Origin: Aquila chrysaetos chrysaetos
Taxonomy: Eukaryota; Chordata; Aves; Accipitriformes; Accipitridae
DNA length: 64,000 bases
NCBI RefSeq assembly: GCF_900496995.4
Contig: NC_044018.1
Span: 28,116,858-28,180,857 of the forward strand
Direction of reading: 5' to 3'
The notes below the pieces were generated by a model. It ran no database searches. It was not told the DNA's origin and saw only the letters and a program-made list of their open reading frames with translations. Positions 1 through 64,000 of the stretch are shown here, piece after piece. The position numbers and the translations under genes are program-made. Within the stretch, counting starts at the first letter, position 1. Every line of letters starts with the position of its first letter.

Positions 1-3000
1 CCCTCGGCTGCCAGGGCCCAGGTGTGGTTTGGGGCTGGGGTGCAGCAGCAAGACTGGGCTTGCCCTGAGTTTTAATGCCTGTAATTAGCGTCAGGGGCAG
101 GATCCGCCCAAAGCTTACCTCTTCATATTTTCACACGCACACCCCTGCGCCCTTCCCGGGGTGCTGCCCTCCCCCTTGGAGCCCCCAAATCCCACCTGAC
201 CCCCAGCATCCCCCCCCATGGCCCCATCCTTCCCTTTTGGCTGCTTCCCCTCTCCCTGACTGCTCGTGGGGGTGATAAATCCCCAAACCTGGCACAGTTT
301 GGGGAGGGTGTTGCTTTTATTTTTGGGGGAAAACACCCTGGGATCAGGCACGGGGCAGTCCCTGGGTGCTGGCGAACCCCCGGGCAGGGGAAACCGGGGT
401 GAGATGGGATGGTGGGGCGGGATGCACCCATTTTTAGGGGGTTGGGGTGGCTGGTTTGGCTTCCCAGCACATCTCTGCCCTTTAGAGGGTGCTCTGCATT
501 TACCATCCCCGGCCGACGCACCCAAAGGATTGCGTGACGGCCGGCATGGGATGGATGGACGGACGGATGGATGGACAGATGCAGGGACATCCCACGGGGT
601 GCAGTGCCCTTGGTTCCCACCTCCATCGCCCCACATCTGCCTTTCCCCTCGGCTCATCCTTGGGGTGACCCCAGCAATTTGGGGAGGGGGTGATGCTGCA
701 GCAAAGCTGCTTTCCCTCTGCACCTGGAGGCTGTTGGGTCCAAAATCCCCCCCGACCCCAATTGCTTTAACCCCACTGGTCTGGCAGTGGCTCCCAAATC
801 CATGCTCAATCCTCTGCCGAGCCTGAGCTCTAATTTTGCTGAAGGGAGAGATGCTCTCCCATCCATTTTGCCAGTTTTCTTCCCCAAAATGCTCCTTTTC
901 TGATTGCTTCATGTAAAAGCCAGAGAGTTTAACAGCCTCATTTCCACCCCCTCCCCAGCTTGTGAGAAATGAGGGGACCTTTGTGTGGGGCAAAATCCTC
1001 TCCATCCTCCTGCCAAATCCACAGGAGTTTGGAGAAACGTTTCTGTTTCCAAGAGGCTCTGAGGCTTCAAACCCATTTTTTCCTCACCCTTTTTTCACTA
1101 AAAATGAATGTTCTGGCCCCAGATGATGCTGTCGGGGTGAGGGAATGGGCTGGGGGAGATGCTCTGTCCTGCCAATGCTCCTGAAGCCACATAAATGTGC
1201 GATTCCCCACCCTCGGCCCCATGGCAGGTGTATTCAGCATGACCCTTTCCCCTCTAAATTTGCCCCATTTTGGGGGCCTTGTTTGCTCTCCGCATAGACA
1301 AAGGATGCTCGGTGCAGAGTTTCCTCCAATGTAGGAAAAACCAGGGGGAAATAGGTGTCCAGCGGGTCTTTGTTCCCATGGGATGGGCTTGTACGGCTGT
1401 GCCCTGGCCTTGCTTGGGCTGCTGAGATGCCGTGGGACCCCCCCGGGGTCAGCCCAGCCCCTGCTTGGGGTAAATCCCCACCCTGTATCCCTCGGAGCAG
1501 GTCCTCTTCTCCCCAGGGGTGTCCTGCGGGGGCTGCCCTGCTTCCCGCTTCCAGTCCAAGCGGCTACATCCGTAATTATCCCTAACACTCATTTCATGGG
1601 AGACCTGGCTCTGTTTTTCCCACCGTCGAGCCTGGGAGGCAGGGCTGGGACGAGCTTTGCCCTGCGGTGGGGAAAGATGCTGGGTCGACTTCCCGGATGG
1701 CAGGGGACAGCGGGAGAGGTGACACCCAACAGCGGTGCCAGCGCTGCATCAGGTGAAAGCATTTAATGGCATCGCCATAATAATAGGAATTATTGCTGTT
1801 ATTAATCCCACTTACGGAGGGCTGCAGGTTCCCAGGAGAAGGGGTTGCCTGTAAGCTATGTGTTAGCAGCATCTTTTCTTACAAGGAGGCTCCCGAGCGA
1901 GTGCCCGGGGCTCTTTGCTCTCTGCAATTGCAGCTCTGACAGGAGCGGGGGTGCCGCCCGTCTTCTGCAACACGCCGCTTTGATCTCTCTTGGGACCCAC
2001 CTTGTTATTTCTGCTTTTATGATTCCCAGCTCACATCCCAGCCCTGCAATTTCCCTGGTTAGTAATTGCCAGCTGAGCAGCCAGGAGTCTCCTGCTCCTT
2101 TACTGTTCAACAAAGCGGGGTTTTCTCGGTCGAACGCCGTGCCAGTGCAGCTTTAGGCTGAAACCGGGTACATTAGGGCTCTCTGGTTTTGCTCTGCTTT
2201 CCCCTAGTTGAGGTTACGGGTGCTGCAGCTTGGATGCTGCCTGTGCTTTGACCCCGTATCAGTGGTCCCCTTTCCTGTGGGGGTACCTGTGGGTATGGAT
2301 ATTCCGGCTATTCGGCTCCAGGCTTGATGCACGGGGTTGTCCCAAGCCTTTTTAACCCCCCAACGAGGACACGTCTCCTCTCCCTACCCTCTTCCCACCG
2401 CTCTTCACTGGGAGAGGAGCTGGCCCGGGGCTGCAGCCGCTGATGCACCATCAAAGAGCTCTGCAGGACTCACTTGCCTGTCCTGCTTTAATTTCTCTCT
2501 TTCTCTCCTCTGCTTTGCATGCGAGACCTGGCCTGTGGGGAGAACAAGCAGCGAGACTGAAGAGCCCAGCATCAGCCTTCAGCGAGGGGCTGCGCTCGCT
2601 GCCGTGGGCTTCGATGCCCATTGCTGGCTTCGAGAAGCTTCCCTGGCTCTGAAATACTCCCAGTATAAACTAGTGTTGCAGCCGAGGGACTGTGCTGCTT
2701 CCAGCATCATGATCCCTATGATCCTAATGAGAGATGCTGAGCACCATCAGTAGGATAAATCCCAGTTTCTGTCTGGGCACTGTGTCTGGTGCAGGAAAGG
2801 GTTGCATCCTGCCACAGCTCATCTCCTGCTAAGGTTCACGGAGTGTGCCTGCTCCTCCGTTGAGACTGGAGACACTCGTGTCCCTGCGCAGGTATCTGCC
2901 AACAGATGAGGGATGACCCACGGCAGATGAGCCAGCTGCCCCAGTGCCGGCGGTGACCGAGCCCGTGGGTCCCTGCCCCACAGCTGCCACCCCAACATGT

Positions 3001-5640
3001 CAGGGACCTGCCATGGATGCTCAGGCTGCACCTCTGCGGATCTGCGTGTGCCCAACTCTCCTGCCGTGGCCTCGCGGCGCCCCGAGGAAGTCTCGGAAGC
3101 TCATTAAAGAAATGCAGCCGTGCATGTTAGTGGAGCTGCAAAACCTCTTGGGATCAGGTTTCACCTCTGGGCTAGGGTTAGGATGCAAAGAAGTTGGTTA
3201 TTTATATCTTTCCATGGGAAGAGCCTATTTTCTCTTTCCAGCATCTCATTCAAGCCCGGCCTAGCAAAGCTCTTAGGCATGTGTGTAAGTCTGGGGGTTT
3301 GCCCGCTGTCCTCAGGGAGAGGAGAAACACCTTGGAAGGTGGATGGGGGTGTGGGCATTGCTGCAGAGCAATGGGATCAACGGCTGCTGAGCTCTTGGAC
3401 CTGTTCGGTGGCGTGTCCAGGTCCTTAGTGACGGAGCTTTAAACCCGGCAGTAACCCGATGTCAAGATTTTATCTGGATTTCTGAGCTACAAGCTGGTCT
3501 TTAAGAGGAGGACTCGTGTCTCCTGTGTTTGGAAACGTCTAATCTCTACTGCGCACTACGTCAGCTTTGCTACCGTCACGGCTCTTGCAAGGAGAGAGGA
3601 GTTGCTGGAATTTGACCTCTCCTCCCAGCCCGCCGTGGGGGAGGCAAGAGGGCAGGCGCTGGCAATTAAACCCAGGCTGGGTTGTCCCGTGGGCTCTGTC
3701 TCCACTCCCCACCCCAGGGCTCTGGGAGGAAGGTCACCTCCACGGTGCGCTTTCCACCCCGGGATGCTCATCCCAAGACTTTGCTGTTGCTGCCGGGTGA
3801 CTCCGTCCTGGCGCTGGGTGGGCGATGGTGGCCAACGTTGGGTCCCCAGGAAACATCACTGTCGCCGGTGCTTTGCTCCTGGTGCGTTAACCAGCCTGGC
3901 AAGTGCTGAAGCATCTGAGATGCTCAGCCTTGGGATGCAGGACGGGTTCGGGAGGGAGTACCAATGTCCCAGTGAGGTTTTCCCACCCCACTGTGGTGGA
4001 GCAGGACTTCGTGGGTGTAGCAGGGCGCTTTGCTGGCCCAACAGCTGGCTTCTTGGGCAAGCGCCTTGGCCGGCAGTGAGCCAGGAGCCGTGCCAGGAAC
4101 CGGTGGCAGAGCCACCCTGGGAACTCCCGGCAGCTACGCTCTCCGCCTGGGCTCAAACAGGTTCAATTGGTTTCTCGGCAGATTTGCCGGTTGCGTAAGG
4201 TCGGGGAGATTCAGGCACTGCCTCCTTTCCTCGGGCCAGAGCTGGGTTCAAGCCGCTTCCCTTCTCACCCCGACCATGTCCCCACTGCGAGCTGGAAAAT
4301 CAGGGATCCCAGAGCCCCAGAGCGGGAGAGGGTTTCCAGGTGGGACCGGGGCGTGCAGGACGCTTGTTGCCGCAGGGGAGCGCGGGTTTCCCTGTTCCCT
4401 GCAACGCAAATCCCCTTGGGCTGAAAATCCTGCAGTTCAACGAATGCCCAATGAGGTTCAGGAGGAAAAATCCTCCCTTCCTGCAGAGACGCACCCGGAC
4501 CCAGATTTGCATGTTTGCAGAAAAAAAAGCTGGGGGTGAATAGGCTCAGAGCTGAAACTGGTTCTCCAAACCTCTCCCACGAGCGTCTCCAATAAAAGGG
4601 ATAATTACAGAGTTGGCTTTTATTGTCACGGCTTCAGCTGCAGCTTGTGGTTTGGGGGGAAGTCTTACGGCTTTTTATTTTTTTTTAACGGCGGGATAAA
4701 TGGGGATCCTCAGTCGGAAGGCATCTTCAGACACCTCTGCTCATTAAAATATAAATTAAAAGTGGTTAAGCAATTAAGTCGTATCTTTTTTAAACAATGC
4801 GAGCTCGCGGGAGCGGCTTTGCCAAGTGCCACGTGCTGTGGAGGGGGCTCCTGGCTGGAGACCCTGCGAGGATGATCAGGAAATATCCCGGCAGTGCCTG
4901 GAAGGCTTCCAGCCTAGGAGGGATGGGGATCTGCCATCATGGATGCAGGCTAGAGCTCCTCAGGCTGGTAATGGCATCTTGACTGTGTTGAGGAATGGCG
5001 AAGGGTGTGGAACACAGAAATATCAAGATATTTTGATCTCTGCAAACCCCTCTGTGTCCCCCCAGGCTCAATACACCAGTCAGAGTGATCTAAAATGACT
5101 TTAAAACCTTCTTAAAAGTGTTTCTAAGTCTTCTTCATTGACATAAACCTGATTTTATAGCCCTGCCAAGGACTAATGCTCTCTGGTTGTGAAACAGTTT
5201 TGGACAACCCAAGTCAAATCTCCTCTGAGCAGAAGGTTGAACCAGAGTGCCTTTGAGGGTGTGATTGGGAAACCACATTTTTGTTGGAATGCAGTGAACC
5301 AAGCACCTGCCATCAGGCTCAAAATGAGTGATCTAGCTAAAACAAGGGTCTCCCTTGAGGGTGTAATATGTCAAGGAATTTGTAGTGCTTTGTCATTGCC
5401 ATAAGAGGCTCAGAAAGGCCTGTGATGAGTTTACAGTTGCAGCTAAGGGAATATGATTTGGAGTTGTGCTTCCAACACCAACAATACCTTTGTTTTTCTT
5501 AGCTCTCGAGGGAGTGTTTTGAGGCAGGTCATGGTGGTGGCAAAGAGAGGAGGGCATCCTTCCAAGCCCTAAAACAATGAATAGAATAAAAAAAAGAAAG
5601 ATATCTCCACTCCCCTGCCACCCAACCAACTCCCTGAGCA
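1..5640. other. GC-rich intergenic region upstream of keratin gene 1
   Basis: I find no supportable gene here. The first ~4.6 kb is rich in G and C with many runs of C or G, which leaves long chance open frames on both strands. None of them shows a domain, a plausible exon series or low-complexity protein character. There is a short GGAT/GGAC microsatellite near 550-580. AATAAA-like hexamers lie near 4591 (+) and 4617 (-), but no gene can be attached to them. From about 4.7 kb the base composition becomes more AT-rich, leading into the promoter of gene 1. A 3' UTR or regulatory DNA of an upstream keratin cannot be excluded. Confidence 0.6.
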
Positions 5641-5649
5641 CATAAAAAG
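5640..5649 (+). promoter_or_regulatory. TATA-like box of keratin gene 1
   Basis: The sequence CATAAAAAGG lies about 125 bp before the ATG at 5767. This predicts a 5' UTR of roughly 95 nt, the usual arrangement for type II keratin genes. The start codon context is CACCATGT, a good Kozak match. Confidence 0.65.
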
Positions 5650-5766
5650 GGGCACTCAGCCACTGCACGCACAGAACTCACCTCTTCTTACCTCCCAACC
5701 TCCTCCTGCGCGCTGCACCACTTGGCTTTTCTCTCTTCACTCTTTGACTGCTGGGGACCCGTCACC

Positions 5767-8700
5767 ATGTCTCGCCAGTCCTGTGGTATCAGCAAGAGAT
5801 TCAGCTCCAGCTCCGCTTGCTTCGGAGGGAGGAACAAGGTCGCGTTCAGCTCTGCGTCCCATGGAGGATGCTGGGGAACTGGCAATGCCGGTGGCTTCAG
5901 CAGCAGGAGCCTCTATTGCTCAGGAGGGAGTAAAAGTACCTCTCTGGGAGGGTTCGGTGGAGGTGGTGCTGTCTGCAGAGGTTTTGGGGCTGGCGGCCAA
6001 AGAGGCTTTGGCTACGGCTGCGGTGCTGGGGCAGGATTTGGTGGTGGCTATGGTGGTGGGGCTGGAGGTGGCTTCAGTGGAGGCTTTGGTGGTGCTTTTG
6101 GTGGCTTTGGTGGAGGATTTGATGGCGGGATGGGAGGCCAAGGCTTTTTCCCTTGCCCACCGGGCGGCATCAGGGAAGTGACCATCAACCAGAGCCTGCT
6201 GGCCCCACTCAACCTTGAAATCGACCCTGAGATCCAGAAGGTGCGAACACAAGAGCGGGAGGAGATGAAGAAGCTTAACAACAAATTCGCTTCCTTCATT
6301 GACAAGGTGAGAATGGCTTCAACCCAGGCCTGGGAGGTGGAGGTCTGAGCTCACCACAGCTTGTGCTGGTTGCAATTACTGGGAGATACCCATCCAATAA
6401 TATCCAGGGAGCCAGGCGTTGCCTAGACCACCCCAAAGAACCCCTGCAGACAGAGAGATGGTGGCTGGAGAAGTGACTTTCCCAAGGTTATGGAGAAACC
6501 CAGGAATAAGAACCTTGCTTCTTAAGACCACAGTCCTGGTGCTAAGCCCTGGGACCAGGTACCTGCATGCAGAGCATCCTCAGAGGAGTCTCTGCTGATG
6601 GACTCTGTCCATCTGTGGGCTGAAGAACTTCGCATGTTTTGGCCGATTTTTAGGGAGAAGATGCCAAAGCTATGAAGTTCACTGTGTTTCTCCTGTTTAA
6701 GGACTGTGAGACTGAAGAGGGAAGGTGACCCACCTTTGCCCACTCATCCTAGAGCTGTGGTCCCACCTGTCCAGTGGGACCCTGGAGTTATTGTTCACTG
6801 GAGATGAGAATAGGCAGGAAGGCTAAACTCATTAAATGGCAAAAAGTTATGGAAAACATGGGGGAAAAAAAAAAATCAATAAAAAGATGCTTTTGGGAAT
6901 AGCCTGACTCTTTTTCTATCCACCCCTGCACTCATTTAGGTCCGGCTCCTAGAGCAGCAGAACCGAGTCCTGGAGACCAAGTGGAAACTCCTGCAGGAGC
7001 AGGGTGGGACAGGGATGGGTGGCAGAAACCTCAACCCCTTTTTTGAAACCTACATCAGCAGGCTGAGGAAGCAGCTGGACAGCCTCTCAAGTGAGAAGCT
7101 TCAGCTGGAGTCAGAGCTGAAGAGCTTCCAAGATATGGTGGAAGACTTCAAGACCAAGTATGTTGTTCTCAGTGTAGTCATGGTTGGGCTGTCTGGTGGG
7201 GAAAAAATAGAGATTAAAAACTTGCTTTGAGCAGTCAGAAAATGGGAAGCATCATAAGAATTGGCAATATTTCACTTGTTTCAATGATTAGAAAATGTAA
7301 AAGGTTTTGGGAAAGTTTTCATCAACTGAGTTTTGACAATAGGCAGTGATTTTTCAAGGTGTTTCTCAATATGTATTGTTGCCTGAGTTACGCTTCTCAC
7401 TAAAGCAGGATCCTTCACTGTTTGTCTTCCTCGCTTAAGAATCCATGACATTATGATTTAATGAAGTAATTAGATCAGTTGCTAAATCCTACTATAATTT
7501 CCTCATGCATTTCCTCATGGATTCCTTCCCATAACATCCTTCATGATTTGAAGCTTAGAGCTTTCTTTGGAAGGATGATGTGGGGTAAAAAAAAAAAAAA
7601 AAGATTCTTTTCCTGCTATTATTTATTAGATTAATTTGCTCAGTTGGAAAAGCAAGAACAAAGCCTGGAGAAATGCTTGCGCTGAAGGAGTTGCAAAAAT
7701 TGGTGGGAAAGCAAGTCTGGGACTCATCAGGATCAACCAGATCCCTTGCTCTACTGAGGCTGCAGGTTGAAAACTGACTTTGTTTTGCAGATCATCTCCA
7801 CCACTCAACAGTCTGCAGCAATTACCTGCCCTAGTGAGCAGTTGGAAGTGGACCAAGTTGAGGACCTGAAGGTCCTTGGGTCTTGTAGGAGGAGTTGGAG
7901 TGGCCACAGCCACCAGGACTCAGTTTAGGCGGAGATAGGATCCCTCTTTGCAGGCTTTCTTCAGCAAGGCATTAGAGATGGCAGGAGCCAGGGCTCGTCT
8001 AGAAAGGCAAAGTGCTGTTGCTTGTCCATAAATCTCGCTCATGGCAGGTCTATTTTTGCTGCGTTCATTAGTCTGAGGCCAACAATGTCTAGTTGCCAGC
8101 AGCAGCCAGAGCCAAAATAAGCAGACAGATTCAATCTCCCTCATTATAATCAACAGGTATGAAGAAGAAATAAACAAAAGGACAGATGCGGAGAACAATT
8201 TTGTGCTCCTAAAAAAGGTAAAGTCCTTTTTTTTTTAAAGTCCTTTTTTTTTTTTTTTAACACAAAGATACATCTTGGTTCAGAGGATGTCTTGCTTCCA
8301 TCAGCACTAGTTCGTTAGCACCAGACATAAACCAGGACCCCTAGATGTATGCCCCGTAGGGAAAAGGAACACCAAAGGGCTCACAGTTACGTCAGATAAA
8401 ACGGTGTGTATCAGGCAGAAGGTTTTCACCTCCCATTTCTGCTGCAGGACGTGGATACAGCCTATATGGCCAAGGTGGAACTTCAGGCAAAATTAGATTC
8501 TCTGGCAGATGAGATTAACTTCTTGAGGTGTCTTTACGAAGCGGTAAGTGGTCCAGATGCTCTCTGGAGGGGGATGCCAGGATGGAGAAGGGTTGTGATG
8601 CTCTAAGGAAATTACAGCAGGGCTAAAGCCAGATCTGGTGTGAATTACAGGAGCTGTCTGAGATGCAGAAGACCGTTTCCGACACCTCTGTGGTTGTCTC

Positions 8701-10281
8701 TATGGACAATAACCGAAACCTGGACCTGGAGAGCATCATCTCAGAGGTCAAAGCCCAATACGAGGAGATAGCCAACAGGAGCCGAGTGGAGGCTGAGACT
8801 TGGTACCGATGCAAGGTGAGTGTGCCACAGGTTGCTTGTGATCACCGATGTCTGAGGAGGTGGAAGAGTTACTGGTGGTAGCTCTGACCGTGCTGAGACC
8901 TGGGATATTGCTGGTACTGATCTAGCCAGACTGGAGTTGGTGTGCACATGGTCACCTTGGCTTGGATGGGGCGGTATGGGGAGCCACTGCGAGGAGTCAC
9001 TCATGGTGGACCTAACGTGCTCCTCTCACTTCTGCCTACCAGTATGAAGAGCTGCAGATTACCGCAGGCAAACATGGAGACAGCCTTAAGGACACAAAGA
9101 TCGAGATCTCTGAGCTCAACCGCATGATCCAGAGGATACGGGCTGAGATCGAGAGTGTGAAGAAACAGGTAGAGGCTGCGTTTTTTGAGAAATGGGTGTG
9201 AGCTCTTGGTAATGCCCTTCAGAGCTTCCCTAAAAGCAAATAGTCTGGTAGCAGTCATTGTAAGCGGGAGGGAACCTGCTGTATTTGTGAATAGCTGAGC
9301 CCAAGTGACCTGGGGTCATGGCTTCATCTCCAACTGGCTGCCCCTGCCCCACTCATGACATCCGTGTCTCGCTCTCCAGTGTGAAACTCTGCAGACCTCT
9401 ATTGCGGATGCCGAGCAGCGCGGGGAGCTGGCCCTCAAGGATGCCAGGGCCAAACTGACTGAGCTGGAGACAGCCCTGCAGAAGGCGAAGCAGGACCTGG
9501 CCCAGCAGCTCCGCGAGTACCAGGAGCTCATGAACGTCAAGCTGGCCCTGGACATCGAGATCGCGACCTACAGGAAGCTGCTGGAGGGAGAGGAGTGCAG
9601 GTGGGTGGGGATACAGCAGGAGTCTGACTGCATCCTGCTAAATCAATGGGAAGAACGTGGCACATCACTTCTCCTCTACTAAAATATTAATGGTGTTGCC
9701 ATTAGCCATGGACTACAGTCCTGTAGCTGCTGTTATTTATGCCTATGGTCTGATGGACTAAGTCTGGCTTCATGGAGCTGGACCAGTCCAGATGCTCCGG
9801 CTGGAGCTGATGCTCTGTCTCTTTTCCTTGCAGGATGTCTGGAGAGTGTCAGAGCACGGTGAGCATCTGTAAGTAGCGTTCCCACAGGAGCACAGCGGGC
9901 TGGGATTGATGCTCCAAAACTTCATGGTGGCATCAGAGGTAACCTTGTGCCTTCTGTTCCTCTCTGCAGCTGTGGTGGGAGGCAGCATGAGCTCTGTGGT
10001 AGGTGGATACAGCAGCGGACTGTGCCTTGGAGGAGGAGGAGGAATCGGATTGGGTGCTGGAAGTGGGAGAGGCAGCTGTAACACAGGTGGTGCTGGCTTC
10101 TGCTACAGCCTAGGAGGGGGTGGATTTGGCTCCGGGGCAGGATTTGGTGCAGGGGGGGGGATTTGGCTCCGGAGGGGCAGGATTCTGCCCCGTGGGCAGA
10201 GAGTGTAAGTCAGTTGTGGTGGGGTCTGGCACCACCCTGAAGAAGAGCCCCAGCTCTGTGTCTGTCAACCAGAGGGTCTAG
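5767..10281 (+). CDS. Type II keratin, gene 1 (K4/K79/K5/K6-like), nine exons, apparent frameshift in the tail exon
   Basis: Exons: 5767-6306, 6940-7157, 8157-8217, 8448-8543, 8651-8815, 9043-9168, 9380-9600, 9834-9868 and 9970-10281. All introns are GT-AG and internal sizes match the type II keratin pattern (218, 61, 96, 165, 126, 221, 35). The head (residues 1-~165) is Gly/Phe-rich with an SRSLY motif. Helix initiation [11 protein letters not shown] ends exon 1, and helix termination [13 protein letters not shown] ends exon 7. The tail starts [14 protein letters not shown], which resembles K4/K79-type tails. As read, a run of nine G at 10152-10160 shifts the frame and stops at 10206-10208, giving 566 aa. 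With one G fewer, the Gly-rich reading continues to a TAG at 10279-10281, giving 590 aa. The product is an intermediate filament protein that would form obligate heterodimers with a type I keratin in the cytoplasm of epithelial cells. Which mammalian paralogue it matches is not resolved. Confidence 0.9.
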
Positions 10282-11050
10282 GAAAGCAAGCTATCTCCCC
10301 CATCCCCAGCACCCAAAGGAGAAAGGAAGAAAATTTCATGATGGCCACCACCACCCCTTCATTGCCAAAGTGATGGCCATCTATTTCATTTTAAACCACC
10401 ACCATCCCTCAGAAACTACATGGAAAAGTAAAATATGGCTATATTCGCCAGCTAATGACTGAGATTCTCAACAGTGTTTGAGAACAGTTTGCTTCCCCAG
10501 CGTTCCCCTCGAGACACTGCAAAGCTGCTTGTTACCAGGGTACTGAGGACTCATTTGGAAGCATGACCTGCCCGTTCACTGGAAAGCCCCAAACACGGCT
10601 GGGATAACGCTATAAAGCAGCATGGTCCAAGTCAGAGGCATCCCCAGCCGCGGGTGGAGGGGATTGGTCCCTGTGCTGCTCAGAGAACTGGTGTCCTGTG
10701 AAGCCTGCAGAAAGGCTTGACTTCTTTCAAGATCTTGTGCTGGATCCAGATGTGGTGCAATTTTAATCGGTGCTACTCATCAGCCAGGGCTCGAACTCCA
10801 AAACAAGAATTTCCTAATGGTGACTAGTCCCAGCTGAAGACATTTCTTACCCCGCTGCAGTTTTTTTTTTTTTTATTTCTAAGCAAGATACTGGTGGTGT
10901 CACTGTGTTCTTTAGAAGCTGTTGTAAAATGTTTAGTTTTGCTCAGGGTTTACCTTCTCATTGTGATCATGAGAACAATTGTGCTTGTTTGCTTAAGCCT
11001 TTCTCCTTTGGCATGTGGCATACCCTAATAAACACTAGAGGCAGTAAGCT
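10282..11050 (+). other. 3' UTR of keratin gene 1
   Basis: Non-coding sequence between the likely TAG at 10279-10281 and the first AATAAA downstream. It carries a T-run near 10861. The extent is inferred from the poly(A) signal only; there is no transcript evidence. Confidence 0.55.
11027..11032 (+). terminator. Poly(A) signal of keratin gene 1
   Basis: An AATAAA hexamer about 750 bp after the stop codon, followed by a GT-rich stretch (TTGTGTGGTTTTC) that could serve as the downstream element. Confidence 0.6.
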
Positions 11051-12835
11051 TGTGTGGTTTTCTCTCTGACCAAAGAGTTTCGTGTTGCGACAGGACTCCT
11101 CTTTTGCTGAGATCTGAAAGTGTTACCCGACTTTCTCTTGCCCTTTGAAGTTTGCATTTAAAGGAACCAAAGCAAATGTGTAGCCCAGTCTCCCATCCTT
11201 CTCATCTTCTCTCTCCAAAAATGTGGATGGTTTATAAGTTTGGCAGGAAGGCGAAGGAGGTCTTGCAGGGGTGAGGTGGTTGGGGTGACAAAACTGCTGC
11301 GTCAGTCTCAGTGTGATGGTCTGATCCAGCTGAGTCCGTGAAATACCTGGGGTTTTCTTGAATGACATCCATGGGAACGAGCCCACTCCTGGCAGTGTGG
11401 CAGGAGAGAAAGAGCCAGTTGGGTTGAACGTGGATGCTTCTCTGTCCTTCTGCTGGGTCTCCTGCGGTGACAGAGGCAGTTGGTCCCGTTAGAGCAAAGC
11501 AGACTTTCAGACTCACTTGATGTTAGGAAGCTGTTCCTTTCCCCTTTCTCTTCCTAAGCCCTTTTCTTGCTTGTGTTGGCCAACCTGGGATATTCCCAAG
11601 TCCACCTCTGACTGACCACTGCCTCCAAGCACACCACTGGCCTCCAGCCGTGCTTCCCTGTCCTCCAAGGTGGTCCCAATGCTAGGTCCCACATGACTAG
11701 CTGGTGCTGTCATGGCAAAGACATTGCACAGCCCTAAGCATTTTTGGAGCATCCTATAAGGGATGGTGTGGAGGAGGGAAGGGTAATCATCACACCTCCA
11801 GCTAATTCAGAGCTAATTCCTCAGTATCCATGATGTTGGAGCCAGCCCTGCAGCTTTTACTGTTGTCTGGACTGGCCGGGGATCCATGGGTTGCTTTTAA
11901 GGCATCTCCAAAAGGTAACTGAGCCCATGGGAAGAGCAAGATCTCAACCCCCTGTCAAGCCCTGCCTCTCCGCAGAAATAGAATATTTTTGATGACCTGT
12001 ACATTTAGAACCAAAAACTCCTGGTGTGGTTTGACCTCTTGCTCAGGAGACCTTGAATCACATCCCTGGTCAACCGCAGACTTGCTCTGCGATCCCGATG
12101 AGTCATTTCATTTATCCCATGCTCCGTTCCCTGTTTGTAAATGCTTGAGACATAAACGTACCAGCGACTGTGGAATGTCACAATGCTGCCAGCAAAGGCA
12201 TGTAACTACTTGGATGGGGAGATGGTTTGGGCAACAGTTAAATATTCTGGTGAGTTGTAAAGGGACCTCAGATGGCGTTGAATGAAAAGACATCTACTTC
12301 CCTCAGAGTCACCCCAAACTAGCTGCCTCTGTGTAAACTTGCCTCCAGCAAATGACTCCTGACATCAGGGCAGCATGATGAAGAGACAAAAGGCTTCTAG
12401 ATGTGTACAAATGCTGTAGTTAAAACAAACAGACACCAGAAAGCCCTTGCCTTTTGTTCCTATGATTGCACCAGCAATTAGGGGAAAATTCTCCTGGGCT
12501 GGACCGAGATGTGACATAATTTCTGCCTTTTATTGGAGGAGCAAAAACATTTTGCATGGCCTGAAAGAAGTTTCGTTTAATTTCATCATGATTTTCCCCG
12601 GTTTAAAAGTCTCTTCTAAAGCACAGTAAAAACACTTAGATGTCAAGTGTTTTATGGGAAGTATGGGAATTAAATGCTTTGCTTTGCTTTTTTCCCAGAA
12701 GTTCTCCCTTTCTGTGGTTGAAGACTTTTCCTAAGTTCAGTGCACATTGACTGACAGTGTTGCTGCTGAAATGAGCCTTTTCCTCCAAGTATTCAAGGCC
12801 TGAGCAGCTTTTCCTGTATTCCTGCCGGTTTATTT

Positions 12836-12890
12836 TCATAGAATTATAGAATAGTTTGGGTTGGAAGGGACCTTTAAAGGTCATTTTCCT
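12836..12890 (-). mobile_element. CR1 LINE 3'-end fragment
   Basis: The stretch reading TCATAGAATTATAGAATAG and then TTTGGGTTGGAAGGGACC matches the reverse complement of the avian CR1 3' end, including the ATTCTATR-type terminal octamer repeats. Only about 55 bp is recognisable. It is a 5'-truncated, dead copy oriented on the minus strand. CR1 is the dominant LINE of birds and also occurs in other sauropsids. Confidence 0.75.
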
Positions 12891-15020
12891 TCATCAGGGC
12901 TTTGGTAGTACAACAATGTTGTTTGAGATCCCTGTAGTCTAAAGCTGCCTATTGCATTTGAACCGGGTGATGATGTTGATATCCAAATCCCAGTTTGATT
13001 TCCTAAACTTGGCTGGAGGTGTGGCCATGACTCAACAAGCTTGTTATCTAAACACGGGCGCTCGGGACTCGGAGCGTTGTGCTGACTTAACGCATCTCCT
13101 CCCAGTGCGGCTGGGAACACGAAAACTTTCTGATCACGTCGTCCCACCCACAGAAAAAGAAAAAAACAAAAAAACCCCAGAAAAACGTAACCACGTATTT
13201 GGTAATGCAGAGGGAGGTATTGTTAAATGTGTGTGCGTCTGTGCATGCGCATATATGTGATTATATCTATAGGAGCTATAAACCCACAGCACTCTCCTGA
13301 ACCCTGTGGTGTGGCAGGCAGCGGTGGAATGTATTTGACTAATAAATCAGAAGCGGAGCGTGTTCACAACCTGGGTCCGTGGAGAGAGCGCTGCCAGGTC
13401 TTGCTTGCAATTTGCCTCTCCTCTAGACGGGAAGGGCTGTTGAGAGATGGCTCTTGCCTTCACCCCAAGAGGGGATCAGATGTTTGTCAAGTCTTTTGGC
13501 TCATGGTTGCAGTGGTGTTTGAGGTTGTGCTTCAAAACCTCCCTGCCTGGGCAGCCGTTTGTCCCAACTGTGGCATTTAGGAGACAAAGTCTTGCTGAAG
13601 ACCAACAAGCCATACGGGACCTCCCCAGCCCACATATTTATTGTCTATAAACCATGCTGTACAACCACCAAAACCCCTGTCCTCCCCATCCCTCCCCCAG
13701 TGACTTGTTGTTGTTATATTTTTTTTTTTAGCCCTATCCATCCCCTGATCTGCTTCCCTGTGTGCTCAGGAATCCACGCTGGTGCTGGGGAGGGAGGTGG
13801 GACAAGCAGGCTCTGCAGGGACGGCCATGTTTTTCAGTGGAAATGCCAGTTTAGCCGCACGTTACGCCACGGTCCAGGTCCCTAGGCACTTTTGGAAATA
13901 GGTGTCTGGGCGATATATTTAGAGGTATTTAAACATCTGAAGATTCCAAGAGTTGCTAGTGTGGATTTTCAAGATGCACTTAATTGCCTGTGTCCTATGG
14001 GAACTTCTGAGAACTTTGCTAGACAGCTACCAGCACAGTTAGATGCCTCCATAGTCATAAAGATTTTTGAACGTCAGAATTCCTTAGGTGGCTTTAAAAA
14101 GTTGAAAACTAATAAAAAATGAATTTCTCAATTAAAAATTAAAAAATGAGACATTGTTATTTGATAAGCAGGCTTCTGCAAGACAAAAGGATGAATGCGT
14201 GATGGGTCATAGCCTTATTACTGCATGTTTAACTCATAAGCTAATCCTTCCTTAGTATGGCATCAAAACCAGAGTATTCTGATCAGCTTCTGCCTTTCTA
14301 AAATCTGGTGACTGCTTTCAAATAAGCTTAAAAAGGATACCTACCTGTGTTCTTGAAGGAGGGCTCAACACAGCTTGCAAGTGTGTATGTCTGCCAAAAA
14401 TATATTTGCATGTAAATACTGAAGTAAGCCAGGCAGCTGAAAAACATGCATTTCCTCAAGTGAAAGTTATTGTGCCCTCTGTTCTCCTCATTTCTGTGTG
14501 TCTCTACAAACGAGGTGAGCTCTCCAGCATCCTCTGCTTAGCTAATTGCATGTAAATAGTTACAGGATTTATTATGTGGGCAGCATGATTTTGCATGCCT
14601 CCTTCTCTCTGTCTATTCTCAGAGCCATCTGTCCGTCTGTCCACACTTCCCACCGTAGCAGCTGGGTTCCTGATGTCTTCTCTGGCTCTTCTCATGGACC
14701 TGAAGCCTTCAGAAAATCCTAAACAGATTTCCCATCTGTGATATTTGTGGCATTTCTTCACTGGTGCTGAGACTATCCTGGCATGAAGACTCCAGGACTC
14801 ACTTTCAGTAAGAGTTTTGTCCAACAATAAATAAATTTCCAGTGCCAACCATAGCTCCGGTATCTTGTTTCTGGTAAGGTTTTATTTATCGAAAAGACGC
14901 AGAGCCTCATCAAAATGCAATTTGCTGAGCCCTGGCTCTAGATTGAGAAACTACTTCTCAAAGCCAAGGGCAATTTTCCATGTAAGAAGACGACTAAGGG
15001 TGTAACATAGGTGTGTTTTG

Positions 15021-15032
15021 GGAATTATGAAA
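15021..15032 (+). promoter_or_regulatory. Upstream element shared by keratin genes 2-5 (gene 2 copy)
   Basis: GGAATTATGAAA lies 517 bp before the gene 2 start codon, within a conserved upstream block. Genes 3 and 4 carry GGAATTGTGAAA at nearly the same distance, so this copy has one mismatch. The binding factor is unknown to me and a regulatory function is inferred only from the recurrence. Confidence 0.35.
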
Positions 15033-15403
15033 GCCATGCTACAACTTGGCATGAACTACAGCGCTTGCCTGCCATGGGGCTTTGGAGTGAAAGATCAAAA
15101 TAAAGATAAACATAAGCAGGGAAACAACCACAATGGATGAAAGGTGAAAAAAAATGACTAGTATATCCTAGGGAGGCTGTTACTATACCGCAAAAGCATA
15201 AGACTTCTTAGTCATTGAGTGCTACCATTTGGTAGACACAGTTGTATCTTTTTTAATTTTCTCCTGCATTATAGGGTGTGTTTCTGGGTAGGGTCAATGT
15301 TTGGCAAATTGAAGATGAAAATCTGTAAACCACACCACGCTGATGAAGACAGTAACTGTCTCCTCCTTCACGCCCATGCAAACCCAGCCCACCTCCAGAA
15401 ACA

Positions 15404-15411
15404 GATAAAAG
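15404..15411 (+). promoter_or_regulatory. TATA-like box (GATAAAAG) of keratin gene 2
   Basis: GATAAAAG stands 134 bp before the ATG at 15538. It is preceded by a CCAGCCCACCTCCAGAA block that is also found before genes 3 and 4. The same GATAAAAG variant occurs at the equivalent place in both paralogues, so it is probably the core promoter element. Confidence 0.65.
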
Positions 15412-15537
15412 AGAGCATCTACTGCCCTCCAGTCAGAGGGACTGACTTCCCTTCTCTTTGCACTCATCTCCTTGCAGCACAAGTCCATTGATATTTCTTA
15501 TCTTCTCGATTTTTGACTCTGCTTAGAAGAAACGGCC

Positions 15538-18500
15538 ATGTCTCGGCAGTCTGTCTGCAGAAGCTTTGGAGGCGGGAGTAGAAGGGGCTACAGCTCTTGC
15601 TCTGCCATCGGTGGTGGCTTTGGAGGAGGTGGCGGCAGAAGCAGGAGCAGCTACAGCTCATTCTCTATGTCCAGGGGATTTGGAGGTGGCGGACGTTGTG
15701 GAGGGTTTAGCAGCAAGAGTCTCCATAACATGGGTGGCAGTGGAAGGATTTCCATGGGTGGATGCTATGGCGGTGGAGGATATGGAGGCAGAATGGGTGG
15801 CTTTGGTGGAGGCTATGGAGGAGGACTAGGCAGCTTTGGTGGAGGAATGGGTGGAGGAGGAATGGGTGGCTTTGGAGGAATGGGTGGTTATGGTGGAGGA
15901 ATGGGTAGTTATGGTGGAGGAATGGGTAGTTATGGTGGAGGAATGGGTGGTGGAGGAATGGGTGGCTTTGGTGGACCAGGCTTTGGCATGCCAGGCTTTG
16001 GTGGCCCCGGTAGAGGTGGCCCTGGAATCCAGCCGGTGCAGGTTGACCCAACCCTCCTACAGCCAGTCCATGTTGAGATTGATCCCCAGATCCAGCAAGT
16101 CAAAAACCAGGAGAAGGAACAGATCAAGACTCTTAACAACCAATTTGCCTCTTTCATTGATAAGGTGAGAGGGTGGGATTGTGTCTAATTACGGGTCAAA
16201 ATTGGGAGGAACTTTCCAGTTCTGCAGAAATGTTGTCCTTTTTGAGCTAAATATCAGCAGGCTGAGAAGCTTGAGCAGAGTCTTTTTATTAAGTACTCCT
16301 AGGGAAGAGATGAGAATCTCTCATCCATAGGAGATCAAAGCTGTGTCTTCAGGGCTTTAATCTAGCCTGTTGCACCAGGTTCAACTAATAAGTTATTCTT
16401 GCAAGCAGGCTCAACGCCTCCAAACTTCTGCAGGTTTCAGGCACAAATTTTCCCTCCTGTACCATTCTCTTTCCAAATACCCTCCCATTTAAGGATTCAC
16501 TAATATAATTTTTTTCTTGTTGTTTTCAAATATCCAGGCTTTTGAATCTAGACTAGAAATCTAAGACTTCTACACTACCCACGATGGGAATGCACTTGGA
16601 GCTGGTGCTATATTTGAAAGCTCCTTTGACTTGAATATGACTTAGAAATGTCCTCCTTTTCCCGATCTTGCAGATTAGGCAAGAACAGAAATTTTAAAAA
16701 AAAAGATGTTAACCAGTTCTCTCATTGTTGTGCAAAGGAGAACCTTTTTATGTGATGAAAGAGATGCCTTGGCTGCTGCTGATGTTCCCCATGTGATGGT
16801 GGATACTCCATGTGTTGGCTTTCAGGTCCGCTTCCTGGAGCAACAGAACAAGGTCCTGTCCACCAAGTGGGAGCTCCTCCAACAGCAAGGGCCTTCAGGG
16901 CCAAGGAAGAACCTCGATGTCATCTTTGAAAATTACATCCAGAACCTGAGGAGGCAGCTGGACTCAATCTTGGCACAGAGGGGACAGCTGGAGTCAGAGC
17001 TGCAGAACATGCAGCAATACGTCGAGGATTACAAAACCAAGTAAGTGCAGTGACAGTCTAACCCAGAAAGCAACACAAGCAGCTTGGCAGTTGTTTTTCT
17101 TCATGCACACACTTTTTATGGCAATTGTGGACATAGTTTTTTCAGTCTAAGTATTTTATTCTGGTTTTTTTTTTCCTTTTAGTTTGTTTAGTGTGGCCTT
17201 AGGCAGGAAAATTCAGGAAACTCAGCTTGTATTTTTACTCTCCATAGGTATGAGGAAGAGATCAACAGGCGCACAACTGCTGAGAATGAGTTTGTGGTGC
17301 TTAAGAAGGTGAGTCACATGCACTACAAAGTGATCGCTCGAATAGCAGGCTTCATCTGTGCTTGGAGGGGACTCCCTCTTGAATGGGAATTTGTAGACAT
17401 TGTAGGATCTGTGGGATGATATTTGAAGTCCCTTGGTTTTAATTTGCATAGTTGAATAACACCATCACAGCTGTTACCCTCAGCACAGACTGTAATTTCC
17501 ACGATCCTGAAGGATTTCCAAGAGGAAACGAAACTATTCTCTGTGATCTTTCTTTTAGGATGTGGACTGTGCCTACATGACTAAAGTAGAGCTGGAAGCC
17601 AAGGTGGGAGCTCTGACTGATGAAATCAACTTCTTGAGGTGTATGTATGAGGAGGTAAGAGCTCCCCCTTCCTCTGGGCTGCCTGGAGTTGCAATGAGGT
17701 GTGTGGTGGCCAAAGACACTGAGGTTGGACATGAAGGTCCCATGTGGATTTGGTCTGGAGTGGCTGCCTGGACTTGCTGCTCTTTTCTGCCCTTCTCAGA
17801 TGGTCAGGCTAACTCATGTCTTGGTTGTAGGAACTGGCTCAGATGCAGACAATCAGCCGGGACCTGTCCGTGGTGGTGTCCATGGACAACAATCGGCACC
17901 TGGATCTGGAGAGCATCATTGAGGAGGTCAGGCGTCAGTACGAGCAGATTGCTCAGAGCAGCAGAGCTGAAGCTGAGGCTTGGTACCAGAGCCAGGTGAG
18001 TTGGGAAGCAGTTAGGGAACCCTGGGTGATGGCTAGAGTTCGCAGATAATTTATGACAATATGTGAGACATTTCTTCAAGCTAATGGTGCTGGAGCTTGT
18101 AGGAGGAAGTCTCAAGAGGAATTGTGTTGCTTTTGAGGGATCTGACTCACTGTTTTCAAGGTTCTCAGAATCTCAATTTGATGCACGGTACAAGCGTCTC
18201 AATAAAGATACCCCAAAATGTACCTTAACTAGTAAATGCTTGCCCAAAGTAGCTTTTGAGAAGCCAAGGGATGCTTATTAGTGTCACTAAGATCTATTTC
18301 AAAGTTCAAAACCAATAATTGAGTCTCAGAACCATCTTTTACATGGGCATCCATGACCAACATGATAGGTCCTTGTAGCAGCACCTGAGCTATGAAACTG
18401 TTGACAAATCTCATCTAGGCATCAGGAATGTTTCACTGAAGGTTTACTTTGTCTTGGTGCCATCAGTACGAACAGCTGCAGAGCACTGCTGGAAGACATG

Positions 18501-19929
18501 GGGACAGCCTCCGTAACACCAAGATAGAGATCCAAGAGTTGACCAGGAACATCCAGAGGCTGCGGGCTGAGATTGAGAATGTGAAGAAGCAGGTAAGGGT
18601 TGGCTACCGTCTCATGGGATGCTGGCATCAGGTTGGATTACAAATGACCACGTGTGGGGCAGAAACGGTTTCTTCAACAACCCCTTGTTTACTTCATGTA
18701 GATGTTTCCTTTTTTTCCTTGACTTCTCCACTTGGGGTTTGAGGGCTGATCCTAAGTGACAAAATGAGATTAGAAAAAGTGCCCTTTTGTCTTCCTCAGA
18801 ACCAGCAGCTGCAGGCAGCTATTGCTGAGGCCGAGGAGCGGGGTGAGATGGCCCTCAAGGATGCTCGGTTAAAACTGGAAGAGCTGGAAAGTGCCCTGAG
18901 CAAAGACAAGGAGGAGCTGGCTCGCTTGCTGAAGGAGTACCAGGAGCTGCTGAACATCAAGATTGCGCTGGACGTTGAGATTGCCATGTACAGGAAACTG
19001 CTGGAGGGAGAGGAGAACAGGTAAACTCTTGACCTCTGATTTGAGAGGGATGTTATGAACTATGCTGGATGCCTTGAGTTTTGACATTAATGGTGTAATC
19101 TCAGACCAGCTCTTTTGGTTAAAATGGGTAGATACGGCAATTTGCACTCTGGGTGATCAGGATCGATAATTGGCATACCATGTTCACTACAGGTGGTATA
19201 ACTATTTCATTTCTGTTATGTGCAAATTTTTTAATGAACCTCAAATCTGGAGGAACCTCATTGTAAAGAGGAATTGTCAATGACTTCCCGCCTTAAACAT
19301 TTTAGTAATACCGAAGTTGCTGATAAGGATGAAGCAGGAAAATGTTTTGATAATGAAAATACAGTTCTGAGTTTTTACAATGCCTCTTTTGTTTGGTAAT
19401 GAAAATTTACCAATTTCCCTTCACAGACTGTGCAATGATGGCATGTCCAACGTCAATGTCTGTAAGTATCTGCATTTGTTTCCTTGAGAAGTAATAGCAG
19501 ACCATGTCTTTTTGGAGACACAGCCTGCCAGTGGACAGCCTGTATGTAACCTGTGCTTCTCTTCCAGCTGTGGTAGGCAGGACCAGCATCTCTGGAGGCA
19601 GAGGAGGCATGGGAGGAGGCTTCGGAGGCGGCAGCGGCATGGGAGGAGGCTTCGGAGGCGGCAGCGGCATGGGAGGAGGCTTCGGAGGCGGCAGCGGCAT
19701 GGGCGGAGGAATGGGAGGAGGCCTATGTGGAGTAGGAAGCAGCATTGGAGGTGGAAGCATGGGCGGCAGCTGTGGAATGGGAGGAGGAATGTACAGCGGT
19801 GGCTTCTCTTCTGGAAGTGGAAGGATGTGCGGCTCCGGAGGTGGCAGCTTCGGCTCTGGTGGGGGATCGTCCTCCATACGGAGATGTGTCACGACCACCT
19901 CCGTCAAATCTTCAGGAGTGAGATTCTGA
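15538..19929 (+). CDS. Type II keratin, gene 2 (K1/K2-like epidermal type, Gly-rich head and tail), nine exons
   Basis: Exons: 15538-16164, 16826-17040, 17248-17308, 17559-17654, 17831-17995, 18467-18592, 18800-19020, 19427-19461 and 19568-19929. Together they give 1908 bp, or 635 aa, with an open frame and GT-AG junctions. The head (~1-185) is Gly-rich with SLHNMGG and repeated [12 protein letters not shown] blocks. Helix initiation [11 protein letters not shown] ends exon 1. Helix termination [13 protein letters not shown] lies near residues 490-502. The tail (~504-635) carries three 10-residue repeats of the type [10 protein letters not shown] and ends in VKSSGVRF. The product is a structural filament subunit that pairs with type I keratins. 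Gly-rich ends are typical of suprabasal epidermal K1/K2-type keratins, so a cornifying epithelium is inferred. Exon 8, exon 9 and the downstream DNA are virtually identical to gene 3, whereas exons 1 and 2 are clearly diverged from it. The exact orthologue is not resolved. Confidence 0.93.
19609..19698 (+). repeat. 30-bp tandem repeat, three copies, in the tail exon of gene 2
   Basis: Three perfect or near-perfect 30-bp units start at 19609, 19639 and 19669, each encoding a [10 protein letters not shown]-type decapeptide. The length is a multiple of three, so copy-number change keeps the frame. Gene 3 has the same array, and gene 4 has a tail exon exactly 90 bp shorter without it. Confidence 0.85.
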
Positions 19930-20790
19930 GCCCCCAAGCCAGATTGAAAAAGGAAAGAAGCAGCCCCTATCTTCTCCCGGCAGCAGCCCAACCTCCTTAA
20001 ATCCAGCTCCGGTGTCCTGCAATGAAATGAACTGTGTCCCTCATGGCCCACCACATACCAGCACATCTACCTGGCTCGGTCCCATCAGGGGAGTCTCGTG
20101 GCGATGCCACATCCCGTTAGCAGCCCTGGCAAGCTGCTCGTTAGCCCCAAGCCCAGTGATGAAATAAGCGTCTGAGCAAAGAAAAGTCTCACATGTGGAT
20201 ACCCAGCACGGAGAGCTGATTTACAGGAGGGAACCGCTCTGCCTTTCTTGCTGTGTTGTACATTTCTGGCTGCCTCGTGGCAAATGTGTATAAAACTCCT
20301 CTTTCTTCCTCTGTCCTCATGTCCCTTCCTCGATGGCCGTATCCCTGGGGTGCTTCTGCATGCAGTACATCCCGCTGCTTCCATTCACTAGCCTTTGGGG
20401 TGAGGGTAGGTGTGGGGCAAGCGGGACTCGTCCCGTGGCAGAGCTGGGGAGGGAGCATCTTCTCGGCATGTGGCCAGAGGGATTAACTGCCCCAGGTTGG
20501 AGCACCTGGGCAGCTTTGCTCACCTGGTAGCCCCAGGTGTGCCATAAGCAGGAGCTCTCTCTGGAGCCATGGCTTCCAGTTCCGCTTGTCCTTGCTCTCC
20601 ATGGTACCTGATAAGACCTCACACACACGTGGACTTTTTCAAAGGAGAACAAAGCTTGCTCTTCAGTGCCTGGTCCCCTGTGACATGGAACGAGATGTAC
20701 TGTCCCCACCTCCCTTCCTCTTCTGTTTGTGGTATGCCCTACTTCCTTGGGATGTTGCCATTCTCAATAAATTGCAGAGAACTTTCATGA
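19930..20790 (+). other. 3' UTR of keratin gene 2
   Basis: It extends from the stop at 19927-19929 to just past the AATAAA at 20766. By eye it is identical to the gene 3 3' UTR and homologous to that of gene 4, including a conserved GTGTATAAAACT stretch near 20286 and the GAAATGAACTGT block near 20023. Confidence 0.65.
20766..20771 (+). terminator. Poly(A) signal of keratin gene 2
   Basis: AATAAA in the context TCTCAATAAATTGCAG, conserved in gene 3 (29755) and, as CCAATAAACTGCAG, in gene 4 (38570). A GT-rich stretch follows (GATGTCTTTGCGTC). Confidence 0.75.
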
Positions 20791-23700
20791 TGTCTTTGCG
20801 TCATTGCTTTGGAAGCCACTTCTAGGCAAGGTGGTTTCTGCTGTTGGGGAAGCAACTTGGTGGGAAGGTGTGGGTTGTTCTTCTGTTCAACGTGTCGTGA
20901 CTGTGCTTTGAGGGAGCTGAATGGGTGTGTGAATGGAGCTAGGCAAGTGTCCAAGCATGGGTGATGCCTCTTGACTCGTATCAGTCATTGCAGTGCCTGA
21001 AAACACGAGCCATACCTAGAATGGTGGGGTCCTGGACGCTCAGTTCACACAATGTGCAGTAAATGTGAGCAGGCAGGAGCACTGGGAGCCCAAGATGGAG
21101 GAATTCAGGAGGCCACTAAATTTTTGGGCAGGTCCTGATATAGCCCCATCCTTGGAACCATGTATAGTCGTTTCCATAGGTGATGGCTTCATTTGTTGTG
21201 TCTGGAAACCTCTAGCGCAGAGGGGTCCAGAACCTTCTGAATCAATGAGGAGGCTACAGGCTAACCTGTGCCAATATTTAGGAGTCAGCCTTTATGCAAA
21301 CTGAGGCACTCAGTGCCCTGTTGCTCGTGCCACATCTTACTGGAGTGCTCTGGTGACATACGAATTGCTGCTGCTCTAGGAAGGGGGTTTTATCAATCTC
21401 TCTCTTGGATTTCAATTTTTTAGAGCAGGAGGAACCTGTGTGCAGGGTATGCTGAATCACAAACAAAAAGTTCTGGGATTTATGCAGGAACGCTGACAGT
21501 GCATAGTGTCGAAACCAGTAGAGACCCAAACACGTTGATTGATGATGGAAATCGGCAGCAGCAGGGTGGGAGCAGACATCAGATCAGTCTGCTGTTGTCA
21601 GTTCATCTGAGTTTCCTGCCTTGGAGTGGACTTTGGTTTGTGGTAGGGGCAGGTGGCAATGGTAGGAGTCTTGTGGGCAGTGGTGGGAGGGCGGGTTTCC
21701 AGCTGCCTGGAAGCATGGATATGGATGTTGGCCAAGCACCTACCCCCTGGTGTAGAAGTAGGATGTGGCCAGGCAGGCTGCACAGCTCGGCACCCTACGA
21801 GCACCAGGAGTGCTTGAGAACCACTAACTCATCCTCCCCTTCATTCACCAGAAGCGGGAACATAAAGGCCTGGGAAGGCGTGATTCGTCCCAAACCCATG
21901 GGCTCAGGTACCCATCAGCTCCCTGAAAAGTCGATTAATTGCCCCAGTGTCTCTTCTTTACGTGGAGAGCGAGAGGGAGAGATTTGGTCTAGCTCAAGGA
22001 GGGGGGACTGGGAGAAGAATGCAGGTGTGTTTGATCTGTGCCGTGCTTCAGTTCCTCCACCACAAGAAGAGATCAAAGAGACAGAAACCACTTTCAGTAG
22101 TGGTTCAGGAGTCCCACAACAACCTGCTGTGAGCTGCCAGTGTCCCTGTAGCAGGTCAGGAAGCTGCAGACCTAGGAATAGGTCCAGGCAAGGCAGTGGG
22201 GAATGGTTACAGGGCTCCTGGAAGAGGGACGTTGACTTGCTTTAGAGCCCAGCAGAAGTGTGTTAGAGCTGGGGAACGTGACTGGGTTTGGCCCAAACAG
22301 AAGACGATGAGAAGGCAATGCCTCTGAGATGCTGGGGCTGTGCCAAGAGCACTTTTGGGTTTGGCTTGGGGCAAGAGTCACCTGTTTTCATTCTTAATTT
22401 TAAGACTGTGTTTCTTCTCGGCTTTAAAATCTGAAACACGGCTTTGTAGGCATTGTTGTGAGGAGTCATTACAACATCCTCTGCTATGCTCCCTCTTGAG
22501 TTTCATGCCAGAATCTCTTTGCTGTGTGAGATCCGAAGCTGCAGCCTGGCTTGGTCTCCATCTACATTTCTGCCGAGTTTACATTTTGCCTGGTGTTGAT
22601 GATTTTGCTGCATACAACCCTTTGTGTAAGAGATCTGAAGGAACGGCTGGAGCCTAGGCTTGGTATTGAGTCTTACCTGGAGAAGGCTGAAGAGACTCCA
22701 GGTTTGGTATAATCTTCACATCTTGTCTGAAGACGTCAGGGTGACTCAATCTGGGCGTCTTATCTGTATGTGCTGAATGTGGTCAGCATCCAGGCATTTG
22801 GCTGACTTAACAGATCTTCTCCCTTGTCGTGGAGCCGCCACGTGGGATGTTACAACCAAGTCATGCTGCTTACTGAGAAAGGCAGCTACCATGCGTTTGG
22901 CAATCTGGAGAGAGGCCATGGGAAGAGATGACCTGTTTTCTCTAAGCAAAAATGGAGTTACCCTACATCTTCCCGGGACTGCTCACCATGAGCGAGTGCA
23001 CTGGGCTGTAGAATGAAGTGGAGAACTTAACTCTCTGTCTTGGGGATGACAACTGAGGAATAAGACCCTCTTCATTCAAGCTGCTTTTGAAAGGGGACGT
23101 GTCCCCTCCCTGCTGTAGGGATGGCTGCTCATTCTCCAGCTGCAGCCTGTTGCATAGGGCAGGCCACACACATCTGGATTACCCTTGGCCAACCATGACT
23201 TGAGTCCCCCTCAAGGTTAATGATCTCCACTGCCCTACGCCTCGTTCTGTGAAGTGAAGAGACTGTGGTGTCCAGCAGCCTCTGTCTCAGTGGCAGTCAA
23301 TCGCATTTATGTTTCTGATTGCTCTGGTGGCTTTTGAAAGTGATTCTCTGGGCTGGTTGTGTCTGTGGCTGAAGGCTGTTACCTAGTGATACTTTCAAAC
23401 AACATTTAGTTGCACAAGTCTTGTAGGAGATTCTGAAAATTCCTTATGAATGTATATGTTCATACTTAGGTCTTTTGAATGACTTTAAATTCATGTTCAT
23501 TTTTGTTTTTAATTATTTGAAGGGCTGTAATGTATATTTTCTCTGTCACTTTTTGTTTACTTGTGCTGGCTATTATCTAGAGATACTGTATATTTCACTC
23601 ATTAATTTAAACATATATTTGATTGATAATATCCAGACAGATAATACCTTCAGAATGCCTTTAAAATAGTATTTACAGACCTCAGTTTCCTTTTAACCAA

Positions 23701-24828
23701 CACCTATAATCTTGTTTCTTCAGAACACTGCACATCAGTATCATTGTATATTTTCTATCGTAATCTGGAAATTTATGAGTAATTATTTATATGCAATCCA
23801 AAAATGAGCTTCTTTATTTCAGAGACATCCTACAGAATACATTTCTAAAATATGTTCCTTTAGCAACAGAATATTTGAAATCAAGAGGATATACTATGCC
23901 TTAGAATTTGTAATAGCTCCATTTCTCAACAGTTTTTTCCACTTCAGTTGTCTCATCTTTGGAAATAACCAGGTAAAGAGGAGGTCAGCAACATTCATCT
24001 GAGCAGCAAGAACTCCTCACCATCTTGAATTGTTCATCCGTCGTTCTGCTTCTATAGTGCTTCTCTGTCTGTCCCCAATCGTCATCACTGAAGCAGCTGC
24101 CCGACATGTCTCTTCGTTCTTCCACAGGTTGTCGTTATCTGTCGCCCTCAGAAGAGCACAGAGATGATTCAAGTTGTCTTCTTCGCTCTGCTCCAGTATC
24201 ATCCAAGGTCCCAGTTAGTTGTCACAGATTTGGGGAGGTACAGTTGGAGGGAATTTAATCCACAGGTAGAAGACACTCCCATTCAAAGCGACACCATGTG
24301 CACTCCAGGGAGATGTTTTTCCTTTCTAGCAGGAGAATATGCTGAGTCTCTTCAAACTTTGGTGTCATGAGTTCATGTTCAAGATTGGGAAACTACTAAA
24401 ATGCCAAAGGCAATTTTACATATAAAAAGGGGATTTAGGGTGTGTTTAAGGAATTGTGAAAGCTGTATTATAGCTGGGATTTCATCAAAACTTCTCCTTT
24501 CAGTGGAGTTTTGATTGGAAAGATTGGTATCTGGAATTATTGGGAACCACTAATGAAGGTTGGAAATCCAATAAGGGGCTACAGAAAAGTGCATTATTGT
24601 AAAAGTTGATTCCAAAGATGTCATAAAGATATGAAAGTCCACTTAGTCATTGAGACCGGTTTCAATGTTCTTGTTCTTTTATTCACTTCTATATTGCAGG
24701 GTGTGTTTCTAGGCAAGCCCAAATATGGAAAAGCTCAACTGAGAATCTGTCAACAACACCATGCTGATGAGAATAATAAATTGGTTTCCACCTTCACACC
24801 CATGCCGTCCCAGCCCATCTCCAGAAGC
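20791..24828. other. Intergenic spacer between keratin genes 2 and 3
   Basis: The left 2.65 kb (to about 23442) belongs to the block duplicated downstream of gene 3. The right part is AT-rich and not duplicated at that level, until the conserved upstream region of gene 3 from about 24.37 kb. A 248-codon open frame at 21499-22245 recurs at 30488-31234 only because the DNA is duplicated; it shows no recognisable domain. I see no gene here. Confidence 0.6.
24450..24461 (+). promoter_or_regulatory. Upstream element shared by keratin genes 2-5 (gene 3 copy)
   Basis: GGAATTGTGAAA lies 514 bp before the gene 3 ATG. It is identical in gene 4 and is found in reverse orientation upstream of gene 5. 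Function is inferred from recurrence only. Confidence 0.4.
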
Positions 24829-24839
24829 GGATAAAAGGG
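24829..24839 (+). promoter_or_regulatory. TATA-like box (GGATAAAAGGG) of keratin gene 3
   Basis: GGATAAAAGGG is located about 134 bp before the ATG at 24964, preceded by the shared CCAGCCCATCTCCAGAA block. The following ~90 bp, which should be the 5' UTR, is nearly identical to the equivalent sequence of gene 4. Confidence 0.65.
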
Positions 24840-24963
24840 AGTGCCTGAAGCTGTGGAGTCAGAGAAGACTGTGCACACTTCTCTCTGCATTCATCCCTCA
24901 GCAGCACAGCTCCGTTGGTCTTTCTGCTCTTCTTGATTTTGACTCTGCTTGGAAGAAACAGCC

Positions 24964-27900
24964 ATGTCTCGGCAGTCTGTCTGCAGGAGCTTTGGAGGCG
25001 GGAGTAGAAGGGGCTACAGCTCTTGCTCTGCCATCGGTGGTGGCTTTGGAGGAGGTGGCGGCAGAAGCAGGATCAGTTACAGTTCATACTCCTCATCCAG
25101 GGGAGGTGGAGGAGGTGGACATTGTGGAGGTTTTAGCAGCAGAAGCCTCCATAACATGGGTGGCAGCAGAAGAATTACTGTGGGTGGATGCTATGGTGGT
25201 GGAGGATACGGAGGCAGAATGGGTGGCTTTGGTGGAGGCTATGGAGGAGGAATGGGTGGCTTTGGTGGAGGAATGAGTTGTGGAGGAATGGGTGGTGGAG
25301 GAATGGGTGGTGGAGGAATGGGTGGCTTTGGAGGAGGAATGGGTGGTGGAGGAATGGGTGGTGGAGGAATGGGTGGCTTTGGTGGAGGAATGGGTGGTGG
25401 AGGAATGGGTGGTGGAGGAATGGGTGGCTTTGGTGGCCCTGGCTTCCCTGGAGGCATCCACCCAGTGCAAGTTGACCCAACCCTCCTGCGGCCAGTCCAT
25501 GTTGAGATTGACCCCCAAATCCAGCAAGTGAAAAACCAGGAGAAGGAGCAGATTAAGACTCTTAACAATCAGTTTGCCTCCTTCATTGATAAGGTGAGAA
25601 TTTAGGACTGTGATTATTTGGAGGTGGGCATTTTAAATTATTTTCCTGTGGTGTGGAAAGGGCATTTTTTTCCCTACCAACAAGTACTTGTTAAAGTTTG
25701 CAAGACTGATGCCTTACCAGCAAGTTGTTGTTAAGGTCTTATTAAGTAATACTGAACAATAGACAAGGTTTTCATACTAATAGAAGATTAAAGAGAACAT
25801 CTGCAGGGCATTCTGTAGATTCTTTTGCCTAGTCATCTCTTCAGCCTAATTTCCAGTGATTCAGGGTAAAGTCATCATCATCTATTTAGTTGTCCTAAGA
25901 GTTCTCATTACTATGGTTTTCTTTTTGATGAAACATTCTTTTCAAGGGACTGATTCTGTAAACTTCAGAGTGTTAAATACATTTCCAACACTCTTGGTTA
26001 TTTTCATTTCAAATAGAAACCAAAGAAACACAAAATCCCTTGTAAAGAGAATTTATGTGAGGTTAGATGAAAAAAATCATTATTTACTTGACTTCACTAC
26101 TGCAAAGATGATACCAATGTCCAAAACTGATGCTATGGAAAATAGAGATGCTGTTTTCTATTGGCAACATCTGTTTGTCCCAAAGTGAGAAGTTCAGAAT
26201 GACTCAAAATTTAATAATGCTTGTCATGCACTTTAGCAGCTTGGATGTTTGAATGAGCCATAGTTGGGGATTTGGGAAATGATTCCGTTGGCCTCCCAAA
26301 TAAGCAGGAGGTTTGAGTAGTGTGATGTCTCCCTGGGTGAGTATCTCACACACCCCTTTGTGGGCTTTCAGGTCCGCTTCCTGGAGCAACAGAACAAGGT
26401 CCTGTCCACCAAGTGGGAGCTCCTCCAACAGCAGGGGCCTTCAGGGCCAAGGAAGAACCTCGATGTCATCTTTGAAAATTACATCCAGAACCTGAGGAGG
26501 AGGTTGGAGTCTCTCCTGGGGCAGAGGGGACAGCTGGAGTCGGAGCTGCAGAACATGCGGCAATACGTGGAGGAGTACAAAACCAAGTAAGTGCAGTGGC
26601 AGACTAAGGAAGAAATGAGCACCAAGACAGGAGAGCTAAGCCAGCTTGGAGATTCCCACACTGTCTTCCCTTTGCTGTGGAGCTCTGTAGAAATGGGGCC
26701 GAGGTTGCCATGGAGGGAAGGGGGGTTCCACTGGTTGACTGATGAACAGTCCAAGAGACTCGTCTTGTCCCCTTCAACAGGTACGAAGAAGAAATCAACA
26801 GGCGCACCGCTGCTGAGAACGAGTTTGTGGTGCTCAAGAAGGTGAGTCACAGAGGGACCAGGAGAGAGGGGGTTTGGGGGGACAGGCTGCAAAGACATTG
26901 GAAGGAGGCAGCACCAAGACGGGCAGCTTCCAACAGGAGGCACTGGCTGCCAACGGCTCTTCTGGGATGGGACAAAGCTGTTGTCTATCTGTGTGATCTT
27001 TCCTTTAGGATGTGGACTGTGCCTACATGACTAAAGTAGAGCTGGAAGCCAAGGTGGGAGCTCTGACTGATGAAATCAACTTCTTGAGGTGTATGTATGA
27101 GGAGGTAAGAGCTCCCCCTTCCTCTGGGCTGCCTGGAGTTGCAATGAGGTGTGTGGTGGCCAAAGACACTGAGGTTGGACATGGAGGTCCCACGTGGATT
27201 TAGGCTTGAGAGTCATTTGGGCTGCCTGTCTTGGTTGTAGGAACTGGCTCAGATGCAGACAATCAGCCGGGACCTGTCCGTGGTGGTGTCCATGGACAAC
27301 AATCGGCACCTGGATCTGGAGAGCATCATTGAGGAGGTCAGGCGTCAGTACGAGCAGATTGCTCAGAACAGCAGAGCTGAAGCTGAGGCTTGGTACCAGA
27401 GCCGGGTGAGTTGGGGAGCAGTCAAAGCACCTGGGACGGTCTCTGCTGCTTGATGCCTCCCTTGGCACAGAACAAGGGAACCGCCTGAGTTCTGGATAGG
27501 TTGTATCACTGATGGGTGGTTTTGTCTCCATGCCATCAGTATGAAGAGCTGCAGAACACTGCTGGAAGACATGGGGACAGCCTCCGCAACACCAAGATAG
27601 AGATCCAAGAGTTGACCAGGAACGTCCAGAGGTTGCGGGCTGAGATTGAGAACGTGAAGAAGCAGGTAGGAGTTGTTCAGCATCTTGTTGGGTAATGGCA
27701 TCAGGCTGGGTCATGACTGAGCTGGGTGGTGTGCTAAGGATAGCATGAGGGAAACGTAGTCATTGAAATTCAGGTCCTTTGGAGGAGATTGATGGTTCCT
27801 GCCTATTTTCCCTCCAGTCTGTGCCCTGAGGGCTGCTCCAGTGATGGGGGGTGTGCAGAAGGGAACTGAGAAAGTGCTTTTCTTTTTTCTTTCACAGAAC

Positions 27901-28918
27901 CAGCAGTTGCAGTCAGCTATTGCCGAGGCCGAGGAGCGGGGTGAGATGGCCCTCAAGGATGCTCGGTTAAAACTGGAAGAGCTGGAAAGTGCCCTGAGCA
28001 AAGACAAGGAGGAGCTGGCTCGCTTGCTGAAGGAGTACCAGGAGCTGCTGAACATCAAGATTGCGCTGGACGTTGAGATTGCCATGTACAGGAAACTGCT
28101 GGAGGGAGAGGAGAACAGGTACCTCTCTGTCTATCTATTTGACTAAATTCTTGACAGATTATACTATATGTGGGTAAAATCTTTGCATGCACTCTAAAGA
28201 TAAATTTCGTATCACTCATGCTCTAATTCTTAGCCTTAAGTATATATTCGACATTTCTTATAAGAATGTTAAGTTCAAGGTTGCTCATTTGTTTTAAAGA
28301 ATAGTTAGGAAATTCAGAAAGAATAGGGTGTATATAACTTGTAAAAAAAGGGAAATTCTCAGCTGAAGAAATGTGCACTTCCCTTGGGATAAACAGGTTG
28401 TGTTTTCTTTCACAGACTGTGCAATGATGGCATGTCCAACGTCAATGTCTGTAAGTATCTGCATTTGTTTCCTTGAGAAGTAATAGCAGACCATGTCTTT
28501 TTGGAGACACAGCCTGCCAGTGGACAGCCTGTATGTAACCTGTGCTTCTCTTCCAGCTGTGGTAGGCAGGACCAGCATCTCTGGAGGCAGAGGAGGCATG
28601 GGAGGAGGCTTCGGAGGCGGCAGCGGCATGGGAGGAGGCTTCGGAGGCGGCAGCGGCATGGGAGGAGGCTTCGGAGGCGGCAGCGGCATGGGCGGAGGAA
28701 TGGGAGGAGGCCTATGTGGAGTAGGAAGCAGCATTGGAGGTGGAAGCATGGGCGGCAGCTGTGGAATGGGAGGAGGAATGTACAGCGGTGGCTTCTCTTC
28801 TGGAAGTGGAAGGATGTGCGGCTCCGGAGGTGGCAGCTTCGGCTCTGGTGGGGGATCGTCCTCCATACGGAGATGTGTCACGACCACCTCCGTCAAATCT
28901 TCAGGAGTGAGATTCTGA
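24964..28918 (+). CDS. Type II keratin, gene 3 (K1/K2-like epidermal type), nine exons
   Basis: Exons: 24964-25593, 26372-26586, 26781-26841, 27009-27104, 27241-27405, 27540-27665, 27898-28118, 28416-28450 and 28557-28918. They total 1911 bp, or 636 aa, with no internal stop and GT-AG introns. I start at the MSRQS methionine, which is conserved in genes 2 and 4. The head shares [13 protein letters not shown] with gene 2 and has an expanded [10 protein letters not shown] array (about residues 85-155). Helix initiation is [11 protein letters not shown] and helix termination is [13 protein letters not shown]. The tail matches gene 2. Exons 2-7 are nearly identical to gene 4 while exons 8-9 are nearly identical to gene 2, so the gene is a mosaic. 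Its exon 7 donor is GTACCT, weaker than GTAAAC in gene 2 or GTGAGA in gene 4. Intron 4 is 40 bp shorter than in genes 2 and 4. Role: heterodimeric filament subunit with a type I partner. Confidence 0.93.
25218..25436 (+). repeat. Gly-Met tandem repeat in the head exon of gene 3
   Basis: A repeated GGAGGAATGGGTGG-type sequence encodes GGMGG units interspersed with GGFGG. The imperfect 15-bp period preserves the frame. Gene 2 has a related but different array (with GGMGSY), and gene 4 has only a short remnant with Ile in place of Met. This makes the head length variable between paralogues (210, 209 and 170 codons in exon 1 for genes 3, 2 and 4). Confidence 0.8.
26275..28118 (+). repeat. Near-identical block, gene 3 copy (exons 2-7)
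   Basis: This matches 35285-37174 of gene 4, starting at GATTTGGGAAATGATTCCG in intron 1 and stopping exactly at the end of exon 7. The offset is 9015 bp up to exon 4 and 9055-9056 bp after it, because gene 3 lacks 40 bp in intron 4. Introns are as conserved as exons, which points to recent copying rather than selection on protein. Confidence 0.88.
28598..28687 (+). repeat. 30-bp tandem repeat, three copies, in the tail exon of gene 3
   Basis: The same array as in gene 2 (19609-19698), encoding three [10 protein letters not shown]-type decapeptides. It keeps the frame and is absent from gene 4. Confidence 0.85.
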
Positions 28919-29779
28919 GCCCCCAAGCCAGATTGAAAAAGGAAAGAAGCAGCCCCTATCTTCTCCCGGCAGCAGCCCAACCTCCTTAAATCCAGCTCCG
29001 GTGTCCTGCAATGAAATGAACTGTGTCCCTCATGGCCCACCACATACCAGCACATCTACCTGGCTCGGTCCCATCAGGGGAGTCTCGTGGCGATGCCACA
29101 TCCCGTTAGCAGCCCTGGCAAGCTGCTCGTTAGCCCCAAGCCCAGTGATGAAATAAGCGTCTGAGCAAAGAAAAGTCTCACATGTGGATACCCAGCACGG
29201 AGAGCTGATTTACAGGAGGGAACCGCTCTGCCTTTCTTGCTGTGTTGTACATTTCTGGCTGCCTCGTGGCAAATGTGTATAAAACTCCTCTTTCTTCCTC
29301 TGTCCTCATGTCCCTTCCTCGATGGCCGTATCCCTGGGGTGCTTCTGCATGCAGTACATCCCGCTGCTTCCATTCACTAGCCTTTGGGGTGAGGGTAGGT
29401 GTGGGGCAAGCGGGACTCGTCCCGTGGCAGAGCTGGGGAGGGAGCATCTTCTCGGCATGTGGCCAGAGGGATTAACTGCCCCAGGTTGGAGCACCTGGGC
29501 AGCTTTGCTCACCTGGTAGCCCCAGGTGTGCCATAAGCAGGAGCTCTCTCTGGAGCCATGGCTTCCAGTTCCGCTTGTCCTTGCTCTCCATGGTACCTGA
29601 TAAGACCTCACACACACGTGGACTTTTTCAAAGGAGAACAAAGCTTGCTCTTCAGTGCCTGGTCCCCTGTGACATGGAACGAGATGTACTGTCCCCACCT
29701 CCCTTCCTCTTCTGTTTGTGGTATGCCCTACTTCCTTGGGATGTTGCCATTCTCAATAAATTGCAGAGAACTTTCATGA
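28919..29779 (+). other. 3' UTR of keratin gene 3
   Basis: Identical by eye to the gene 2 3' UTR. It ends shortly after the AATAAA at 29755-29760. Transcripts of genes 2 and 3 could not be told apart by this region. Confidence 0.65.
29755..29760 (+). terminator. Poly(A) signal of keratin gene 3
   Basis: AATAAA in TCTCAATAAATTGCAG, the duplicate of the gene 2 signal. Confidence 0.75.
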
Positions 29780-32154
29780 TGTCTTTGCGTCATTGCTTTG
29801 GAAGCCACTTCTAGGCAAGGTGGTTTCTGCTGTTGGGGAAGCAACTTGGTGGGAAGGTGTGGGTTGTTCTTCTGTTCAACGTGTCGTGACTGTGCTTTGA
29901 GGGAGCTGAATGGGTGTGTGAATGGAGCTAGGCAAGTGTCCAAGCATGGGTGATGCCTCTTGACTCGTATCAGTCATTGCAGTGCCTGAAAACACGAGCC
30001 ATACCTAGAATGGTGGGGTCCTGGACGCTCAGTTCACACAATGTGCAGTAAATGTGAGCAGGCAGGAGCACTGGGAGCCCAAGATGGAGGAATTCAGGAG
30101 GCCACTAAATTTTTGGGCAGGTCCTGATATAGCCCCATCCTTGGAACCATGTATAGTCGTTTCCATAGGTGATGGCTTCATTTGTTGTGTCTGGAAACCT
30201 CTAGCGCAGAGGGGTCCAGAACCTTCTGAATCAATGAGGAGGCTACAGGCTAACCTGTGCCAATATTTAGGAGTCAGCCTTTATGCAAACTGAGGCACTC
30301 AGTGCCCTGTTGCTCGTGCCACATCTTACTGGAGTGCTCTGGTGACATACGAATTGCTGCTGCTCTAGGAAGGGGGTTTTATCAATCTCTCTCTTGGATT
30401 TCAATTTTTTAGAGCAGGAGGAACCTGTGTGCAGGGTATGCTGAATCACAAACAAAAAGTTCTGGGATTTATGCAGGAACGCTGACAGTGCATAGTGTCG
30501 AAACCAGTAGAGACCCAAACACGTTGATTGATGATGGAAATCGGCAGCAGCAGGGTGGGAGCAGACATCAGATCAGTCTGCTGTTGTCAGTTCATCTGAG
30601 TTTCCTGCCTTGGAGTGGACTTTGGTTTGTGGTAGGGGCAGGTGGCAATGGTAGGAGTCTTGTGGGCAGTGGTGGGAGGGCGGGTTTCCAGCTGCCTGGA
30701 AGCATGGATATGGATGTTGGCCAAGCACCTACCCCCTGGTGTAGAAGTAGGATGTGGCCAGGCAGGCTGCACAGCTCGGCACCCTACGAGCACCAGGAGT
30801 GCTTGAGAACCACTAACTCATCCTCCCCTTCATTCACCAGAAGCGGGAACATAAAGGCCTGGGAAGGCGTGATTCGTCCCAAACCCATGGGCTCAGGTAC
30901 CCATCAGCTCCCTGAAAAGTCGATTAATTGCCCCAGTGTCTCTTCTTTACGTGGAGAGCGAGAGGGAGAGATTTGGTCTAGCTCAAGGAGGGGGGACTGG
31001 GAGAAGAATGCAGGTGTGTTTGATCTGTGCCGTGCTTCAGTTCCTCCACCACAAGAAGAGATCAAAGAGACAGAAACCACTTTCAGTAGTGGTTCAGGAG
31101 TCCCACAACAACCTGCTGTGAGCTGCCAGTGTCCCTGTAGCAGGTCAGGAAGCTGCAGACCTAGGAATAGGTCCAGGCAAGGCAGTGGGGAATGGTTACA
31201 GGGCTCCTGGAAGAGGGACGTTGACTTGCTTTAGAGCCCAGCAGAAGTGTGTTAGAGCTGGGGAATGTGACTGGGTTTGGCCCAAACAGAAGACGATGAG
31301 AAGGCAATGCCTCTGAGATGCTGGGGCTGTGCCAAGAGCACTTTCGGGTTTGGCTTGGGGCAAGAGTCACCTGTTTTCATTCTTAATTTTAAGACTGTGT
31401 TTCTTCTCAGCTTTAAAATCTGAAACACGGCTTTGTAGGCATTGTTGTGAGGAGTCATTGCAACATTCTCCTCTATGCTGCCAGAATCTCTTTGCTGTGT
31501 GAGATCCGAAGCTGCAGCCTGGCTTGGTCTCCATCTACATTTTCTGCCGAGTTTACATTTTGCCTGGTGTTGATGATTTTGCTGTGCACAGCTCCTTGCG
31601 TAAGAGATCTGAAGGAACAGCCGGCTGGAGCCTAGGCTGTCTATCGAGTTTTACCTGGAGGAGGCTGAAGAGACTCCAGGTTTGGTATAATCTTCACATC
31701 TTGTCTGAAGACGTCAGGGTGACTCAATCTGGGCGTCTTATCTGTATGTGCTGAATGTGGTCAGCATCCAGGCATTTGGCTGACTTAACAGATCTTCTCC
31801 CTTGTCGTGGAGCCGCCACGTGGGATGTTACAACCAAGTCATGCTGCTTACTGAGAAAGGCAGCTACCATGCGTTTGGCAATCTGGAGAGAGGCCATGGG
31901 AAGAGATGACCTGTTTTCTCTAAGCAAAAATGGAGTTACCCTACATCTTCCCGGGACTGCTCACCATGAGCGAGTGCACTGGGCTGTAGAATGAAGTGGA
32001 GAACTTAACTCTCTGTCTTGGGGATGACAACTGAGGAATAAGACCCTCTTCATTCAAGCTGCTTTTGAAAGGGGACGTGTCCCCTCCCTGCTGTAGGGAT
32101 GGCTGCTCATTCTCCAGCTGCAGCCTGTTGCATAGGGCAGGCCACACACATCTG

Positions 32155-32285
32155 GATTACCCTTGGCCAACCATGACTTGAGTCCCCCTCAAGGCTAGGA
32201 TAACTCTTGGCCAACCATGAATTGTGTCCTTCAAGGGCAGGATAACCCTTAGCCAACCATGACTTGAGTCCCCCTCAAGGTTAAT
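32155..32285 (+). repeat. ~50-bp minisatellite, about three copies, downstream of gene 3
   Basis: Units contain (T)GGCCAACCATGACTTG followed by AGTCCCCCTCAAGG or variants. The equivalent place downstream of gene 2 (about 23180-23217) has only one unit. The array has therefore expanded, or contracted, since the two copies separated. Confidence 0.75.
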
Positions 32286-33507
32286 GATCTCCACTGCCCT
32301 ACGCCTCGTTCTGTGAAGTGAAGAGACTGTGGTGTCCAGCAGCCTCTGCCTCAGTGGCAGTCAATGACATTTATGTTTCTGATTGCTCTGGTGGCTTTTG
32401 AAAGTGATTCTCTGGGCTGGTTGTGTCTGTGGCTGAAGGCTGTTACCTAGTGATACTTTCAAACAACATTTAGTTGCACAAGTCTTGTAGGAGATTCTGA
32501 AAATTCAAACATACATTTATAGTACACTTTGTAAGCTTAAATATAATGTAATATTGGATTGCTGAAATGTTTAGAAGATTTCAAATATATTTCCCTTGGC
32601 TTTTATTGATGATTTTCTGGAGCTAAGCACTAGGAAAATATTGGGTTTTTTTTTTCTTAGATTTCACATGTGTAACTAAAATATATATTTGATTAATGAG
32701 ATCCAGAATATATCAGCAAGATGTCTTTCAGGTGAACTTCCTACTTCATAGCCAGATAGCTTGTGCATTAAATGAATCATTATTGTTTTCTAGTTTGAAA
32801 CAGCAGCTGCTGTCTTAAAAACACATTTTTCTAACATGAATTTGGTCAGTACCCCTTCTCTCCCCCACCCCAAATTTACTGTGGTCAAAGGTGTGGGCAA
32901 AGTTGCCATACCTCTTAAAGCACACTTCATATACAGGAATACTTTAACTGTTATTACTTAAGAAAGCATCAGATCTTCTTGTACCTTTTAGTTGTCCCTT
33001 ATTTCAGAATGATCAAGTATGATGAACTCAGCCTGATCATTTGCCTACCAACTTAAATAAAAAAACCCCAACCATTTTAACAAGTCACTGTTATCCCTAT
33101 CTGCAGTTCTCTGCTATTTGTCTGTCTTCAGTCGTCATTACCGCATCTAGTGCCTGAAGCGTCCTTTCAGTCCTCTGCAGGTTCGGCAATCCCTGTGGCC
33201 ATCTGAAAAGCACAAGGAAGGAGCTTGGACATCTTTGTTCTCTTGCTCATTCCGCTCTGGTGCTCAGAGTCTTGGTACGAGGTTATCTCAGACTCTGGGA
33301 GACACATTTTGCAGGAATGTGCAGTAGAAGAAGGCACTCCCATCCCAATTGATGCTCTTAGGAAAGGAACTAAGCACCTCCTTTCCCGATAAAAAAAAAT
33401 GCTGACTGTTGTTAATGTGTGGTGGTTTTGCTCCATACTGGGAAACTGTCTCTTGGAAAGCCATCAGCAATTTTCCACTTCAGAAGGAAATTTGGGGTGT
33501 GCTTGGG

Positions 33508-33519
33508 GGAATTGTGAAA
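33508..33519 (+). promoter_or_regulatory. Upstream element shared by keratin genes 2-5 (gene 4 copy)
   Basis: GGAATTGTGAAA lies 499 bp before the gene 4 ATG, identical to the gene 3 copy and in the same orientation. Function is inferred only. Confidence 0.4.
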
Positions 33520-33878
33520 GTCTCATTCTAGTTGATTTTCACCAAAATGCTTTCCTGACATTGAGTGTCAGTGCAAAAGATCTAGATCCAGACAAACTGC
33601 AAAATCGTTAAGAACAGATAGAAAGGTGGGAGGAGGGAAGAACATGACTACATCACTGTAAAACATATTTTTCCAGATGCCATAAAGATATGAAAGTCCA
33701 CTTACTCATTGAGACCTGTTTCAATGCTCTTGCTCTTTTATTCTCTTCTGCATTGCAAAGCGTATTTCTGGGTGGAGTCAACAATTTGGCAAAAATCTGT
33801 TAACCGCACCAAGCTGATGAAGACAGTAAATTTGTTTCCTCTTCACGCCCTTGTAGACCCAGCCCACCTCCAGAAACA

Positions 33879-33888
33879 GATAAAAGGG
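33879..33888 (+). promoter_or_regulatory. TATA-like box (GATAAAAGGG) of keratin gene 4
   Basis: GATAAAAGGG is located 128 bp before the ATG at 34007, with the CCAGCCCACCTCCAGAA block just upstream. An in-frame ATG at 33890 directly abuts this box and so should lie upstream of the transcription start. Confidence 0.65.
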
Positions 33889-34006
33889 AATGCCTAAAGC
33901 TGTGGAACCAGAGAAGACTGTGCACACTTCTCTCTGCATTCATCCCTCAGCAGCACAGCTCCATTGGTCTTTCTGCTCTCCTCAACTCTGCTTGGAAGAA
34001 ACAGCC

Positions 34007-37000
34007 ATGTCTCGGCAGTCAATCTGTAGAAGCTTTGGAGGCGGAAGCAAAAGGGGATACAGCTCTTGTTCTGCCATCGGTGGTGGCTTTGGAGGAAGTG
34101 GGGGCAGAACCAGGATCAGCTATAGCTCGTTCTCCACATCCAGGGGAATTGGAGGCAGCGGACGTTGTGGAGGTTTTAGCAGCAGGAGCCTCCATAACAT
34201 GGGTGGCAGCGGAAGAATTTCCATGGGTGGCTCTTATGGCGGTGGATACGGATGTAGAATTGGTGGCTTTGGTGGAGGCTATGGAGGAGGATTTGGCAGC
34301 ATTGGAGGAGGTGTCATTGGTGGAGGAATAGGCAGCTTTGGTGGTCCTGTGAGAGGTGGTCCTGGGTTCCCTGGAGGCATCCAACCGGTCCAGGTTGACC
34401 CAACCCTCCTGCGGCCGGTCCATGTTGATATTGATCCTCAGATCCAACAAGTGAAGTGCCAGGAGAAGGAACAGATCAAGACTCTTAACAATCAGTTTGC
34501 CTCTTTCATTGACAAGGTGAGAGGCTGGAACTGTATTTGCTTGGGAATGGGGACCCTGAGGAACTTTTCTGTGCTGTGGAGAGGGAAATATTGTCCTTCT
34601 TAGCTCAGTGTTGCCAGGTCTGGAAGGCTGGTAGTGTTTCCATGGAGTCTCCTAAGGAAATGTAAAAATTTTATATCTGCAGAGAAACCAAAGGACTTTC
34701 TCTAGGTTTAGTTGATCCAAATTATTCCTTAGGTTTTCTCTCTAGTGTTCTCTGTGCAGTCAGGCCAAACTGATCATAATATAGTCGGTTATCTTAAGCG
34801 GTTCTTTAAGTCTGTCCTTTTTCAAGGATAGTTTCTTCTCAAGGAACTTAGACTGTAGGAATGAGCTTTCAATTAATTCCTGAATGTTCCTTATTTCAGA
34901 TCAAGTACAGATGAGTATTCTTTAGACTGTCTGCACTGGGAGAACATTGGTTATAAATGTGCTTCATAGGTTTTTAAATATATGGCATATATGCCATAAA
35001 TATATGGCAGATACTTATTGTATCTGATAAGCAGAATGTTCTCCAATACTGAGACATATGGGATTTCATTCACTGGAAGGTAAAAAATTATCTGATGCTT
35101 CTGCAAATGAATGTGGGTCAAAATTTGCAATTGGAAATGTCAATATACTGTAAATCTGGAGTGTAATCCAATAGATAATAAATGTAGGAGGAGAAGTTCA
35201 AGGATAATTGAAAAAAGAGGAGAAAGAAGGGATGAATCCCCCTCTTGGAAAATTGGCTTTCAACTAGCCACAGTCCTGTTGGAGATTTGGGAAATGATTC
35301 CGTTGGCCTCCCAAATAAGCAGGAGGTTTGAGTAGTGTGATGTCTCCCTGGGTGAGTATCTCACACACCCCTTTGTGGGCTTTCAGGTCCGCTTCCTGGA
35401 GCAACAGAACAAGGTCCTGTCCACCAAGTGGGAGCTCCTCCAACAGCAAGGGCCTTCAGGGCCAAGGAAGAACCTCGATGTCATCTTTGAAAATTACATC
35501 CAGAACCTGAGGAGGAGGTTGGAGTCTCTCCTGGGGCAGAGGGGACAGCTGGAGTCGGAGCTGCAGAACATGCGGCAATACGTGGAGGAGTACAAAACCA
35601 AGTAAGTGCAGTGGCAGACTAAGGAAGAAATGAGCACCAAGACAGGAGAGCTAAGCCAGCTTGGAGATTCCCACACTGTCTTCCCTTTGCTGTGGAGCTC
35701 TGTAGAAATGGGGCCGAGGTTGCCATGGAGGGAAGGGGGGTTCCACTGGTTGACTGATGAACAGTCCAAGAGACTCGTCTTGTCCCCTTCAACAGGTACG
35801 AAGAAGAAATCAACAGGCGCACCGCTGCTGAGAACGAGTTTGTGGTGCTCAAGAAGGTGAGTCACAGAGGGACCAGGAGAGAGGGGGTTTGGGGGGACAG
35901 GCTGCAAAGACATTGGAAGGAGGCAGCACCAAGACGGGCAGCTTCCAACAGGAGGCACTGGCTGCCAACGGCTCTTCTGGGATGGGACAAAGCTGTTGTC
36001 TATCTGTGTGATCTTTCCTTTAGGATGTGGACTGTGCCTACATGACTAAAGTAGAGCTGGAAGCCAAGGTGGGAGCTCTGACTGATGAAATCAACTTCTT
36101 GAGGTGTATGTATGAGGAGGTAAGAGCTCCCCCTTCCTCTGGACTGCCTGGAGTTGCAATGAGGTGTGTGGTGGCCAAAGACACTGAGGTTGGACATGGA
36201 GGTCCCACGTGGATTTGGTCTGGAGAGGCTGCCTGGACTTGCTGCTCTTTTCTGCCCTTCTCAGATGGTCAGGCTAACTCATGTCTTGGTTGTAGGAACT
36301 GGCTCAGATGCAGACAATCAGCCGGGACCTGTCTGTGGTGGTGTCCATGGACAACAATCGGCACCTGGATCTGGACAGCATCATTGAGGAGGTCAGGCGT
36401 CAGTACGAGCAGATTGCTCAGAACAGCAGAGCTGAAGCTGAGGCTTGGTACCAGAGCCGGGTGAGTTGGGAAGCAGTCAAAGCACCTGGGACGGTCTCTG
36501 CTGCTTGATGTCTCCCTTGGCACAGAACAAGGGAACCGCCTGAGTTCTGGATAGGTTGTATCACTGATGGGTGGTTTTGTCTCCATGCCATCAGTATGAA
36601 GAGCTGCAGAACACTGCTGGAAGACATGGGGACAGCCTCCGCAACACCAAGATAGAGATCCAAGAGTTGACCAGGAATGTCCAGAGGTTGCGGGCTGAGA
36701 TTGAGAACGTGAAGAAGCAGGTAGGAGTTGTTCAGCATCTTGTTGGGTAATGGCATCAGGCTGGGTCATGACTGAGATGGGTGGTGTGCTAAGGATAGCA
36801 TGAGGGAAACGTAGTCATTGAAATTCAGGTCCTTTGGAGGAGATTGATGGTTCCTGCCTATTTTCCCTCCAGTCTGTGCCCTGAGGGCTGCTCCAGTGAC
36901 GGGGGGTTGTGCAGAAGGGAACTGAGAAAGTGCTTTTCTTTTTTCTTTCACAGAACCATCAGCTGCAGTCAGCTATTGCCGAGGCCGAGGAGCGGGGTGA

Positions 37001-37878
37001 GATGGCCCTCAAGGATGCTAGGAGGAAACTGGAAGAGCTGGAATGTGCCCTGAGCAAAGACAAGGAGGAGCTGGCTCGCTTGCTGAAGGAGTACCAGGAG
37101 CTGCTGAACATCAAGATTGCGCTGGACGTTGAGATTGCCATGTACAGGAAACTGCTGGAGGGAGAGGAGAACAGGTGAGACCTGCTGTCAGGTTGGTCTG
37201 GCCAATGTAATGTCTCTCCTTGGGACAGACTGAGGTTTAATCATCTATCACAACCTATTTAATGTTGATATCTGATTTACTTTCATTTTTTCCCCAAGTT
37301 TTTAAGCCCAAAATAGAAATGAGGTGCCCACAGGGAATATTTCTCAGTGGTTTTGACTGATGTTAAATGAAACAGGAAATAAAAGGAGTTGTTAGGAAAT
37401 TTCATGGAGCTTAATTGCTTTCTATTATATTAGACTTACAACTTGTGTTCCTTTCCCTACACAGGCTCTGTGGAGACAACTTGTCCAACGTAAATGTCTG
37501 TAAGTATCTGTACATCATTTTCTCTGCAGAATGGCTTTTACCCTGGGTTTCGTGAGGATTCCCAGGCTGTCACTTGATGTACAGTGAGCCTGTCCTTCTC
37601 TTGCAGCTGTGGTAGGCAGAACCACCATTGCTGGAGGCAGAGCTGGTGGCTTTGGAGCCAGCAGTGGTATGGGAGGGGGAGTATGTGCGGTCGGAGGAGG
37701 AAGCATCATCGGAGGCAGCTGTGGAATGGGAGGAGGAATACTCAGCGGTGGCTTCTCTTCTGGAAGTGGAAGAATGTGCAGCTCTGGAGGTGGCAACTTC
37801 ATCTCAGGGGGTGGATCCTCCTCTGTGCGGAGATGTGTCACAACCACAACGGTTAAATCTTCAGGTGTAAAATACTGA
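34007..37878 (+). CDS. Type II keratin, gene 4 (K1/K2-like, short head and tail), nine exons
   Basis: Exons: 34007-34516, 35387-35601, 35796-35856, 36024-36119, 36296-36460, 36595-36720, 36954-37174, 37465-37499 and 37607-37878. They total 1701 bp, or 566 aa, with GT-AG introns and no stop. The head (~1-150) begins [13 protein letters not shown], has SLHNMGG, and lacks the GGMGG expansion of its neighbours. The helix initiation and termination motifs are intact ([11 protein letters not shown] and [13 protein letters not shown]). The tail is ~100 residues and lacks exactly the three decapeptide repeats of genes 2 and 3; it ends VKSSGVKY. Unusual cysteines occur just before coil 1A (VKCQEKE) and in coil 2 (LEECALS region, where genes 2 and 3 have Ser). 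Exons 2-7 are nearly identical to gene 3, but exons 1, 8 and 9 are its own. The product is a filament subunit pairing with a type I keratin. Confidence 0.93.
35285..37174 (+). repeat. Near-identical block, gene 4 copy (exons 2-7)
   Basis: The partner of 26275-28118. Sequence similarity drops sharply on the left in intron 1 and on the right immediately after the last base of exon 7, where gene 4 has GTGAGA and gene 3 GTACCT. Intron 4 resembles gene 2 rather than gene 3, so exchange has involved all three genes. Confidence 0.88.
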
Positions 37879-38590
37879 GTCATGACCTCAGTCCCTCCAA
37901 GGAAAGAAGCATATTTTCCTTTCTCCAGCCAGCAGCACAGCCCCTTCCATCCTGAACCGGTATCCAGCAAAGAAATGAACTGTTTCCCTTATAGCTCAGA
38001 ACCTCCTTAAATCATCCTGCCCAAGGGGAGACTTGCAGCAAAACACCATCGTGTTGGCAGAGCCCGGCTCCTCTCTGAGCTCCACCAGCCTCCAGGCATG
38101 AAAGAACTTCCTTGAGGGTACCAGGGACTGCAGAGCTCATCTGAGCATCTTTTGCTGCACTTCTTGCTGCTACCCCCAGCTGCTGCACTGGCTGAGGAGG
38201 AGCGTGTATAAAACTGCTCTTTCCTTTCACTTTTTAAGGTCTCTTTTTCAATGGCCGTGTTTCCCTTGCGACTTCCGCGTGTCCTGCATGTTACCCACAT
38301 GCTTGTTTCAGCTATATCAGGAATTCACGTAAGCAGAAGAAACATGATAATGTCTCATAGTCAGATTTAGGAGTGAGAAACAGGTCTTTGGAGATGTCCA
38401 CCTTCCCTTGGTGGAGTAATTTGGCAGCTTTAATATTTTATAGATCACTTTCCCTCTTCTCCTTCACACCTGACATATGTATGGCCTTATTGCAAACCTT
38501 CTGTTGCGTGAACCCTACTGCATGGTTGCTTTCTACCAGCACCTCTTTCCTCCAAGTTCTTTCATTACCAATAAACTGCAGAGAGATGAA
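37879..38590 (+). other. 3' UTR of keratin gene 4
   Basis: Homologous to, but clearly diverged from, the 3' UTRs of genes 2 and 3. It shares the GGAAAGAAGCA, GAAATGAACTGT and GTGTATAAAACT blocks and ends near the AATAAA at 38570. Confidence 0.65.
38570..38575 (+). terminator. Poly(A) signal of keratin gene 4
   Basis: AATAAA in ACCAATAAACTGCAGAGA, aligned with the signals of genes 2 and 3. Confidence 0.75.
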
Positions 38591-39026
38591 AAGATATCCT
38601 TGTGTTGTCTTATCAATTAATGGTCCCCAGGGGAGGGAAAATACACTTTGTTCTTCACCATAAGGAACGGCAATGCCTACGGTGCTCTGTCCTATGGTGC
38701 AAATCACTGAGTGCCATGAACTGCCCAGCTGAGGTGAGGAGGAGGAAGATGGCCCTTCCCTCTCCTCTTAGGAGGTGTTGTCTTGTTCCTCCATAGTAGA
38801 CTCCCCATGTCTCTGCTGGGTGGGAGAGCCACGGCTGTGAGGAGTGTGGCGCAGGAAGGGAACATGCGATGTCAAGCTGGTGGCCTTGAGGTGGGGCGAT
38901 TGCGCTTGTCCCAAGCGTAGCAGGATGAAGTGTCCAGCCCTTAGTTGATTGGCACCTCAGCAGGTTGGGCCACCAGCAGGGACATTGTGGTTGAGATGTA
39001 GCAATGAATGGCAGCAGTTGGTACGT

Positions 39027-39505
39027 GGTGGTCTGAACAGGGCAGTTGTGGCAGATGGACTGGGGTGGTTTGAACATGGCCATTGGGATGTGGTGGTTTG
39101 AACGGGGTTGTTGGGATGTGGCGGTTGGGCTGGGGTGGTTTGAATATGGCCGTTGGGCTGTGGTGGTTTGAACATGGCCATTGGGATGCGACAGATGGAC
39201 TAGGATTGGTTTGAACATAGCTGTTGGGATGTGGCAGTTGGACTGGGGTGGTTTGAACATGGCTGTTGGGATGTGGTGGTTTGAACATGGCTGTTGGGAT
39301 GTGACAGATAGACTAGGATTGGTTTGAACATGGCTGTTGGGATGTGGCCATTTGATGGTGACAGTTTGAAAACAGCCATTGGTATGTGGCACTTGGATGG
39401 TGGCAGTTTGAATGTGGCCGTTGGGATGTGGCAGTTGGACTGGGGTAGTTTGACCACTGCTGTTGGGATGTGGCAGTTTGAACGCAGCCATTGGGATGCA
39501 GCAGC
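39027..39505 (+). repeat. Minisatellite of 28- and 42-bp units built on a 14-bp module
   Basis: About a dozen imperfect units of the form GGTTTGAACATGGC then TGTTGGGATGTGGT (28 bp), some extended by a third 14-bp piece such as AGTTGGACTGGGGT (42 bp). It lies ~0.45 kb after the gene 4 poly(A) signal. Long open frames on the minus strand across it are by-products of the repetition. Confidence 0.85.
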
Positions 39506-41259
39506 CAGCACCAGTCCTCCGCACAGCTGTCATCCCAAGAGGACATGCGGCCAACCCATCACCACCACGCAGTGGCTCAGTCCTGATGGTGCCTGGAGTT
39601 TCCACCCAGGCGCCCTGGAGGCCTCAATGGGGGAGGACACCAGTGACAGGTCTGCAGCGGGCGGTTAATGCACCAATGAAGAGTGGTTGTCCTCCACCCT
39701 TGGCTGGCACAAGGGCAAGCAGCACCATCTATCTGACGAGCAGGGCTCTTACATGGGCACTGGCACCTCATACGTGAGTGGTGGGAAGGCCTGAAGATGC
39801 TACGTGGACAGAAATTACTCATGAAAAAAAGCAGCGTGAAAGTATGAGACACAGCCTCAAACCTGCTATTATAACTCTAGATTGCCCAGCCAGATTAGTC
39901 ATTAGCCCTCTCTAAATAACATCCCATTGCAACCAAATTAATTTGATTAATGCTTGGTTGGATTCTTCTCCAGCATTGGGAGGAGCAAGAGCCAGAGCGG
40001 TAGGTGAATCAACCCTGATTGTACTGTAGTGCGTGCATTACCCTGGTGCAGTCTCAGTGTTTGTCAGATAAAAGTACAGAAATGGAGAAGATCCGTATTG
40101 CAGAGTCCTTGCCACCTAAATGAACAAAACAAATGAGGAAGAAATGATAGTTCTTATTTGAACTAGTGTTACTTTCATGCCGCTTTTCTTATTTTCCCCA
40201 AAATGTTCTTTCAGTTGACACTCTTGACTTCTTAATCTGATGTTTATACGAGGTTATAATATGCTTTATTCTCTTGTTTGAGTAAACAATGACACTTTTG
40301 ATTCTAAAATTTATAGGCTGGGGATGGGAGACACCAAGAAGTCATCTCCTACTTCCTCATCCCAGTGAAGAGTCCAAGGACAGGTACAGACCAAGATGGC
40401 GCAAAGCCCTAGAGCATTCCTGGGGACTTCTTTGGGAGGATGGCAGAGAGCGCGAAGATCTCCAGTGTCTTGGAATCCAGGAAGCCAAAGATGCAGGCTT
40501 CATCCTGCAGAAAACCACAGGCTTTTTATAAGTTCCCTGAGTTTTTCCTGGAGAGGGGCCAGGCTATAACACAGAGGTTGCAGAGTTTATCTCTCCCATC
40601 TGCTGTGCTCATGAAAAACAGAGTAATGCTAATTGCTCAAGTGCATCATGCTTGAATGAAAGATCATAACAGCCCAGTGGCTGGGCTCCCTTTCATCTGC
40701 TCCATGGGGCATTCTGATAGCTGCTAGCTCTAGTGTAAAAGTAGATCCATATTTGCAGCAAAGGGGCCTGTTTTGTTTAAAATGAGTGAATTTACTTGTG
40801 AAACAGCTTCAGTGTCATCAAGCAATGATACGTCTTCAATATTATTTGGTAGAGCTGTTGCCATTTTGGATATACAGGATAAAAAATACAGAATAAATAT
40901 ATTTCTTGTTGGTTTGTAAGTTCCGGTTTTCTACAGCAAAGGGCATGTGCCATCTGCGCTAATACAAAATCTGCTCCCAGGAGTTTCCTGCAGGCTCTGC
41001 TTAGGTGCTTACAAGAACCTGCCTGCATTTTCAGATAATTTCTGGCTTGCAAAGATTGGAGTTCAAAGTGAGATGGCAAATGTCTTACTCCTAGCAATTA
41101 CCACTGAGTCTCTATCACTCAGTCCGAGTAACGTGGGGTTGTGAGATACAGTCTGGGATTGCTGGCCTGTCCAGTCACCAACTGGTTTAGTGCAAGACCA
41201 TTGGTGACTAGATGCCCTACGGCTCTGAGGACAGTTAGGTCCCAACTGGTGGGACCCAG

Positions 41260-41481
41260 AACACTCTTCCTTCCACCAAGTATTGTTGAGGTGGAACAGA
41301 AAGGAGATCTCACCTCCAACAAAGCCAAAAGCGAACTGGATGAAGTCTACAGAGATCTCAGTGGAGCCAAAGAGGAGCTTGGCCAGGCACTGAAGGAATA
41401 TCAGGACTCATTGAGTGTGAAGATAGGCCTGGACATTGAGATTGCCATGTGCAGGAAGCTGCTGGAAGGAGACGAGAGCAG
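41260..41481 (+). pseudogene. Decayed type II keratin exon 7 (coil 2 end)
   Basis: Reading from 41285 gives VEVEQKGDL and later [15 protein letters not shown] and [17 protein letters not shown]. This aligns with the coil 2B end and helix termination motif of type II keratins ([15 protein letters not shown] in the neighbours). A CAG acceptor at 41257-41259 and a GT donor at 41482 bracket 222 bp, one base more than the invariant 221-bp exon 7. The extra base lies in the first 30 bp and breaks the frame. Tyr-to-Cys and other changes hit conserved positions. I found no exon 6 or exon 8 nearby, so I call it a relic of a lost keratin gene rather than a working exon. Confidence 0.8.
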
Positions 41482-43082
41482 GTAGATGTCTATCATAAAA
41501 CCTGGTTCAGGGCATGAGTGGTGCAATATTCTTTGCATTAGAACATGGAAAGAAATATAATAGGTGCAATATTTTATGAGCTTATTGGGGAATGAATCCA
41601 GGTGGCATTATATTGGCTGTAATTAGAGCTGTAATGAGTTTTTAATTGTTACTAATCATGTTTATTATGGGAGGGCCTCAGAAGCTACCAAGATTGCTTC
41701 CCTTGGGTTGGTGACTGTGCAAATATGGAGGAGACTCACCCACTTTGTAGTTATATTGGATATGACAGTGAACAGGTAAGCAGGAAACATTTGCTTTTAT
41801 GAGTGGCACAGCTTTGTTGAAAGGATGGGAACATTGTCTCCTCAGAGGTGATCTGCCTCTGCATCTTTGACACTGTTATTTACATGGCACGTATCTCCTG
41901 AGCAGCTGAAGCCCTTCATGATCCTCAAGGATGAGAAATTCAGAGCAATGGAGCTGAGGTGCAGAGAGGTTATAGGAGATTAAATGTGGAAATCAGCATT
42001 CTTTGGTCCCTCATCTACACTTCAAACACCACCAGCAACACCCCCAGCTCACTTGCCTCCAAGTTGACTTAAGTTCAAAACTAGCTGAAATACTCACTAG
42101 AAAACCTGCTGACCTTCTCAAGAGAGACTGAAATCATACCATGAGAGCAGCAACAGTCACCAAGTATCTGGGTTTGTAAGGAGTTTTAAAACCCAAAGGT
42201 TGAAGACCTGAAAGCTGCTGCAAGCAAACACATTGACCAACATACCTAAAGCTATGTAGCTACTGAAGAAATTTAGCTAAAGAGCAAAGCAGAGCTCTTC
42301 CATTTTCTTTTGCAAGCTGTGCTCCTGTTCTTTTCTTCTAGATGCTAAAACACCTCCTTTCTTGCCTCTTCAGATCCTGGCTGCTCCTGTCTTGGATTCA
42401 GCAGGAGTGAAACTGGTTCTGTTGTCAGTCTCCAGGGATATCTTGTGACAGCAGGGTGAGTCTTGCTTACTGGGATCCAAAGAAGTCCATGTCCTAGAGC
42501 ATCATCTAGGGCTTTACAGGAGAATTTGGACCCTTCATCTAAGTTAATATTCACTTCAACTTTGATTGTAGAGATTGTGACAACAGTCAAGAGCCTTTAA
42601 TCCCAGCCTTTTCTTCCTGTTTGATGTCAGCCCTGTTCCTCTGTGAGAGTGCTCAATGAACTGCAAGCAAATCACACGCTGCTCCCATGTTATGTGTCTC
42701 TGAACAAAATATCTGCTCCCACACAGTCAGGTGACCTGGATGAGTGCTGCCAGTGGATGCGGTGTACCTCCAGCTCCCCCCTGGCCCCATTTCATCCAGG
42801 GCTCTCTCAGCTAAAGCTGGGACGGGTAGAGCAGGATTTGCAGAACTTACGGCAACCATATTGTCTGTCTGGTGCTGACTACAAATCTTCTTCCTCTTCT
42901 TCCTCCCACCCACTCTGGTTTGGATGCTGGTGCTTCTCTGCCCTTCATCTTGCTTCCACACTCACTAGCTCTTCCCTAAGAGTGGGCTGATATTCCTTTA
43001 GGTTTGTACTCACGACCCCACAATCCACATTTTCTGACCACCTCTATTGCTGGTGCCCATCAGGCCTAGCTGAAAGTCTACA

Positions 43083-43122
43083 TGACATGACATGGCATGG
43101 CATAGCATGGCATGGCATGACA
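43083..43122 (+). repeat. ATGGC-type pentanucleotide microsatellite
   Basis: Several consecutive imperfect copies of GGCAT/GACAT (ATGGCATGGCAT pattern) over about 40 bp. No associated gene. Confidence 0.75.
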
Positions 43123-44173
43123 ACATCCACTCTTAACTACAAGCATGGGTTGAAGCAAGTCGACATCTCCCGTTGCCTGGGGACCAGGGCTTGTTGGGCA
43201 GACCTGATGAAGATAGGGTAGACATAGCCACAAAATGCCACTAGAGGGCTTGTAGCCTGTGCAAGGGACACTGCCCCGTTCTCTCACACACCTCAACCTG
43301 CCGTTGTCCTCCAGGTCGATGACGAATTGACTTTCCCATAAATTATCGGTCAGGCTGAGATGGGAATTTCAGGTTGTGCAGAAAACCACTACCTAAAGGA
43401 AGGACCGGCTCCATTCTTAGTGCAGTCATCGGTCACAAGTGACAGCCTGATGAAAGACGAAAGGACAAGTGGTGTGTTGCATTTACCAATAACTGTGTTT
43501 GTGGCAGATCTGCCTGAGCTGCAGGTCCTCTGCCTTGCCTGATCTTTACAGGGTTTGATATGGGGCCAGAATCAACTGAAACAGGAACTGGTCCTTATCT
43601 CAGACTTGGACAGCCACTTCACGCTGGTCCTGGAGGTCCTCAGACCAGCCTCCCTTCCTCCTCCCCAACAAAACCACTCTCTGAAGTCCCTAGAAAAAGT
43701 TCTCTTATTTCTGTTGTGCCTCCACAGGTGTTTGAAATCTGCTGGAGTAAAGGCTGGGCCGGCAGCCAAGGAACCAAGCCCTTCAGCTGGCTTGCATTGC
43801 TTTCTTTTCTTGTAGACATGTAAAAAGGAAATACACTGATCCTCTGTTAGAAGGTCTGTTTTCGTACCACTGCCTTGTCCATTTGAAGTAAAGCAGCTGA
43901 ACAAGAGCAAGGGTAGCTCTGGTATTGTCATACCTGCCAGCAGCACAGCCTGCTTGAAACCTTTTGGGCTGAGAAAGAAATGGCTTCGGTGGCTTTGCAG
44001 TATGAGTCTCCCCACAAATGGTGGGCATAGAAGTGTTTCCTACAGGCTGGAAGGTCTCAGCTGGGAGGGAACTTTGCTGCTGAGTGGTCCTAAGGTGGTG
44101 TGGCAAATCTCTTTGGTGAAAACAGGTTATTTGTTGGAAAAAGATATGCTAGTTCCCCTCCATCCCATCTGCT

Positions 44174-44311
44174 AGCATCCAAGTCACCCTGAACCAAGGC
44201 TTCCTGGCACCTCTCAGTCTAGATGTTGACCCTGAGGTCCAGAATGTGCAAATGCTGGAGAAGGAGCAAATCAAGATCCCCAATGAAAACATTACCTCCT
44301 TTGTTGACAAG
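44174..44311 (+). pseudogene. Decayed type II keratin exon 1 (end of head and start of coil 1A)
   Basis: The frame ending at 44311 reads SIQVTLNQGFLAPLSL, then DVDPEVQNV, EKEQIKIPNENITSFVDK and a GT donor (GTAGGA). It matches the H1/coil 1A start of type II keratins ([25 protein letters not shown] and [11 protein letters not shown] in family members). The helix initiation motif is damaged: [11 protein letters not shown] has become PNENITSFVDK, with a helix-breaking proline. No Gly-rich head or start codon is recognisable upstream, and no exon 2 follows before gene 5. It lies downstream of the exon 7 relic, so the two cannot be parts of one collinear gene unless rearranged. Confidence 0.82.
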
Positions 44312-47300
44312 GTAGGACTTGTAATTTTTTCACTGTGACACTTGTAAAGACTTCTGGTGGGATGTAGCATTCAGGGGTAGGTAGATAGGTCCCTTTTCTG
44401 GAATATTAGGTAGGCAAATTGGGCCTTGAACAGGGGAGTTTATCTTGTGCTTGGATCTGACAGACTGTGATGGCTGAAGTTACTCACACCAGGCTACCAA
44501 AGCACTGGTAAATGCAATGGGATACTTCAGGCTCTGTGCGTCCTTTGGCCACGCTGAGGGCTCAATGGTTATTTTGACACCAAGGTGTGCAGCAAACTGC
44601 TGCTCTGGATGGTTTTTAAAGCACAGACTGTGCCAAGCAGCACTAGAGGGCTCAGAAAATATTTTAAATGCACAAAAGATAGATCTAAATTACTCTTTAT
44701 GGCAAAGTGTTAGCAATCTATCTCCCTGCATGGTACAGAGCCAGCATGCCTGTGGCTCCAAAGGGCTTTTGGTGACAACGTGTGAATGGTTTTGTTTGTA
44801 CAGCACCTAGCACAGATGATTGATGGCTCTGACTGAGGTCCCCAGTGACAATAAATAACTGTATTTAAAACTTTTGTATGTTATTGACTGCTTCTGGCAC
44901 GGGAAGAATTGAAAGCGGTATGATTTGGGAAAGTCTGTGACCTTTTGAGTCATAGGGTTACTTCTAGCAGTCTGCAACTCTCTTGGCTCTTCCCAGCGGT
45001 GGCATGCCTTTGCCGGTCGTTCCGGTGTGCAAATCTGCCTCTGTTCCTGCGGACTGGCATTCTTCTGCCTTGGTGAGCAAAGTGCAGCTGCAATCCAGGA
45101 TGAAAATGGCTGATGGATGAGATAATTCCCCAGATGCTAATACTTCAGTTCCAGCCCTCATGGGCCATGTAGCAATGCTGATAATTTCCTAACATGGACA
45201 AGAGTTGCAGCATGTCCCCTAACAGAGGTGAGCGCTCAGCAGATTTTTATTCTTATTCCCCAGACCAGAGCTTGAATGTGGACCTGGGAGAATTTCCTTT
45301 GCTAAAGAACAACTTTGAGTGGCAGGTCATGACGGGTTCTTCTTGAGGTGCCAGGACTGCCCATGGTCATCATCTGAAATGCCCTATCCCTGTACCACAA
45401 TACGAGCTGCAATATCTGGAGGTTTTGAGTGATCAAACCAGCCTTCATAGATTTTACAATACTCTCCCACCTAAGACAAACCATAATAAATGTTGCCCAG
45501 TGAAGCTTGCCCTAAATCTTACAGACTTATGTCTGTGCAACAATAGCAAGACCCATGTCGTGCACTCCCATGACAAACACTGCTGCAGTGCAGCCTGGGC
45601 CTCTGAGCAAACTATTTCCATCCGCAGCTCTTCCCTGAGATTTATAGCCGGCACGTTAACAGATCCCTTGGGCCATAAGACAGGCAGCCAAATACCGTAT
45701 CCTACCCAGACAGCTTTTCCAGAACCACAAACCCCTGGCTAGTGCCGCGCACAAGCAGGCACAAAATGTGCGTGGTCCTGAGAAGTGCTGGTGGGAGGCA
45801 ATGACGTGCTGCCCTCCCTGGGCCCATTGCCCCACCAGCTCGAAGGTGCACGTCAGCAAGCCATGCCCAACTTACCATGCAAAACCTGCTGGCCCAGACC
45901 CAAACAGTGCTCCGCAGCAGTGGCTGTGCTCCGAAAGTGATCAGACGCTGATCTGGCATGCAGCGAGAGCGAGCTGGCTGCCAGTCTCAAGTTCTTTGGA
46001 AAAAGCTGAATTAAGGGCTTGGCTGGCAAATTATGTTGCACAGTTGCTGTTGTGAACTGGAGCTTTTAACTGGGAGATGCCATGACACAGGAGCTTGTTG
46101 GTTTGCTGGGGAAGCGCCAGGTCCTGAGTTTTGGACACCGTATGGCCTTGGGATCTGGTTAAAGAAGTGTGGGTGTGGGACTGGGACAAAGTGTGCGTGA
46201 TGGGATGGATCCTCCAGGGATAGTACCATTTATGATGGTCTGAAGTGCTCCTTAGTGTAAGGTATCTCATGATGCCACAGGTCTCTTGAGAGGATGAATG
46301 CTGGGGAATCTCGTACCTTTGTGTCAAACTCAGTTGCTGGTCTTTGTCACATCTGCCGCCAATCAGACCATTGCAAACCCAGGAGAGACTGGTGGAATGG
46401 GGCTTGTTTGAAACTGTGGACATACACAATATATCTGGCAGAACCCCTCTGATGGAGGAGTCCTCTTGGTTAAGAAATGCCATTCTTTAAAACACATTAT
46501 CTGTAAGGTTGTGCTAAGAGACTTTGACTAACTGCTATTATGTGGGGAAAGAAAGATTCAAGGATGGATTCTTCAGAGAGGGAATCACCTTCTGGAGGTG
46601 GTGGCCTCTCTTCACCAGCTCTGCAAAGACCCTAAATGGCTAGATTAGCCAAAATACTTACCTTCAGAGCTGGGCATCACGCGATGCCTATGCTAGGTGA
46701 CTTTTCTTCAGGCTCTTCCCTTGCTGGGCAAGAGGTCTAGTCTGAGAATAACCAAAGTTCTGGTGCTTTTTGTGTTGCTTTATCCTTTCTCCACCTGTTT
46801 TGTTGTCCTGTGGATGCTGTTGTTGCTGCTGCAGAGCTAATGACAGCAATTGAGGTTCCAATAACTCAAAAGAGTGATTTACTCAATTGATCACAAATTC
46901 TGACCTTGATTGGACTAATTATCAGCTCTAAGCCAACTGGGAGGCCAGCCCAGGTGATATGTAAGTGTGACTGGGTGTGGTGAACTTCCCAGATGTGATG
47001 ACACTGCCGGGAGAAGGCAGCACTTGGACCCACTTCTTTTGTAGGTTGGTAATCACATTGTTTACTGGATTCTGAACATCTGCCAGAATTATTTCCAGCT
47101 GTTTCAACTTCCTGTGGGAAGGGATGTTATTAAAATTGTTCTCAATCATAAACAGTGTCTTTTGATGCTTGGGATACCCCTCTTAGCATGTTCTCTACCT
47201 CTATTCTCTGACCAAATGAGCTATTGTTTCCCTGTCTACCTAGGAAAGGCTGATCCACTGAGCGTGAAAGGCTTTTCTTTGTTTCCTCAAATTTTGTAGA

Positions 47301-50300
47301 AGTGGAAAGGACTACTGGGGTGTTTAATGCCTTTGGCTGCTAAAAGAAACCTTGCAAACACGGGGACGTGGCTCAGCTGAATGGGTTGAGTGTCACTCAG
47401 GGCAGGCCAGCCTCTCCCTCTCCATGGCTTTAGTGGGTCAGGTGAAGTGAAATGAATTCCGCCATGCATGGCTGGTTCCTGTGGATCATGGTTGAACCAG
47501 ATTGGGTTAAGCTGCTTGTCCTGGGGTCCTCCTGGAAGCAGTCCCCAAAGTCACGAACTCAGACCTTTCCTGTGAGTGCTGATTGCTGGTGTCAGTTACT
47601 GAAGTTCCAGCAACTCCCTTTACTTATTCCCACTGTAGGTCTTGATCAAGAAGCTACCCTAATATTTTTCCTCTATTTATGTGACGGATGCCACATATGT
47701 TGACTATTTTTCTGCTGGGAAGCAGCTGCACATAGGAAAAAAGTCATGTTTTCTGATGACACCTGCATTTAACCTAGAGTTCAATCCAGTTTCCTCTTCA
47801 TCCTCATTTTTCTCTTTTCTTTTTTTTTTTTTCTCTGCAGGCCGTATCTCTCCTCCTCCTGAAACACTTTGGAGATTTCATCTCTGCCTTGCTCCAGCAC
47901 CACATGCCCCAGCTTGAGGGCATCAGCTGCAGGTGTGCTGTGTGTGGAGGAACCAGGACTTGCTCTGCCTTTAAGAGATGTCAGGGATGAGCATGATATT
48001 TTGCATTAGGTTAGCCAATAAAGTAAAAAAAAGCAATAAGCTTCTACTAAGCTTCCACTCACTGCAATTGTTAATAATGACAGCAATAGAAAAATTACTT
48101 CACTATTTTCACACATTATATTAAATTGATACTTTCAGATTCTTGTAGGGGAAATAAGACATCAACAGATATCATAATTATGATTACTATTTTCTGAATA
48201 GATAATATTATAGGTGGTTACAAGTAAGTTATTGACTTGTTTACCTTTCTGCTAACTCAGAATAATTAGTCATTTATTAAAATAGCCATTAGTCAGTTGT
48301 TAACTGCATTGCAAGGTAAAATAATATTTTGTTTTGCATTAGAAGAATACTTGCTGGTCCAGATGTAAGACTAAAATCAAGTCTTAACACAGCCCACCCC
48401 TCTCCCCATTCAAAGTGCCTTAAGCAGGCAAGACAAAGATGGGAAGTGACCTACCCCACACCAGGTAGAATTCATCCTGCCTAACTCTGACTTTTTGCAA
48501 GTCAAAGGTCTAATCTAAAGCCATCATGCAGGCTCCCCACACAGTCAAGGAGAGAGGATTGTAGCTCCAGGGACAGCTCTCCTTTGTCCTCATAGGCTTT
48601 CCACCACTTCCCACACTGTCTCTCCTTAGCTTGCCTTGCTGTCATTGCACTTATGAACTGAGCACTTGGTTCCAACCTCTTACAGGTGGCCACCTTGTTC
48701 TACCTGTTGTCCTTTCTCCACTCAAAAAAGAATCACTCACATGCAAGCAGAGATGCACTGTTGCTTCTTACCATCTCAAATGCTGTGGTCCACTGGTCCC
48801 TTCCTTATGTCCATATTATGGAGCAGCTCCTGATAGAGAAGCCAATGACAGGTACTGTGCCAAGTTCCTCCTTGTCTATCCATGGAGCTCATGTCTTTTG
48901 GAGTGGCCAGCTCTGCACCCTCATCTTCGGTCCTAGCCTCCACCCCGGTTCTGTGCAATTCAACCATAGCATTTGCAGAAAATACTTCTGTTTAGCAAAG
49001 ACAAAATAACATTTTCCCCCAAAAACCATTCCCAACCAGCTGAACTCAGTACCCTCTTATATCAGTCTATGCAGGACAAAGCCCTCCCATCTCAGGGGCT
49101 TCCCAGACCTCCTCTAATTATAGTTTCCTCATGAGGAAGCTTCACTTTTACTATGAAGGATTGACAGCTCATGTAATTGTGAACGTGCTCTGATATGGGG
49201 CTTTTTTTCTGTGGTGTAATAGCAACTTTCAGTCTTACCCAGATGTAGGTCTGGGTGAGGGAAACTCCATCTGATCTCTGTGATCATATTCCTGCTCCTA
49301 CCTTGAAGTGTCTGTATAATCAGTACAATATATTTGTGCAGGCAAGGTGCTCTCCAAGCTGGAGAGCCTCAGAATTAAAGTAGCATAAACCTTTGGTAGA
49401 ATTTCACACCAGCATTTCACATTTCTTTTTCCTGCCATTACAAGGTTTTTGACACTTCTCTTCCTTTTGTTCTCTTCTCAGAATCTCCTGTTGCCTCCAC
49501 TGACCACAGAAAAAGGTTATTGTTAGTCCCTATGATAGAAGGTGTGAGAAAATGAAAGTCTGTGGGATGAAAGGCATTTTTATTAGTGTGCCTATGTGAT
49601 TTCAGTCCCATTTTCTAAGTGACTTAGGGCCCTACTTATGCAGGTATTTAGGCAACTAGTGATCAAGATCTACTATTTCAATCCTATGTGTGTGTGTCTA
49701 TCTACTTTATCTGGACAGCTATTAAATCTAAATACTGTATTTATTAATGTACTACTGTACTACACTGCTGTGTGTCCACTTGTATGGGTGTGCAGTGGTT
49801 ATTTAATAGTAATAAGTATATTACTGTACTTATCTACCCTCTGCTCTGCCAATGTAAAGATCACTAGTTTATGTTTGGCATTGATGAACAGTAGCTACAT
49901 CTGTCTTCTGAGACATCTGCAGGATTTTAGTGGTTTAGGCTTTCTGTTTTGAGTTGATTAAAATGGTCCTGCAAGAATGTAGAGGCATTTCCTTGAGCAT
50001 TAGCCTAGGTACTAGAATTTATTATTCCCATTTATTATTTGGGTTGACTGGAGGTGGACAGAGATGGATGTGCGTTGTGGAGGTTGGCAGGTTCCTGCAT
50101 CAGTTGCGCTCAAAGAGCTAAAGCTTGGGTCTGTTTGTGAATTGTCTTTATAGTTTGAAAACGCGAATCCTTGGTGCAGTCTCTGTGACATAGGTCTGAT
50201 AGAGGATGGCTCAACTGACATTACTTTCACCACCTGAAATTCGGGAGTTGAGTGAGCTCTCCAGGTTCCCTTATGGTCCTCAGAGGGAAATGAGACCATC

Positions 50301-52595
50301 CGGAAAAGCACACTCATGCCACCTGTCTCAGAGGCTTCGCCAGATGGGAGGAACATCATCACCTGCTTCATGGACTTTTCTGGATGGGAGGAATTACACG
50401 TGGATGTTCTGTGCTTCCTCCAACAGCTATAGAAGAAGCCCAGGCAGTCAATTTTACATGAATAACTTTTGGGATGCAATTTAAATTTATCTTAAAAATC
50501 CCCAACAACAAAAAGCCTGGTTGACCATGTGGCTATCTCAACAGCCCTTGAAGACTTCCACTCCCTGGCAGATTCTGTGATAACCCATCTCTGTGGTAAA
50601 GATGTTGCTTGAACCTGTGGTCCTTTTGCTCCATGCATGTTGGGAACTGTTTTGCTGTTTCTTTTAAAGGATCAGAGCAGAAGCCACCCAGGTACATCCA
50701 AGAGCAATGCCAACTCATTGCAGGGAAGAGGAAGGTATCACAGGAAGCTCCCCCTTCATCTGCAGAATGCATGAACATCTCTCTGGGTGCATCACTGTTT
50801 CTGGAGCCAGCTCAACAGGTTCAGGTGTGGCTTGGTTTGTTGTGCCAAGGCTAGGCTGGTGCCAGCAATGATCACAACAGCAACCTACATGCTGCGCTCT
50901 AGATTATGTGGCATGTGGGGTAGGTTGGCTCCTCTTCTCATGCAGGGTTTGCAGGAGGCCTTCTCAAGCAGGAGACAGCTGCCTCGGAGATCAGTGCAGT
51001 GGTTCTGTATGAATTGCCACCTGGTTTGCTTCACGCAGCGAGTTGATGTATGTATTTAGGGCAGTGATTTTGGATCGACATCTCTCTAACCATTGTTCCA
51101 CAGGCAGCTGGCTTATGTGGTCTGCGGGTGTTCCCTCCCCTAGGTCATAACGCTTCCTTCCAAGATCCATGTGGATGATCTAAAGTGTTGCCTGATGCAG
51201 TGTGTGTTGGAATAAGCCACACTCAAACCTGAAAGAGTGGGGATGAAGATGAATTGCACTCAAAGTAGTCATTCATAAACTCAACAGACAGGTGGACAAC
51301 AGCAACCCTTTAGAAACTCTTGTGTATGTTGCTGAGGAATCATTAAGGCAAGCAAAAGGGACATTTTAGCTCAGATCTCACAAGGAAATCATGGGTCATG
51401 TCCACAGTCTCACCTCCTCCTGACGGGAAGTCATATATTGTCCTCCTAATCTTTACCTGAGCCTAATAATGGCTCCAAGGTCACACAGGAATTTCAGTCT
51501 CAGCATTGTTCAGACACAGTTTGTCCTACACAGAATTTTGCAGAGAGTGGATACAGTTCTGAGAGCATCTTTTAGCTTGACTGAAATATGGGAGTGAAGG
51601 AGGACAAATGACATTGGTTTCTCTTGAGATGCACCAGCATCTAGAAAATATTGAGCCCTACTAAAAGAGAACAGGGAAGATTTTTGTGTATTATCCTAAT
51701 GCTTTGGCAAACCTTACCCAGATGTGTTGAAATAGATCGGTTTCCAGATTTCCCCCCCACTCAATTTAAAATTATGGTCATTACACATTTTTTCTGTTCA
51801 CTGTAATTATTCTTTCCAGTGGGACACAGAATTCGCGATCCAAGTCACGTTTTTATATAGGTATATAAAAAGAGGAAATTCAGTGGGAAATTTGGTTGAA
51901 ATTCTCAGTAAAATGTAGGTAACTATTGAAGATTAATTACAAAAAAGTAGCACAAATGGAAGGTCTGGGTTACCAGTTGGCCATTCCTGGTGTAAGGCTA
52001 GAAGAGATCCAGTTTGCTAGGGAAAAGTAGTACTTCTCGTCTGGTTGTCTGGAAAAACACTGTGTCTACTTCTGGGAAAACCCCTTCATCTGGTCGCTGA
52101 GTGCCCCAAATCTTGTCCGCTTCTAGATATATCAGCTGGTCTAATAACAGCTGGTCTAATAACCTCTCCCTACAAACCTTTCATTTAGGGGATTTATGAG
52201 GTGCTTTCCAAAAGGAGCCAGAGCAAGGATTACAAAGCCCTGACCACATAACCTCTATATAACTGAAGGGTTCATAGTGTGGCTTTATCCAGCACCTTTG
52301 GAAGGAAAAACATCCCCTTCGGGTGAAGCCCAGCTTCTCCTAATGTTGTGTAGGGGACAAAGGGGAGGTTCTTGCCATGTGGAAATTGTTCTACCAGTGC
52401 TTTTGGGGACAGTGTATCAGATCTCAGTTGTCTTCTAGAGCTATTAGTCGAGGCTGAAGGCTCTCAGTGGTATTGTCAGCAGCAGGATTTAGCTCCCAAA
52501 TGCTTTTTAAATGAGTTCATGGCCATTGAGTCTTGCACCGGAGTGTGCTCAGACTGGAAAGGTGGAGTCTTGCACAGTGATGAGGAGAGGAAAGA

Positions 52596-52698
52596 GAATC
52601 ATAGACTCATAGAATGGTTTGGGTTGGAAGGGACCTTAAAGATCACCTAGTTCCACCCCCCCTGCCATGGGCGGGGACAGGGACACCTTCCACTAGAG
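52596..52698 (-). mobile_element. CR1 LINE 3'-end fragment
   Basis: The sequence from AATCATAGACTCATAGAATGG through GGGTTGGAAGGGACC, GATCACCTAGTTCC and CTGCCATGGGCGGGGACAGG to CACCTTCCACTAG is the reverse complement of the well-known avian CR1 3' region. It is about 100 bp and 5'-truncated, with the 3' end at the left. It is the clearest avian marker in the window. Confidence 0.92.
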
Positions 52699-53504
52699 GG
52701 ATGGATCAGGCAGATGCTCAGTGGGAGAATCTGGGCAGAAAAGCCTGGAGCCCAGTACTGTATTTGGTATCTCAGCTAGCCGGTGGCGGGGCCTTTAAAA
52801 ACCAACAATCCACAAACAGGTAGTTTCAGTTTGTGGTCTAACTATTCCCACATGGAAGAGCAGGAGCAGCCAAGAGCAGAAGGGCCAAAAGTATGGAAGT
52901 GATGGGTCACCTGTTCCCTAAGGTGACCTCATCTTAATCTTTAATAGTTAAATGTCTACTTTAATTGACTAAAGTTTATCTCAGAGCTTTCTCTTTTACA
53001 TTTAAAACTCTGTATCCATTTACTTAAAGCTAAAATTGATACCGAGAGATTCCATTTTTTCTGGTTTCTAGATGCTATTTCACCTTTATGAGCCAAAGGC
53101 AAATTTTTTTTTTTTATGCAATTAGCAAGAAGGCCAGATCTCACCACCTTCCCTCTCCCTGCAGCCCTGCAGAAGTAATACTTACTCTTGGGTGGATATA
53201 CTGGCAATGACAAAAAAGAGACAATGGGAAGCTAAGGGAGCAATAGTCTTTGCTTCCTGTAGTAGGTACTCCCGATGATGCGGTGAAGCAAGGTGAGCTA
53301 CCCTGAAGTCAATATGAGGACAATATCAAGGCCTTCTGTCTCATGAAATGAAATGCCAAAAGAGGTGGGGAAATTTGAGAGAGAACAAACCATGGTAATG
53401 TGCATGGATAACTGTGTGAACTGTAATTAATGACGGAGGGCAGGCTAATGAGATAAGGAAATCTCATCTGAACAAAGCTCATGTGTCAAGCAGGATTTGG
53501 GGAA

Positions 53505-53516
53505 TTTCACAATTCC
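53505..53516 (-). promoter_or_regulatory. Upstream element shared by keratin genes 2-5 (gene 5 copy, inverted)
   Basis: TTTCACAATTCC is the exact reverse complement of the GGAATTGTGAAA found ~500 bp upstream of genes 3 and 4. Here it is 270 bp before the ATG. It is the only part of the gene 5 upstream region I could match to the others by eye, so it may be regulatory or may be chance. Confidence 0.35.
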
Positions 53517-53648
53517 TCCACTGGTGTGTGGTGTTTACTCTGACCTCTCTTCAGGCAGCCGTTAATTGCTGCCTGATGAACCAAACCCAATAACAACATT
53601 AACAGACCTGCTAATTACCACGGAATGGAGACTAACTCCTCCAGAACG

Positions 53649-53655
53649 TATAAAG
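53649..53655 (+). promoter_or_regulatory. TATA box (TATAAAG) of keratin gene 5
   Basis: A canonical TATAAAG 126 bp before the ATG at 53775, predicting a ~95-nt 5' UTR. The spacing equals that of gene 1. Genes 2-4 have GATAAAAG instead. Confidence 0.75.
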
Positions 53656-53774
53656 GAGAACTTCTGTCACCCCCACCAGAGGAGCTGAGGATTCTTCACT
53701 CTCATTTCTCCTCCTGTTTCAGAACCTTCCCTGCCTGTGCTCTCGCCTTCTCTTAACGCTCTGAAAGCGACGCT

Positions 53775-56700
53775 ATGAGCCAACATTTCTACCGATTTGG
53801 GGATGGGAATTTCACTTCTTTTTCTGCTCACTGTGGCAGACTGGGTGGTGGGAGAAGTTCATCTACCGTAAGCTATTGTGAAGACAATAGAGGAGAAGAA
53901 AGGTACAGTGGTTATGGGTATGGGTATGGTTATGGCAGCAGGAGTCTCCACAACCTTGGTGGGTTTAGGGATGTTTCTACTGGTGGAGGCTATGGAGGAG
54001 AAGGAGGAGGATATGGGAGGTGCCTGGGATTTGGTGGTAGGAGACATCTTGATAGGGGCTTTGGTAGAAGAGGATATTTTGTGGGAGCTTTTCAAGGTGG
54101 TGAAGCAGGGCTTGGTAGCATGTGTGGCAGAAGTTCAGGCAGGGAGGTGCTTGGAGGAGGCTTTGGTAGAAGTGCCTTTGGTGAACAAGGGGCTGGACAG
54201 GGTTTTGGGCAGGCTGGTGTTGGCAGAGGCATCGAGGAAGTCCATGTCAACACCAACCTGCTGAGGCCAATACAAGTGCAAGTTGACCCCGAGTTCCAGA
54301 GAGTGCGGTCAGATGAGAAAGAGCAGATTAAGGCTCTCAACAACAAATTTGCATCATTCATCAATAAGGTGAGTCCCTGTTCTCTTTTTTACTTGTTATC
54401 TGGAAGGGGGAAATATAAGGAGTGCTGCTCTGCCTGTGTGAGGCATGGGGACACCTTTACATTGCATATTCTCCCCCTCCAAATCACAGCGTTGGCTAGA
54501 TTCCCTTGTGCTGGTGTGAAGTTTTTAATAGCTTGCTATAAACGCCGCTGCATGAATCACTTACATTTAGCCCTGGGATAAGTATCTCTGAGTCGCCTTT
54601 TGTGGCAGGACAATAACAAACTACTGGGATGTCACCAACACGTTAAGTGACTTCTCTTTTGAGGAGAAGGGTTTCTGCATGGCTAGTAATATTCTGGTGC
54701 CTGGGAATTGTTGATGCTAGCAGGAAAAATGGGTGATGGACTTGGACATCCTTGATGTGTTCTGTTTCTTTTTCTCAAGCAAGGCAAAATGTTGCATTTC
54801 TCTGAATTACAAAACAAATTGCTTCTTTGCTTGGAGGTCCTAGCCTCTTTCAGGTGGCCTGTGGCCCCCACATCTGTCTTCTTTACCTCTTTCTTGGTTT
54901 ACACTACAATACTCCCATCTCTGTCTGCCATCGTCTTCTCTTTCGTTTCTACTCACAGACACAGGAACAAAACAGCCACAAAAACACTTCCACCCACGCA
55001 GACCTGACATGTGCCTTTGAGTGGTGACATGTGTCTCTGCGTAGTGTGGAAGCTTGTATTATTTGTTACACGTGAAGACTTAATGGCTTCTTGTGTTACC
55101 CTACCAAAAAGGTGTTGGTTACACCCAGAAGTTTTAAGCCTGCTTAGTCCTGAAAAATGGGAGCACCTTTCCTTTAACTCTTTTTTTTTTTTTTTAAACT
55201 TTCTGGATGTCAGCTTCCAGGTTATAACCTGTTCAGTGTCCCAGCTGAAGAGATGCTATCCCTCTGGTTTCCAAAAATACCAGCTCTGCATGTTATAGGT
55301 TTTTCTGACCTTCTTCTCTAAGGCAAGGTATATGTGGGAAGAGAGTGGTCCCATGCGGTCTTCTGAGAGGGGGATAATTCTTCTCATGTATTTGGGTGTC
55401 TAACGTACTTCAGAAACAGCTGAAGTCTCCCTCCACCCCAATCATCTCCCTAAATATTGTGCATTTAAGAGATGAAAAGCCAGCAAAGATTTCAGTATCA
55501 GCTTTGAGAAGCAGTGGTAAAATCATGCCCTTCTTATGCAACACATTGGGAAAAAAGAGGTGTGTCCCCTGTTAGTCTAAGCTGTCTCCTGTGTTGGTAC
55601 CAGTGTTACTACAGTTGGTCCCACCTGGCAAAACCTTTAGATGTTACTGTGTTGGAAATATTAGTTAGGATTTGTTTTGCTATAGAGACTAATGCTGATG
55701 TCAGTGTTTCCCCCAGTGCTTTCCAGTGGCTGAGACACTCTTCTGCTTTGCCTTTCAGGTTCAATGTCTTGAGCGGCAGAACCAGGCTCTGCTGGCCAAA
55801 TGGGAACTTCTGCAGCAGCAAAGTGCCCGACCGGAGGAGAGCAGAAATATCACCTCTTTCTTCCAATCTTACATCAGCAACCTGCAAAGGCAGCTAGAAA
55901 TGCTCCAGAGCCAGAAGGAGCAGCTGGATCCAGAAGCTTATAATATGCTTCAGCTTGTTGAAGATTATAAAAAGAGGTGAGTAATCACAGGTCTGGGAAA
56001 AAGCATACTGGAATTTTCCAAGGCAATGCTAATCATGCCCTGGGATGGCATAGCTTAGCTTCACACCTTCAAGAGTTTTGTAGCCATTGTAGCACTACTC
56101 TGCAGTAGGTTCATTATGGGACTTGACTTTGACACTGGAAGACTAAAGCAGATTTGGTAGAACCCAGAACAGTAAGAGGAAAATCAAAGGCCCTGCAGAT
56201 CTATCCCACTCTTTTCTCCTCCTGTCCTCCTTCATGCCCTTCCTCCCCCAGGCAATGAGTAACCCAGGACTCCTTACCAGTGGGGTCAAGTTGAGAACAG
56301 TCGCTCCTGGTTTAGCTACACCCAAAATATATATGTCCACAGTTCTGAAACAGGGGAAGTTTAGTTCAGAAATACAAGGCTGTTAGAACTGATGTATATC
56401 AATCTATATTAGCCACATTTCATAGGCTAACTTAGCATACAGTTCTGCAGAGGGTTTGCAATTGCCTTTGCAGCTGCCAAAAATTGCAGTTAAATGAAAA
56501 CTTGATACATTCCCTTTCTGGATGATTCCCTTTGGTTCCTGGCCCACTTGACTGAAAAAGTAAGGCAGGCAATGAGCTACCTATTTCTTTTCTCTGCTGT
56601 AACAGATTCGAGGACGAGATCAACAAGCGTGCATCTAAAGAAGAGGAGTTTGTGGAGCTTAAAAAGGTGAAGTAATCCAAGACATTGAGCTAAATCACAG

Positions 56701-59700
56701 CCTCAGAAATAAAGCAATAACTGGATGGTGTTGAGGTTTTCAAAACCAGGGTCTTTGCTTAACTTCATCTCGCTCCCGTCTAACTGAAGTCATCGAAAAC
56801 CTGAGCTTTTTACTGCAAGACTGGAGAGAAATCATTTCCTCTAGAGACTGAATCAGTCCTTTGTAAGATGAGTATTTTAAAAGTGCCAGTCTTTTTCTCT
56901 ATTCACTCAGTCACAATCTGGGTGAGACATTGTTATTAGGGGTTAAATAATATCTATAGATGGCTTAGATAGGAGAAGAGAAAATTTAGACAACTTTTTA
57001 TTAGAAGAATTAATGAAGTCTATGTTTCTACATTTTGCATTTTCTCCAGGAACACATTTATTGCCACAGCTATTTTGCTTGTTTCTAAGCCATTCTTTTC
57101 TTCTAAGAGTTAGAAACTTTCCCTTTGTTCCAATTGCTTTTCAAATGAAAGCTGAGCTTCATGGGCCATTATTTGACTCCAGGAATGAAGGCTTTAAAGA
57201 AATGTACCAAGTCTTGCAAGAATTGCACTTCAGTGGAGAGTTTGCCAAGCATCAAAGCAATACAAATATGCCTATGGCTTTTTTTACAGGAACTGGATAG
57301 TGCCTACATGGGAAAAATGGAGATTGATGTTCGGGTGGAAATATTGAAGCAGGATCTTGAGTTCCTCAGATGCTTACATGAAGCTGTGAGTATGCTTCTC
57401 AGATGAAAAACTTATCCTCAGGTCTTGAAGGGCGTGTATCTTTCAGAGGTTTTCAGAAATTTCACCTGAACAGGACATTGCAGAGTGGTGTGGAGAGTGG
57501 ATCATCCTTGGCCTTTGATCTTATAAAGTCCTTTTTCATCTGTGAGTGAACAGGGGGTCTGGTGTGTCACGAAACCTGGAAGAGACACTTGAAAATTAAA
57601 ACTGGTGGTGGAACAATAGGAGCTGGGGGATGCAAGTAGGGAAGTTCCAGTGGGTAACTGGCCAGAGGGTGCCATTTCTTTCCTCGTAACACAACCTGGA
57701 CTGCTCACATGAACTGTTAAAATCCAATTTTTTTTTCCTTGCAGGAGCTGTCCCAGCTGCAAACAGTAGTTGGCAACACCAATGTCATTCTGTCCATGGA
57801 CAACCATAGAGAACTGAACATGGATGGCATCATTGAAGAAGTCAGGCAGGAGTATGAGACAATTGCTCAGAGAAGCAAAGCTGAAGTAGATGCCATGTAT
57901 CAGGGCAGGGTGAGTAAACATCGACAAGACGGGGAGGCAAGTCTGCTCAGTGGAAAAGAAACCAAAAATGTCTGTTCTCTTCTCTGCACATCAGTACCAG
58001 GACCTTCAGAACATGTGGGTAAATCAACGTGAGCAACTGAGGAACAGTTATCAGGAAATCCAGGAACTTATCAGGCAGATCCAAAGACTACAACAAGAAA
58101 TTGAAATTGCAAGGAGAAAGGTAAAGCTGATACTCTCCAACATGACTAAACTGTTTAAGTCACTTTTACATGGGGACTCAGTGCAGTGGAACGTAGCCTA
58201 TCCTTTGGAGGCAAACCTAGAAATGACGTTTTCTCTTCAAAATGAAGCAGATTTAGATTTTGGCTGTCTACATTGGGATTTAATTTGGGTTAATTTACCC
58301 AGTCTAATACATCATCCAAGTTCGGTCATTGAGGCAGATCTTTTAATTTCCAGGGACTGCCAGAAGGGTTTGAAAATCCCAGTCCCGTAGAAGGGAAATG
58401 GACATGTTCTGTTTTTGCCCTCTGCAGAATAACAGCCTCCAAGAAACCATTAAAGATGCTGAGCAGCGTGGGAGCTCTGCCATCACAGATGGCCAGCAAA
58501 AGCTTCAGGATTTGGAAAATGCCCTGCAGCAGGCCAAAGATGATCTCACTCGCCTTCTTCATGATTATCAGGAGCTCCTGAACGTGAAATTGGCCCTGGA
58601 TATTGAAATTGCCATGTATAGATCACTTCTTGAGGAGGAGGAGACCAGGTAGGTACAAACTATTCATCCTGGATAGAGGCAGCTGTGCAAAGCAGTGCGT
58701 CCCATTCTTCAACCTATCACTTAGATCTCCAGGATGAATTGCTGCCTGGAAGGAGTGACCTCTTTCATTGGCTTACTGATAGAGCCTAGCCTGACTTTTA
58801 CTTTTATGGGATGCATTATCTCAATGTCACTTTCCCTTCACAGGATACAGGAAGGCTCACCAGCCACAATCTGTAAGTATCTCAAGGCTTTGCTTTGGTT
58901 TTTTAAAAAAGCACTGTTACTGTTTTGTTGTCTGTGGTACTTAACACCTACCACCAGAACAACCTATCTTAGCTCCATTCTGAGTTCCCTAGGGAAATGA
59001 AGGAAATGGTAGTCCCTTGTGAGCGTGTGTGTGAATACATGTGTATATGCATTAATATGCCAACATTGAGCTACTGACCTTGGAACCTGTTGGCTAAGTT
59101 CAACCAAATCTGTAAGAAGTGGGAAACACCTCACTTATTCATAGGTCTATGTGGTGCATGTCAGAACTGAAGGAAAAGAAACTGAGTCCTAAAACTTGTG
59201 GAAATCGGGGGCCAGCTAACGGAGAGAGAAACCTGTTCACTTGGCCTTCTTAAAGGAAGTGCTGCACTAACTGTTAATGTATGGAGTAGACATGTAAGTT
59301 ATATTAAAGATAAGCTAATAAAGCCAGAAACATATGAGAAAATATTTCACAGGAAAATCTACTAATGAAGACCCTTGTTGCCTCTTTCCAAACATATGAC
59401 AAGGACCACTAGAGTACATACAATGATGCCCATACATAAGTATTATACCAGCTGTGCTTAAAATTTTTTGAGTAAAAAGAATAAGTTGGACATCCCTTCT
59501 ATTTCTTACAGGTGTCATTGACCACGGTGCCAGTGCTAGAGGAATATTTGGAGTACGATCTGGAAACTTGAAAAGCGAGAAGGTGGTGCGAGAAGGTGGA
59601 CATAGCTCTGGAGGATGGGGATCCAGCTCTGGCAGTGGCGGATGCAGCCCCCACAGTGGAGGGATGAGCTCTGGTGGGGGCAGCAGCTCTGGCCGGAGAG

Positions 59701-62700
59701 GGTCCATCTCGGGAGGTGGAGGAGGAGGAGGAGGAAGCTCAGGTCATGGAGGATTGAGCTCTGGCAGTGGCGGGTCCATCTGTGGAGGAGGAGGAGGAGG
59801 AAGCTCAGGCAGTGGAGGCTCCATGTCTGGAGGTGGCCAAAGCTCTGGAGGATGGGGATCCAGCTCTGGCAGTGGCAGATGCAGCCCCCACAGTGGAGGG
59901 ATGAGCTCTGGTGGGGGCAGCAGCTCTGGCCGGAGAGGGTCCATCTCGGGAGGTGGAGGAGGAGGAGGAGGAAGCTCAGGTCATGGAGGATTGAGCTCTG
60001 GCAGTGGCGGGTCCATCTGTGGAGGAGGAGGAGGAGGAAGCTCAGGCAGTGGAGGCTCCATGTCTGGAGGTGGCCACAGCTCTGGAGGATGGGGATCCAG
60101 CTCTGGCAGTGGTGGGTCCATTTCTGGTGGAGGAGGAGGAGGAAGCTCAGGCAGTGGAGGCTCCATGTCTGGAGGTGGCCACAGCTCTGGAGGATGGGGA
60201 TCCAGCTCTGGCAGTGGCAGATGCAGCCCCCACAGTGGAGGGATGAGCTCTGGTGGGGGCAGCAGCTCTGGCCGGAGAGGGTCCATCTCGGGAGGTGGAG
60301 GAGGAGGAGGAGGAAGCTCAGGTCATGGAGGATTGAGCTCTGGCAGTGGCGGGTCCATCTGTGGAGGAGGAGGAGGAGGAAGCTCAGGCAGTGGAGGCTC
60401 CCTGTCTGGAGGTGGCCACAGCTCTGGAGGATGGGGATCCAGCTCTGGCAGTGGCGGGTCCATTTCTGGTGGAGGAGGAGGAGGAGGAAGCTCAGGCAGT
60501 GGAGGCTCCATGTCTGGAGGTGGCCACAGCTCTGGAGGATGGGGATCCAGCTCTGGCAGTGGCGGATGCAGCCCCCACAGTGGAGGGATGAGCTCTGGTG
60601 GGGGCAGCAGCTCTGGCCGGAGAGGGTCCATCTCGGGAGGTGGAGGTGGAGGAGGAGGAAGCTCAGGTCATGGAGGATTGAGCTCTGGCAGTGGCGGGTC
60701 CATCTGTGGAGGAGGAGGAGGAGGAGGCTCAGGCAGTGGAGGCTCCATGTCTGGAGGTGGCCACAGCTCTGGAGGATGGGGATCCAGCTCTGGCAGTGGC
60801 AGATGCAGCCCCCACAGTGGAGGGATGAGCTCTGGTGGGGGCAGCAGCTCTGGCCGGAGAGGGTCCATCTCGGGAGGTGGAGGAGGAGGAGGAGGAGGAA
60901 GCTCAGGTCATGGAGGATTGAGCTCTGGCAGTGGCGGGTCCATTTCTGGTGGAGGAGGAGGAGGAAGCTCAGGCAGTGGAGGCTCCATGTCTGGAGGTGG
61001 CCACAGCTCTGGAGGATGGGGATCCAGCTCTGGCAGTGGCGGATGCAGCCCCCACAGTGGAGGGATGAGCTCTGGTGGGGGCAGCAGCTCTGGCCGGAGA
61101 GGGTCCATCTCGGGAGGTGGAGAAGGAGGAGGAGGAAGCTCAGGTCATGGAGGATTGAGCTCTGGCAGTGGCGGGTCCATCTGTGGAGGAGGAGGAGGAG
61201 GAAGCTCAGGCAGTGGAGGCTCCATGTCTGGAGGTGGCCACAGCTCTGGAGGATGGGGATCCAGCTCTGGCAGTGGTGGGTCCATTTCTGATGGAGGAGG
61301 AGGAGGAAGCTCAGGCAGTGGAGGCTCCATGTCTGGAGGTGGCCACAGCTCTGGAGGATGGGGATCCAGCTCTGGCAGTGGCGGATGCAGCCCCCACAGT
61401 GGAGGGATGAGCTCTGGTGGGGGCAGCAGCTCTGGCCGGAGAGGGTCCATCTCGGGAGGTGGAGGAGGAGGAGGAGGAAGCTCAGCTCATGGAGGATTGA
61501 GCTCTGGCAGTGGCGGGTCCATCTGTGGAGGAGGAGGAGGAGGAAGCTCAGGCAGTGGAGGCTCCATGTCTGGAGGTGGCCACAGCTCTGGAGGATGGGG
61601 ATCCAGCTCTGGCAGTGGCGGATGCAGCCCCCACAGTGGAGGGATGAGCTCTGGTGGGGGCAGCAGCTCTGGCCGGAGAGGGTCCATCTCGGGAGGTGGA
61701 GGAGGAGGAGGAGGAAGCTCAGGTCATGGAGGATTGAGCTCCGGCAGTGGCGGGTCCATCTGTGGAGGAGGAGGAGGAGGAAGCTCAGGCAGTGGAGGCT
61801 CCATGTCTGGAGGTGGCCACAGCTCTGGAGGATGGGGATCCAGCTCTGGCAGTGGTGGGTCCATTTCTGGTGGAGGAGGAGGAGGAAGCTCAGGCAGTGG
61901 AGGCTCCATGTCTGGAGGTGGCCACAGCTCTGGAGGATGGGGATCCAGCTCTGGCAGTGGCAGATGCAGCCCCCACAGTGGAGGGATGAGCTCTGGTGGG
62001 GGCAGCAGCTCTGGCCGGAGAGGGTCCATCTCGGGAGGTGGAGGAGGAGGAGGAGGAAGCTCAGGTCATGGAGGATTGAGCTCTGGCAGTGGCGGGTCCA
62101 TCTGTGGAGGAGGAGGAGGAGGAAGCTCAGGCAGTGGAGGCTCCATGTCTGGAGGTGGCCACAGCTCTGGAGGATGGGGATCCAGCTCTGGCAGTGGCGG
62201 ATGCAGCCCCCACAGTGGAGGGATGAGCTCTGGTGGGGGCAGCAGCTCTGGCCGGAGAGGGTCCATCTCGGGAGGTGGAGGAGGAGGAGGAGGAGGAAGC
62301 TCAGGTCATGGAGGATTGAGCTCTGGCAGTGGCGGGTCCATTTCTGGTGGAGGAGGAGGAGGAAGCTCAGGCAGTGGAGGCTCCATGTCTGGAGGTGGCC
62401 ACAGCTCTGGAGGATGGGGATCCAGCTCTGGCAGTGGCAGATGCAGCCCCCACAGTGGAGGGATGAGCTCTGGTGGGGGCAGCAGCACTGGCCGGAGAGG
62501 GTCCATCTCGGGAGGTGGAGGAGGAGGAGGAGGAAGCTCAGGTCATGGAGGATTGAGCTCCGGCAGTGGCGGGTCCATCTGTGGAGGAGGAGGAGGAGGA
62601 AGCTCAGGCAGTGGAGGCTCCATGTCTGGAGGTGGCCACAGCTCTGGAGGATGGGGATCCAGCTCTGGCAGTGGTGGGTCCATTTCTGGTGGAGGAGGAG

Positions 62701-64000
62701 GAGGAAGCTCAGGCAGTGGAGGCTCCATGTCTGGAGGTGGCCACAGCTCTGGAGGATGGGGATCCAGCTCTGGCAGTGGCAGATGCAGCCCCCACAGTGG
62801 AGGGATGAGCTCTGGTGGGGGCAGCAGCTCTGGCCGGAGAGGGTCCATCTCGGGAGGTGGAGGAGGAGGAGGAGGAAGCTCAGGTCATGGAGGATTGAGC
62901 TCTGGCAGTGGCGGGTCCATCTGTGGAGGAGGAGGAGGAAGCTCAGGCAGTGGAGGCTCCATGTCTGGAGGTGGCCACAGCTCTGGAGGATGGGGATCCA
63001 GCTCTGGCAGTGGCAGATGCAGCCCCCACAGTGGAGGGATGAGCTCTGGTGGGGGCAGCAGCTCTGGCCGGAGAGGGTCCATCTCGGGAGGTGGAGGAGG
63101 AGGAGGAGGAAGCTCAGGTCATGGAGGATTGAGCTCTGGCAGTGGCGGGTCCATCTGTGGAGGAGGAGGAGGAGGAAGCTCAGGCAGTGGAGGCTCCCTG
63201 TCTGGAGGTGGCCACAGCTCTGGAGGATGGGGATCCAGCTCTGGCAGTGGTGGGTCCATTTCTGGTGGAGGAGGAAGCTCAGGCAGTGGAGGCTCCATGT
63301 CTGGAGGTGGCCACAGCTCTGGAGGATGGGGATCCAGCTCTGGCAGTGGCGGATGCAGCCCCCACAGTGGAGGGATGAGCTCTGGTGGGGGCAGCAGCTC
63401 TGGCCGGAGAGGGTCCATCTCGGGAGGTGGAGGAGGAGGAGGAGGAAGCTCAGATCATGGAGGATTGAGCTATGGCAGTGGCGGGTCCATCTGTGGAGGA
63501 GGAAGCTCAGGCAGTGGAGGCTCCCTGTCTGGAGGTGGCCACAGCTCTGGAGGATGGGGATCCAGCTCTGGCAGTGGTGGGTCCATTTCTGGTGGAGGAG
63601 GAAGCTCAGGCAGTGGAGGCTCCATGTCTGGAGGTGGCCACAGCTCTGGAGGATGGGGATCCAGCTCTGGCAGTGGCGGATGCAGCCCCCACAGTGGAGG
63701 GATGAGCTCTGGTGGGGGCAGCAGCTCTGGCCGGAGAGGGTCCATCTCGGGAGGTGGAGGAGGAGGAGGCGGAAGCTCAGGTCATGGAGGATTGAGCTCT
63801 GGCAGTGGCGGGTCCATCTGTGGAGGAGGAGGAGGAAGCTCAGGCAGTGGAGGCTCCATGTCTGGAGGTGGCCACAGCTCTGGAGGATGGGGATCCAGCT
63901 CTGGCAGTGGCAGATGCAGCCCCCACAGTGGAGGGATGAGCTCTGGTGGGGGCAGCAGCTCTGGCCGGAGAGGGTCCATCTCGGGAGGTGGAGGAGGAGG
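53775..64000 (+). CDS. Type II keratin, gene 5, with a giant Gly/Ser-repeat tail; runs off the window
   Basis: Exons: 53775-54368, 55759-55976, 56606-56666, 57290-57385, 57745-57909, 57995-58120, 58428-58648, 58844-58872 and 59512->64000. The first eight give 1510 bp, and exon 9 is open for at least 4489 bp, so the visible product is about 2,000 residues without a stop. The head (~1-165) has [15 protein letters not shown] and Gly-rich blocks. Helix initiation reads [11 protein letters not shown], with Asn for the usual Asp. The rod ends [15 protein letters not shown], where family members have RKLLEGEE. Exon 8 is 29 bp instead of 35. The tail (from ~494) opens with [14 protein letters not shown] and then repeats [38 protein letters not shown] and [12 protein letters not shown] modules. 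The composition is loricrin-like. The product should still pair with a type I keratin. The rod and cluster position could fit a K78- or K77/K1-like lineage, but I cannot settle this. Confidence 0.9.
59593..64000 (+). repeat. Coding tandem array in the gene 5 tail exon (about 237- and 342-bp units)
   Basis: A marker (GGAGAGGGTCCAT) ends at 59707, 59944, 60286, 60631, 60868, 61108, 61450, 61687, 62029, 62266, 62506, 62848, 63082, 63418, 63745 and 63979. Spacings are 237, 342, 345, 237, 240, 342, 237, 342, 237, 240, 342, 234, 336, 327 and 234 bp, all divisible by three. Long units contain an extra ~105-bp module ([33 protein letters not shown]). The 240-bp units lack the SICGG segment. The order short, short-variant, long, short, long occurs twice in a row (60631-62029 and 62029-63418), giving a ~1.4-kb higher-order repeat. 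(GGA)n runs differ in number between units. Confidence 0.93.

Follow-up and report, generated by a model that had tools for sequence, protein, structure and literature searches.

The window analysed here, a stretch of 64,000 nucleotides of bird DNA (NC_044018.1 28116858-28180857), ends within a type II keratin gene whose last exon remains open up to the window edge. This raises the question of what kind of keratin the gene encodes, how long its tail really is, and what such a tail might do. Positions past 64000 were read from the same assembly and are given as window-equivalent positions; gene structure, rod, array, neighbours and composition were read directly from this DNA.

Gene model and rod of the giant-tail keratin

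On the plus strand, a splice model of nine exons with AG/GT borders was obtained from position 53775 to 64000, yielding 1,999 codons with 0 stops. The features are:

53649..53655, plus strand: TATAAAG promoter-like box, about 120 bp 5′ of the ATG, a consensus match only
53775..54368, plus strand: exon 1, coding for the Gly-rich head and the helix initiation motif (splice model; Keratin_2_head at 12-177)
55759..55976, plus strand: exon 2, rod (splice model)
56606..56666, plus strand: exon 3, rod (splice model)
57290..57385, plus strand: exon 4, rod (splice model)
57745..57909, plus strand: exon 5, rod (splice model)
57995..58120, plus strand: exon 6, rod (splice model)
58428..58648, plus strand: exon 7 with the helix termination motif (splice model)
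58844..58872, plus strand: exon 8, 29 bp (splice model; length compared with the cluster genes)
59512..64000, plus strand: exon 9, part within the window; stop at 68504 (Gly/Ser frame) or at 65151 (as assembled)
59604..64000, plus strand: tandem array built of X blocks (44 aa) and Y blocks (35 aa), part within the window; it ends at about 68.3 kb

Exons 1-8 are intact, as are their splice sites and the motifs at both ends of the helix, and the nine exons include rod exons of the lengths usual for type II keratins. The intermediate filament rod and the type II head, which together define a type II keratin, were both present (Pfam Filament PF00038, 2.4e-90, 303.8 bits; Keratin_2_head PF16208, 9.5e-21, 75 bits), and the best matches of the rod among solved structures were vimentin and fragments of K1 and K5. 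The nine-exon structure and complete rod described in a first-pass annotation were thus borne out by the splice model, the intact motifs and Pfam, as was its statement that exon 9 stays open for at least 4489 bp to the window edge, including the count of about 1,999 codons.

Position in the keratin cluster and relation to KRT78LT

The cluster begins with a gene that is taken to be KRT8-like from its sequence, followed by a type II gene at 6 kb, K78-like genes at 16, 25 and 34 kb, relic exons at 41-44 kb and the giant-tail gene. On the 3′ side of the latter lie a cysteine-rich gene at 75 kb (28 Cys), its clade mates at 86 and 105 kb, and then further type II genes. The labels K78-like and HBS-like were assigned in this analysis; the HBS-like genes at 86 and 105 kb have 11 Cys each in exon 1 alone. 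Models with exons 3-7 of 61, 96, 165, 126 and 221 bp were obtained for 13 of the 18 cluster genes, these lengths having been imposed in the search. Exon 8 is 29 bp long in the giant-tail gene and in the two modelled HBS-like genes (75 and 86 kb), and 35 bp in nine further genes of the cluster that gave a plausible model.

A rod tree of 17 genes, all from this genome, grouped the giant-tail gene with the three K78-like and the three HBS-like genes, with a support (UFBoot 91, SH-aLRT 96) below the 95/80 mark. Its rod branch was long, 0.91 versus a median of 0.15. The gene at 6 kb had been considered K78-like and was rejected as such, because the tree placed it outside the K78/HBS clade. HBS keratins combine a cysteine-rich head and a rod with a tail of ordinary size and have more than 20 Cys. 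It was also considered whether the giant-tail gene is itself an HBS keratin, which was rejected in view of only 4 Cys in exon 1, 2 Cys in the rod, and the giant tail. One or more exons are missing from the models of g85583, g105488, g165280, g172661 and g206007, all of which save g165280 entered the tree in incomplete form, and for g-9182, which has an overlong exon 1, only the last 31 codons of that exon were used. The tails of g-9182, g6214, g105488 and g141082 were left unused because the automatic search had taken exons 8-9 of the neighbouring gene; also unused were the doubtful tails of g85583 and g206007, and g165280 had no model.

Several further observations were made in the cluster. 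The 3′ ends of two adjacent K78-like genes lie in a 3.8-kb direct duplication (19414-23216 and 28403-32194, 98.9% identical), and the predicted tails of these two genes are identical. Further pairs of 98-99% identity are 26263-27212 with 35278-36227 and 27227-28120 with 36282-37176. Two neighbouring K78-like keratins have short Gly-rich tandem repeats in exon 1, which encodes the head (15538-16164 and 24964-25593); these repeats, with units of 15-66 bp, differ between the copies. An exon 7-like piece (41270-41479) and an exon 1-like piece (44153-44311) lie on the plus strand in the wrong order and are probably what remains of one or two type II keratin genes that were lost. A minisatellite at 39047-39478 has periods of about 42, 70 and 113 bp, with overlapping open frames on the minus strand, the longest of 322 aa.

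The arrangement of the locus resembles that of a known gene. KRT78LT ('K78 long tail', Ehrlich et al. 2020, PMC7086170) is characterized in the accessible part of that report as an archosaur-conserved keratin that flanks the cysteine-rich HBS genes and lies next to KRT78-like genes; in the American alligator it has a tail of >1,700 residues and 66 Cys, and premature stops are noted in the genome sequences of chicken and Chinese alligator. On the two sides that were compared, the present locus fits this description, with K78-like genes on one side and HBS-like genes on the other. Based on the position between K78-like and cysteine-rich genes and on the rod tree, the giant-tail gene is most likely the bird ortholog of KRT78LT, an assignment filed on position, clade and tail, with the alligator gene compared by its description. 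The tail exceeds the 1,700 residues of the alligator protein even as assembled (1,880 residues). Several features count against the assignment, namely two breaks of the reading frame, the lack of visible selection on the array, the long branch, the clade support below the mark, and a total of 36 Cys as assembled (versus 65 in the pieces of the Gly/Ser frame and an alligator KRT78LT figure of >50). The characterization as type II, K78-like and giant-tailed was supported, while the remark of the first-pass annotation that a Gly-rich tail is not known at this size has a counterexample in alligator KRT78LT, going by the available text of PMC7086170. In the titles and abstract starts that were searched, where subscription papers are mostly absent, no bird copy of this length was found.

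The tail array, its reading frame and its composition

The array spans 8.7 kb and consists of 76 blocks, 29 X blocks of 44 aa and 47 Y blocks of 35 aa. The order of X and Y is irregular, and X blocks are never adjacent to each other. The block length is a multiple of 3 in 74 of the 76 blocks, and each of the other two has one extra G; an array of 76 blocks of two types with this regularity is far beyond chance. The last X block is partial and is fused to a unique C-terminus (...GGYGSVFGSSSGGEGIYSGESCGAGIYSCGDGPRESSSEGGWSS), which leads to the stop at 68504 in the Gly/Ser frame; the C-terminal peptide GIYSGESCGAGIYSCGDGPR is expected only if this frame is kept. The stretch read from the assembly contains no N.

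An open frame of more than 1,500 codons might be regarded as strong evidence of coding. This argument was rejected, because 1,108 of 20,000 mononucleotide shuffles of the 237-bp unit were also open in the frame tested, and 3 of 6 frames of the consensus unit are open. The minus strand of the array (59536-63999) likewise has an open frame of 1,487 codons, which results from the repeat unit itself and warns against the use of ORF length as evidence. Better evidence of coding is the continuity of the array with exons 1-8 and with the unique C-terminal stretch behind it.

Past the window the frame breaks twice, each time by a change from GGG to GGGG before TCCATC (runs 64044-64047 and 65095-65098). 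As assembled, the chain is therefore 2,383 aa long and ends at 65151, and its last ~370 residues lie outside the Gly/Ser frame; about 1,500 of the 1,880 tail residues belong to the Gly/Ser tail. If both insertions are taken as errors, the block count gives ~3,500 codons and a tail of ~3,000 residues. The earlier estimate of about 2,000 or more residues thus stands, with 1,999 codons and no stop, but an unbroken Gly/Ser frame to the end is not present in the assembly.

Whether the two insertions are real is a question within the KRT78LT reading and not its opposite. If they are, this individual or species has a shortened tail with a distal part in decay, a possibility that is given somewhat less than an even chance. 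Errors of run length would be expected in longer runs first, yet the longer homopolymers of the array were constant at matched sites (G5 in 29 of 29, C5 in 29 of 29, G4 in 47 of 47), and a fourth G was found in 2 of 124 matched runs of three. The array blocks also show no purifying selection, and premature stops, which may have a similar meaning there, are on record for chicken and Chinese alligator (PMC7086170). On the other hand, the Gly/Ser frame is free of stops across all three pieces (2,009 codons including exons 1-8, then 295 and 1,117), the unique C-terminus included. For each shifted stretch the array contains a sister copy that is identical over ~300 bp save for that base, which fits a consensus error as well as a very recent mutation. 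The assignment to KRT78LT is the same whether the insertions are assembly errors, with a chain of ~3,500 aa, or truncating changes of recent date, with a chain of 2,383 aa.

The length of the array itself could also be a product of the assembly, by expansion or collapse of a tail that is truly shorter or longer. The blocks are near-identical, with an exact repeat of 577 bp among them, and consensus assembly of such arrays is error-prone. Nevertheless this explanation is considered unlikely: private variants occur in several blocks, X and Y blocks follow each other irregularly, the stretch has no N, and 1.23 Gb in 144 contigs, with a contig of 31 Mb here, suggest that long reads were used.

Purifying selection was looked for by comparing 26 of the 29 X blocks and 41 of the 47 Y blocks, and none was visible. 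The variant types between blocks were 13 missense, 3 synonymous and 0 nonsense (singletons 9, 0 and 0), while about 69:29:2 is expected without selection. For this comparison the longest Gly run was removed from each block, and linked variants (GGC/GGT, ATC/ATT, TGT/TCT) were counted separately. Omitted were one X and five Y blocks of unequal codon number, the two blocks with a shifted frame, and the final X block, which carries the unique end; since some of these (61026, 61263) hold more missense changes, their omission hides no signal of constraint. Rapid homogenisation of a tolerant tail and neutral decay would both give this variation. In rod exons 3-7 (222 codons, compared position by position without alignment), dN against the cluster paralogs was 0.36-0.67 and dS 1.25-3.07, i.e., saturated, in 10 of 12 comparisons; dS was not computable in 2 of 12, and g184508m was much more diverged than the others.

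The long rod branch, the array without visible selection and the openness of other frames of the repeat unit would all suit a relaxed relic, a dying gene in which the array is a minisatellite that merely looks coding. This was judged to be quite improbable, because neither exons 1-8 nor their splice sites nor the two helix-end motifs are damaged, because dN is lower than dS in the rod wherever dS could be computed, and because chicken KRT78LT protein was detected in beak, according to the available text of PMC12821399.

The composition of the tail was determined from residue 504 with the shifted blocks omitted. The resulting 2,918 residues comprise 48% Gly, 34% Ser, 3.5% His, 2.6% Arg and 1.6% Trp, with 59 Cys, 2 Lys and 1 Gln, and have a pI of 10.7. 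Most of the Arg falls in the X blocks. The 59 Cys make disulphides possible; the 2 Lys and the single Gln leave hardly any scope for transglutaminase cross-linking along the array. This bears on the earlier idea of a fusion between a filament rod and a loricrin-like cornified matrix, and on a stricter form of it considered here, in which the tail would be a loricrin-like protein cross-linked by transglutaminase. Of that idea only the Gly/Ser composition was retained, and neither the gene fusion nor the transglutaminase chemistry. When window positions 59500-60500 were compared with genome DNA, in a search that scores the best candidates and skips simple repeats, all 13 of the 13 matches listed lay inside the array. 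A fusion with an EDC loricrin gene was rejected on account of the lack of a listed match outside the array and the near absence of Lys and Gln, the residues needed for transglutaminase. In addition, a rod is present, the gene lies in the type II keratin cluster, and the locus fits the known place of KRT78LT, so that the loricrin explanation is regarded as highly improbable in spite of the abundant Gly and Ser.

Proposed function and comparison with known keratins

With good confidence, the gene is read as an avian KRT78LT with a repeat-expanded exon 9, the rod of which would enter filaments and the tail of which would bind filaments and matrix in a hard epithelium. Exon 9 of a K78-group keratin may have expanded by unequal exchange or slippage of a tandem repeat of two blocks. 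The rod would pair with a type I keratin, the presumed partner, and take its place in ordinary filaments. The tail would stand out from the filament as a basic (pI ~10.7), probably disordered Gly/Ser chain in which Cys, Arg, His and Trp recur at regular intervals, and could bind neighbouring filaments and the matrix via disulphides and weak side-chain contacts. The putative setting is a hard epithelium, for instance that of the beak, during its cornification.

The likeliest role of the protein is to cross-link or space filaments in hard epithelium, although both the mechanism and its expression in this species are inferred. This role is suggested by three lines of literature, each in the portion available: a review relates the hypothesis that filaments are cross-linked by the long repeat tails found in sauropsid keratins (PMC11816140), glycine loops are said to be compact and to provide elasticity (PMC8072682), and KRT78LT protein was strongly enriched in chicken embryonic beak versus egg tooth (3 and 4 samples, PMC12821399).

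It is tempting to speculate further that a working keratin of ~3,500 residues (~300 kDa), perhaps the longest known, is made, and that its minisatellite of 76 blocks, variable in length, sets filament spacing and the density of disulphide cross-links in beak or claw; this is put forward tentatively and is rather doubtful. If it were true, hardness could be tuned through array length from one individual or species to another. Two one-base sites decide whether a keratin of 3,500 residues exists. The giant-tail keratin is of a known kind and is notable mainly for its size. KRT78LT has hardly been studied, and the genome sequences of chicken and Chinese alligator show it with broken frames as far as the accessible literature goes; the bird assembly supplies the whole locus, the exact block anatomy and the expected full size.

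Several known proteins can be compared with the giant-tail keratin. Loricrin shares the Gly/Ser-rich low-complexity sequence, but has no rod and is an EDC gene, and the giant tail is almost without Lys and Gln. Mouse K78 (~1,068 aa) likewise carries an enlarged Gly-rich tail on a K78 rod, which is several-fold shorter. The tails of K1 and K10 also form Gly/Ser loops and are far shorter than the giant tail. A size polymorphism of the K10 tail has been published (Korge 1992, as far as that record goes). A wall-lizard keratin is presented by title as a 'potential keratin filament crosslinker' (Parry and Winter 2021); the likeness lies in the long repeat tails that a review ascribes to sauropsid keratins and that are proposed to cross-link filaments. 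Chicken and Chinese alligator KRT78LT have in-frame stops according to the available report, and here two +1 insertions were found instead. The closest counterpart is American alligator KRT78LT, which has a type II rod of what is probably the same K78 group, the same place beside HBS genes and a huge tail, and, in the accessible description, 66 Cys versus 65 here in the Gly/Ser frame pieces. It differs in tail length, which is >1,700 residues in the alligator and here ~3,000 if the frame holds, or 1,880 with 36 Cys as assembled.
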